A DNA stretch of 37,694 nt. Origin: a virus. The position numbers were made by a program, and so were the translations under genes. Location: positions 1 through 37,694 of the IMG/VR virus record IMGVR_UViG_3300009605_000050. The stretch is one strand, 5' to 3'. Below are positions 1-37,694 of the stretch, piece after piece. Every line of letters begins with the position of its first letter. The first letter of the stretch is position 1. The notes beneath the pieces were generated by a model that had not been told where the DNA came from, ran no database searches, and worked only from the letters and a program-made list of their open reading frames with translations.

Positions 1-218
1 CACTTCATATTCTCAAATAAGACACCTGTTGGTAATGCTTTGAAAATGAAATTTTTACCATCACGTGTAAAGGTATGACCCGCATTTGGCATGTTGTCAC
101 TAATTGCTACAGTTATATTTTTATACTTAGTATAAAGATAACCTGCAAGTTTACCTTTACCAGTACTTCCCCACTGTCCATCAATCAAAAAATTTACCTT
201 ACCATTTTCAATAATCAT
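1..218 (-). CDS. Adenylosuccinate synthetase family, PurZ-like (partial, N-terminus)
   Basis: The first 72 codons of a gene that runs off the left edge of the window. The N-terminus has the GTP-binding loop of adenylosuccinate synthetases as DGQWGSTGKGK, followed by DNMPNAGHTF (the conserved N-A-G-H-T) and an ALPTGVLFEN segment equivalent to the PurA I-P-S-G-I-L stretch. In PurA the loop is WGDEGKGK and its Asp is the catalytic base; here Asp-Glu is Ser-Thr. PurZ enzymes, which make the succinyl precursor of 2-aminoadenine (Z) nucleotides, also replace that Asp. The start is ATG at 218 with an AAGGAA ribosome site, about 18 bases below a consensus promoter. Family membership is clear. The Z-nucleotide role is inference, since only the N-terminus is seen and related phage homologues may act otherwise. 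Confidence 0.82.
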   Translation of the reverse strand, partial: MIIENGKVNFLIDGQWGSTGKGKLAGYLYTKYKNITVAISDNMPNAGHTFTRDGKNFIFKALPTGVLFENMK

Positions 219-242
219 ATTTTTATGTTCCTTTTCTACTAT

Positions 243-271
243 ATTATACCAAATAGGCACTTTTTTGTCAA
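243..271 (-). promoter_or_regulatory. Sigma70-type promoter P1
   Basis: On the minus strand TTGACA (271-266) and TATAAT (248-243) are separated by 17 bases. The box is preceded by GG, giving an extended -10. It lies 24 bases above the ATG of the PurZ-like gene and is one of seven promoters of the same design in the window. Confidence 0.85.
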
Positions 272-562
272 TTAATTAAGATGTTTACCTTTAAGAATTT
301 CTGCATACTTAGTACCTTTAACGCCAGGCGAATCACACATCTTTTGCATTGCATCTCCAAACCCACCGTGGTTGTGTGGTTTTTTTATGTCCATATTATA
401 ATCCATTTGTACAGCAGGTGCAGCCCCATGATGTCTAAAAACGTTTCCTTTTTTAGCATCACAGTGAGGACACTTCTTTTTTAGTGGTTTTTCATAATCC
501 GACATAGAAAGGACTTCTTCCCAGATTTCTTTACATTTTAAACATGAATATTCATAAATCAT
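272..562 (-). CDS. FmdB-like zinc-ribbon protein
   Basis: 96 residues. The N-terminus MIYEYSCLKCKEIWEE and the later KKKCPHCDAKKG form a C-x2-C plus C-P-x-C zinc knuckle, the arrangement of FmdB-type small zinc-ribbon proteins, which occur in many T4-like phages. The rest (HHGAAPAVQMDY, HNHGGFGDAM) is rich in His and Gly and is typical of the phage members. The molecular role is unknown. The start overlaps the stop of the upstream gene by four bases (ATGA), implying translational coupling. The stop abuts promoter P1 of the PurZ-like gene. Confidence 0.7.
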   Translation of the reverse strand: MIYEYSCLKCKEIWEEVLSMSDYEKPLKKKCPHCDAKKGNVFRHHGAAPAVQMDYNMDIKKPHNHGGFGDAMQKMCDSPGVKGTKYAEILKGKHLN

Positions 563-825
563 TTCTTTTTTTCTCTTACTAGTTTATTAATTTCAACAAT
601 GAAGCCGGTAGGAATTTTTTCTAAGGTAGATGCAAGATCTTTACCAACCGTAGATAATAGAGATACTTGATCGTCATTTTGGTAGACTAGGTAACCTACA
701 GATTTCATTACTGGACAGGGTTTTTTAGCATCGCGAAGTTGGCTTTTCAAGTTATTCCAGCCTACTTCACCAAGTTCTTCAGCATCAACCCAAACCACTT
801 CAACTAATTCATAGTCTTTGTCCAT
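559..825 (-). CDS. Conserved hypothetical protein
   Basis: 88 residues, no recognised domain. It starts YELVEVVWVDAEELGEVGW, and the centre (CPVMKSVGYLVYQNDDQVSLL) reads as a small beta-rich domain followed by a basic C-terminal tail (KLVREKKK). A TATAAATA box ends only six bases before the ATG, so a transcript from it would be leaderless; no ribosome site is evident. It is coupled to the zinc-ribbon gene downstream. Confidence 0.6.
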   Translation of the reverse strand: MDKDYELVEVVWVDAEELGEVGWNNLKSQLRDAKKPCPVMKSVGYLVYQNDDQVSLLSTVGKDLASTLEKIPTGFIVEINKLVREKKK

Positions 826-831
826 GTATAC

Positions 832-839
832 TATTTATA
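832..839 (-). promoter_or_regulatory. T4-type late promoter box (TATAAATA)
   Basis: Perfect TATAAATA on the minus strand, six bases before the ATG at 825. T4 late promoters have no -35 and fire about 6-7 bases after this box, so the mRNA would start at or near the start codon. Confidence 0.5.
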
Positions 840-844
840 TACGA

Positions 845-1236
845 CAAAGACCCCTAACAATTTTGCATATGCAAGGGGTCTTTGAAGTCTTTCGTTCTCA
901 CTGCGAGGCCCCACAGTGTCAGAGTGGTAATGAATCTTACATCATCTTCACCGTCAACACCCTGATTCAGGGTATTAGGGTCAACAAATGCCTCTACTTT
1001 TCCACAAGAACGATTATTTGTACTCCGGCAGGATTAAATTATACCTGCAACTTTCGAGGTCAACTAATTTTGTTAGTTACTCTAATCGCACTATAACTGT
1101 CGGAGTTACCCAACTGGAATCTATACCTCTCGGCCGTCTTCCACCCCACAACAGGGAGCCACATACCTTATTCCGCATGACGAAAAATTGTTCAGTCACG
1201 GAGTCGTGTAAGTGATCAAACCTTACACATTTTTTA
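845..1236 (+). ncRNA. Candidate structured non-coding RNA
   Basis: A gene-free stretch rich in inverted repeats that ends in a plus-strand terminator. Visible stems: an 11-bp perfect stem 845-855/874-884; 899-903/914-918; a perfect hairpin ACCCTGATTCAGGGT at 959-973; a 9-bp stem 1023-1031/1097-1105 (one G-T pair, which favours plus-strand RNA) enclosing the hairpins 1028-1032/1044-1048 and 1062-1067/1073-1078; and the terminator stem 1206-1212/1222-1228. No start-codon ORF looks like protein. No T-arm consensus was found, so tRNA is unlikely. The family is unknown to me and no plus-strand promoter is obvious. Confidence 0.5.
1206..1235 (+). terminator. Rho-independent terminator, plus strand
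   Basis: GTGTAAG (1206-1212) pairs with CTTACAC (1222-1228) and is followed by ATTTTTT. There is no T-run on the other strand, so it serves plus-strand transcription, although all flanking genes are on the minus strand. Confidence 0.75.
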
Positions 1237-1249
1237 TATTCACTTGTCA

Positions 1250-1297
1250 AAAAACTAAAAAATTGATGACGGGCAATGGAACTTCCCCCATCATCAA
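1250..1297 (-). terminator. Rho-independent terminator of the HTH gene
   Basis: TTGATGA (1263-1269) pairs with TCATCAA (1291-1297), with a GGG/CCC inner stem. On the minus strand it is followed by AATTTTTTAGTTTTTT. It lies just below the HTH gene stop. Confidence 0.75.
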
Positions 1298-1316
1298 AGG
1301 TTAATCCAATTAAGGA

Positions 1317-1592
1317 TTATAGAGCGTATCGTTTGCCCATACGGTTAAAACCATAAGTACGAGTACCATTGTGGGTATCAGTAACGAAATATCGGGTCTT
1401 ACCATGAGGTGTTTTTGCAGTAGTAACCATCCAATTACCATTTGCTTCAAGTTGCTTCTTGATGGTGCTCATCGTGGAAGCAAGGCTTTTCAAACCGTAG
1501 CGATTTCGTGCTTCGGATTCAGTCAAGCCATTGTCTGAATTGGTTAAATAGTTGATTACCTGCCTACGCTTAGAAACGGGTGCCATTGGCAT
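1317..1592 (-). CDS. Winged helix-turn-helix phage protein
   Basis: 91 residues from ATG 1592, chosen because AAAAGGAGAAACATT sits directly before it; a longer reading from 1622 lacks a ribosome site. The segment RRQVINYLTNSDNGLTESEA and the following RNRYGLKSLASTMSTIKKQ read as a helix-turn-helix with a wing (WMVTTAKTPHGKTRYFV). This domain is widespread in marine T4-like phages, where it is a small presumed DNA-binding protein. It has its own promoter (P2), a structured leader and its own terminator, so it is a monocistronic unit. The target DNA is unknown. Confidence 0.75.
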   Translation of the reverse strand: MPMAPVSKRRQVINYLTNSDNGLTESEARNRYGLKSLASTMSTIKKQLEANGNWMVTTAKTPHGKTRYFVTDTHNGTRTYGFNRMGKRYAL

Positions 1593-1676
1593 AATGTTTC
1601 TCCTTTTCAAACCGATGTTCACTTTGTAGGGTGTCCCAGTCCATCGGTAAACTGTGTACCCTTTTGTTGATAATGT

Positions 1677-1705
1677 ATTATACCATGACGGCTTTTACAT
1701 GTCAA
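1677..1705 (-). promoter_or_regulatory. Sigma70-type promoter P2
   Basis: TTGACA (1705-1700), 17 bases, TATAAT (1682-1677), with TGG before the -10. The spacer contains the AGCCGTCATGG core shared by its sister promoters. It drives the HTH gene. The leader between about 1670 and 1593 can fold through CCGATG/CATCGG. Confidence 0.85.
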
Positions 1706-1817
1706 GATTTCTTTTTTGTTTTCTTTTTTTTGTTTTTCGGTCGTCGTAAATCCAACAACCTATTACAGTTATGGTTACGATCGTCCAAAAAATAGCAAAG
1801 TATTCAACTAAAATCAT
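1695..1817 (-). CDS. Small single-span membrane protein
   Basis: 40 residues, ATG 1817 to TAA 1695. A hydrophobic segment (FAIFWTIVTITVIGCWI) follows a short N-terminus, then a strongly basic tail (DDRKTKKRKQKRNLDM). That charge pattern predicts a short outside N-terminus and a cytoplasmic tail. It begins seven bases below the stop of the preceding gene. Its C-terminal codons overlap the -35 of promoter P2. The ribosome site is weak. Function unknown. Confidence 0.5.
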   Translation of the reverse strand: MILVEYFAIFWTIVTITVIGCWIYDDRKTKKRKQKRNLDM

Positions 1818-1823
1818 TTGTTT

Positions 1824-2042
1824 TTACTGGTCATCTATTTTATCGTCCAAATCCATCGGGAGTAATGCTCTTAGGTTAACCATAATTCTTGCCAGTTCAT
1901 TATAATTAATTTTATTTAATAGGTACTTCTCATACCCCTTTACTGCGGCTTCAGAAGCATCAATCAAATCTAATAACCATTTTGTTTTGTCTTCTGGTTC
2001 CTTCCAGTTTTTTTTACCATTTACCTTTTTTTTGTTGGACAT
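1824..2042 (-). CDS. Small hypothetical protein
   Basis: 72 residues from ATG 2042; a TTG reading from 2066 exists but places the start inside the ribosome-site region (AAAGGGGTG). Lysine-rich N-terminus (MSNKKKVNGKKNWKEPEDK), then a helical body (LLDLIDASEAAVKGYEKYL and NYNELARIMVNLRALL). No recognised domain. A CATAAATA late-type box lies 28 bases upstream. Confidence 0.55.
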   Translation of the reverse strand: MSNKKKVNGKKNWKEPEDKTKWLLDLIDASEAAVKGYEKYLLNKINYNELARIMVNLRALLPMDLDDKIDDQ

Positions 2043-2069
2043 TTTGTTAATAACACCCCTTTGCAAAAA

Positions 2070-2077
2070 TATTTATG
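2070..2077 (-). promoter_or_regulatory. Late-type promoter box (CATAAATA)
   Basis: One base off TATAAATA on the minus strand, 28 bases above ATG 2042, with a GGGGTG ribosome site between. The spacing suits a late promoter. Confidence 0.35.
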
Positions 2078-2097
2078 GTAAAAAAATATGCGTATTC

Positions 2098-2292
2098 TTA
2101 TAGTTCTTCTAGGAGCATTATGGCTACATTATCGTCTGAAATCCAATCCGATTGTCCATCTTCAAACTGGATTTTCAAAGAACGATAAGTAATGTTACCT
2201 TCACTATCGTGTTCTTCAACCAAGTCAATAATTTTGCCCGTTCTTTTTGATTGCTTTTCTACAACCTTGTTACCTATGTCATATTTGCTCAT
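2098..2292 (-). CDS. Small SH3/KOW-like hypothetical protein
   Basis: 64 residues. The pattern YDIGNKVVEKQSKRTGKIID followed by YRSLKIQFEDGQSDWISDD is that of a small SH3/KOW-like barrel: a turn at RTGK, then strands ending in a D-G-Q-S-D-W hairpin. No family is assigned. It overlaps the upstream DUF2693-like gene by four bases (ATGA), so the two are translated together from promoter P3. Confidence 0.55.
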   Translation of the reverse strand: MSKYDIGNKVVEKQSKRTGKIIDLVEEHDSEGNITYRSLKIQFEDGQSDWISDDNVAIMLLEEL

Positions 2293-2609
2293 GTTCTTGG
2301 TATCCCTGTTAATTGTTCAAAATAAATGATTTTGTTAATTGGAATCTGAACCCATTCACCACCCCGCCATTCATCTCCGTTCATATCCCAGACTACAATA
2401 ATGTTTTTTTCATAGTCGTAGTCAATCCAATTGTTTACTTTATTTTCTTCCATATGGAATTTTTTCAGGGTACAGTACCTAAGTTCTTCTTTATTAACAC
2501 TGTTAAGAAATTTTATTTCACATATACCATTTTTTAAACAAGTATTGAGATCTGCTCTGGTGGCACCCTTTTTTAAATCTATTATTATGGTGGATGTATT
2601 TTCGTTCAT
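2289..2609 (-). CDS. DUF2693-like SH3-fold protein
   Basis: 106 residues. The core LNTCLKNGICEIKFLNSVNK, with RYCTLKKF, then IIVVWDMNGDEWRG and a final IPINKIIYFEQL, matches the layout of DUF2693 proteins of T4-like phages (L-K-x-G-x-x-x-V-x-F, T-L, V-W-D, then V-x-S/N-I). The family role is not established; the fold is SH3-like. The ATG lies six bases after the -10 of promoter P3, so the message should be leaderless; no ribosome site is visible. Confidence 0.6.
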   Translation of the reverse strand: MNENTSTIIIDLKKGATRADLNTCLKNGICEIKFLNSVNKEELRYCTLKKFHMEENKVNNWIDYDYEKNIIVVWDMNGDEWRGGEWVQIPINKIIYFEQLTGIPRT

Positions 2610-2615
2610 ATGTAT

Positions 2616-2644
2616 ATTATACCTTTAAGGCTTTTATCTGTCAA
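2616..2644 (-). promoter_or_regulatory. Sigma70-type promoter P3
   Basis: TTGACA (2644-2639), 17 bases, TATAAT (2621-2616). The -10 is separated from ATG 2609 by six bases, so transcription should start at the A of the start codon. Confidence 0.82.
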
Positions 2645-2655
2645 CAAATAAATAT

Positions 2656-2943
2656 TTATCCAAACTCGCAGTATTGACAATAACCACATATAGAGCCATT
2701 TTTCTTTTCAAAGTTTGAACAACCTTCGAAATTAACTCCACTACAGTCTTTGTAAATAGATGCATTTAAAGATTTTGCGTCACTAACCACATTAGAGATT
2801 ACTTTTTTATTAGGGTGTTCAACACTGCAATCTGTTTTAGTATCCATAGTATCTTCGTTGATACCATGCTTTTCTAAATATCCTCTAGTAAAAAACTTTT
2901 CCCTAATAGCGTTAGATTTAAAAGAGAGAATTACTTTTGGCAC
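2656..2943 (-). CDS. Cys-rich small hypothetical protein
   Basis: 95 residues. The N-terminal half (MPKVILSFKSNAIREKF) is ordinary; the C-terminal third carries clustered cysteines (DCSGVNFEGCSNFEKK, then SICGYCQYCEFG), which could bind a metal. No family recognised. It ends eleven bases above the -35 of promoter P3. Confidence 0.55.
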   Translation of the reverse strand: MPKVILSFKSNAIREKFFTRGYLEKHGINEDTMDTKTDCSVEHPNKKVISNVVSDAKSLNASIYKDCSGVNFEGCSNFEKKNGSICGYCQYCEFG

Positions 2944-2947
2944 TATA

Positions 2948-3235
2948 TTAACCTAAATCCTCTCTGTCAAAATCCTCTCTAGAAGAGGTAATATCTATCA
3001 TGATTTCGCTGGCTATTTTAGCAACTTTTAACATAAAGTCTGATTCTTCATCAGTAAACATGCTTCCGTCGCATGATCCTATTAAAGACTTAATTAAAAG
3101 CATAGTACCTGTTGCAACTTCAACGATTCTTTCTTCCGGAAGATACCCAGATTCGCCAGCAAGTAACTTGTCATAAGCAAACCCAAGGGTATCCATCATG
3201 TCTGAGATTTCGAATGTACTTCTTTTTATTATCAT
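2948..3235 (-). CDS. Hypothetical helical protein
   Basis: 95 residues, mostly predicted helix (FEISDMMDTLGFAYDKLL, EVATGTMLLIKSLIGSC, DFMLKVAKIASEIMIDI) with an acidic end (DFDREDLG). No recognisable domain. Close spacing to both neighbours places it in the P4-driven operon. Confidence 0.55.
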   Translation of the reverse strand: MIIKRSTFEISDMMDTLGFAYDKLLAGESGYLPEERIVEVATGTMLLIKSLIGSCDGSMFTDEESDFMLKVAKIASEIMIDITSSREDFDREDLG

Positions 3236-3241
3236 CTTTTT

Positions 3242-3706
3242 TTAAAAAACTTCCGTATTATATAGTGTTGAATCGTCTTCTTCAGCACCATCAATTACTG
3301 ACATAACCATTTCATCATCTGCTTCGAACTCGTCGACAACGTTATGCATCTCTTCGTCAGCAGCCATTTGTGTTAACTCATTGTCATCAGGAACTTCTCC
3401 ATCCCCAACCATGTCAACAGCCATGTCAGCCACTTCAGGGATAAAATAAACACCTAAAGTAGCACGACGATCGTGGTCTTTCACAATCCAATTTGGTACG
3501 TCATCATTGTTTTTAAAATTCAATGAAACAGAACGTAATTGTTGACGTGAGAATGTTATATCAGTAGTATCGATGCTCAGACTCTCAGCATGGGTTATAA
3601 TTTGGTCCACATATGCTTTTCGTGCTTCTGATAAGTTGTCATATGTCCAGTCAGAGTTGACCTTACTCATATCGTATCCATTTGTATCGTATTGACTCAT
3701 ATCCAT
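3242..3706 (-). CDS. Acidic hypothetical protein
   Basis: 154 residues. The N-terminal half has a possible small domain (ITFSRQQLRSVSLNFKNN, VPNWIVKDHDRRATLGVYF); the C-terminal 60 residues are strongly acidic (VPDDNELTQMAADEEMHNVV and onward), a feature of some DNA mimics and of proteins with basic partners, but no function can be assigned. The start is ATG 3706 with an AAGGAG ribosome site, 48 bases below the -10 of P4. Confidence 0.6.
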   Translation of the reverse strand: MDMSQYDTNGYDMSKVNSDWTYDNLSEARKAYVDQIITHAESLSIDTTDITFSRQQLRSVSLNFKNNDDVPNWIVKDHDRRATLGVYFIPEVADMAVDMVGDGEVPDDNELTQMAADEEMHNVVDEFEADDEMVMSVIDGAEEDDSTLYNTEVF

Positions 3707-3753
3707 TTGTTGTTTCTCCTTATATCTTACTAGAAACGTTTTCTTGAATGTGT

Positions 3754-3782
3754 ATTATACCACGACGGCTATTTTCTGTCAA
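3754..3782 (-). promoter_or_regulatory. Sigma70-type promoter P4
   Basis: TTGACA (3782-3777), 17 bases, TATAAT (3759-3754), with the AGCCGTCGTGG spacer end. The -35 lies just beyond the stop of the upstream 68-residue gene. Confidence 0.85.
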
Positions 3783-3785
3783 TGG

Positions 3786-3992
3786 CTATTCGCCATCATC
3801 CCAAGGTTTGTCAAAAGGGTGTCTTGGGTGGGAAGAAGAATCCCCCACAAACTGTTCTATCAACCAATTGGCATATGCTTCTTTATATTCTTCCCAGTCG
3901 ACAGGTCTATCGTATGTTCCATATACACGAAATTCTTTGCAAAATGCCTCATCCAATTTATTTTCTATATGTTCAGACAATGGTAAAAACAT
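3786..3992 (-). CDS. Small acidic hypothetical protein
   Basis: 68 residues. Helical and aromatic (VDWEEYKEAYANWLIEQFV), with a terminal SSHPRHPFDKPWDDGE. A GAGGA ribosome site precedes ATG 3992. No family recognised. It is the last gene of the block running down from the AAA+ ATPase. Confidence 0.5.
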   Translation of the reverse strand: MFLPLSEHIENKLDEAFCKEFRVYGTYDRPVDWEEYKEAYANWLIEQFVGDSSSHPRHPFDKPWDDGE

Positions 3993-3998
3993 TATATG

Positions 3999-4085
3999 TC
4001 ATTCCTCACTAGCGTTCATCATATAATATGCAAATACCATTACAAAAAGTCCCGCTATAATGTATCTAATAATGTCTTCACACAT
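3999..4085 (-). CDS. 28-residue membrane microprotein
   Basis: ATG 4085 to TGA 3999: MCEDIIRYIIAGLFVMVFAY, then YMMNASEE. One transmembrane segment with an acidic end. The ATG overlaps the end of the DUF5710-like gene and the stop falls seven bases before the next start, so it fills the gap between two real genes exactly. That placement, not homology, is the reason to call it. Confidence 0.45.
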   Translation of the reverse strand: MCEDIIRYIIAGLFVMVFAYYMMNASEE

Positions 4086-4575
4086 TTTCTGGATGTGTTC
4101 CATGCATTCGGTGATAATTACCTTGTACCATTTTGTTCCACAGTTCTCTGGCTTTATCGACAGGTAACCATCGAGTGTCGGTACGATGTTCTATCCCATC
4201 AAATCTTACTGCATCATGATCTTCATACCAAGCCACTTGCACCATGTGTGATTCGCGATCGTTAGAAAGGGTGTACATCTTGGGATGTCCCTTTTGTTCA
4301 ACTTTCCCTGATTCTTGAATTTCACCGTATTGACCCATAATCATATGATTATCGTTCAACCAGTCACGGACTAGCGTACCATTGTCGTGCACTTGGTCAA
4401 GAAGTTTATTTTTTGGCATCCACCAATGTTGATTGGGGTCATCCCATCGACCACCGTATTTCTTTACATCGTCTTTTTCGTCATAAAGAACAGCGAGTTT
4501 ATAACCATCAAATACGCAATCTTTGTCGTATTTCTTATATTCTTTTCGGAATTTTTTTATTTCATGTGTTTTCAT
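4078..4575 (-). CDS. DUF5710-like N-terminal domain plus WN-repeat C-terminal domain
   Basis: 165 residues. Residues 25-60 (YKLAVLYDEKDDVKKYGGRW, then DDPNQHWWMP) match the DUF5710 pattern (V-P-Y-x-E-K-d-x-A-K-x-x-G-A-R-W-D...W-x-x-P), found in DNA-processing and plasmid/phage proteins. The C-terminal half (DHDAVRFDGIEH and KARELWNKMVQGNYHR) belongs to a small family also seen in the two genes upstream and in the gene at 34075-34332. Start and stop are coupled to both neighbours. Role unknown. Confidence 0.6.
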   Translation of the reverse strand: MKTHEIKKFRKEYKKYDKDCVFDGYKLAVLYDEKDDVKKYGGRWDDPNQHWWMPKNKLLDQVHDNGTLVRDWLNDNHMIMGQYGEIQESGKVEQKGHPKMYTLSNDRESHMVQVAWYEDHDAVRFDGIEHRTDTRWLPVDKARELWNKMVQGNYHRMHGTHPENV

Positions 4576-4796
4576 TGCGTTTTAAACCCTTGTGATACGA
4601 GTGCATCCCATTGTTTGCGACCAACGCTCAGGTGGTAGCAACCGTCCGAATGATTCACACCATCAATAACCTCTTGACAATATTGACCATTATGTTTGAT
4701 TTGTACCCCATACCCATCAGATTCCTTACCATAATGGAGGAAACTATATATCTCACCGTTGGGATGCTCTAAAAAGTATTTTTGTGTAGTATCCAT
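4572..4796 (-). CDS. Small WN-repeat family protein
   Basis: 74 residues from ATG 4796, which overlaps the upstream stop as TAATG; a longer reading from 4832 would bury 12 codons in the neighbour. The end GRKQWDALVSQGFKTQ aligns with QARTFWNSLIKQGFTT of the adjacent gene and KARELWNKMVQGNYHR of the next. It reads as a small alpha/beta domain (HPNGEIYSFLHYG, YGVQIKHNG). It is the middle copy of three in a row. Function unknown. Confidence 0.55.
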   Translation of the reverse strand: MDTTQKYFLEHPNGEIYSFLHYGKESDGYGVQIKHNGQYCQEVIDGVNHSDGCYHLSVGRKQWDALVSQGFKTQ

Positions 4797-5056
4797 TAGG
4801 TAGTAAACCCTTGTTTGATTAGAGAGTTCCAAAATGTTCTTGCTTGTACTCTTTCGTAATTCCCTGCAACCATAGTTTCATCATATGTACGCCATCCGTG
4901 TCCAGCATTGATTAACACTTTGAGAGTTGACACCACTCCAGAAGGTAGTACTCCATATGGTTTGAACATATACTGGCATCCTGTGTCGTGATTGATTAAA
5001 CAATAGTCTTTTGAGTGGAGTTCAGTCGTATTCGTCTTATTATTCAAAATGGACAC
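4796..5056 (-). CDS. Small WN-repeat family protein
   Basis: 86 residues if read from GTG 5056; TTG 5047 is an alternative. It contains DTGCQYMFKPYG, VVSTLKVLINAGHGW and the family end QARTFWNSLIKQGFTT. Its start lies inside the last codons of the AAA+ gene, so expression probably depends on coupling to it. Paralogue of the two genes that follow and of 34075-34332. Confidence 0.55.
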   Translation of the reverse strand: MSILNNKTNTTELHSKDYCLINHDTGCQYMFKPYGVLPSGVVSTLKVLINAGHGWRTYDETMVAGNYERVQARTFWNSLIKQGFTT

Positions 5057-6315
5057 GCATTCGATTCTGTGGTTGCGGTTGCTTCGCTATCTGGTACATT
5101 GTGAAGGTCAACATCACCGTCAACCTTGTCGTACAAGTCCATGAAACCTTCCTTGGTATCATCATCGAATCGAGCGAGGCACATTGCGAGTGCTTTAGGC
5201 TTATCACCACCAAAGATTGCAAGTGCTTTAACGATGTCCACGAGGCGACGAGTCGAGATCACTTCATCAACTCCACCTTCGTAAAATGACTTGCGGATGA
5301 TACCTGCCCATTTGGTCAGGTGCTTTGCAAATTCGTTGTCATCGACATCAACTGATTCCATTGCTTTGCGAAGAATTTTACACTCAGTATTTTGAGGAGC
5401 ATATTCTTGCTCAAGTGTTACAGGGAATCGATCAAGGAATGCTTCATTCATTACAGCAGTACCGATGAAGCGACCATCATCACTACCTTTACCCTTGGTA
5501 TTAGCAGTTGCAAAAATTGTGAAACCGGCTGCAGGAGTGACCCACTGACCGATCTTCTTAAGGAACACACCCTTACCTTCAAGGACAGGTTGCAAGCACA
5601 TGATATTTGCGGATGCAAGATCAACTTCATCAAGAAGAAGAACACCACCATTTTTCATGGCTGCAACAACTGGGCCATCTTGCCACACTGTGCTACCATC
5701 GATGAGTCGGAATCCACCAAGTAGATCATCTTCATCGGTTTGCTTTGTGATGTTGACACGATAGCAATCGCGTTTTTGCTTAGCACACACTTGCTCAACC
5801 ATGGTGGTTTTACCGTTACCAGAAAGACCAGTCACGAAACAAGGATAAAAAATCTTTGCTTTGATGATTTGTTCAACATCTTTGAAGTTACCCCATGGTA
5901 CATAAGTCTTGATACGGTCAGGAATGAGAGTGTCTCGTTCACCACCAGTTAGACCCATAATCATGGACGCAGTAGTTAAAGAAGGTTGCTCAACCGCACC
6001 TTGTACGGGACCAGTCTGTGCGACATTTTCCACTTGTACAAGGGCGGGAGCAACCGGATCAGGAGCAGTGTGACCCAACTCAGGCATCGAGAAAATATCT
6101 CTGCTACGTCCGAGCGGACGACGAGTTTTATCGTGAGTTATCCACGAAGGAATCACGTTATAAATCCCTGTTGATGCACAAAGGTCAAGCAGTTCTAAGC
6201 GGGTTACGGTAGGGCAATCTTTCCCTTCGGGACCCCTCGTATACTTACCCAAACCTGCCTTACGCATTGCATCAAGGAAGTTATTTTTTCGTCGTGTTGT
6301 ATTGCTATTTGCCAT
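5044..6315 (-). CDS. cobS: CobS-like MoxR-type AAA+ ATPase
   Basis: 423 residues from ATG 6315, which has AGGAGATTCGAAAAC before it; a longer reading from 6399 would start upstream of the promoter. Walker A is GLSGNGKTTM (about 163-172), Walker B GGVLLLDEVDLA (about 223-234), sensor ATANTKG, and an arginine-finger region EAFLDRFPV. This is the MoxR/CobS branch, known in marine T4-like phages as CobS. Its usual partner is a VWA protein of CobT type, and one is present at 34337-36616. Both genes have the same promoter type and share upstream DNA elements, which supports a joint complex. True cobalt chelation is unproven for phage homologues. Confidence 0.85.
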   Translation of the reverse strand: MANSNTTRRKNNFLDAMRKAGLGKYTRGPEGKDCPTVTRLELLDLCASTGIYNVIPSWITHDKTRRPLGRSRDIFSMPELGHTAPDPVAPALVQVENVAQTGPVQGAVEQPSLTTASMIMGLTGGERDTLIPDRIKTYVPWGNFKDVEQIIKAKIFYPCFVTGLSGNGKTTMVEQVCAKQKRDCYRVNITKQTDEDDLLGGFRLIDGSTVWQDGPVVAAMKNGGVLLLDEVDLASANIMCLQPVLEGKGVFLKKIGQWVTPAAGFTIFATANTKGKGSDDGRFIGTAVMNEAFLDRFPVTLEQEYAPQNTECKILRKAMESVDVDDNEFAKHLTKWAGIIRKSFYEGGVDEVISTRRLVDIVKALAIFGGDKPKALAMCLARFDDDTKEGFMDLYDKVDGDVDLHNVPDSEATATTESNACPF

Positions 6316-6360
6316 GTTTTCGAATCTCCTGTATATTTCGAACTTTATTTCCGTACACCC

Positions 6361-6389
6361 ATTATACCACAGCCTGATTCTTCTGTCAA
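6361..6389 (-). promoter_or_regulatory. Sigma70-type promoter P5
   Basis: TTGACA (6389-6384), 17 bases, TATAAT (6366-6361), followed by GGGTGTA as at P7. It leads the cobS-like operon with a leader of about 40 bases. Confidence 0.87.
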
Positions 6390-6409
6390 CCCCCATCACG
6401 AATACTCTA

Positions 6410-6427
6410 CTGACAGTACGTTGTCAG
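6410..6427. promoter_or_regulatory. Inverted-repeat element upstream of P5
   Basis: CTGACAGTACGTTGTCAG, a 6-bp inverted repeat 21 bases above the -35 of P5. An almost identical element (36682-36699) lies above P7 of the CobT-like gene. The form suits a dimeric operator or a processing hairpin. Confidence 0.5.
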
Positions 6428-6428
6428 T

Positions 6429-6616
6429 ATACCCCTTCCCGATATTGCCGCTGAGGGTCTGATAGCATCCGGCTATCCCCAGAGTTTCTCCTTTGGTTTC
6501 CCTTGCACCTTTTGATCTTGGGTGGGCACTTAGACATTCGGAGCAGCCTGTACAAGGAAGATATATTCCTGATCCTCCCCTGAGGATACCCCCTCACAAT
6601 ATCAGGAAAGGGGTAT
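6429..6616. other. Gene-free segment with inverted copies of a GGAAAGGGGTAT motif and RNA-like hairpins
   Basis: Between the divergent cobS-like gene and the PLP enzyme there is no convincing ORF. ATATCAGGAAAGGGGTAT occurs at 6599-6616 on the plus strand and, with one change and one base missing, at 6445-6429 on the minus strand. The plus copy recurs exactly at 36715-36732 near P7. A bulged hairpin (CTGAGGG...GATAGC/GCTATC...CCCAG, 6451-6482) and GATACCCC/GGGGTATC also fold. I cannot tell an operator array from a leader RNA. Confidence 0.4.
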
Positions 6617-6638
6617 CTTGTGGGTCTAGAAACCCTTT

Positions 6639-6646
6639 CATAAATA
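6639..6646 (+). promoter_or_regulatory. Possible late-type box (CATAAATA)
   Basis: One mismatch to TATAAATA, four bases before ATG 6651. This is too close for a normal leader, so it may be chance or another leaderless start. Confidence 0.25.
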
Positions 6647-6650
6647 ACGT

Positions 6651-7553
6651 ATGGATATCACCCCGATCGAACTCCATGACAATGTTCTCTACAAACGTGA
6701 CGATCTGTACGCACCCTTTGGAAGTGAGCACGTCAACGGTGGAAAAGTACGACAAGCAGTGCAACTCTTTGATGAAATTCACGATGACATCTTAGAAAAT
6801 CATAACGGTGGAGTGGTCACGGCCAGCAGCGTCCACAGTCCCCAGTCAGCAATCATAGCAAAAGTCGCTCAATCGCATGGATTCAAGTGCATCATCGCTG
6901 TTGGTGGTACTAAAAAGGAAACACTTTACAAGCATCACATCATGCGATTGAGCGAATTTTACGGTGCGGATATCGAGATTGTTGCAGGTCACGGTATGAC
7001 AACGGCAATCGATGCTGGTGCTAAAAAGAAGATCATCGCAAAAAACGGATACAAGTTGATCAAATTTGCGATCTCTCTTGAGTCTAACCCTAAAGCGATA
7101 TTCGATGGTGTAACCGACCAAGTCGCAAACATACCTGACGAATTGGACAATCTGGTGATTCCAGTAGGAAGCGGGATTCAATTTGCTGGCATCATTCGTG
7201 GATTGAAAAAACATAATAAAAAGGTGAAACGCATCATAGGTGTCGCATTTTGTGATAGGACAAAGGCTATCAACGCTCATTTGGATCGATTCAAATACGA
7301 GAACTTCCCTGCAGAGGTCACCGAATTTGATGACTATGAGATCGTGTTGACCAAGCATGCGTACTCAAAATCTGTATGGGAAAAGATTGGTGACTCTTAC
7401 ATGGATGACATCTACGAGGGTAAAGCACACAAATGGATGAGAGAGAACATTGACACAGATGCAGAGAAGACGTTGTTTTGGATTATTGGGAGAAGATTGA
7501 CAGCACCCGAAGTCGATTCACTAACGCCCCAGTATGAGGACATTCATCTTTGA
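6651..7553 (+). CDS. PLP-dependent enzyme, ACC deaminase/D-cysteine desulfhydrase-like
   Basis: 300 residues. LYKRDDLYAPFG then NGGKVRQAVQL holds the probable PLP lysine (GGKVR corresponds to G-G-N-K-x-R of the family). SSVHSPQSAIIAKVAQSHG matches the substrate/phosphate loop region and VIPVGSGIQFAGIIRGL the glycine-rich PLP-phosphate loop of fold-type II enzymes. The length is typical. Likely reactions are deamination or beta-elimination on a small amino acid; the substrate is not predictable from this. It heads the plus-strand island, divergent from cobS. An upstream in-frame stop fixes the start at 6651, although no ribosome site is visible. Confidence 0.75.
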   Translation: MDITPIELHDNVLYKRDDLYAPFGSEHVNGGKVRQAVQLFDEIHDDILENHNGGVVTASSVHSPQSAIIAKVAQSHGFKCIIAVGGTKKETLYKHHIMRLSEFYGADIEIVAGHGMTTAIDAGAKKKIIAKNGYKLIKFAISLESNPKAIFDGVTDQVANIPDELDNLVIPVGSGIQFAGIIRGLKKHNKKVKRIIGVAFCDRTKAINAHLDRFKYENFPAEVTEFDDYEIVLTKHAYSKSVWEKIGDSYMDDIYEGKAHKWMRENIDTDAEKTLFWIIGRRLTAPEVDSLTPQYEDIHL

Positions 7554-7601
7554 CGAGAGTACTCTCCGCTTTGATCGTCATGGCACCAAGCGGCTCCTTA
7601 T

Positions 7602-7609
7602 TATAAATA
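7602..7609 (+). promoter_or_regulatory. T4-type late promoter box (TATAAATA)
   Basis: Perfect TATAAATA on the plus strand, seven bases before ATG 7617, predicting a leaderless or near-leaderless message for the trypsin-like protease. Confidence 0.55.
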
Positions 7610-7616
7610 AAGTGGT

Positions 7617-8459
7617 ATGGTTAGGACAATTGAATATTTCTTAGCACTTGTAATATGCGCCCAAGGATGCCGCATGGCACCTCAAGCAGATACCGTACCA
7701 CCACCATCGTCAACAAAAGAAGAAGTTGCTGTTGTTGAACCAGAATTTTTTGGTGACTTTACCTCAAAATGGTTTAATGAAACAACACAAGAGGACGATC
7801 CGTATCCATCGGTTTGTAGTCTTTATCTTGAAGATGGTCATATAGTAGGTAGTGGTATACTTATCCGTCCTGATGTCGTTCTAACAGCAGGTCATTGTAT
7901 AAAAGATGACGATATTGTTTCTGTGGGATTTGGGGAAAGTGAAGAAGAGATCGCGGTCATTAAAATAGTGGTACACCCCTATTACAGCGAATCGTCAGGG
8001 CGGGTAAGAAACGACATAGGTCTTATTTTTCTTGAGTGCGAATCACAGTATGAACCCGCTACAATGGGGTGTGTAGAATGGATGGAAAGATACCAAGATA
8101 TAACCACTGTTGGTTATTCATTTGGTTATAAGAAATACAGTAAGTTAGGTGTGTTCAGGTATTTCGGTACAGTGGTAGAAGAACCGAATTACATGAAATT
8201 TATTCCAAGACCGATATCGGTTTGGTTTGGAGATAGTGGTGGTGGGGTTTTTGCTGAATTTGAAGAAGGTGAAAAGTACCTTGTTGGTGTGATTAGTAGT
8301 TTTGTTATTATTAAAGTGTATGGGGATAGAGAAGTGGTAACGGAGTGTTCTGCAGTTATTGTTGCAAAATATATAGACTGGATAAAGATGGAGATTTTAA
8401 TAAAAAATGATGCGATTGAACAGATTGTTGAAATTGATAAAGATGGAAGGAAGTGTTAG
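7617..8459 (+). CDS. Secreted trypsin-like serine protease (S1 family)
   Basis: 280 residues. The N-terminus (MVRTIEYFLALVICAQGC) is a signal sequence, possibly lipoprotein type with Cys18, though A-Q-G-C is a poor lipobox. The catalytic triad is complete: His93 in LTAGHC, Asp133 in RNDIGL, Ser207 in GDSGGG. This is a chymotrypsin-fold protease that should act outside the cytoplasm, probably in the periplasm. Such proteases are unusual among T4-like phage genes. A role in lysis, envelope remodelling or superinfection control are possible inferences. It is followed by overlapping micro-ORFs with membrane features. Confidence 0.85.
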   Translation: MVRTIEYFLALVICAQGCRMAPQADTVPPPSSTKEEVAVVEPEFFGDFTSKWFNETTQEDDPYPSVCSLYLEDGHIVGSGILIRPDVVLTAGHCIKDDDIVSVGFGESEEEIAVIKIVVHPYYSESSGRVRNDIGLIFLECESQYEPATMGCVEWMERYQDITTVGYSFGYKKYSKLGVFRYFGTVVEEPNYMKFIPRPISVWFGDSGGGVFAEFEEGEKYLVGVISSFVIIKVYGDREVVTECSAVIVAKYIDWIKMEILIKNDAIEQIVEIDKDGRKC

Positions 8460-8544
8460 AGAACGCATTGGAACTGGCGCTGTTGTTGTCACTGGTTTTT
8501 TTGTCGGGTTGTGGCTTGGACGACTCCTCTTGACAATAGTTTAA
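8443..8544 (+). CDS. Membrane micro-ORF overlapping the protease end
   Basis: 33 residues from ATG 8443. A basic start (MEGSVRERIGTG) is followed by one hydrophobic segment (AVVVTGFFVGLWLG) and RLLLTIV. It overlaps the protease stop and the lipoprotein micro-ORF in another frame. Only one of the two may be real; the ribosome site here is weak. Confidence 0.3.
   Translation: MEGSVRERIGTGAVVVTGFFVGLWLGRLLLTIV
8453..8533 (+). CDS. 26-residue lipoprotein micro-ORF
   Basis: GTG 8453 to TGA 8531-8533, with AAGGA just upstream. The peptide MLENALELALLLSLVFLSGC then GLDDSS is a lipoprotein signal with a good lipobox (L-S-G-C) and leaves a mature peptide of only seven residues. It overlaps the protease stop. 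The size and overlap recall small outer-membrane spanin lipoproteins, but the mature part is shorter than known ones. Confidence 0.35.
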   Translation: MLENALELALLLSLVFLSGCGLDDSS

Positions 8545-8564
8545 ACAAACAATAGATAAAGTAT

Positions 8565-9137
8565 ATGAGAATTGCTGGTATTGATTATAGTATGAGTTCT
8601 CCCGCTATTTGTACCCACATTGGAAACAAATGGCATTATAATAACTGTAACTTTTATTATCTAACCTCTGTTAAAAAACTTGCTACCAATTTTTGTGAAG
8701 GTAAGAGGTGGTATCAGTCACAGAATAGGTTTCACGGAACTTTACAACCCAAAAAACATAAAAACGACGAAGAGCGATTTGACAACATCTCCCATTGGGC
8801 GATGAAACACTGTCTTAAATTTGATTTTGTTGCTATTGAGGGATACGCGTTTGGTGCAACAGGAAGGGTATTCCAAGTTGCAGAAAATACCTCTATTTTA
8901 AAACATAAACTTTGGGAAACGGATACACCGTTTGGTGTTTATTCACCATCTACGATTAAAAAATTCGCTACTGGTAAAGGGAACGCAACCAAAGAAGACA
9001 TGTATGATGCTTGGTTGAAAGAAACTGGTGTCGACCTAAAAGAAATTATGATCCCAAATAGAGAAAAAGTAGGTAATCCAGTGACTGATATCGTGGATTC
9101 CTACTTTATCTGTAAGTATTATTATTTTTTACCTTAA
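8565..9137 (+). CDS. RuvC-like Holliday junction resolvase
   Basis: 190 residues. Opening MRIAGIDYSMSSPA gives the first catalytic Asp of the RNase H-like fold, VAIEGYAFGATG the catalytic Glu, YSPSTIKKFATGKGNATKED the RuvC helix region, and DIVDSYFICKYY the closing Asp pair. This layout is that of RuvC-type resolvases found in marine T4-like phages, which cut branched DNA before packaging. The stop overlaps the end of the convergent minus-strand gene by four bases. Confidence 0.78.
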   Translation: MRIAGIDYSMSSPAICTHIGNKWHYNNCNFYYLTSVKKLATNFCEGKRWYQSQNRFHGTLQPKKHKNDEERFDNISHWAMKHCLKFDFVAIEGYAFGATGRVFQVAENTSILKHKLWETDTPFGVYSPSTIKKFATGKGNATKEDMYDAWLKETGVDLKEIMIPNREKVGNPVTDIVDSYFICKYYYFLP

Positions 9138-10129
9138 GGAGGTCCCGGACCACCGGCCACAGGGTCATACGGATCCGTCTTCCATGGAAGAGGTTCAGGG
9201 AGAGATGCCACCCAAGCGGAACCATCCCAAATCATTATCAGTCCCATATCATCAGCCCAATATGACCATGATGTTTCGTTTCCATTTTCATCTAATTCAC
9301 CATTACCATACATACCCATTGATGCCCAAAGTTGGTCAGTCATGTCTGACGGTGGAAGATTCCAGACATCTGCCCAGTCTATACCATATTCGTCAAGAAT
9401 ATCTTGAAGGTACGGAGGAATATCTCCTACAACGACTGGGTCTGGAAGACCAAGAAGTGATCTGAATAACGCTCCCATTGCTAGCCATTGTGGATTATCA
9501 ACGGGATGGCATTGACCAGCAAAGTTGCAGTACTGACCCTCAAACATAAGGTTTGTCAAAAGGGCAAGATAGTTCCCAGCCACTATAGTACCATTATTCC
9601 AATTGTCCACAATTGCTTGGAACAAGTTCCATTGCATATCTGACATTCCATGATGTTCCACTTGTCCAAGCCCACCGATGTTGTTTAAGAGGGTCATTAA
9701 TGTGCTACCGCCACTCATGTCTCCTAAGAACCAATACCAGAAAGATGCCCAATAGGAGTTTCCTCCATTGGGCGACATGTCCCATGGGTTCATGTTATCA
9801 TATTCATTTCCAAATTCTGGTGGAAATGGTGCTTCACCTTGCATTCCACCTGCTACCCACGCATCGAATGATTTCTGCCATCCTGCAGTTACTCTAGATA
9901 TATTAAATTCATATGGTTCATTACTACCACCACTCCTATAGAGTCCTGAAATGGTGTTAGCAATACTGGGCTGTCGTGGATCTCGTCCACCAAAATCACC
10001 TGAGATTCGAGGTAGTTGTGGTAGTGCATTGGAAGCACCAAAATTACCACCACCACCTACAGGTATCTGTTCGTTCAATTTTTTTAGACCGTTAATTCTG
10101 CTTTGAAATATTTTATGTTGTAAGGTCAT
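9134..10129 (-). CDS. Trp-rich virion-type protein with prohead-cleavage leader (paralogue 1)
   Basis: 331 residues. The leader MTLQHKIFQSRINGLKKLNE ends in L-N-E at residue 20, a gp21-type site, followed by a Gly-rich linker (QIPVGGGGNFGASN) shared with the sister genes at 21833 and 36735. The body is rich in Trp, Asn, Gly and Pro (SYWASFWYWFLGDMSGG, QWNLFQAIVDNWNNGT). The family signature is W-x-x-x-F-W followed later by a short W-x-x-G/A-L-F segment. No enzyme motif is seen. DNA coding the linker (9985-10043) is identical at 58 of 59 positions to 22441-22499. Confidence 0.6.
   Translation of the reverse strand: MTLQHKIFQSRINGLKKLNEQIPVGGGGNFGASNALPQLPRISGDFGGRDPRQPSIANTISGLYRSGGSNEPYEFNISRVTAGWQKSFDAWVAGGMQGEAPFPPEFGNEYDNMNPWDMSPNGGNSYWASFWYWFLGDMSGGSTLMTLLNNIGGLGQVEHHGMSDMQWNLFQAIVDNWNNGTIVAGNYLALLTNLMFEGQYCNFAGQCHPVDNPQWLAMGALFRSLLGLPDPVVVGDIPPYLQDILDEYGIDWADVWNLPPSDMTDQLWASMGMYGNGELDENGNETSWSYWADDMGLIMIWDGSAWVASLPEPLPWKTDPYDPVAGGPGPP
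9985..10043. repeat. 59-bp repeat shared with 22441-22499
   Basis: Direct repeat, 58 of 59 bases identical to 22441-22499, both coding the segment just after the predicted cleavage site of two Trp-rich paralogues. The rest of the two genes differs strongly, so this is a recently exchanged cassette. Confidence 0.85.
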
Positions 10130-10575
10130 TATGCCCCTGATTGATTTCCACCACCGTAGGTTGCTTCGGGTTCTTCAATTGGGATATCTGATGGGATTTC
10201 TTCTGGTGGAAACCATCTTGGAGGCCAATGTTGTCCATCACCGCATGGAGGAAATGGACATGAATATCGACATTCTGGTGATTTGCATCCAGCACCGGTT
10301 GGCCAATTCCAATATGGGTTTCCATCTTCGTCAAAACCATCCGGTTTTGGCCACGGTGTACCATCATCGTTTCTAGGATTTCTTGGTTCATTAAAAGGGA
10401 AATACTCTCTTGCTGGATTGGGCTTTCCGCTTGGTCGCGTTGGTGTGTGTCCAGGCACCGGCCCATATGGATATCCTCCGCCAGGCGGAGGATCTCCAAG
10501 ACCTTCATTTAATAATTCACCAGACATTATCTGTCTTGCTGTATCTGTTATACTTTTATGTTTTTTGGGTTTCAT
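10129..10575 (-). CDS. Pro/Gly-rich protein with prohead-cleavage leader
   Basis: 148 residues. Basic leader (MKPKKHKSITDTARQIMSGE) continuing to L-L-N-E at residue 24, then a disordered Pro/Gly region (GLGDPPPGGGYPYGPVPG). Four Cys sit in CKSPECRYSCPFPPC, a possible small metal knot or disulphide cluster. It is coupled to the next gene by TAATG. Probably a head-packaged or virion protein by leader type; function unknown. Confidence 0.55.
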   Translation of the reverse strand: MKPKKHKSITDTARQIMSGELLNEGLGDPPPGGGYPYGPVPGHTPTRPSGKPNPAREYFPFNEPRNPRNDDGTPWPKPDGFDEDGNPYWNWPTGAGCKSPECRYSCPFPPCGDGQHWPPRWFPPEEIPSDIPIEEPEATYGGGNQSGA

Positions 10576-10581
10576 ATAAAG

Positions 10582-11544
10582 TTATTTATTCTTCTTTAGG
10601 TTTTTAAATCCGTTCTTGATCTTGATTTGTGATACAATCTTCTTAGTCATCGGACTGGTAAGCCTGCTAGCAAATCCATCTTGTCCAAAGATCTCTTTTC
10701 GTTCTTCATCGTCCAAATGTTCTTTCATTTCTTCAATAAGTTCAACTATTTCAAACAACGCTTTTTCATTATGTTTACCGTTAAGTAGCATAAACCCTAC
10801 AATAACCGCAGTAAGCAAAAATCCACCAATAAAAATGTATAACCCAATCTGGGCCATTTCCTCAAGATAATACTGTGATGCGGTTGCAAAACCTACGGTA
10901 AGGAATCCAATCGCCAATATCGTTCCACCTAGTTTCCTGTTTACCCAGAAGGTAACAAATACACCACCTATGATTAATGCAAACCCAATCGTAAAGAACA
11001 ATGCGATGTTCTCATATAGGTTTTCTAATGCTTGCTTTCTAACCTCCCTATCTGATTGTTCGTACTCTGTGACTAGATCCTCTAGTTCTTCTATCTGACC
11101 TATCGCGGCTGAAACTCTGGTGTTTGCTTGCTCCAGATCTTCTAGAGATTCGTCTATGCGAATTTGCTCTTTCTGTGCATCGTCCACAGTTTCTTTGATC
11201 GCTTCTGCGGAATTCTCTATGCTGTTTAGAGTCGGATCGACGTTGTAATTTCTGTCCTCTGGAACCAGTGCGATCTCGTTTAGAATCGAATTTGCTTGAT
11301 CGTCTATCTTCTCCAGATCGTTTCCAATCACCTCTGATGCGTTCGTTATCTCGTCGGTCTGTTCCTTCTGCTCTCGTACACTGTCCACGACTGTGCTCGA
11401 TGTGTGCATTGGCGCTTCTTTGTTCACCTCTTGGAACATCTCGCAACCGCTTATCACCATCAGAAGTCCTAGAATTAGAGGTAGATGACCACCTTGCTTT
11501 TGCTTCACTCTTAGTTTTCTCGATTTTCTTAATTTTTTCATCAT
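10582..11544 (-). CDS. Lipobox coiled-coil membrane protein (spanin-like layout)
   Basis: 320 residues from ATG 11544, which has AGAGGG at good spacing; GTG 11553 is less likely. A basic N-terminus is followed by HLPLILGLLMVISGC, a lipoprotein signal with lipobox I-S-G-C. Then comes about 130 residues of charged coiled coil (EIVGND to EYEQSD), three hydrophobic segments (IALFFTIGFALIIGGVFVTF, GTILAIGFLTVGFATA, IGLYIFIGGFLLTAVIVGF) and a basic tail. An outer-membrane lipid anchor joined by coiled coil to inner-membrane spans is the layout of unimolecular spanins, though those have one span. It overlaps another signal-peptide ORF for nearly 500 bases. Confidence 0.6.
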   Translation of the reverse strand: MMKKLRKSRKLRVKQKQGGHLPLILGLLMVISGCEMFQEVNKEAPMHTSSTVVDSVREQKEQTDEITNASEVIGNDLEKIDDQANSILNEIALVPEDRNYNVDPTLNSIENSAEAIKETVDDAQKEQIRIDESLEDLEQANTRVSAAIGQIEELEDLVTEYEQSDREVRKQALENLYENIALFFTIGFALIIGGVFVTFWVNRKLGGTILAIGFLTVGFATASQYYLEEMAQIGLYIFIGGFLLTAVIVGFMLLNGKHNEKALFEIVELIEEMKEHLDDEERKEIFGQDGFASRLTSPMTKKIVSQIKIKNGFKNLKKNK

Positions 11545-11629
11545 TTTGTACACCCTCTAAAGTTTTGTCAGCCACAGATGTCATTCCAAGTGTGGTCATT
11601 ACTATTAATACTATTGCTAATTTTTTCAT
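11048..11629 (-). CDS. Signal-peptide ORF overlapping the lipobox gene out of frame
   Basis: 193 codons. ATG 11629 has a proper AAAGGAAAAC ribosome site and begins MKKLAIVLIVMTTLGMTSVA, a clear signal peptide with an A-D cleavage site. After residue 28 it enters the sequence of the next gene in another frame for about 165 codons and becomes Arg/Ser-rich (SRRSGASKHQSFSRDRSDR). The start is convincing; the tail could be a frame shadow. Nested or overlapping secretion genes resemble Rz/Rz1 spanin pairs. A programmed frameshift into the lipobox frame is another possibility. Confidence 0.45.
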   Translation of the reverse strand: MKKLAIVLIVMTTLGMTSVADKTLEGVQNDEKIKKIEKTKSEAKARWSSTSNSRTSDGDKRLRDVPRGEQRSANAHIEHSRGQCTRAEGTDRRDNERIRGDWKRSGEDRRSSKFDSKRDRTGSRGQKLQRRSDSKQHREFRRSDQRNCGRCTERANSHRRISRRSGASKHQSFSRDRSDRRTRGSSHRVRTIR

Positions 11630-11662
11630 TTTTGTTTTCCTTTATTATGCTACTGATTGATT

Positions 11663-12007
11663 TCAACAACCTGCTTGCTGTCCACCACTTGCTTGCTGTC
11701 CACCACCTACATTCGCCCACTTTGTTCCGTCTGGGCTGCCGGGTATGTCTTTTTCTGGCCAAACTGGACCATCGTCTGGAAAATCTGGAAGGTTTTCTGG
11801 ATTTCCACCTACCTCATCATAGAGTTCCCTGATTTTCTTCATTGTCCATAGCCATTCATCTCGACAAACTTGGGTTTTACATGCATTATATGCATCTATT
11901 GCGTCTTCATATGCATGTAATAACTCATGCGCCCGCCAATAGCGACCCGAAAGAGCCCAATGTGGAGCCCACCAATGCTCTTTTAGATATTCTTTAAATG
12001 ATTTCAT
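11663..12007 (-). CDS. Small capsid-targeted protein
   Basis: 114 residues. MKSFKEYLKE is a T4-type capsid-targeting leader with a cleavage site after L-K-E (residue 10). The body begins HWWAPHWALSGRYWRAHELL, has a helical part with Cys (YNACKTQVCRDEWLW), and ends in GGGQQASGGQQAGC. No domain recognised. Likely enters the prohead; the Trp/His-rich N-terminus after cleavage is notable. Confidence 0.6.
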   Translation of the reverse strand: MKSFKEYLKEHWWAPHWALSGRYWRAHELLHAYEDAIDAYNACKTQVCRDEWLWTMKKIRELYDEVGGNPENLPDFPDDGPVWPEKDIPGSPDGTKWANVGGGQQASGGQQAGC

Positions 12008-12009
12008 GG

Positions 12010-12438
12010 TTATTTAAATACCTTGCTATCGTATATTTTATTTTTTCTATCTAATTGTTCAATGTATTTCGCTACTTCTACTAGGTCTTTTACTTCACCT
12101 TTGAAGTGAATCTCGAAGGCCGCTCTAACACCAGAAACGCTTGGTTTTACCTTTTTAGTATGTGAAAAGCGGTCTTTGAATTTCAACTTTAAATCTCTTT
12201 CGTATATCCTCTCATACATCATTTCATCAGTCTTGAAAGTTACTACGAGTGTTTTCTCTCTTGCTTCTTGAAGACCTTGGGTTTTATTATATGGAAACAT
12301 CCTGTTTAATTTTTTTCTACGCTCTTCACATTGGTTGCAAGCGGGAATACCGACAGCATTGGTTACTTTCTTAACTGTATCTCCAAGACCTCTCGATTTC
12401 AATAGGTTTTGTGTCCATTGATCTTTAAATATGCCCAT
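12010..12438 (-). CDS. Conserved phage protein with C-x2-C and FPY motif
   Basis: 142 residues. It opens MGIFKDQWTQNLLKSRGLGD, with TVKKVTNAVGIPACNQCEER and KKLNRMFPYN. The GLGDT... C-x2-C-x-x-R-...LN-x-x-FPY string recurs in many marine phage proteins of unknown role. The second half (KTLVVTFKTDEMMYERIYE, VRAAFEIHFKGEVKDLVEVA) looks like an alpha/beta domain. It has no capsid-targeting leader, unlike its neighbours. Confidence 0.55.
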   Translation of the reverse strand: MGIFKDQWTQNLLKSRGLGDTVKKVTNAVGIPACNQCEERRKKLNRMFPYNKTQGLQEAREKTLVVTFKTDEMMYERIYERDLKLKFKDRFSHTKKVKPSVSGVRAAFEIHFKGEVKDLVEVAKYIEQLDRKNKIYDSKVFK

Positions 12439-12439
12439 T

Positions 12440-15400
12440 TTATTTGGCTGCCCTTTTGTTATGTTTAAGTCTTTGGTCGTTCATCCTGCGACGATAAATT
12501 GACATTTCACCAGACAATTCATTCTGAATAACAATAGGTTTGTTGGGGTTATTATGTGAGTATTTTCTAATTGGTGAATAATTTGGTGAGTCATCTTCGA
12601 AGAAGTTATTCCATCGTTCACCTTTATTGCGTCTAGTTTTACATTTTGAAAATTCATCTTCACTCACCTTAAAAACAGGATGACCGCAATAGTCATCTTT
12701 AAACTGTGGTGTTTCATCACCAGTACTAAGTGATCGCAGTGATTTCTCAAGGGATTCACCAATTTTTTGAGCATCCATCATCATGAGCATTTTTCTAGGA
12801 GAAAGTTTATCTTTCTTTTTTCTTCGCTTTCTCTTTTTAATACCAACTCTTGAATCATCACCAGTATGAGCAACACCTGCTGTACTAGTAGCAGGAGTTT
12901 CTTCTTCTATTGATTCAAAGAAATCGCTAAGATTATAGTTGGTAGATTCAGGCATATAATGGGTTTTTTTACCAGAACCCATTTTTTTAATTTTCTTATC
13001 ATCTAACCAAAAATCGATAGCACCTTGAACAAAACTTTTTTCAAGTTTAGTATCTTTTGCTATATTATCTATAGTCGAGTTATGTTTCTTAGATAGTTTT
13101 TCTATTGAATCAAAAACAACCAAGATGTCATCTTTCATTCGTGCTTCATCCAGCGAATGTTCAACGGACTCACCGAACGGATCTGGCCACCAATCTGGTA
13201 AATCGCCCCCTTCTTCTATTCCCAACAATTGCATAATCCAAGCAATGATCCACCATGGCGTACTTGGGTCGTTAATTAAGGTCATTATTTGGTCTGGGCT
13301 GTCAAACCCCGCATCTTGAAGTGCTTCCCAGCCGCCTCTTGCAATTCTGCTCATGTGGTCGCTTACAACCCTTATGGGTTTGGTGAGGGCTATGGTTATG
13401 TCGCTGGGTTCTTTGCGTGTTTCCGGTGGTCCTGGGTCCAACAAAGGTATACCTGTGGGGTTGTTGGGTGTGATTGGTATTACGTATGGTGGTGGAACTG
13501 CTTCATCCAGCGAATGTTCAACGGATTCAAGACCCAATATATTTTTACTATAGTTGCGTTCTATTTTTTTGATTTCTTTTTTTCTTTTTCTTTCACTTTT
13601 ATCAAAATCTCTCATTTTAAGAATCTTTTTGATCTTGTTAATAAAATTTTTTACACTCTCATCAAGTTCAGCAGATTCCATTTCTGTGGAAGGAGAGGTG
13701 ATTACTGAACCATCCTCAAGTTCAACTTCGTACATTTCTATTCCGTGTTCGTTACCCAAGTATTTTGTAGCAACTCCACTTTTACCTTGAACGATAACAT
13801 TTTTACCTAGTAGACGTGTTTCATCTATTTGAACAGACTCTTTAACGTCAATCATATGATATTTTGAAGCGGCCTTAGTAATGAATTCAACATCTTTTTG
13901 GTCTTTTGGAAATACCTCATAGACTCCCCTACCTTTTTGGGCTGTTGTGATTTTATGTTTATCCATAACTTTTAAAAAACTCTTAAGATTCGAATAGTTA
14001 CCCATACCTGAATCAAAAATTATTGGTGCAATTATTTTTTCATTAATGGATTCAAGTACGTCACTCCACTTACCCACAACTTCTTTATCGGCTTTGGTGA
14101 TGAAGGCTCTCCAACCTTTCTTTTTAATTTCATCAACTCGTTTCTTTGCTTGAGCAAGAGTCTTAAACGGTTCATTGGTGATATGTCCTTTTTTCTTTTT
14201 GTTCCATCTTACAAAAAATAACTTGGCATCTTCTTTATTTTTTGCTTTCAATTTTGCCATTGAAGCGTGGGCGCCCGGCTTTGACGGTTGCGGTCCACCC
14301 CAAAATTCACCCAAATGTTCAACGGATTCTTTCCTGCTAGCAAGGACTTTTGCAGTTTGTTTTGGGTTACGTCCTTTTTGGTATAACCAAATTGCAACAT
14401 CTGCATCTACATCGTCATAAGAAGAACGAATTTTCTTTAGTTCTCTCTCTAGTTCAGTCAACCACTTCATTAGTGGTTTTTCATCACTACCACGGTCTGC
14501 ACCTGTTGGCATTCCTGCAATGCGGTCACCACGAACGATTGCTTCATCAACGGATTCCACTACAATACCATGTGAGGTTCTTGTTGCTTTCCCAACATTA
14601 CCTTGCATTAATTTCCACAGTTTTTTAATGTAATTGGGCTTACCAACATTTAATAAACCACCACTAGAGAGTTTTTTACCGTTTTGGTGCGTTTTAACAA
14701 TTTGCATATAGCCGTCCGACGACACTTCCAGTTTATATTTGTCACCAAGATTACTACCCATATCTAAGGTATCAACAACTTTTAATCCTTCATGTAGTGT
14801 TTCTTCTTTTGCCATCTTAGTAGCAGTTGCATGCATCACACTTTCCCAATCATCACCATATCGGTCTTGGAATTCTTTCTTCTTTTTCTTCATTGAAAGA
14901 ACGATCTCTTCCTTTTTTTTTTCTTGGGAAGATGTGAGACTGTCTTCTTTAAGTGCAAATTCACCACCAGTTGTTTTACTAATAGTTGTTGCAAGTTTCT
15001 TTTTCTGAACAGCACTAAGTTGCTTCCAAGATTTTTTAAGAATCTTTTTAGCATCTATCTTAGCATACTTAGCAAAATCTTTTCTTTCAGTAGAACTTAA
15101 TTCGTTCCAATGAAGAGTTTCTGCTTCATCTAAACTGCAAAAATCGTCTAGGACAAAATTTTCTTGTACTGCGTATTCTTCATCCCATCCCATGTCTTTT
15201 AGAAATGATGCATAACTTGACCATGGTTTTTTCCTTTTACCTCTGGCAATTTCATGTTTTAGTGGATCTTCTGGTTCCTTTTGGCCGTGTTCACCGCTAG
15301 TATCGTCCGCACCATAACTATAAGTGTCTAATTCATCGTCGCTAACAAGTAGTCTTTCAATATCATCATTTGTGTATTCATGCTCTGTATATGGTCTGTT

Positions 15401-15757
15401 TGATTTATCAAAGGATTGCTTCACGTCAATCATTAAATCACTATAACCTGCCTTGTTTTTGCCCCACAATAAATCTACATAATTTTTAAACTCATCATGG
15501 TATCTTTCTGATTCTTCTTGACCGATAAGAGAAATCAAATTCCGTACGAAATCTTTTTTAGTTCTAGCATTAAATGACTTACCAGAGCGAGTAATTAAAG
15601 CATTCCAGTTAAGGGGGCCAGCGGTGAAAGCGGTCTGATCAGTAACATTGACATTAGTAAATGAGGATGCATGTGATTTACCAGCAGAGTGTGTTGGTAC
15701 TGCTTCAGAGAGCAAATCTTCGTTTAAACTATCAACTAATTCTGAGAAGGTCTTCAT
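12440..15757 (-). CDS. 1105-residue modular protein, candidate prohead-processed polyprotein
   Basis: The leader MKTFSELVDSLNE (cleavage after residue 13, again after L-S-E18) is of capsid-targeting type. Further (L/I)-x-E sites occur at 211, 323, 484, 573, 646, 700, 752, 871 and 952, mostly inside a recurring linker E-S-V-E-H-S-L-D-E-A or a variant. Between them lie unlike modules: a helical one (14-205), a basic helical one (212-320), small alpha/beta modules (324-400, 485-567, 574-640, 647-695), a basic helix (701-745), a Pro/Trp-rich hydrophobic one (758-860, with PWWIIAWIMQLLG) and a winged-helix-like one (873-935). I infer a fusion of several head-cargo peptides released by the prohead protease. 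No catalytic motif is recognised. Confidence 0.65.
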   Translation of the reverse strand: MKTFSELVDSLNEDLLSEAVPTHSAGKSHASSFTNVNVTDQTAFTAGPLNWNALITRSGKSFNARTKKDFVRNLISLIGQEESERYHDEFKNYVDLLWGKNKAGYSDLMIDVKQSFDKSNRPYTEHEYTNDDIERLLVSDDELDTYSYGADDTSGEHGQKEPEDPLKHEIARGKRKKPWSSYASFLKDMGWDEEYAVQENFVLDDFCSLDEAETLHWNELSSTERKDFAKYAKIDAKKILKKSWKQLSAVQKKKLATTISKTTGGEFALKEDSLTSSQEKKKEEIVLSMKKKKKEFQDRYGDDWESVMHATATKMAKEETLHEGLKVVDTLDMGSNLGDKYKLEVSSDGYMQIVKTHQNGKKLSSGGLLNVGKPNYIKKLWKLMQGNVGKATRTSHGIVVESVDEAIVRGDRIAGMPTGADRGSDEKPLMKWLTELERELKKIRSSYDDVDADVAIWLYQKGRNPKQTAKVLASRKESVEHLGEFWGGPQPSKPGAHASMAKLKAKNKEDAKLFFVRWNKKKKGHITNEPFKTLAQAKKRVDEIKKKGWRAFITKADKEVVGKWSDVLESINEKIIAPIIFDSGMGNYSNLKSFLKVMDKHKITTAQKGRGVYEVFPKDQKDVEFITKAASKYHMIDVKESVQIDETRLLGKNVIVQGKSGVATKYLGNEHGIEMYEVELEDGSVITSPSTEMESAELDESVKNFINKIKKILKMRDFDKSERKRKKEIKKIERNYSKNILGLESVEHSLDEAVPPPYVIPITPNNPTGIPLLDPGPPETRKEPSDITIALTKPIRVVSDHMSRIARGGWEALQDAGFDSPDQIMTLINDPSTPWWIIAWIMQLLGIEEGGDLPDWWPDPFGESVEHSLDEARMKDDILVVFDSIEKLSKKHNSTIDNIAKDTKLEKSFVQGAIDFWLDDKKIKKMGSGKKTHYMPESTNYNLSDFFESIEEETPATSTAGVAHTGDDSRVGIKKRKRRKKKDKLSPRKMLMMMDAQKIGESLEKSLRSLSTGDETPQFKDDYCGHPVFKVSEDEFSKCKTRRNKGERWNNFFEDDSPNYSPIRKYSHNNPNKPIVIQNELSGEMSIYRRRMNDQRLKHNKRAAK
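13143..13168. repeat. Linker-coding direct repeat, copy 1
   Basis: A 26-bp stretch identical to 13500-13525. Both code the E-S-V-E-H-S-L-D-E-A linker at module borders of the polyprotein; shorter relatives lie near 14309 and 14543. Confidence 0.8.
13500..13525. repeat. Linker-coding direct repeat, copy 2
   Basis: Identical to 13143-13168 over 26 bases, marking the border before the Pro-rich module of the polyprotein. Confidence 0.8.
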
Positions 15758-16310
15758 GTGAAAATACTACCCTATTACCTGTCTTTTTGTGAGTACCAGA
15801 AAAAATATACGTTCCTAACATTTCACCCTCTGATGTTTCTTTCTCCACCATTATGGTGTCTTTATTATCTATAAAATCGTAAATATCTGGAAGTGTGTTT
15901 CTAACCATATATGTACCTTTTTCAACGAGGTTTTCACCATTAAGAAAGGACTCCATAACATTCTTTTTTTCTGGTATGTCTATATCAGCATATTCAGCAA
16001 ACATTTCTACAAGCACAGATTCTTTAATTTTTGGTGTTTTTTCTTTAAGAAGCCATAGTGCAACTGCAAATGACCCCAATTTAGTTTTGGTCATTGGTAG
16101 TTTGTCTAATAATTTTTTAATATTCCAAATCAGGGTATGAACGATGGTGTACGCTTTTCTTTCATTACCAGTTTTTAGGTCTTTTCTTTTTTTAAGATTA
16201 TTACCTTTATCGTCTATAATACCAAGTTTGTAAGCATCTGTCTTTTTCCAAGGTGTTACTAAGATTTTAATGAATTTGTAAGCAACAAAGGTGTCAAATA
16301 CTGTTCCCAT
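15732..16310 (-). CDS. Conserved hypothetical virion-cluster protein
   Basis: 192 residues. MGTVFDTFVAYKFIKILVTP followed by WKKTDAYKLGIIDDKGNNLK and KAYTIVHTLIWNIKKLLDKL resembles a family common beside structural genes of marine T4-like phages; its role is not known to me. It carries no targeting leader. It overlaps the start of the polyprotein gene by 26 bases. Confidence 0.6.
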   Translation of the reverse strand: MGTVFDTFVAYKFIKILVTPWKKTDAYKLGIIDDKGNNLKKRKDLKTGNERKAYTIVHTLIWNIKKLLDKLPMTKTKLGSFAVALWLLKEKTPKIKESVLVEMFAEYADIDIPEKKNVMESFLNGENLVEKGTYMVRNTLPDIYDFIDNKDTIMVEKETSEGEMLGTYIFSGTHKKTGNRVVFSHEDLLRIS

Positions 16311-16316
16311 TTTCTT

Positions 16317-16715
16317 TTATACCTTCCTTAAAATCTCTATTACCTTGTTGTCCATTGGGATTGTGAGTAAATCCACTTCATTAACTTGTTTTGCTTTATC
16401 GTCTTCTGGTAGCACATTTAAAAAAACTGTGCACGTCTTTAGTATTGGGTGAAATTCTTCTTCCATTCTATGAAATAGTATCCTTGTCGCTGGTACAATC
16501 CCAAAAATATTATAAAGGATAATAATATGGTTGAGTACTAATCTTTCCTTTAATTCTCCGGTCGTTAAATATCTCCTAAAAAGTCTTTTCAAATACTTTA
16601 TTCTATTTAAATCGCTGTAAAATTCTTCTATGTCTAAGCACTGAGGATTGTCATAGTGCTTCATTGCATACATCATATAGTTCTTATTGGTCAATCTATC
16701 GAATTTTGTTGTCAT
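16317..16715 (-). CDS. Conserved T4-like hypothetical protein
   Basis: 132 residues, helical. The pattern NYMMYAMKHYDNPQCLDIEE, FYSDLNRIKYLKRLFRRYL and LVLNHIIILYNIFGIVPATR is the mark of a small protein conserved in marine T4-like phages, sitting next to structural genes. No catalytic residues are evident. An AT-rich spacer (16716-16759) separates it from the large adhesin-like gene. Confidence 0.6.
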   Translation of the reverse strand: MTTKFDRLTNKNYMMYAMKHYDNPQCLDIEEFYSDLNRIKYLKRLFRRYLTTGELKERLVLNHIIILYNIFGIVPATRILFHRMEEEFHPILKTCTVFLNVLPEDDKAKQVNEVDLLTIPMDNKVIEILRKV

Positions 16716-16759
16716 AATAATAAAAAAATTTCATAATAATAATAAAAAATAGTGTCTTA

Positions 16760-18331
16760 TTAACGTGACTTGGCTTGTGCAGCAAGCATTGCACCAGTAA
16801 CACCATAAGCATAATCTGCTAAGACGTATATACCTTCAGGGAACCTTATAGTTGCGTTATCATCAACAATATTAAAACCTTCTACCGTATTCCCTTGATT
16901 TGATCCTATTCTGAATCCCGTGTAGGCAGAACCAAAGCCTGGATGTACACCATTAACATAAGCACGACCATGCAAAAATCCATCTGTAATACAAACATCA
17001 GTATCAGGAGATAAAGTGTAATGCAATCTAATAGTACCTGCTCGTACATTTGCACTTTCTATTGTACACCCACATAATATCTCAAACGGATTATTATATG
17101 TGGTGCCAACAGCATTATGAAGAGGATTTTCCGATTCTAAGGTTAGATTTTCAATTGTGTGACGACCACTACCATGCAGTATAACTGGTGCGATGTGTGC
17201 ATGAGTAAGGCCATCAGATGCAGAGCCCCAACTAAAACCCTCTGATGGATAAATGTTTAGATTTTTAATGTCGCAATCTAGTGCTACCAAACCATAATTG
17301 GGATGATCAGGAGTACCAAAGGAACTACCCCTATTTGCATATATATCAACTTGTGCAATTTTTTTGCTATCAGAGCCAGAACTACCATATCCTTGGATAT
17401 AGGTTGCTCTATTTGCATAACCAAAAGTGCCGCCCGTGGTCCCACCGCCGCCTTGCTCGTTGTGAGAATTCGAGAACAAGGTTACATAACCTTCGAATGT
17501 GGTGCCTGTAATTTTGGTATATGCTTCAGAATCCGGTGCAGAATTGGGATAAACACCCCAATTGCGCCGTTGATAAAGAAAATTCATTCTACTATCATAA
17601 AGTTGGAATTCCGAACCACCAAAAACCTTACAACCGTATGTAAATAGAGATTTATTTAGTTTGGTCATGTTCACCCTATCAGACTTGAAGCCTTCGGGAA
17701 CTTCCGAAAGTGGAACTTCCAAAGGCCCGATACCACCACCGAATGGCGGTATGCCTTGACTTGGATGCAACGGTGAGTCTTGAGTATAAATACGTAACAT
17801 GTCAGTGTTTATTCTTAGACTATCATAACCTCTCATGCCCGAATATTTGCTACCAGATGTACCTTCACCACCCATTGAATAGATATAGTCACCACTAATC
17901 GCTCCAAAATGTTGGTGGTATCCTCTGTGCACATTCAACCACTGTAATGCCCCACTAGCGCCTCCAGTAGCATCATTTGCCGCCTGCGTTTCACCACTCC
18001 AAGTTAAACCTGTGCCTGGTGTTCCTCTACAACCACCAAACAAAAGAGGGGCTCTAGGAAAGGGGCCACCGCTAAGTCCAATACTTGCATCATTTGGTAA
18101 ATAGTCAAGATAAACTTCGTCACCTGCAGTGGGGAACTCAGTTACAACAGGATCAGTGAAGTGCCAAAAACCACCAGAGTTACCAGTTGGCCCTTGAACT
18201 CGCTTTTTCCAGTTTCCCCAATAGTTGTAAAAATTACCTGTGTGACCACCTGCAGTACCACCACCGCATGCGCCCACGAAAACGGATCCATCTGCGTTTA
18301 GGGCTTGACCTGTCCAAAAATATGTTGCCAT
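16760..18331 (-). CDS. Large Gly-rich virion protein, beta-solenoid-like
   Basis: 523 residues. The start MATYFWTGQALNADGSVFVG recalls the M-A-T-Y-x-W-x-G opening of appendage or surface proteins in marine myoviruses. The body is Gly, Ser, Thr and Asn rich with repeating short strands (ATYIQGYGSSGSDSKKIAQV, LVALDCDIKNLNIYPSEGF, GTIRLHYTLSPDTDVCITDG), suggesting a right-handed beta-helix. It is probably an exposed fibre or decoration protein. It has no cargo leader. Confidence 0.6.
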   Translation of the reverse strand: MATYFWTGQALNADGSVFVGACGGGTAGGHTGNFYNYWGNWKKRVQGPTGNSGGFWHFTDPVVTEFPTAGDEVYLDYLPNDASIGLSGGPFPRAPLLFGGCRGTPGTGLTWSGETQAANDATGGASGALQWLNVHRGYHQHFGAISGDYIYSMGGEGTSGSKYSGMRGYDSLRINTDMLRIYTQDSPLHPSQGIPPFGGGIGPLEVPLSEVPEGFKSDRVNMTKLNKSLFTYGCKVFGGSEFQLYDSRMNFLYQRRNWGVYPNSAPDSEAYTKITGTTFEGYVTLFSNSHNEQGGGGTTGGTFGYANRATYIQGYGSSGSDSKKIAQVDIYANRGSSFGTPDHPNYGLVALDCDIKNLNIYPSEGFSWGSASDGLTHAHIAPVILHGSGRHTIENLTLESENPLHNAVGTTYNNPFEILCGCTIESANVRAGTIRLHYTLSPDTDVCITDGFLHGRAYVNGVHPGFGSAYTGFRIGSNQGNTVEGFNIVDDNATIRFPEGIYVLADYAYGVTGAMLAAQAKSR

Positions 18332-18350
18332 TTATTTAATGTCCCTTTGT

Positions 18351-19454
18351 TTACTCGTTATCTATTGGTTCCCAACCGACTGGCATTTTAAAAAATGGAC
18401 CCAAACTATGGAACCAGTCAAAGAATTTTTGTTCAAAGTCGTCAGGCCAACCGTGACCATCAATCACACCTTGACTAGTCAATAGACTAACAAGCATATG
18501 TCCTTGTGCTCCTTGCGTCAAGATTCCCCAAACATTATATTCGTCTGGTGGTGAAGGTGACCACTGCTCACGCCAAAGTTCTCCAAATATAGAAGTTCCA
18601 GGCCCTTGATTTGTGCAACCATCAAATAACCATTGTATTATGGTCATCCACCACATATAACCACTGAGTGGATCAATCACTGGCCAATTCTCACCAACGT
18701 CCAACGGGTCATGACTACTGAAATTAACTGGGTTACCATCATCATCAATCGCTTGAGGAGGCCACATCATATCACCTTCCATGCCATCTCGAACCCAAGA
18801 TCTGAAGATGTCTGTCCATTTAGGGTTTATACTCCACTTGGAAGGGTAGTAAGGATAACCATACATAGCACTAATCCCTACATACGGGCTTTGTGATGGT
18901 TTTGGTTCCCTTGATGGAATACCGCCTGAGATTCTTTGAGGTATAGAAGGATCTGTTTGACCAAATCCACCTGCACCACCACCTGCAGGTGTGGTCTGTT
19001 CACCCAATATTGACGGTACTAATTGTGCTTTTAAATCCCATAGATGATCTTCGTTCTTATTCCAGTCAAATTTAAGGGCATATGAGTTACCTCTATGACT
19101 AAACCCATCATCATTTATCCAAGTACCTTCTTCGTCAAAACCGATTCGTCCACCCCAGTGTTTTACAGGGACTTGTGAAGATTTTCCGATACCAACTGCA
19201 GTGTGGTCAAAATCAACACCAGCATGACTCAAAGCAACTTTGATCTCATCAACTCTACGTTTAGGATTGGAAGTGGGCAACCTATTAAGATATGCTAATG
19301 CGGCATTTACTCTATCAATTACTTCTGGTCTTTCAATGTCGTGAGTGTTTATATCCACATCGGATGTTGTTGGACCATCCGTTGGTGAACCGTCGGTATA
19401 ACTTCTTGGTAATGCTGCACCTATTTGTTCGATCAGTTCTTTATATGTTCTCAT
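18351..19454 (-). CDS. Two-part capsid-targeted protein: N-terminal helical domain plus Trp-rich domain (paralogue 2)
   Basis: 367 residues. The leader MRTYKELIEQ has a site after L-I-E (9). Residues 40-145 form a distinct domain (RPEVIDRVNAALAYLNRLP, KRRVDEIKVALSHAGVDFD) of a type seen in other marine phage virion proteins. A second site, S-I-L-G-E (152), is followed by QTTPAGGGAGGFGQTDP, the same linker as in the gene at 36735. The C-terminal 200 residues are the Trp-rich family domain (YMWWMTIIQWLFDG). It appears to be a fusion of a cargo protein with the Trp-rich module, separable by the head protease. It has its own late promoter. Confidence 0.62.
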   Translation of the reverse strand: MRTYKELIEQIGAALPRSYTDGSPTDGPTTSDVDINTHDIERPEVIDRVNAALAYLNRLPTSNPKRRVDEIKVALSHAGVDFDHTAVGIGKSSQVPVKHWGGRIGFDEEGTWINDDGFSHRGNSYALKFDWNKNEDHLWDLKAQLVPSILGEQTTPAGGGAGGFGQTDPSIPQRISGGIPSREPKPSQSPYVGISAMYGYPYYPSKWSINPKWTDIFRSWVRDGMEGDMMWPPQAIDDDGNPVNFSSHDPLDVGENWPVIDPLSGYMWWMTIIQWLFDGCTNQGPGTSIFGELWREQWSPSPPDEYNVWGILTQGAQGHMLVSLLTSQGVIDGHGWPDDFEQKFFDWFHSLGPFFKMPVGWEPIDNE

Positions 19455-19498
19455 AGTAGTGGTAATCCTCTTTTTCTATTTTATATAGGTAACTGTAA

Positions 19499-19506
19499 TA
19501 TTTATA
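19499..19506 (-). promoter_or_regulatory. T4-type late promoter box (TATAAATA)
   Basis: Perfect box 44 bases above ATG 19454, with GAGGATT as ribosome site between. It overlaps the stop of the upstream gene. Confidence 0.65.
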
Positions 19507-21664
19507 CAGAAAGAAGGCTAAAATCTATGTTAAGAATAATTTTTTCTTCTTCCGATAGTTCATATTTCTTATTTACATTTACTGAATAATTTGCTTTTTT
19601 CAAAAATTCTTGACCGAGAAGTACAGAATAACTCATTTCTTCCCTATCGGTTAATGAAAATGGTTCATTTTTATAGGTTTTCCCACCCATCTTCATGTCC
19701 AATAAAACAACTGGTCTTCTTTCTACCGACTTTTTTTCATCTCCGTTGCCACCAGTATTAACCTTAGTGGTATCTTCAACTGGTAATGTTATTTCTTTTC
19801 CAAATTCTGTAGTGAATGAAACCTTACCATTTTTAATTGTAATATCTTCTGCATGTAAGGAGTTGTGTCCTGAATTTCCAGTGTCAGCACGTGCATTAAG
19901 AACCCCTATTCCCTCAATATCTACTTGTTCTATTCTACCTATTTCTTTGGATGAAAATTGCCAGTTATCTTTGTCTGTTATGTAATCTACAATATAATTT
20001 ACAATTTCTTGACCGGTTACTTTGTCCTTATCATCCATATAATATGTAAAATATTCATCTGCACCACTGCCAGGCGATCCATTAATTTCAAGTACTTTGT
20101 GTTCATCTTTACCGACAGTAATATGATCCACACCACACAAATAACAACCGATTGCTTTTGCGGCCTTTAGTGCAAGTTTTTTCTCTTTTTCTGATAATTC
20201 ATATGGTTCAGTATCACTACCTAGTGCTTTATTTGTTCTAAAATCATTTTCACCTTTTACTCTTTTAATGCTAGCAATTATTTCACCATCCAATACTATA
20301 GTTCTTATATCATAATCTATTTCGAAATATTCTTGTATAATAATCTCCGCATCAAATTTCCATAGCGACTGTAATACGCTTTTTAATGATTCATAGGAGT
20401 CAACAATGGAAACACCAATCCCTTCTGCACCAGTAAGAGTTTTTAACACGACAGGAAAATCACCGCCCACTTTTTCCAACGCTGTATCTATTGCTTTTTC
20501 ATTAGAAACTAATGCTGTTTTTGGTGATGGAATTTTTTCTCTTTCTAAGAGCATTGCTGTTGCAAATTTATTTCTTGCAAGTTCCATATGGCTTAATTTA
20601 TTAACACAGAAAACACCAGCATCTTGTAGTATGCTAAATAACCCAATACCGGCATAATTATATAAAACTCCACCACGCGGCCAGCATACTGTGTTTTTTG
20701 TATCAATAGTTACTTTATTATCATCACCATCATAATTATGAACTACTAGTTCATCATCTGAGACTTCTTTGTCTACAATATATGCATCGTCAACAGATAT
20801 AGTATAAAAATTAATACCCAATTTGTCTGCAGATTTCTCTATTTTTTCTACAGTATTTTTTAAATCTTTTTTATCATCAAATTTAGATAATACCACCAAT
20901 ACCGGCTTCTTTTCTTTGTCGTCATCTTCTTCATTAATTATAGAAAGATATTTTAATGCGCCATCTGAAAGAGTATTAGTTGCTTCAAACAACAAATCAA
21001 TCTCTGTTGTTTCCAAAAGATTTAAACTATCAAAAAATTTTTCAATCTCTTCTCTGATACCCATTTCTTTTTTAATGATATTAAACATTTTTTTAGTGTC
21101 ACCACTGCTCATACCAGAGGGTACACCAGATTTGAATGATTCAAAGTCATTATTAGCCGCTGATTTTCTCATTTTAGATGCAGACATACCACTAACATCG
21201 TCCGCATCAGGATCTCTCTTCCCTGCACTGACTACTTTAAACGTGTCGAAATTAAAAGATTTTTTAGGGTCTGAATGGTTAATATACTTTCTGATATCTT
21301 TATCCAGTTCTTTAACCCTATCACCACCCACTACCAAAATTACATGTTTATACCCATCGTCACTTAGTTTTTTTGCAACATAAAATGGATTTATTAATTT
21401 TGGACTATTAATAATATTGGCGTTTTTGAAAGAATTTTTCAAAAACTTAATTTTGTCTTTATATGGAAGTGGATTTCTTGTTTTATCGTGAGATGTACTT
21501 GCGTACACACCATGGTCAAAACCGTGTTGTTTAGCAACCCCTAAGACTTTTTTAATTAATAACTCATGGCCAGCATGAGGAGGGCTGAACCTACCAAAGG
21601 TAAATACAATCCCCTTTTCAGTTCCTTCATTAAGAACATATTTTTTAATAGAGTCAAAGTCCAT
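19502..21664 (-). CDS. Nucleotidyltransferase / RimK-like ATP-grasp / RimB-like retropepsin fusion with cleavage leader
   Basis: 720 residues in three parts. (1) Residues 15-205: nucleotidyltransferase with TFGRFSPPHAGH (22-33) and SGMSASKMR (158-166), as in NMNAT-type enzymes. (2) Residues 254-575: ATP-grasp ligase of RimK type, with KFATAMLLEREKIPSPKTAL, VVLKTLTGAEGIGV and the metal site VLEINGSPG. RimK adds glutamate to ribosomal protein S6. (3) Residues 580-705: RimB-type retropepsin-like domain (VDIEGIGVLNARADTGNSGH, SVLLGQEFL). The leader MDFDSIKKYVLNE has a gp21-type site after L-N-E (13), and the linker between parts 1 and 2 has L-L-E, L-F-E and I-N-E (218, 227, 245), so the parts may be separated in the head. 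The target is not known. Confidence 0.8.
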   Translation of the reverse strand: MDFDSIKKYVLNEGTEKGIVFTFGRFSPPHAGHELLIKKVLGVAKQHGFDHGVYASTSHDKTRNPLPYKDKIKFLKNSFKNANIINSPKLINPFYVAKKLSDDGYKHVILVVGGDRVKELDKDIRKYINHSDPKKSFNFDTFKVVSAGKRDPDADDVSGMSASKMRKSAANNDFESFKSGVPSGMSSGDTKKMFNIIKKEMGIREEIEKFFDSLNLLETTEIDLLFEATNTLSDGALKYLSIINEEDDDKEKKPVLVVLSKFDDKKDLKNTVEKIEKSADKLGINFYTISVDDAYIVDKEVSDDELVVHNYDGDDNKVTIDTKNTVCWPRGGVLYNYAGIGLFSILQDAGVFCVNKLSHMELARNKFATAMLLEREKIPSPKTALVSNEKAIDTALEKVGGDFPVVLKTLTGAEGIGVSIVDSYESLKSVLQSLWKFDAEIIIQEYFEIDYDIRTIVLDGEIIASIKRVKGENDFRTNKALGSDTEPYELSEKEKKLALKAAKAIGCYLCGVDHITVGKDEHKVLEINGSPGSGADEYFTYYMDDKDKVTGQEIVNYIVDYITDKDNWQFSSKEIGRIEQVDIEGIGVLNARADTGNSGHNSLHAEDITIKNGKVSFTTEFGKEITLPVEDTTKVNTGGNGDEKKSVERRPVVLLDMKMGGKTYKNEPFSLTDREEMSYSVLLGQEFLKKANYSVNVNKKYELSEEEKIILNIDFSLLSV

Positions 21665-21674
21665 CTAATCCGAT

Positions 21675-21806
21675 TCATTGATTCCAAGGAAATTTTTGCT
21701 TCAACCAACTCCATAGTGGTGCACCACTAAGTGCACCTGCTACAAACACCAATGCTGTGAACCAAATGGTTCCTAAAAATCCGTCTAAACTTGCTAATAT
21801 TGTCAT
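21675..21806 (-). CDS. 43-residue single-span membrane protein
   Basis: Start at ATG 21806, fixed by a perfect AGGAGGT ribosome site (21820-21814); a longer reading from 21857 would overlap the upstream gene. MTILASLDGFLGTIWFTALV, then FVAGALSGAPLW, is one transmembrane segment, ending SWLKQKFPWNQ. The ribosome site is the strongest in the window, so abundant synthesis is likely. Function unknown; a small holin-like or virion membrane role is possible. Confidence 0.65.
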   Translation of the reverse strand: MTILASLDGFLGTIWFTALVFVAGALSGAPLWSWLKQKFPWNQ

Positions 21807-21832
21807 GTTATTGACCTCCTGTTGTTTTTCAT

Positions 21833-22582
21833 TTAATCTTGTCCACCTTCGCCCCATTGTCCACCACTAATGATGCTACTAAGGATTTCCCAGATTGACC
21901 ACGCTGGGGAATCTGCTGGGATTGGATCACCATTTATGTATCTTCCAGTAAGGAACATCCATAATACGTATGGACTTCCTTGTGCAAAGGCGCCCCAATA
22001 GACTATTTCGGATTGGGGTATTTCTGGTTGTCCTGCCTGCATCCATATCCTATATAAAGGACTAGGGTTACCAGCATGTCCTCTCCATTGGTGATCTCCA
22101 GTTGCACCTGTTGCACTAACGGTGTCACCAACAAACCAAGCCATAAAGGAAACCCAGAACCAGAACGGACTGTTGCCAGGATTCACTACCCCAACACTAC
22201 CGTCTTCAACCCATGCGTCATACACATCACTTTCGGCATATGTGACAGTTTCACCAGATGCGTTAATGGCATAAGGAGGCCATGGTATCTCCACTTCTTT
22301 TTGCCATGCACCACCTGCATCAAGATATGCATCAAACTGCTCTACCCATTTTGGGCTCATATCCCATCTTGGGAAACTGGGCCAAATAAGACCATAAAGC
22401 CCTGCAGTTATATTAGCAATGGCGGATCGATCAACCTTGAGTCCACCAAAATCACCTGAGATTCGAGGTAGTTGTGGTGGTGCATTGGAAGCACCAAAAC
22501 CAACACCGCCTGCAGGTGCTTGTTCATATAGTTTGTTAACAGATTCAGTTAAACTTCTTAATAACTTGTTTGGATCTTTCAT
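21833..22582 (-). CDS. Trp-rich virion-type protein with double cleavage leader (paralogue 3)
   Basis: 249 residues. The leader MKDPNKLLRSLTESVNKLYE has sites after L-T-E (13) and L-Y-E (20). The linker QAPAGGVGFGASNAPPQLP is nearly that of the gene at 9134, while the first 28 bases around the start are identical to those of the gene at 36735. The body has Trp/Pro-rich segments (SPFWFWVSFMAWFVGDT, GSPYVLWMFLTGRYINGD). The family lacks enzyme motifs and is probably a head or virion component. Confidence 0.62.
   Translation of the reverse strand: MKDPNKLLRSLTESVNKLYEQAPAGGVGFGASNAPPQLPRISGDFGGLKVDRSAIANITAGLYGLIWPSFPRWDMSPKWVEQFDAYLDAGGAWQKEVEIPWPPYAINASGETVTYAESDVYDAWVEDGSVGVVNPGNSPFWFWVSFMAWFVGDTVSATGATGDHQWRGHAGNPSPLYRIWMQAGQPEIPQSEIVYWGAFAQGSPYVLWMFLTGRYINGDPIPADSPAWSIWEILSSIISGGQWGEGGQD
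22441..22499. repeat. 59-bp repeat shared with 9985-10043
   Basis: Second copy of the linker cassette; one mismatch in 59 bases to the copy in the gene at 9134. Confidence 0.85.
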
Positions 22583-22593
22583 TTTTATTTACT
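22566..22593. repeat. 28-bp repeat at paralogue start, copy 1
   Basis: Covers the start codon and first codons of the gene at 21833 plus its upstream bases. Identical to 37501-37528 at the start of the paralogue at 36735, showing a duplicated or exchanged 5' end. Confidence 0.85.
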
Positions 22594-22598
22594 TTTAT

Positions 22599-23873
22599 TT
22601 ACTTTCCTTTAGATATATATCTTTGTAAAAATTGTCTTAGTTTGTTTGGATCATCTTTCAGTCTTTGTATTACTTCAAGTGGTGGTTTCTCAGGTTTGGT
22701 ATCTACAGGAGGTTGTTGTTGACCCATTGGAGGCTGTCCACCCATTGGAGGTTGTCCACCCATTGGAGGTTGTCCACCCATTGGAGGTTGTTGTTGACCT
22801 TGTGGAGGTTGTCCACCCATTGGAGGTTGACCGCCAGGTTGTCCAGCCATCATTTGTTGCATTAAACTACCACCTGCAGGGCCACCTTCTTGTTCGGGCG
22901 TTTCTGGTACACCACCCCAGAATTGTGCACCTTTCATAGCCAGACTCTTTTGCTGGTCAACACCACCCATTCCATCTGGAATTTCTACTGGTGCACCAGG
23001 CGTTTGATGTGGTGTTTGCACTTGAGGATCTTTCTGACCCTCTTCTTTTGATTTAGCCGCTATTTTGTCTAATTGTGCATAATCTAAAGGAACTGGTGTT
23101 TCTTCACGTGATGCTCCACGAATTAATGTTGGATCAGTACCAGAGCCATTTGGGGTATTGTACGCATCAGGGTTTACACCACCAGATGGTTGAGAAACTC
23201 TCATCTCACCGGCTGCTTTCATGTAACCAGCCATGATATCACCATTGATATCTCTAGACGATCTAAGTCCAGGCGTTGTATCGTCTGCTCTTATAAATTT
23301 TTGCTTTTGTCCAGAAAAAGGATCCCACAAATCCATTTCTTGTGGTTCTTGTTGCTGTTGCTGTTGCTGTTGCTGGCCTTGACCACCGGGCATTTGACCT
23401 TGTGGTTGACCTTGACCACCCATTTGTTGCATCATTTGTTGCATCATGTCTTTCTGACCACCTTGTGGCGGTGGTTGCTGTGGTTGACCTTGTGGTTGAC
23501 CTTGTGGCGGTGGTTGCTGTGGTTGACCCTGTGGTTGACCCTGTGGTGTACCTTGTGGTCCTTGTGGTTGACCCTGTTGTTGTTGTGGTGGGCCACTTGG
23601 TTGCAAAGGCGTTTTGGGTACTCCAGTTTTTATGGGTCTACCTCTACCACCCATTTTCTGTTGCATCATCTGTTGCAGTTTGTCTTCGCGACTATCACCA
23701 CCCATTTGCAAAGAACCATCACCATCAAATCGTTTGTCCTTTTTTGTCCTATTCACAATTTTTTGAAGCATCTTGGAGTGTGAGGGAGAACGACGACGAC
23801 TAGTAGCAACTTGTTCAACAATTGATTTTGCGTTTCTGTTTATTGGATCAAATTTATTAAAATTAATGTACAT
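22599..23873 (-). CDS. Gln/Pro/Gly-rich low-complexity protein with cleavage leader
   Basis: 424 residues from ATG 23873 (MYINFNKFDPINRNAKSIVE), just below the stop of the upstream gene and preceded by AAAGGG; the 23909 reading overlaps that gene. I-V-E at residue 20 fits the prohead site and is followed by a basic stretch (RRRSPSHSK). Most of the body is low complexity: Gln runs, G-Q-P-Q-G and P-P-M-G-G-Q repeats, and M-M-Q-Q-M-M-Q-Q. The few ordered parts include LWDPFSGQKQKFIRADDTTP and a helical end (PNKLRQFLQRYISKGK). Probably a disordered head or virion protein. Confidence 0.6.
   Translation of the reverse strand: MYINFNKFDPINRNAKSIVEQVATSRRRSPSHSKMLQKIVNRTKKDKRFDGDGSLQMGGDSREDKLQQMMQQKMGGRGRPIKTGVPKTPLQPSGPPQQQQGQPQGPQGTPQGQPQGQPQQPPPQGQPQGQPQQPPPQGGQKDMMQQMMQQMGGQGQPQGQMPGGQGQQQQQQQQQEPQEMDLWDPFSGQKQKFIRADDTTPGLRSSRDINGDIMAGYMKAAGEMRVSQPSGGVNPDAYNTPNGSGTDPTLIRGASREETPVPLDYAQLDKIAAKSKEEGQKDPQVQTPHQTPGAPVEIPDGMGGVDQQKSLAMKGAQFWGGVPETPEQEGGPAGGSLMQQMMAGQPGGQPPMGGQPPQGQQQPPMGGQPPMGGQPPMGGQPPMGQQQPPVDTKPEKPPLEVIQRLKDDPNKLRQFLQRYISKGK
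22721..22830. repeat. Short tandem repeat coding P-P-M-G-G-Q
   Basis: About five copies of an 18-base unit related to CCACCCATTGGAGGTTGT, with one or two interrupting variants. This is a likely site of length variation within the low-complexity gene. Confidence 0.75.
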
Positions 23874-23887
23874 TTTTCCCTTTACAA

Positions 23888-24205
23888 TTATTGTTGGCTT
23901 TGAACCCATCTAAGAAAATCTTCCCAGTATCGTTTTTGTTGTTCTTGTGACACTCTTCGTGCAATATCCATTTGAGTTGGTGATAAACCTTTATCATACG
24001 GTCTAACTACTATACCAGTATCACCTTCAAGCCCGGCTATAGCATCAGTATATGTTGCTGATCCACCACCAGTCTTAGTACCACCCAAAGAGGTTCCAGC
24101 ACTACCAGACTTAGAAGGTGGAGTCGCTTCGTTCATCACATTATCATCATGACGATTTATAATACCTTTTATAACTTGTTTTCTAAGACGGTAAATGTCA
24201 GACAT
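23888..24205 (-). CDS. Small hypothetical virion-cluster protein
   Basis: 105 residues. N-terminus MSDIYRLRKQVIKGIINRHD leads to M-N-E-A at 24-27, a borderline cleavage site, then a Gly/Ser/Thr linker (SKSGSAGTSLGGTKTGGGSA) and a helical C-terminus (SPTQMDIARRVSQEQQKRYW). The layout is a short helix, a flexible linker and a helix. No recognised domain. Confidence 0.5.
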   Translation of the reverse strand: MSDIYRLRKQVIKGIINRHDDNVMNEATPPSKSGSAGTSLGGTKTGGGSATYTDAIAGLEGDTGIVVRPYDKGLSPTQMDIARRVSQEQQKRYWEDFLRWVQSQQ

Positions 24206-24210
24206 TTCTA

Positions 24211-24438
24211 TTATTTCTTTTTCTTGCTAACTGCTTTTTTCTTTGGTTTTTCATCAGAAACAACAACTTCCTCTTTAACTTCCTCTTTAGCAGGTGTTGG
24301 TGAATTTCCATTAACCCAATGCCAGCCTCTTGACTTACCACGGTAAACGAATTCACCACCGTATTTGGAAACTTGAATTTCTCTGAATTGTTTAGCCTTA
24401 GCATCTTCGTTAAACCTTACCCATTCTTTACTTGCCAT
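24211..24438 (-). CDS. Small basic-tailed protein under a late promoter
   Basis: 75 residues. The compact front (KEWVRFNEDAKAKQFREIQV, KYGGEFVYRGKSRGWHWVNG) is beta-rich. A tail alternates acidic and basic blocks and ends in KKKAVSKKKK, like a nucleic-acid-binding tail. The ribosome site GGAGAG precedes ATG 24438, and a late promoter box lies 50 bases upstream. Possibly associated with packaged DNA; that is inference. Confidence 0.55.
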   Translation of the reverse strand: MASKEWVRFNEDAKAKQFREIQVSKYGGEFVYRGKSRGWHWVNGNSPTPAKEEVKEEVVVSDEKPKKKAVSKKKK

Positions 24439-24487
24439 TATTATACTCTCCTATTATTAATAATAATTTTAAATACAAATTCTAACC

Positions 24488-24495
24488 TATTTATA
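24488..24495 (-). promoter_or_regulatory. T4-type late promoter box (TATAAATA)
   Basis: Perfect box 50 bases above ATG 24438; it lies at the end of the 24502 gene. Confidence 0.65.
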
Positions 24496-24501
24496 ACCGA
24501 T

Positions 24502-25707
24502 TTAACCCTTCACCCAATTTTTTGCTACATTAAAATTAGCCCTACTAAATTCAAGTCTATCTACCAGTTTTAATGCTTTTCCTGTATCATCAACAGCCAC
24601 AAATCCTTCAGGTGCCGTTGCTTTGAATCCATCATCCGTTCTAATAAATGTTCCTATCCCACCCACCTTTTCTAGTTTTCTGATTAACAGCATCTTTGCT
24701 TCTGTAATTGCTTTATGAAGGTCAAATAACGCACTAATACCCGATTTATTAGACTTCAAATAATTTAAGATTTCATCTCTAACTTTAGATTTTTTCTCTT
24801 TGCCTTTTTCAGATTTTAGTTTATTAATGTCAGCATTAATTTGGTCGGTAAAATAACTAACAAATCCATCATAAGTGGCACTTGACTTTCCACTTTTGAT
24901 GGTACTATTCACATACATTTTAATTTTAGGAACTAATCCTTGTCGTAGTTTATCAATGAACCCTGAAGCCTTATCAAGTTTGGTGGCTGCAGATGCTATT
25001 GCTTTATTTACGGCATCACCTTCACTCGTTGTTAGTGTTGCAGTACCGCTTTTATCAACAAAGTCAGCATCTCTAAACCATACTGCTTTATTCTTTTTAA
25101 GGGCTTTTATGTTGGGGCGATACGATGCTTTCATGTTTGCTAATACTTTACCTTTATACTCAGTATGAAACACAATACCCATTTTTGCGGCTTTTATTTC
25201 TCTTGCTACTGAACCACCATCTGGTGATGCATAGGTAATTGTATTTGGTGTGAAAGTAATATTACTTTCACCGTTTATCTTCATTGAACCAAGACTACCA
25301 GAATCAAACATAAAGTCACCTTGAAGCACACCTTTTATCCCTAACTTAGAAAGATTTTGAAGTGCAATCTTTAGTTTTGTAGCAAGTTCTCCACTGTGGT
25401 TTTTATCTATATCTCCATTGGTATAATTTATCTTAGGTGTTACCTTATTAAACACACTTTTTGTTCCAACAAAAAATTTCTTATTTTCTGGATTGATTCC
25501 TACTACAATAGCAGGTGCACCATCCCATTTGACTGTTACGTTATGGGATGATTTAGTATTCCCAGATAACATCTCAGCAATACCTTGCAAAAATTTAATA
25601 GCATTGTTAGCGCCAGCAGAACCTGCATTCCAGATTTCATCTTCAAGATGCTCTAGATGCGTATTTTTTGATTCTGTTAATAAGAGGTAATGCTTAAATG
25701 ATATCAT
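24502..25707 (-). CDS. Capsid-targeted protein with nucleotidyltransferase/RNA-ligase-like motifs
   Basis: 401 residues. Leader MISFKHYLLLTE, cleavage after L-T-E (12). VTVKWDGAPAIVVG (58-70) has a K-x-D-G motif, the adenylated lysine motif of DNA/RNA ligases and capping enzymes. KGVLQGDFMF (125-134) could be motif III and MGIVFHTEYKG (176-186) a motif IV-like stretch; a Lys-rich motif V is not clear. The family resembles a marine phage group I recall as DUF6267, thought to be distantly ligase-like. If active it would be a packaged end-healing or RNA-modifying enzyme. Motif evidence is suggestive, not decisive. Confidence 0.6.
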   Translation of the reverse strand: MISFKHYLLLTESKNTHLEHLEDEIWNAGSAGANNAIKFLQGIAEMLSGNTKSSHNVTVKWDGAPAIVVGINPENKKFFVGTKSVFNKVTPKINYTNGDIDKNHSGELATKLKIALQNLSKLGIKGVLQGDFMFDSGSLGSMKINGESNITFTPNTITYASPDGGSVAREIKAAKMGIVFHTEYKGKVLANMKASYRPNIKALKKNKAVWFRDADFVDKSGTATLTTSEGDAVNKAIASAATKLDKASGFIDKLRQGLVPKIKMYVNSTIKSGKSSATYDGFVSYFTDQINADINKLKSEKGKEKKSKVRDEILNYLKSNKSGISALFDLHKAITEAKMLLIRKLEKVGGIGTFIRTDDGFKATAPEGFVAVDDTGKALKLVDRLEFSRANFNVAKNWVKG

Positions 25708-25709
25708 CG

Positions 25710-26054
25710 CTATCTTCTTTGTGGTATCCTTTGCTGTTGCTGTATCATCTGCTGATTATTTATTCTCTCGTCATCTATTAATTCTAGAGATCCCTTTTTT
25801 GGTAATTCGAATGGGTGTAATTCTTCCGCATGTTCTGCATCTAGATGTGCAAGTATCTCTGAAAGTCTTTGCTCGATTGCGTCTACCTTTGGTGCAAGCA
25901 CACTTTGTGTCGCTTTAATGTCTGTAAGGTTATCATCGATTCTTTGGTCAATTGTCTGTACACCATTCCATAACTGTAAGGCCGCACCCATAAACACACT
26001 CGCAACCAAGACGGTTACTGCATTTGATACTATTTTATTCCATTCTAGTTTCAT
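25710..26054 (-). CDS. Membrane-anchored coiled-coil protein
   Basis: 114 residues from ATG 26054, chosen because ATGA couples it to the upstream gene; 26072 is an alternative. MKLEWNKIVSNAVTVLVASV and the following residues give one N-terminal transmembrane span. Next is a helical coiled coil (TIDQRIDDNLTDIKATQSVL, VDAIEQRLSEILAHLDAEH) and a Gln-rich end. The N-in, C-out topology is that of inner-membrane spanins (Rz type), which act with outer-membrane lipoproteins; this is only a shape match. Confidence 0.55.
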   Translation of the reverse strand: MKLEWNKIVSNAVTVLVASVFMGAALQLWNGVQTIDQRIDDNLTDIKATQSVLAPKVDAIEQRLSEILAHLDAEHAEELHPFELPKKGSLELIDDERINNQQMIQQQQRIPQRR

Positions 26055-26410
26055 TTTTTTGTTGATGGCCATTTGTCAAATGATTTATCCCATGGGCCAT
26101 GGTGTCCTTTTTTAAACCACAATCGTGTTGCTTCTGTTGGGGTGTATTTTACTGTATCTCTTGCATTCAATGTTTTATAAAACTTCTTTAGGTCTATCCC
26201 TTTATTTCCGACATTAGTATCGTACACTTTTCCCTTGTCTTCTATCCATGCATGAGGGAATGTTTTGCTATTTAGTCCACCAGTTACTAAACCATGAACC
26301 ACTTTATGTGTCCCACCTTTGTGGTGTTTTACATTCCAATCGTTTGCCCATTCAAAGCAATCACCGCATACAACTGCTTTCTCTGTGATGTATTGCTTAA
26401 AGGTTATCAT
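26051..26410 (-). CDS. Capsid-targeted Cys-His-Asp (transglutaminase/papain-like) protein
   Basis: 119 residues. Leader MITFKQYITE, cleavage after I-T-E (10). The mature part has VVCGDCFEWANDW (Cys15/Cys18), VVHGLVTGG, FPHAWIEDKGKVYD (His53, Asp64). The order Cys, H-A-W-x-E, then D matches small transglutaminase or papain-like domains common in phages. It could be a cysteine protease, amidase or crosslinking enzyme delivered in the head; the substrate is unknown. It overlaps both neighbours by four bases. Confidence 0.6.
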   Translation of the reverse strand: MITFKQYITEKAVVCGDCFEWANDWNVKHHKGGTHKVVHGLVTGGLNSKTFPHAWIEDKGKVYDTNVGNKGIDLKKFYKTLNARDTVKYTPTEATRLWFKKGHHGPWDKSFDKWPSTKK

Positions 26411-28191
26411 ATTTTAGTCAACTTATAGTGTGTGCTGTACTTATCTTTATCAAGTTTAACTTTATATCCTGCTTTCTTAGCAAACCGTTCAATCATTTTA
26501 GTATAAAGTTTCTCTCGACTTTGTATCTTTTCAGAGTCTTGACCAAAATATTCGTCTTTATTTGCGGTAAACTGTATTCCTTTTGGTTCGTTATTTTTAA
26601 TATAATCCTTAACAACATCTAATACAGTTGCCATTATTCTGAATGCATCACCTTCACCTGTAGTACCAACGCTACCACCAACTGAAAAAGTTAAGTTATC
26701 AATTCCAACTGACCATTTTTCAAAGTCGATTCTTAGTTTATCACCTGCATCTGTTACTGCTTGATACTTTGCTTGTATTTCATCATCTTTTTTCAGTTGC
26801 CATCTATATGGTTTATCAAATGCTTCAATCATTAATATATACTGTTTAAATGCTTCAGAAATGGTTTTACTACCACGTCTAGAACCAATTTTTTCTAGAC
26901 TATATGTTGCCTCTCCTTTTCGTTCCACAGTTTTTGGGTTTGGTAGTTTTGCTGAAAATCCCATCTTTTTTGCAAACCGTTTAACCAATGCATTATACAA
27001 TGAAATACGACCACTTTCTACTGGTTCTTGGGCTGCTTTATTTTTCCACTTGTCTGCATGAAATCTTAATCTATTTGGGTCATGCTCTTCTACCATTTTT
27101 TTAGTTATTGCAAGAACAGTTGCCATTATTCTACCCGCATCCCCTTTATCCGTTACACCCATCGTTGCTCGTTTATTACCAGAGGGTTTTGTGTAAAATT
27201 CAATACTAATTTCATAAAGTCCATCTGGGAATGATTTATTCGGTTTTACAGCAAAATGACCAAATTTTATACCAATTTTATCACCATCTTTTGTCGTTGC
27301 TTCAAAAGTTTGAGTACCTATATTCCCACCATAGTCTGTTGGACGCAAATTATTCTCTCGTTCTTTATATGGGTAAGGTTTGTCAAATAACTCGGTGATA
27401 AGGTGAGATTCTCTAAATTGTGCCATTGTAGAACCAATCGATGTTCTTTTACCGGCTGTCTTCTTACCTTCTAACCATTCGTACCATTCATATTTTGAGG
27501 TGATGTATTTGGGTTTAAACGGTTTTACCCATTTAACTTCAAATAACTTTAAATCTTTTCTTGTTTCATATGGTAGATGTTTGTCGTCTAATGCTTTTGC
27601 AGCCTGTCTAGTAGATTTTTCATCCCAACCCGATATACTACCATGAGTTTTATCAATGACGAACATACACCAACCTTTTTTCTGCAGATATTCTTCAATA
27701 TACACATCGTTATCTACCATACCCAATCCTAGTTGCTCATATTGGTCTTTTACATATTCTTCAGGATATGGTGAATCCATCTTTTTAGCACTATCTTCAA
27801 GAATTTTTAATATTTTCTTTTCGTCTAAACCAAATAATCTTGGTTTATTAACTACCAATTTGATGTGATAATTATCAAAGTCTGTAGTATCCACAATCTT
27901 ACCACGCTTATGAACCCACCCCTTTACGAAGCCTTTACTTGCTTCTAAGATTACACCCTTATGTTCCGACATATATTGAATTGCTTCTTTAAGTTTGATT
28001 TTTCTTTTCTTTACTTTATTCCAAGCAGAGATTAATTCACGAGCATTTGCTAACCCTCTTTGTTTTAATTTAAGAGTACCATTAGCAATAGCATCCATAG
28101 AGGCTGCAAGAAAACTAAATGGATCATCATACTTGTTGATTAAGTCCATTAATACTGTTGACTCTGAGATATATTGCTTAAATGATTTCAT
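26407..28191 (-). CDS. Capsid-targeted fusion protein with duplicated domain and internal leader
   Basis: 594 residues. Leader MKSFKQYISE. Residues 84-225 form a first module after an I-L-E site (83). Two copies of a domain follow: 268-436, opening ELFDKPYPY, and 457-594, opening EAFDKPYRW. Each has G-D-K then G-D-A-x-R-I-M-A-T-V-L and ends F-A-K-K-x-G; the A-x-R-x-x-L-Y...F-A-K-K-G-Y end recalls acetyltransferase-like repeats but is not diagnostic. A remnant leader (ISEAFKQYILMIE, 444-456) sits before the second copy, and I-T-E (267) before the first. I infer fused cargo genes whose parts are cut apart in the prohead. Confidence 0.62.
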   Translation of the reverse strand: MKSFKQYISESTVLMDLINKYDDPFSFLAASMDAIANGTLKLKQRGLANARELISAWNKVKKRKIKLKEAIQYMSEHKGVILEASKGFVKGWVHKRGKIVDTTDFDNYHIKLVVNKPRLFGLDEKKILKILEDSAKKMDSPYPEEYVKDQYEQLGLGMVDNDVYIEEYLQKKGWCMFVIDKTHGSISGWDEKSTRQAAKALDDKHLPYETRKDLKLFEVKWVKPFKPKYITSKYEWYEWLEGKKTAGKRTSIGSTMAQFRESHLITELFDKPYPYKERENNLRPTDYGGNIGTQTFEATTKDGDKIGIKFGHFAVKPNKSFPDGLYEISIEFYTKPSGNKRATMGVTDKGDAGRIMATVLAITKKMVEEHDPNRLRFHADKWKNKAAQEPVESGRISLYNALVKRFAKKMGFSAKLPNPKTVERKGEATYSLEKIGSRRGSKTISEAFKQYILMIEAFDKPYRWQLKKDDEIQAKYQAVTDAGDKLRIDFEKWSVGIDNLTFSVGGSVGTTGEGDAFRIMATVLDVVKDYIKNNEPKGIQFTANKDEYFGQDSEKIQSREKLYTKMIERFAKKAGYKVKLDKDKYSTHYKLTKI

Positions 28192-28200
28192 ATTACTATA

Positions 28201-28650
28201 TTAAAACCAAAACCATATTAAATCTATGAGCCACTGCGGAAATCCTAATACTTCAGCAAGGTATTGAGCCCAAGTGCCGCCTGGATTTTCTTCTTGCCAT
28301 TTTTCAAACGCCCCTTGGAATGCATCCATTATCCATTGCATAAGTTCTTGCAAATAGTCATGCCAGCATTGTTCGTCGCACTCCCCTTTTGGAAGTCTTG
28401 GTACACCTGAAAGTTGCCAGGCCCACCACCCTTTGTTCTTTTTTATCCATTTCTTCAACCAGTCATATATCAATCGTGATATTTCTTCCTGAATCGACAC
28501 CTCAACAACATCGGGAGGGGGTTTTTCAGGAGGATCTTCAGGGTCTTCTTTAGGAGATACCACATCAGTAGGAGGAATAAATTTTGGAAAATGTATTACT
28601 TCAACTTCGTATAATATTTTTTCTTTGATATATTGCTTAAACGATTTCAT
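28201..28650 (-). CDS. Capsid-targeted Trp-rich amphipathic protein
   Basis: 149 residues. Leader MKSFKQYIKE, then a Pro-rich spacer (SPKEDPEDPPEKPPPDVVEV) and a Trp-loaded helical region (RLIYDWLKKWIKKNKGWWAW, LQELMQWIMDAFQGAFEKW) with a very hydrophobic end (FPQWLIDLIWFWF). Such a helix could insert into membranes, which would suit a protein delivered at infection; that is inference. No family recognised. It shares the TAATG junction with the gene before it. Confidence 0.58.
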   Translation of the reverse strand: MKSFKQYIKEKILYEVEVIHFPKFIPPTDVVSPKEDPEDPPEKPPPDVVEVSIQEEISRLIYDWLKKWIKKNKGWWAWQLSGVPRLPKGECDEQCWHDYLQELMQWIMDAFQGAFEKWQEENPGGTWAQYLAEVLGFPQWLIDLIWFWF

Positions 28651-29393
28651 TATACCTTTGCGTACGGTTCACGCACGTCTAATTTACCTTTTCTTAACAA
28701 TGTGGCTGCCAACTTTTCATCACCTTTGTCTGCATCGATAACAGGCATCTCAATCCGTGGTGGTGCACCCTTTGGTGGTTTGTGATTTTGTAAGTCTTTT
28801 AGTCTTTTTGCTAACCCTTCTTTCCCACCAATTGACTCTAACCAAGCGAGTGACTTTTCTTTATTATAAAACTTGGGATGCATATTTTTACCAGTGGTCA
28901 GTGATTCCACAGCATCTTTAACAGTTGCTTTAAAAATGTTTACATCACCACCAGTTGGTTCACCTCGTCTTGTGTTACCAATTGAATCACCTAATGAGCG
29001 AAGGACAGGTACTAGGTCACCAATTCCTAGGTTTGCTTCAATACCAGTGATTTTTGCTGTTGGGTCTGCAAGCATAGTCGCAGCCCATCGGTGATGACCG
29101 TCAAGAATGTGTCTATCATTAGAAACGATAGAACCCAAATCTCCACCTTTTACTCCACCAACAGCCATTCCTAGTGATTTACCAAGATAGATTGCTGATT
29201 GAGATGGTCTAAGTTTGGTTGCTTTCCACGTTTTTGCTTTGGTCTTTACAATATCATCACCCTGACTACCATCCAAATCTCCCTTGTGTTGAAAGATTGC
29301 TTTTAATCGTTTAGATAGCGGATTAGGAAACTCAGAAATTTTAATTTCCTTAGTCGGTAATTCCTCTGTGATGTATTCTTTAAATGACTTCAT
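28650..29393 (-). CDS. Capsid-targeted ParB/sulfiredoxin-like protein
   Basis: 247 residues. Leader MKSFKEYITE, cleavage after residue 10. The fold signature is KEIKISEFPNP near the start and SNDRHILDGHHRWAATMLAD (91-110), containing the D-G-H-H-R box that binds nucleotide in ParB/Srx domains (CTPase, ATPase or nuclease members). The C-terminal half (TGGDVNIFKATVKDAVESL, KSLAWLESIGGKEGLAKRL) is helical. As head cargo it could act on host nucleotides or DNA early in infection. Domain call good, activity unknown. Confidence 0.7.
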   Translation of the reverse strand: MKSFKEYITEELPTKEIKISEFPNPLSKRLKAIFQHKGDLDGSQGDDIVKTKAKTWKATKLRPSQSAIYLGKSLGMAVGGVKGGDLGSIVSNDRHILDGHHRWAATMLADPTAKITGIEANLGIGDLVPVLRSLGDSIGNTRRGEPTGGDVNIFKATVKDAVESLTTGKNMHPKFYNKEKSLAWLESIGGKEGLAKRLKDLQNHKPPKGAPPRIEMPVIDADKGDEKLAATLLRKGKLDVREPYAKV

Positions 29394-30754
29394 CTCTTCT
29401 TTTTAAATCCTAATTTATTACTGACACCTGTACCACTGCTGACTGAGGAGTGGTATTCAAATTCAAAGTTTATGTCACCGAATTTCTTAACACTGAAAGA
29501 CATCTTGTCTTTAAGAACATTCACATCAAGTTGTAATACCTGAAGTGCTTTAACTGCGTTGTTTAAGGTATCTTGGCCTGCGTTGTTTAGGTAAGATACC
29601 ACATGATATCCCAATGGGTTTACAATCAATGATGCTTGAGAGTTCCCTTTTCCAAATCTTTTCCATGTTCTCCAAGTAGTTTCGCTACCGAATACTTTAT
29701 ACAGTTTCTTAGCCTCTTCGTATCTTTCTTCTAAAGTGGGGAATGATTGTAACCACAAAGTAATTTGGTCAACTGTTATTGCACCCAAAGACCGTTTCTG
29801 TGGTTTAGCAACACCCATTGCTACTGCCAGTGCTTTAATGCCGGGCGTTCCCATTGCTATATTAGCATCAATAACACCTTGCGTTGTTGATGCTCTGTGT
29901 AGGTGGACTATTAAATCAATAATTTCTTGTTCATTTTTACTAAATTGTTTAACCCAACTACTGTCTTTTGATTTAGACTCCAAATCCTCTGCAATATTTT
30001 TTACGCTAGTACCCGCACCCGCACCCGATTTAACTGAATATCCTATTCTGCCATCTTTATTTACAGTGTAAAAATCTACCAATGGTTCATTACCCAACGC
30101 AGGGAAATAAATTTTATCTGCATTAACTAATTTTGATTTCAATGCCCAGGCGGCACCAAGGATTTCACCGAAATCCTTGGAAATTCTTTTCAAATCTCCC
30201 TTTGATAATCCGATATCAAAATCAATTGCTGCCCCACCTTTAGAAGTTTTACCTGCTAATTCGAGTAGTGATGTTAAATAATGCGACACATTTTTCTCAT
30301 AAGAATTTTTAAGGTATGGTAAAACTTGTTTTTTAATTGCGGATAATTTACCAGTCAGGCCAGGAAGTCCAGCAAATTTATCTGGTGTTAATTCTTTATC
30401 ACCAATTATTGATGTTCCACCACTAGCAGCCTTTCTACTATTATTGACATACCACAGGGTATGACCTGCAAGACTGCCATCAGAATCAGGCATTTTGTCT
30501 GTTGCTGTTAAAAGGTATTCTTTGAAGGCAAAACTAATGTCTTTATCTGGGTCATGCACACATATGATACCTAAATCTTTCCAGAATTTTGTAATTTTAT
30601 CATCATCACCATCTATTGGGAATCTGAAGTGATAACCAGCCCTACCACTTTGAGAGAATTTTCTATTACCTTTAAAGGGATGTGCCTTAAGATATGACAT
30701 AAATTCTCTTTCTTGCTTAGTGGCACCCTCAAGTAAAAATCTTTTAAATGACAT
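29390..30754 (-). CDS. Capsid-targeted protein, possible PD-(D/E)XK nuclease
   Basis: 454 residues from ATG 30754, chosen because GGAACTA precedes it and the leader MSFKRFLLE then matches its neighbours; 30763 gives three extra residues. The mid-protein segment DFGEILGAAWALKS, followed by EPLVDFYTVNKDGRIGYSVK, fits the E...D...(S-x-K) core of PD-(D/E)XK nucleases (Glu197, Asp227, Lys242). The rest is alpha/beta without a known family. A packaged nuclease could attack host DNA at entry. The motif match is by eye only. Confidence 0.55.
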   Translation of the reverse strand: MSFKRFLLEGATKQEREFMSYLKAHPFKGNRKFSQSGRAGYHFRFPIDGDDDKITKFWKDLGIICVHDPDKDISFAFKEYLLTATDKMPDSDGSLAGHTLWYVNNSRKAASGGTSIIGDKELTPDKFAGLPGLTGKLSAIKKQVLPYLKNSYEKNVSHYLTSLLELAGKTSKGGAAIDFDIGLSKGDLKRISKDFGEILGAAWALKSKLVNADKIYFPALGNEPLVDFYTVNKDGRIGYSVKSGAGAGTSVKNIAEDLESKSKDSSWVKQFSKNEQEIIDLIVHLHRASTTQGVIDANIAMGTPGIKALAVAMGVAKPQKRSLGAITVDQITLWLQSFPTLEERYEEAKKLYKVFGSETTWRTWKRFGKGNSQASLIVNPLGYHVVSYLNNAGQDTLNNAVKALQVLQLDVNVLKDKMSFSVKKFGDINFEFEYHSSVSSGTGVSNKLGFKKKR

Positions 30755-30774
30755 TAGTTCCATGTGTTATCTTT

Positions 30775-31506
30775 TTAAGCAGTATGTTTTTCTTTGTGCT
30801 TTAGGAAGTTGTTTTTCCGTCTTGTCATACCACTATCAAACGCAGTCTGCAATTCTGCACCAATTTCTTTTTGTGCTTTATCAATCCATTTTTTATAACC
30901 GCTAACGGCCTGCTTACCCGCATCTGCTCCACTGCTAAATAAAGCCCAATCTTCAACCGTTGGAAATATCATTTTGTCGTTTGCACCATCTTCAGCAATG
31001 ATGGGTAACAAAAGTTTTGGTGGCAAACTTAACAAAGGGTCTAGTACATGACCAGTTGATTTACCACCAACTTGGTGTTCATGGACTTCTCGCCAAAAAA
31101 GAACTCCATCAATATTATCGTTCCATTTTGGGACTTCACTAGGGTTTGGTGCTACTCTCTTTTCTCCTTTAGTATTTTCGTATATCAGCCCCTCGTCAGT
31201 AACTGTTATCTTTTTAGGTGTTCCTAATGGTCTGGTTTCACGACTTCCATCGTAACCAATGCGGGCCCAGCCTCTACCAAGGATGTCACCTTTAAAAACC
31301 AGTTTATCAAGTTTACCGTCTGCTGTTAAATACCTGCGCCATTTTTTTAACATTTTTTTAGCATAACCCTCTACCTTTGAGGCATTTTTTGCTAACTCAT
31401 CTCCGTGTGGGAAATGCTTTAACGACCAATCTTTTTTAAAGTCTGCTGTTAAATCGTTAAAGGTTTTGTAATTACCTTCGGTTAAATACTGTTTAAATGA
31501 TTTCAT
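30775..31506 (-). CDS. Capsid-targeted hypothetical protein
   Basis: 243 residues. Leader MKSFKQYLTE, cleavage after L-T-E (10). The body (KLVFKGDILGRGWARIGYDG, DGVLFWREVHEHQVGG, TVEDWALFSSGADAGKQAV) is unlike any family I know. The C-terminus MTRRKNNFLKHKEKHTA shares T-R-R-K-N-N-F-L with the N-terminus of the CobS-like ATPase. It is the first gene of the run of seven tightly linked genes down to 24502, with an AGAGGA ribosome site. Confidence 0.58.
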   Translation of the reverse strand: MKSFKQYLTEGNYKTFNDLTADFKKDWSLKHFPHGDELAKNASKVEGYAKKMLKKWRRYLTADGKLDKLVFKGDILGRGWARIGYDGSRETRPLGTPKKITVTDEGLIYENTKGEKRVAPNPSEVPKWNDNIDGVLFWREVHEHQVGGKSTGHVLDPLLSLPPKLLLPIIAEDGANDKMIFPTVEDWALFSSGADAGKQAVSGYKKWIDKAQKEIGAELQTAFDSGMTRRKNNFLKHKEKHTA

Positions 31507-31574
31507 GATTTTTTCCTCTTATTATAGATACAGATTTTCCATAGATAGTATCATACATTTTTATATATAAAAGA

Positions 31575-31608
31575 GATAACCCCTTGACTAGAGCATCAAG
31601 GGGCTATC
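31575..31608. other. Stable hairpin at 5' end of the rRNA-like segment
   Basis: CCCCTTGA (31580-31587) pairs with TCAAGGGG (31596-31603), extended by GATA/TATC. On the minus strand it is followed by TCTTTTATATA and could act as a terminator in that direction. Confidence 0.6.
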
Positions 31609-31695
31609 TGAGTTATGACGGTCATAAGGTAGCGAAGTTCCAATTCTTGCTTATGAATGGAGTAACAACTCCTGCTCCGTCTTAGAATACATACG

Positions 31696-31746
31696 AAAAG
31701 ACGGTAGAAAGCATTTCAGCAATCCTACCGTCTTTTCTGTTTTTAT
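31696..31746 (+). terminator. Rho-independent terminator, plus strand
   Basis: A 12-bp perfect stem, AAAAGACGGTAG (31696-31707) with CTACCGTCTTTT (31725-31736), followed by CTGTTTTTATT. It ends the rRNA-like plus-strand transcript. Confidence 0.8.
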
Positions 31747-31763
31747 TCAATTTCATTCAAGAT

Positions 31764-31771
31764 TATTTATA
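31764..31771 (-). promoter_or_regulatory. T4-type late promoter box (TATAAATA)
   Basis: Perfect minus-strand box upstream of the cargo operon that begins at 31506. A transcript from it would first cross the rRNA-like segment in antisense, then the hairpin at 31575-31608. Confidence 0.5.
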
Positions 31772-31815
31772 AAAAATTAATCTTTTTCGTTAAATCCGAC
31801 TGTATTTCCTTTGTA

Positions 31816-32043
31816 CTATTCTTTCAACCAGCCCCAAGTAAAGCCATGATCTCTTAGTCTTTGTTTTGCTGTTTCGTTAGAAAGAGGTAATTCGTCCCAT
31901 GGGGTATAATATTTGTGAAGCCGTGGCCCCAACTTCCTAAGATTGACTGTTCCAGTGATTCCACCATCCCAAACTCTGTCTTTTTCTTTCTTATCTTCTT
32001 TTTTAGGAAAGTTGTCTTTCCATATTTTATATTCTTTTGTCAT
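31816..32043 (-). CDS. Small hypothetical protein
   Basis: 75 residues from ATG 32043 (MTKEYKIWKDNFPKKEDKK), which overlaps the end of the upstream gene; the reading from 32097 lies largely inside that gene. Lys-rich start, then WDGGITGTVNLRKLGPRLHK and a Trp-rich end (LRDHGFTWGWLKE). No family recognised. Confidence 0.5.
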   Translation of the reverse strand: MTKEYKIWKDNFPKKEDKKEKDRVWDGGITGTVNLRKLGPRLHKYYTPWDELPLSNETAKQRLRDHGFTWGWLKE

Positions 32044-32512
32044 CGTCTTCTTCACCGAATTCAACTCCTGACGGAGTAGATAGGTTACCAGATTCAATGC
32101 ATTTAAGGATTCGTTGACGAACCTCTTCTTGACTTTCTTCTGACATGGGCTCTACCATAACCTTATATGTATGAACAAAAGCACCTGCAAGTCTTTCAGC
32201 GTTGCCAAAATCTATATTATGTTGTTCGTGCAATAAATGGAAAAGAACAGTAGCATATTTTGCTTGATCTTCGTTCATTTCCATATCAAAGGTATGGAAT
32301 CCGTTTTTACTTGAGAATCCCCAATATTCTTTGGTTTCTACAACACCTTCTCCGTGATCAGTCCATTCACCGTTATCGTCAAGAACAGGGAACACATAAT
32401 AACCGTTTTCATCATATCCCTCTTCATGTGAAGCAAATACATTTATTTTATGCTCCTCTAGATAATCTAGAACATCCTGTTTGTACATATTTAAAGTTCT
32501 GTGTTCACTCAT
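32027..32512 (-). CDS. Hypothetical protein
   Basis: 161 residues. N-terminal part MYKQDVLDYLEEHKINVFAS, a strand-rich middle (GYYVFPVLDDNGEW, EYWGFSSKNGFHTFDMEM), a helical part (QAKYATVLFHLLHEQHNIDF) and an acidic end (FGEEDDDKRI). No recognised domain. Part of the operon driven by promoter P6. Confidence 0.55.
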   Translation of the reverse strand: MSEHRTLNMYKQDVLDYLEEHKINVFASHEEGYDENGYYVFPVLDDNGEWTDHGEGVVETKEYWGFSSKNGFHTFDMEMNEDQAKYATVLFHLLHEQHNIDFGNAERLAGAFVHTYKVMVEPMSEESQEEVRQRILKCIESGNLSTPSGVEFGEEDDDKRI

Positions 32513-32518
32513 TTTGTT

Positions 32519-32776
32519 TTATACCCCATATATGCAAAAGTATGCGATAATTGCTACGCTAACAATACATTGTATTGTTATAAGGGTCACAGACATTAAT
32601 TTGACCCTTCTCTGTCTTGCCTTCTCTCTCTTCCACTCAGAAGAATTTTGTGGTGGCTTACTTCTATACGTGCTATATTGATAAGTGTCGTTGCTAGGTT
32701 TTTCTTGATAAGCAATCGATTTTTGAGTCATTTCTTTTTGTTTTCTTTTAGTGTATGACCAATTATTCCAGCCCAT
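32519..32776 (-). CDS. Tail-anchored small membrane protein
   Basis: 85 residues from ATG 32776, coupled to the upstream stop as TAATG and preceded by GAGGATATATTAT. A polar, basic N-terminal region (MGWNNWSYTKRKQKEMTQK, SSEWKREKARQRRVK) leads to one C-terminal transmembrane helix (LMSVTLITIQCIVSVAIIAY). Tail-anchored topology with a cytoplasmic basic domain. Function unknown. Confidence 0.55.
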   Translation of the reverse strand: MGWNNWSYTKRKQKEMTQKSIAYQEKPSNDTYQYSTYRSKPPQNSSEWKREKARQRRVKLMSVTLITIQCIVSVAIIAYFCIYGV

Positions 32777-33162
32777 TATAATATATCCTCTTTCCAAAGT
32801 TCATCAGTTAGTCTTTCTTGAGTATTCCATGCTTCTTTTTCACCATCACCAGACCATTTGTTTCTTACATACTGTTTAATATGAATCATTTCATGTATTA
32901 TGGTCATAATAAAATCTCTGAGACTTTGGTCATTTGAAACCACAATTTTATACAATCTGTTTTTGTGGTCAATTTCTTCACAGTAGCCATAGCAATCGTC
33001 ATGATCAAGATTTTTTATCTTAACATCAATATTTAATTTCTTTAATCTTGAAAGACCCAAGCGTTTTATGCACCACTTAACTGTTTTTTGTGCGATTGTT
33101 TTCTCATGTAGTGAAGCGGAGCAAGTCCATACACCTGTTACTTTAATGAGTTTATTGCTCAT
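32776..33162 (-). CDS. SprT-like zinc metallopeptidase
   Basis: 128 residues. FIMTIIHEMIHIKQYVRNKW holds the H-E-x-x-H zinc site, and GDGEKEAWNTQERL a downstream Glu that could be the third ligand. Size and layout match small SprT-like phage proteins. In cells SprT/Spartan proteins act on DNA-bound proteins; the phage substrate is unknown. It is coupled to neighbours on both sides (ATGA and TAATG). Confidence 0.7.
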   Translation of the reverse strand: MSNKLIKVTGVWTCSASLHEKTIAQKTVKWCIKRLGLSRLKKLNIDVKIKNLDHDDCYGYCEEIDHKNRLYKIVVSNDQSLRDFIMTIIHEMIHIKQYVRNKWSGDGEKEAWNTQERLTDELWKEDIL

Positions 33163-33314
33163 CTAATCCTAGAACCGTTTCCTGAACGAGATGTACGAGC
33201 AGGTGCATTGCCCTTCTTTTTAAAAACTTTAGAAGTACGTGGTTTACCAACCTTTGTTGTATCTCTAACATAGGTATGTTGCTGTATTACACCTTTACTT
33301 TTTCTTTTTGCCAT
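33159..33314 (-). CDS. 51-residue basic protein
   Basis: ATG 33314 to TGA 33159, stop overlapping the SprT-like start as ATGA. MAKRKSKGVIQQHTYVRDTT, then basic, Ser/Arg-rich (KPRTSKVFKKKGNAPARTSR, ending SRIR). It is strongly basic and probably disordered, like a nucleic-acid-binding peptide. It fills the gap between two genes exactly. Confidence 0.6.
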   Translation of the reverse strand: MAKRKSKGVIQQHTYVRDTTKVGKPRTSKVFKKKGNAPARTSRSGNGSRIR

Positions 33315-33323
33315 CTACATCCC

Positions 33324-33698
33324 CTATTTTAACTCTTTGTTAATTGAACCAATTGGACCGTCTGACATTTTTAAATCAGTATCGGGTAAGATAGTATTGT
33401 GTCGTACAGGAGCAACTACTTGCTTCTTATCTCTTTGCGAACTAACAATACCTGTTGAATTGGCTATAAAATCTTCTTTAAGTTCGTTATCAGGATCAAC
33501 AACAAAAGCAACAAAAGTTGATCTGATATCAACACCTTCTTTAGTATTTACATAAGGCATCCAACTCATAAACCCAATTTTACCTTCACCAGTTGGTATA
33601 ATAATTAAGGGTTTTTTTAATTTGAAATGTGTGTCACCTTCTAGAAGATCACATAGTATTTCTTCACCTGAGTTTAGCCGCACAATTTTAACATTCAT
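33324..33698 (-). CDS. Sm-like (LSm) phage protein
   Basis: 124 residues. VKIVRLNSGEEILCDLLEGD followed by FKLKKPLIIIPTGEGKIGFM has the strand pattern and G-E-x-I...D motif of Sm-fold proteins; a close family is common in marine T4-like phages. The Sm fold binds RNA in Hfq and LSm rings, but RNA binding by the phage family is not proven. The C-terminal 40 residues look flexible. Second gene of the P6 operon. Confidence 0.65.
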   Translation of the reverse strand: MNVKIVRLNSGEEILCDLLEGDTHFKLKKPLIIIPTGEGKIGFMSWMPYVNTKEGVDIRSTFVAFVVDPDNELKEDFIANSTGIVSSQRDKKQVVAPVRHNTILPDTDLKMSDGPIGSINKELK

Positions 33699-33862
33699 GA
33701 TTTTTCTTCATCCTTTTTCTTTTTAAAAATTTTATCGTAGTTTGAACGATATTTGTCACTATCCACTTTTCTTGCTTTATCTCCCTTTCCTGCACTTTCT
33801 GCTTCTTTCATCCAACTAGGGTTGGGATTTGTCAACGGATCATATTTGTCTTTATTATTCAA
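33695..33862 (-). CDS. 55-residue charged protein with TTG start
   Basis: TTG 33862 to TGA 33695, overlapping the Sm-like start. A GGGAG ribosome site lies eight bases before TTG, and promoter P6 just upstream, which decides for this start. NNKDKYDPLTNPNPSWMKEA continues into a Lys-rich helix (FKKKKDEEKS). No family recognised. It is the first gene of the P6 operon. Confidence 0.6.
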   Translation of the reverse strand: MNNKDKYDPLTNPNPSWMKEAESAGKGDKARKVDSDKYRSNYDKIFKKKKDEEKS

Positions 33863-33888
33863 TGTAAAATCTCCCTCTCACTTATTTT

Positions 33889-33917
33889 ATTATACCACAA
33901 TGGCTTTCTTCTTGCAA
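33889..33917 (-). promoter_or_regulatory. Sigma70-type promoter P6
   Basis: -35 TTGCAA (33917-33912), one base off consensus, 17 bases, TATAAT (33894-33889), with TGG before the -10 as in its sisters. Confidence 0.78.
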
Positions 33918-33926
33918 CCATTTTCT

Positions 33927-34118
33927 CTATTTATTAAATTCCCAACCATTTCCTTTTGTCCATGTCCCACAATGTTGGTCGTGAGAAACAAAGTACATAT
34001 ACATATTGTCCCTGCTAGGCAGTTTCCTTTTGGAGATTCTTATATCTCCGTTATACTTCTCTGCTAATTTTTTTTCAAATAACTTTTTGGTAATTTGTTG
34101 TTTTGATTTTTCGATTAT
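33927..34118 (-). CDS. Coding-like ORF without a standard start
   Basis: An open frame between TAG 34122-34124 and TAG 33927. It reads KLAEKYNGDIRISKRKLPSR, then MYMYFVSHDQHCGTWTKGNG and WEFNK. The composition looks like protein, yet the only ATG codons are late (in the M-Y-M segment) and upstream candidates are ATA, ATC or ATT. It may use a rare start, begin by frameshift from the gene at 34075-34332, or be a decayed gene. A TATAAT at its 5' end has no clear -35. Confidence 0.35.
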   Translation of the reverse strand: MIEKSKQQITKKLFEKKLAEKYNGDIRISKRKLPSRDNMYMYFVSHDQHCGTWTKGNGWEFNK

Positions 34119-34332
34119 ACCCTATTTTCACTAGTTTGTTCCACCATTTTCTTGCTTGTTCTATAGTCATTTCTTTTTGACTTGCATTGTTGTCATAATT
34201 TTCATCAACATAAACATCAACATTCCAGAAGGGAACATCAGTCATTGGTATGTACTGAAACACTGCATCTATAATAGACCCATTCTTTGGGTGAGTTAGT
34301 GTCAGTGTTGGATGAAATTCTGGAATATTCAT
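34075..34332 (-). CDS. Small WN-repeat family protein
   Basis: 85 residues. The front (MNIPEFHPTLTLTHPKNGSI) is unique, while TIEQARKWWNKLVKIGYNRK aligns with the C-termini of the three small proteins at 4078-5056 (Q-A-R-x-x-W-N-x-L-x-x-x-G-F/Y). As there, it lies directly below a large operon gene, here the CobT-like gene (four bases apart). So both the CobS and the CobT loci carry this small family. Confidence 0.55.
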   Translation of the reverse strand: MNIPEFHPTLTLTHPKNGSIIDAVFQYIPMTDVPFWNVDVYVDENYDNNASQKEMTIEQARKWWNKLVKIGYNRKIKTTNYQKVI

Positions 34333-34336
34333 ATTA

Positions 34337-36616
34337 TCAAACTGCGATTAGATCAATTAGTTTGGTTGCGATAACTCGTGAAGATTTCTTCTTACTGTTA
34401 CCTTTAACAAATGCGTTTCGTACTTTTGCAAGACTTGCATCACCATCAAGATGATCAAGAACACCTGTTTCAACTTTAAGACTACCTTGAATCACGAATA
34501 ACTCGTCATGACCTTCTGCATTTTCACCTCTGACACTAAAGAAGTTTTGTGATTTCCATGATGAAGATGCTTCGTTCATTCCCTTTTCATCAGTCACACA
34601 ATCAGTGGTAAAGTATCGGTATCGAAGGTTGTCAATTCGTCGACCTGCATACAATTTGATTCCAATAATGTTGCAACCAGTTTGGTTCTTCAAAATTTGA
34701 AGATATGCGGCTGTTTCACCCTTGCTGTCATTACCAACTTCAATGTTTCGTCGGGTATTTGGTTCAGCAATGAAAGATTTACCACTACGGTAACCGTATG
34801 CACCCATTGAATGTCCGTCACCATCTGAAAGGATAACTGTATTCACGATTTGAACATCGTTGTGTTGTTGGAATGCAGGGATGATTTCCAATCCTGCAAC
34901 AACTGCTTCATTCAAAGGTGTGCAACCAAGTGAGAACTTACTAGGTACATAAAGATAACTTCTATAGTTACCGTAACTATTTGTAACACCTAGTAACCAA
35001 AGATTTTTTACTGCTTGCTTGTACTCACGACTATTCATTCGACTAGAAAGGAAGTTAAGTAGGTGGAAGTTATGAGGAGTAAGTACGCTCTCATCTTCAC
35101 TCTTAACATAGTGTGGGCTGTTATTATCACTGTGATATGCTGATGTGAATGCATAGACTTCAAACGGAATCTGCATCTTATTGCAGAATTCAGTAAGAAC
35201 TAGCATTTGTTCGATTGTTTCTTTAATGATACTACCCATAGAACCAGACCAATCAAGGAACATTACTATTCCATGACTCTTACCATCTTCATGAGTTTCA
35301 TTCTTAAGAAAGATGTTTTCACTCCAACGGTAGTTAATCATTGTTGTTGTATCAAGGATACCAGTCTTTGTGATTTCAGTCTTCTTCTCTGCTTCGGCTG
35401 CTTGCTTCATCATGAATTGTTGAACCATATGATTTACAACTGGTTTCGACTTATTGATAAAGGTATCGCATTCTTCAATTGCTTTTATATGGCTTCTATT
35501 GTCGATTTTATCAGAGTTGTCTGCATTAAATTCAACAAATTGACGATCGATTTCAGTGTAGTCTACTATAATGTTTTCAAGTTTGAGTTCAGGAAGTTTG
35601 TGATATTGATAATCGGCAGATTCTTGATTTCGCATATCACTAACTGCTTGGTCAAATGCACGTTGCGTTGAACCACATGGGTCATTGCTGTAATCATCAT
35701 AACCCAAATCACTTTGTTCATTACCATTGTCACTAGACTCATTACTTTGCTCAGAGTCAGCACCTTCACCGTCATCGGTGTCATCTTCCATTGATTCACC
35801 AGAATCTTCACCGTCACCAGTGTTGGATGAACCACCAGATTGTTCGTCATCACTATCTTCATCAGATTCGGTGCTATCACCAGAACTGTCTGTATCATCG
35901 TTTGAGTCATCTTGACTATCACTATCTTCACCATCATCAGTGTTGGATGAACCACCAGATTGTGTGTCATCACCATCAGCACTATCTTCCATTTGGTGTT
36001 GACCATCTTCATCTTTTTCAAGTGGTTGTTCTTCTAACCATAGATCGAACAAATCTTGTGAAAGTGCAACAACATCTTCGATTGTTTTAGAATCCCGCAT
36101 TCGTTCAACATATTGTTGTTCATCTGCAGAGAATTCAACATCAGCAAGACCAAATAGACCAAGTTTAAACTCAAGATTCAACCGGTCAAGAAGTGGAAGG
36201 TCTGCAATATTCTTACCTTCAAGTTCGAACAAGTCACGATCATTGAGTTGTGCATATGCACCTGCAAAGTTTCGTCTAAGGCCGGGAAACTTATCTTTGA
36301 TCATTCGTTCGATACGGGCGTCTTCAACCACATTTAGGAATTGGTGACGCATACCTGAAAATTTGTCTTCACCAACAAAATCAGACCAACCATCTGCAGG
36401 TGTGTGAAGTGCATGCGATACTTCGTGACCAACCAACATGTCATACATGTCATTAGTCATGTCTTCCCAGATTGGGAGACAAAGTACGCGATTTTGTGTG
36501 TCAAAGTATGCTGTTTCAGCATTTGCACTATGTTGGACAGTAATACCTTCCATAGCCATTGCTTTAGCAAGAACATCTTTGGAAGCGGTATTAATAGTAT
36601 TTGTAGTTTTTCTCAT
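34337..36616 (-). CDS. cobT: CobT-like VWA-domain protein with HExxH motif
   Basis: 759 residues. The N-terminal domain contains LVGHEVSHALHTPADGW (H-E-V-S-H at 64-68) and NVVEDARIERMIKDKFPG, a peptidase-like zinc site. Residues about 195-310 are Asp/Glu/Ser-rich with a repeated S-G-G-S-S-N-T-(D/G)-D-G-E-D unit. The C-terminal VWA domain has the MIDAS motif FLDWSGSMGS and later VILSDGDG. This is the partner type of MoxR/CobS ATPases. The ATG is six bases below the -10 of P7, so the mRNA should be leaderless. Confidence 0.82.
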   Translation of the reverse strand: MRKTTNTINTASKDVLAKAMAMEGITVQHSANAETAYFDTQNRVLCLPIWEDMTNDMYDMLVGHEVSHALHTPADGWSDFVGEDKFSGMRHQFLNVVEDARIERMIKDKFPGLRRNFAGAYAQLNDRDLFELEGKNIADLPLLDRLNLEFKLGLFGLADVEFSADEQQYVERMRDSKTIEDVVALSQDLFDLWLEEQPLEKDEDGQHQMEDSADGDDTQSGGSSNTDDGEDSDSQDDSNDDTDSSGDSTESDEDSDDEQSGGSSNTGDGEDSGESMEDDTDDGEGADSEQSNESSDNGNEQSDLGYDDYSNDPCGSTQRAFDQAVSDMRNQESADYQYHKLPELKLENIIVDYTEIDRQFVEFNADNSDKIDNRSHIKAIEECDTFINKSKPVVNHMVQQFMMKQAAEAEKKTEITKTGILDTTTMINYRWSENIFLKNETHEDGKSHGIVMFLDWSGSMGSIIKETIEQMLVLTEFCNKMQIPFEVYAFTSAYHSDNNSPHYVKSEDESVLTPHNFHLLNFLSSRMNSREYKQAVKNLWLLGVTNSYGNYRSYLYVPSKFSLGCTPLNEAVVAGLEIIPAFQQHNDVQIVNTVILSDGDGHSMGAYGYRSGKSFIAEPNTRRNIEVGNDSKGETAAYLQILKNQTGCNIIGIKLYAGRRIDNLRYRYFTTDCVTDEKGMNEASSSWKSQNFFSVRGENAEGHDELFVIQGSLKVETGVLDHLDGDASLAKVRNAFVKGNSKKKSSRVIATKLIDLIAV

Positions 36617-36622
36617 ACACCC

Positions 36623-36651
36623 ATTATACCATGCCTGACTTTTTCTGTCAA
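36623..36651 (-). promoter_or_regulatory. Sigma70-type promoter P7
   Basis: TTGACA (36651-36646), 17 bases, TATAAT (36628-36623) followed by GGGTGT and then ATG 36616. The same GGGTGTA follows the -10 of P5. Confidence 0.85.
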
Positions 36652-36681
36652 TCCATTTATAAGGGCTTTTTTAGATATATA

Positions 36682-36699
36682 CTGACAGTACATCGTCAG
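36682..36699. promoter_or_regulatory. Inverted-repeat element upstream of P7
   Basis: CTGACAGTACATCGTCAG, matching the element above P5 (6410-6427) except for two bases in the centre. It lies 30 bases above the -35. Confidence 0.5.
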
Positions 36700-36714
36700 G
36701 TATATGCTTTTCTG

Positions 36715-36732
36715 ATATCAGGAAAGGGGTAT
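36715..36732 (+). repeat. 18-bp motif shared with 6599-6616
   Basis: ATATCAGGAAAGGGGTAT, an exact copy of 6599-6616, located just above the P7 inverted repeat and just before the stop of the Trp-rich gene. Confidence 0.7.
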
Positions 36733-36734
36733 TA

Positions 36735-37517
36735 TCAATCAGCCCAATGGTAATGATACCATCGCCAATAATCTGGATTGCCGCTCCATGATTGTCCCCA
36801 GAATAGTTGTCCAAAGAAAACATGCATATACCAATTGTGGCCATCGCCCCAATAATCGGTTCCTGAAGGGTGAGTGTATAGTACTTGACCAAGTAACCAA
36901 TTTATTGCATAAGGGCTGCCATGGGCTGCTGCTTGCATTAGATTGTAGAAATGCTCAGCACCATCAAAATCTGTTGGACCACCCCAAACACCTTGGCCTA
37001 TGGATTGCATCATCATATCATACGGAGTACCATAATCGGGTACACCATTCATATCTTCATCGCTCCCAACAAACCAATTTAAGAATGAAAACCAGAATAA
37101 GTATGAATCTACATCCAAACCTCCAGGCTGATTTTCGAAAAATTCAATATTGAGGTGTTGTGCCGCAGGATTTGAAATCATAGGTGGTGGAAAACCTGCC
37201 TCAGAACCGTCTGGCCATCTGTGAGGGATACCACTCGATGTATCACCAGTCGCCACCCATTTTTCATAATTTGCAGCCCAATCAGAATCAACTAAAAATG
37301 GTGGTGTTTCAGGCCACGAACCTCTAAGGGCTCTAGTTGTTACACGTTCAGTAGGTCGAGGTCTTTCTCTTGTTTCAAGATCGCCTATTTGTTGTATAGA
37401 AGGTATAGTAGGATCTGTTTGACCAAATCCATTACCACCACCTGCAGGTATGGTCTGTTCATATAGTCTATTAACAGATTCTGTTAAATTTCTTAATGAT
37501 TTGTTTGGATCTTTCAT
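36735..37517 (-). CDS. Trp-rich virion-type protein with double cleavage leader (paralogue 4)
   Basis: 260 residues. The leader MKDPNKSLRNLTESVNRLYE carries sites after L-T-E (13) and L-Y-E (20), then QTIPAGGGNGFGQTDPTIP, the linker form of the gene at 18351. The body shows SYLFWFSFLNWFVGSDEDMN and GSPYAINWLLGQVLYTHPSG, with a His/Tyr/Trp end (YWRWYHYHWAD). It is closest to the partial gene just upstream, so this is a tandem duplication. The position next to early genes is unusual for a virion family. Confidence 0.62.
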   Translation of the reverse strand: MKDPNKSLRNLTESVNRLYEQTIPAGGGNGFGQTDPTIPSIQQIGDLETRERPRPTERVTTRALRGSWPETPPFLVDSDWAANYEKWVATGDTSSGIPHRWPDGSEAGFPPPMISNPAAQHLNIEFFENQPGGLDVDSYLFWFSFLNWFVGSDEDMNGVPDYGTPYDMMMQSIGQGVWGGPTDFDGAEHFYNLMQAAAHGSPYAINWLLGQVLYTHPSGTDYWGDGHNWYMHVFFGQLFWGQSWSGNPDYWRWYHYHWAD

Positions 37518-37528
37518 TTTTATTTACT
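37501..37528. repeat. 28-bp repeat at paralogue start, copy 2
   Basis: Identical to 22566-22593, spanning the start of the 36735 gene and the stop of the gene before it. Confidence 0.85.
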
Positions 37529-37694
37529 GATTCTCCCAATATCTATGCCAGAGGGGATTACCTTCGAAGTCATCTCCCCAGAATAGTGATCCGAACCACG
37601 TATGCATATGTACATTGTCTTCATCGTCACCGTACCCACATCCATCGCACAGTTCTTGACCAAGCAAGAAATTTATTGCCCAAGTATCACCAAA
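37524..37694 (-). CDS. Trp-rich virion-type protein, C-terminal part (paralogue 5, partial)
   Basis: The last 56 codons of a gene entering from the right edge. FGDTWAINFLLGQELCDGCG matches PYAINWLLGQVLY of the next gene, and HMHTWFGSLFWGDDFEGNPL matches MHVFFGQLFWGQSWSGNP. It ends WHRYWENQ with TAA six bases before the next ATG. It has two Cys in C-D-G-C. It is a tandem copy of the 36735 gene. Confidence 0.65.
   Translation of the reverse strand, partial: FGDTWAINFLLGQELCDGCGYGDDEDNVHMHTWFGSLFWGDDFEGNPLWHRYWENQ

Follow-up and report, generated by a model that had tools for sequence, protein, structure and literature searches.

T4-like phages belong to the most common viruses of aquatic environments, and only a minority of their small proteins have a known role. 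For phage T4 itself it has been reported that the first ten CTS residues of the internal protein IPIII suffice for packaging (PMC9026906), that gp21 cleaves Alt after ITE-6 and LTE-619 (PMC5694885), and that internal proteins inhibit restriction enzymes (PMC12373910). The closest concepts retrieved by our literature search are the polyvalent proteins of phages and conjugative elements, which the authors who described them compare with viral polyproteins (Iyer et al., 2017; PMC5512222), and the multi-cut propeptides of giant phages (PMC10052503). A phage polyprotein cut by the prohead protease was not found described in the literature searched, most subscription journals being outside its scope.

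The DNA analyzed here, referred to as the window, comes from IMG/VR and is a linear fragment of 37.7 kb. Its minus strand carries an ORF (12440-15757, with the start side at 15757) for a protein of 1105 amino acids. Comparison with relatives provides good support for the view that this protein is built of modules joined into one chain, with sites of a protease type where the modules meet, and it appears likely that the chain is cut into some dozen pieces in the prohead. Our main reading, to which we assign a probability of about 0.7, is that of a head-targeted polyprotein from which the prohead protease would release about 12 small pieces and whose linkers would double as recombination joints. 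An exact-pattern search with the whole 1105-aa protein yielded no relatives, a Pfam search of the ORF gave no match at E-values up to 1, and sequence searches against Pfam, PHROGs and PDB assigned no function.

All eleven sites named in the original prediction (residues 13, 18, 211, 323, 484, 573, 646, 700, 752, 871, and 952) are indeed of the [LI]xE type, and further such motifs at residues 271, 435, 849, and 1001 bring their total to 15. This number is not above chance (11.7 in shuffled sequences; p = 0.19), and we discarded the motif count as evidence for a polyprotein; it is the location of the sites relative to the module borders that matters. The linker ESVEHSLDEA, which had been described as recurrent, is present in two exact copies (at residues 744 and 863), with looser variants at residues 401, 477, 569, 640, and 948. 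Its repetition at the DNA level was likewise confirmed and extends over 27 identical base pairs (TCCGTTGAACATTCGCTGGATGAAGCA; Table 1) rather than 26. The Ser codon TCC is found in 5/7 linkers compared with 5/84 elsewhere in the ORF (p = 1e-4), a bias which indicates that the likeness of the linkers is one of DNA and goes beyond the protein alone. Upstream of the internal Met codons near the borders we found no sequence resembling an RBS, and internal translation starts were rejected as the source of the modules on this basis.

The leader of the protein, MKTFSELVDSLNE, had been predicted to be of a capsid-targeting type; it conforms to the T4 type and is one of many such leaders in the window, where 22 of 41 genes carry an [LI]xE motif within their first 24 codons (7.6 expected). 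MKSFKQYISE, MKSFKEYITE, and MITFKQYITE are among the T4-type leaders found on other window genes. An N-terminal leader of this kind, about 10-20 residues long with [LI]xE at its end, is common to otherwise unlike proteins. In the related locus L099 the leader is kept as MKTFSELVDSLNE/DIISE/AVPA, and in the upstream ORF of locus L010 it reads MKTFSELVNSLQE/EKSNLIE/ (slashes mark borders). The gp23 leaders of the relatives have LxE at the expected place (LFE/Q, LAE/A, LQE/T). Two window leaders, MKDPNKLLRSLTESVNKLYEQ (21833-22582 and 36735-37517), contain the pattern ESVxxLxE, which also fits the linkers ESVELDE and ESVDELDE of loci L098 and L104.

The window does not reach the region of the protease gene. 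Among large relatives, the closest that we found is the record to which L099 belongs, G011 (126 kb). Most of its genes are collinear with those of the window, with protein identities of 50-90%, and in this sister record a T4-type prohead protease of family S77 (PF03420; E = 7.5e-44) and gp23 (E = 4e-131) occur in the same virus. The G011 gp23 protein shares 53-54% identity with gp23 of Pelagibacter phage HTVC008M and of other T4-like phages; HTVC008M itself encodes a 359-aa cassette protein whose gene is preceded, as in the window, by genes of the DUF7207 and then the phrog_18642 type. The S77 protease is present in 18 of the 21 relative records, and the remaining three are fragments of 13, 16, and 68 kb. 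An isolate with a chain of this type, Synechococcus phage BUCT-ZZ01 (host Synechococcus elongatus), encodes a 612-aa protein containing 14 sites and has the S77 protease as well.

Relatives of the protein were gathered via its cassette (residues 272-323; 470 relatives) and its C-terminal module (192 relatives). The expectation that whole modules would be gained and lost at the predicted borders was strongly borne out, since the relatives reorder, split or replace whole modules at these sites; the modules so delimited are compiled in Table 1. The original prediction had also considered such a strategy not usual for T4-like phages, a statement that we cannot uphold because mosaic relatives are present in many marine and freshwater T4-like phages, although no description of them was found in the literature searched.

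Table 1. Predicted modules, linker repeats, and related features of the window (coordinates refer to the 37.7-kb fragment; slashes mark borders).
Feature	Position	Strand	Remarks
Capsid-targeting leader, residues 1-18, sites LNE-13 and LSE-18	15704..15757	-	conserved in L099 and L010
M1, residues 19-211	15125..15703	-	homologue after the same leader in L010 (894-aa ORF) and L099
M2N, residues 212-271 (SLDE/AETLHW)	14945..15124	-	directly after the leader in L010, after M4 in L107
Cassette M2C, residues 272-323 (LKE/DSLTSSQEKKKEEIV..VMHATATKMA)	14789..14944	-	470 IMG/VR relatives; AlphaFold pLDDT 73-90
M3, residues 324-405	14543..14788	-	unrelated module between the same neighbours in L099
M4, residues 406-484 (VDE/AIVRGDRIAGMPTGADRGSDEK)	14306..14542	-	blastn block to L099 ends at 404 and 484
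M5, residues 485-573	14039..14305	-	no homologue found; border 573 is motif alone
M6, residues 574-646	13820..14038	-	no homologue found; border 646 is motif alone
M7, residues 647-700	13658..13819	-	no isolate-phage match; M5-M7 block replaced in L099
M8, residues 701-752	13502..13657	-	common to L099 and L098, 60% identity
M9, residues 753-871, acidic, Trp/Pro-rich	13145..13501	-	between the 27-bp repeats; absent whole from L099 and L098
M10, residues 872-952, helical	12902..13144	-	blastn block to L099 starts at residue 871
M11a, residues 953-1001 (IEE/ETPATSTAGVA)	12755..12901	-	also encoded by stand-alone genes (88-104 aa) whose Met is in matching register
M11b, residues 1002-1105, small alpha/beta domain	12443..12754	-	AlphaFold pLDDT 75; seen in 32 proteins
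27-bp linker repeat, copy 1 (SVEHSLDEA)	13499..13525	-	exact DNA repeat
27-bp linker repeat, copy 2 (SVEHSLDEA)	13142..13168	-	exact DNA repeat
Second polyprotein-like ORF, 594 aa	26407..28191	-	corresponds to two leader-bearing G011 genes plus FDKPY module

L010 distributes the modules found in the window ORF over two adjacent ORFs of 894 and 547 amino acids. The first of these carries the same leader, M1, and M4 at its end; the second starts with a leader of its own ending in VINE/, and directly behind it come M2N, then the cassette and three further modules, with the C-terminal module last. The M1 homologues of L010 and L099 both contain a long proline-rich insert. Locus L107, in which M4 directly follows the leader, has the order M4-M2N-Z-X-Y-anchor compared with M2N-cassette-X-Y-Z-anchor in L010, and almost all borders involved in this reordering are [LI]xE or VxE; in front of the anchor, V or another residue replaces L/I in both loci. 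The M2N junction itself reads VINE/SETIHW in L010 and IKE/ETLHW in L107. In L099 (1237 amino acids), M3 and the block M5-M7 have been replaced, and in both L099 and L098 M8 is followed by M10 (LAE/ATVSE/ARTKD) without M9, the module that is missing in the sister record G011 and that corresponds exactly to the stretch enclosed by the two 27-bp repeat copies. Modules are conserved at 60-90% identity beside swapped neighbours. In a blastn comparison with L099, the aligned window DNA is interrupted at residues 404, 484, and 871. Over a stretch of 9,690 bp, L098 and L099 share 99.9% identity; upstream of it they are unrelated, and the break falls inside the linker GAATCCGTTGAACTGGRTGAA/GCA; it is a recent recombination event or its trace.

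Comparison of the window with L099 shows nine leader or border sites retained and another three present as VxE or IxE, and [LI]xE is kept while the neighbouring linker residues vary. Residue 405, VDE in the window, is IEE in L099, where 871 is VSE and 952 is VEE. From such comparisons we consider the predicted borders at residues 13 and 18 (leader), 211, 271, 323, 405, 484, 752, 871, 952, and 1001 to be supported; among these, 271, 405 (where V replaces L/I), and 1001 are additions to the list of the original prediction. The candidate border at residue 700 is partly supported. Residues 435 and 849 are doubtful as borders: the former lies within M4 and is lost in L010 and L107, and the latter lacks support, so that neither is likely to be one. 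A tblastn search with M4, M5, M7, and M10 gave no match among isolate phages.

We then asked how often block boundaries and sites coincide, with sites shifted at random providing the expected values. In a set of nine relatives, from which L098 was left out of the counts because it is nearly identical to L099, 14 of 52 block starts (3.9 expected) and 14 of 31 block ends (2.3 expected) lie within 3 amino acids of an [LI]xE motif (p = 0.001). Across the 237 mosaic proteins from all fetched loci, the same holds true for 73 of 334 starts (31 expected; z = 8.3) and 86 of 366 ends (35 expected; z = 9.3). Module borders thus fall at [LI]xE 2.3- to 2.5-fold more often than in the shifted controls. Among ten motifs compared, [LI]xE ranked highest both at starts and at ends, and [LI]xD and [LI]xK showed no enrichment at starts; control motifs containing Glu were also enriched, though less so, because the borders are rich in Glu. 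Since block ends are fuzzy and the linkers are similar to each other, these statistics speak for a coincidence of sites and borders and not for cleavage as such. As far as sequence comparison can tell, the sites lie between rather than within independently inherited modules, as would be expected of a polyprotein.

Two modules allow the cut position to be compared with a translational start. Of 40 non-redundant cassette copies, 21, in very different contexts, share an [LI]xE at the same offset; in the other copies mostly V, M or another residue replaces L/I, and a few begin with Met near the cut place. Between the cassette border and the YG motif, none of 42 copies has an [LI]xE. The C-terminal module was recovered in 32 proteins, where it stands alone, at the C-terminus (28 of the 32) or at the N-terminus. 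In the stand-alone genes (88-104 amino acids), the conserved Gly/Ala of its N-terminal motif is residue 8-10 counted from the Met; where the module is fused and a site can be recognised, this residue mostly lies 8-10 residues past the cut, and exceptions exist. These matching registers suggest that the modules begin, by translation or seemingly by cleavage, at nearly the same residue.

A full-length AlphaFold model of the protein reached a mean pLDDT of 47, and hence it can neither separate domains from linkers nor serve for a fold search. In this low-scoring model, only residues 435 (in a helix of M4) and 849 (in M9) are sites that fall into better-predicted parts, and residues 271 and 323 flank the best-predicted stretch. 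Modelled by itself, the C-terminal module reached a pLDDT of 75. Foldseek searches with it gave weak matches to the C-termini of the phage proteins Inh and Hoc (E 0.015-0.08), and a weak fold match was seen to the capsid-binding domain of T4 Hoc (Z 3.6 over 74 residues). Inh is an inhibitor of the gp21 protease. In hhalign profile comparisons, Inh and Hoc match each other, while the C-terminal module matches neither of them significantly; a kinship of M11 with Hoc or Inh is kept only as a lead, according to which binding to the shell or an effect on the protease might be expected of this module. A further PDB match of M11, to the C-terminal domain of GCN2 (Z 3.8, 68 residues), was judged to reflect a common arrangement.

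The second polyprotein-like ORF of the window (594 amino acids; Table 1) shows how such chains may arise. Its counterparts in G011 are separate genes (1165-1911 and 1908-2357), each with a leader of its own, and the window ORF consists of both of them fused together with one extra FDKPY module. The downstream G011 leader, MISFKQYVVEL/FEKPY, is retained in the fusion as the linker EAFKQYILMIEA/FDKPY (AFKQYILMIEA/FDKPY). In this way leader-bearing genes fuse, and the leader turns into a linker.

Some features of the 1105-aa protein run counter to the polyprotein reading, namely the chance-level total of [LI]xE, the Glu-rich nature of the borders, and the residues other than L/I found at some of them. 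The protein might be a disposable filler of the prohead core, a scaffold-like chain that is chopped and cleared like T4 gp22, gp67, and gp68 and whose pieces have no later role; the strongly basic or strongly acidic composition of several modules, and the low quality of their structure prediction, would fit this idea. However, a separate gp22-like ORF adjoins gp23 in three relatives, so that the place of the scaffold gene is taken there by another ORF. We consider such a filler unlikely, because a chain destined for shredding would fit neither the degree of module conservation amid swapped neighbours, nor the site-free part of the cassette upstream of the YG motif, nor the occurrence of the same modules as stand-alone genes with their start Met at the cut position. 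Slightly less probable in our estimate is an uncut multidomain protein held on the shell by a Hoc/Inh-like C-terminus, with the N-terminal mosaic serving as decoration or protease regulator and the [LI]xE motifs being incidental. Its attraction lies in the weak fold matches described above and in the predominantly C-terminal position of the module, which is also that of the corresponding parts of Hoc and Inh; it suffers from the profile comparison and does not account for the presence of a capsid-targeting leader, for the placing of [LI]xE at borders, or for the equivalence of start Met and cut site. Binding to the capsid and processing as a polyprotein are, moreover, compatible and do not exclude each other.

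It is also conceivable that the junction motifs are mere scars of recombination, left as remnants of old leaders in fused and shuffled leader genes and no longer cut. The conservation of linker DNA beyond the needs of the protein, the location of the junctions in just these linkers, and the linker of the 594-aa ORF, visibly an old leader, agree with this explanation. Such remnants would not be expected to persist at nine border and leader sites between the window and L099, with three more as VxE or IxE, while the linker residues around them vary, or in 21 of 40 cassette copies with very different contexts, and we regard this explanation as very improbable, the least likely of those considered here.

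Under the polyprotein reading, the N-terminal capsid-targeting leader would, by analogy with the T4 internal proteins, bring the chain into the prohead core, where a prohead protease of the S77 type, as found in close relatives, would cleave the linkers behind the Glu residue of their [LIV]xE motifs. About 12 small products would be released and retained in the head, with predicted masses of 5-22 kDa if all cuts occur at the borders, and they would probably enter the host along with the DNA. In the comparison, the modules behave as exchangeable cassettes that are fused, split, reordered or replaced with junctions at the linkers, several of which are near-identical in DNA and resemble leader-type processing signals. 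The likeness of the linker DNA, the junction inside a linker, and the leader turned into a linker together suggest that linkers are both protease sites and joints for module exchange. More tentatively, and with somewhat less than even confidence, we propose that T4-like phages possess a combinatorial cargo system. In this scheme, leader-derived linkers with conserved DNA would serve at once as prohead-protease sites and as stretches of homology, recombination within them would swap whole cargo proteins in frame without loss of head targeting and processing, and every module attached in this manner would be packaged, released, and delivered. As a first guess, prompted by the T4 internal proteins, the modules may function in counter-defence. 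Should such chains prove to be polyproteins, [LI]xE could serve to divide hundreds of hypothetical phage proteins into their true functional units, many of which would likely be head-carried, host-entering proteins of the kind that disarms restriction enzymes in T4, and the locus would show how a phage swaps cargo in frame and yet keeps it packaged.

Like the eukaryotic RNA virus polyproteins, the window ORF combines, in one reading frame, separate prospective products with protease sites between domains, its cleavage being predicted from sequence; the analogy is one of strategy only, as there is no common ancestry and both the proteases and the products differ. Polyvalent proteins also unite many unlike domains in one chain and are thought to be packaged and delivered. 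However, they have recognisable enzymatic domains (peptidase, ADP-ribosyltransferase, lysozyme, ArdC-N, and others) and often an embedded peptidase, whereas the window ORF has no Pfam match and its presumed protease would act in trans from the head genes. In phiKZ-like giant phages (SPN3US gp53, gp47, and others; PMC10052503), the precursor of an ejected head protein is cut several times by the prohead protease, as proposed here for the window ORF, but the extra cuts lie within the propeptide and one mature product is reported per gene. The T4 core proteins gp22, gp67, and gp68 are cut by gp21 at many sites in the prohead; they are reduced to short peptides, and in the lineage of the window the scaffold is a separate gene. 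Comparable, too, are IPI-IPIII and Alt of T4, variable small proteins with a short leader ending in [LI]xE that occur, as here, in viruses with an S77 protease, Alt being cut near both of its ends (ITE-6 and LTE-619; PMC5694885). Each of the T4 internal proteins has its own gene, however, while the window ORF joins many modules behind a single leader, with the sites placed between them.

The leaders that the Trp/Gly/Pro-rich paralogous proteins have in common carry, in two cases, the sequence ESVxxLxE, which is also the pattern of the linkers between modules. The leader of the cytidylyltransferase fusion ends in VLNE/G (slash, presumed prohead-protease cut), upstream of all three domains; T4-GC190, a cyanophage cytidylyltransferase, was contained in virions (PMC3037559). 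The 594-aa ORF is a fusion, whose counterpart genes are separate in G011, the closest large relative found, and its internal linker is the retained leader of the downstream gene. Its FDKPY part has a homologue in Pseudomonas phage PA5oct that is annotated as 'structural protein'.

Features outside the 1105-aa ORF
Feature	Position	Strand
ORF matching phage protease family phrog_9683	7617-8459	+
Trp/Gly/Pro-rich paralogous proteins, leaders in common	9134-10129, 21833-22582, 36735-37517	-
Two long overlapping ORFs, different frames	11048-11629, 10582-11553	-
523-aa ORF, MATYFWTGQALNADGS	16760-18331	-
Cytidylyltransferase, RimK-type ATP-grasp and retropepsin-like Zn_protease domain, one fused ORF	19502-21664	-
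436-aa Gln/Pro/Gly-rich low-complexity protein, GGQPP repeats	22599-23909	-
594-aa fusion ORF	26407-28191	-

G011 also encodes a relative of the low-complexity protein (5395-6327), and the overlapping pair, one member of which resembles a lipoprotein or a membrane protein, recurs in the relative locus L010 (7422-7943 and 7495-8412). The 523-aa ORF is missing at the corresponding place in both G011 and L010; a protein with a similar start is encoded a short way downstream of gp23 in another relative locus (L181, 2823-4181), and the ORF is possibly mobile between sites. The phrog_9683 match, whose sequence has a signal-peptide-like start and a lipobox-like VICAQGC, would be a case of a T4-like phage with a secreted protease of the trypsin-like type.

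Profile comparison by hhalign gave a match between the C-terminal parts of T4 Inh and Hoc (Prob 83, E 8.5e-6; entry placed at relative locus L190, 6188-8008).
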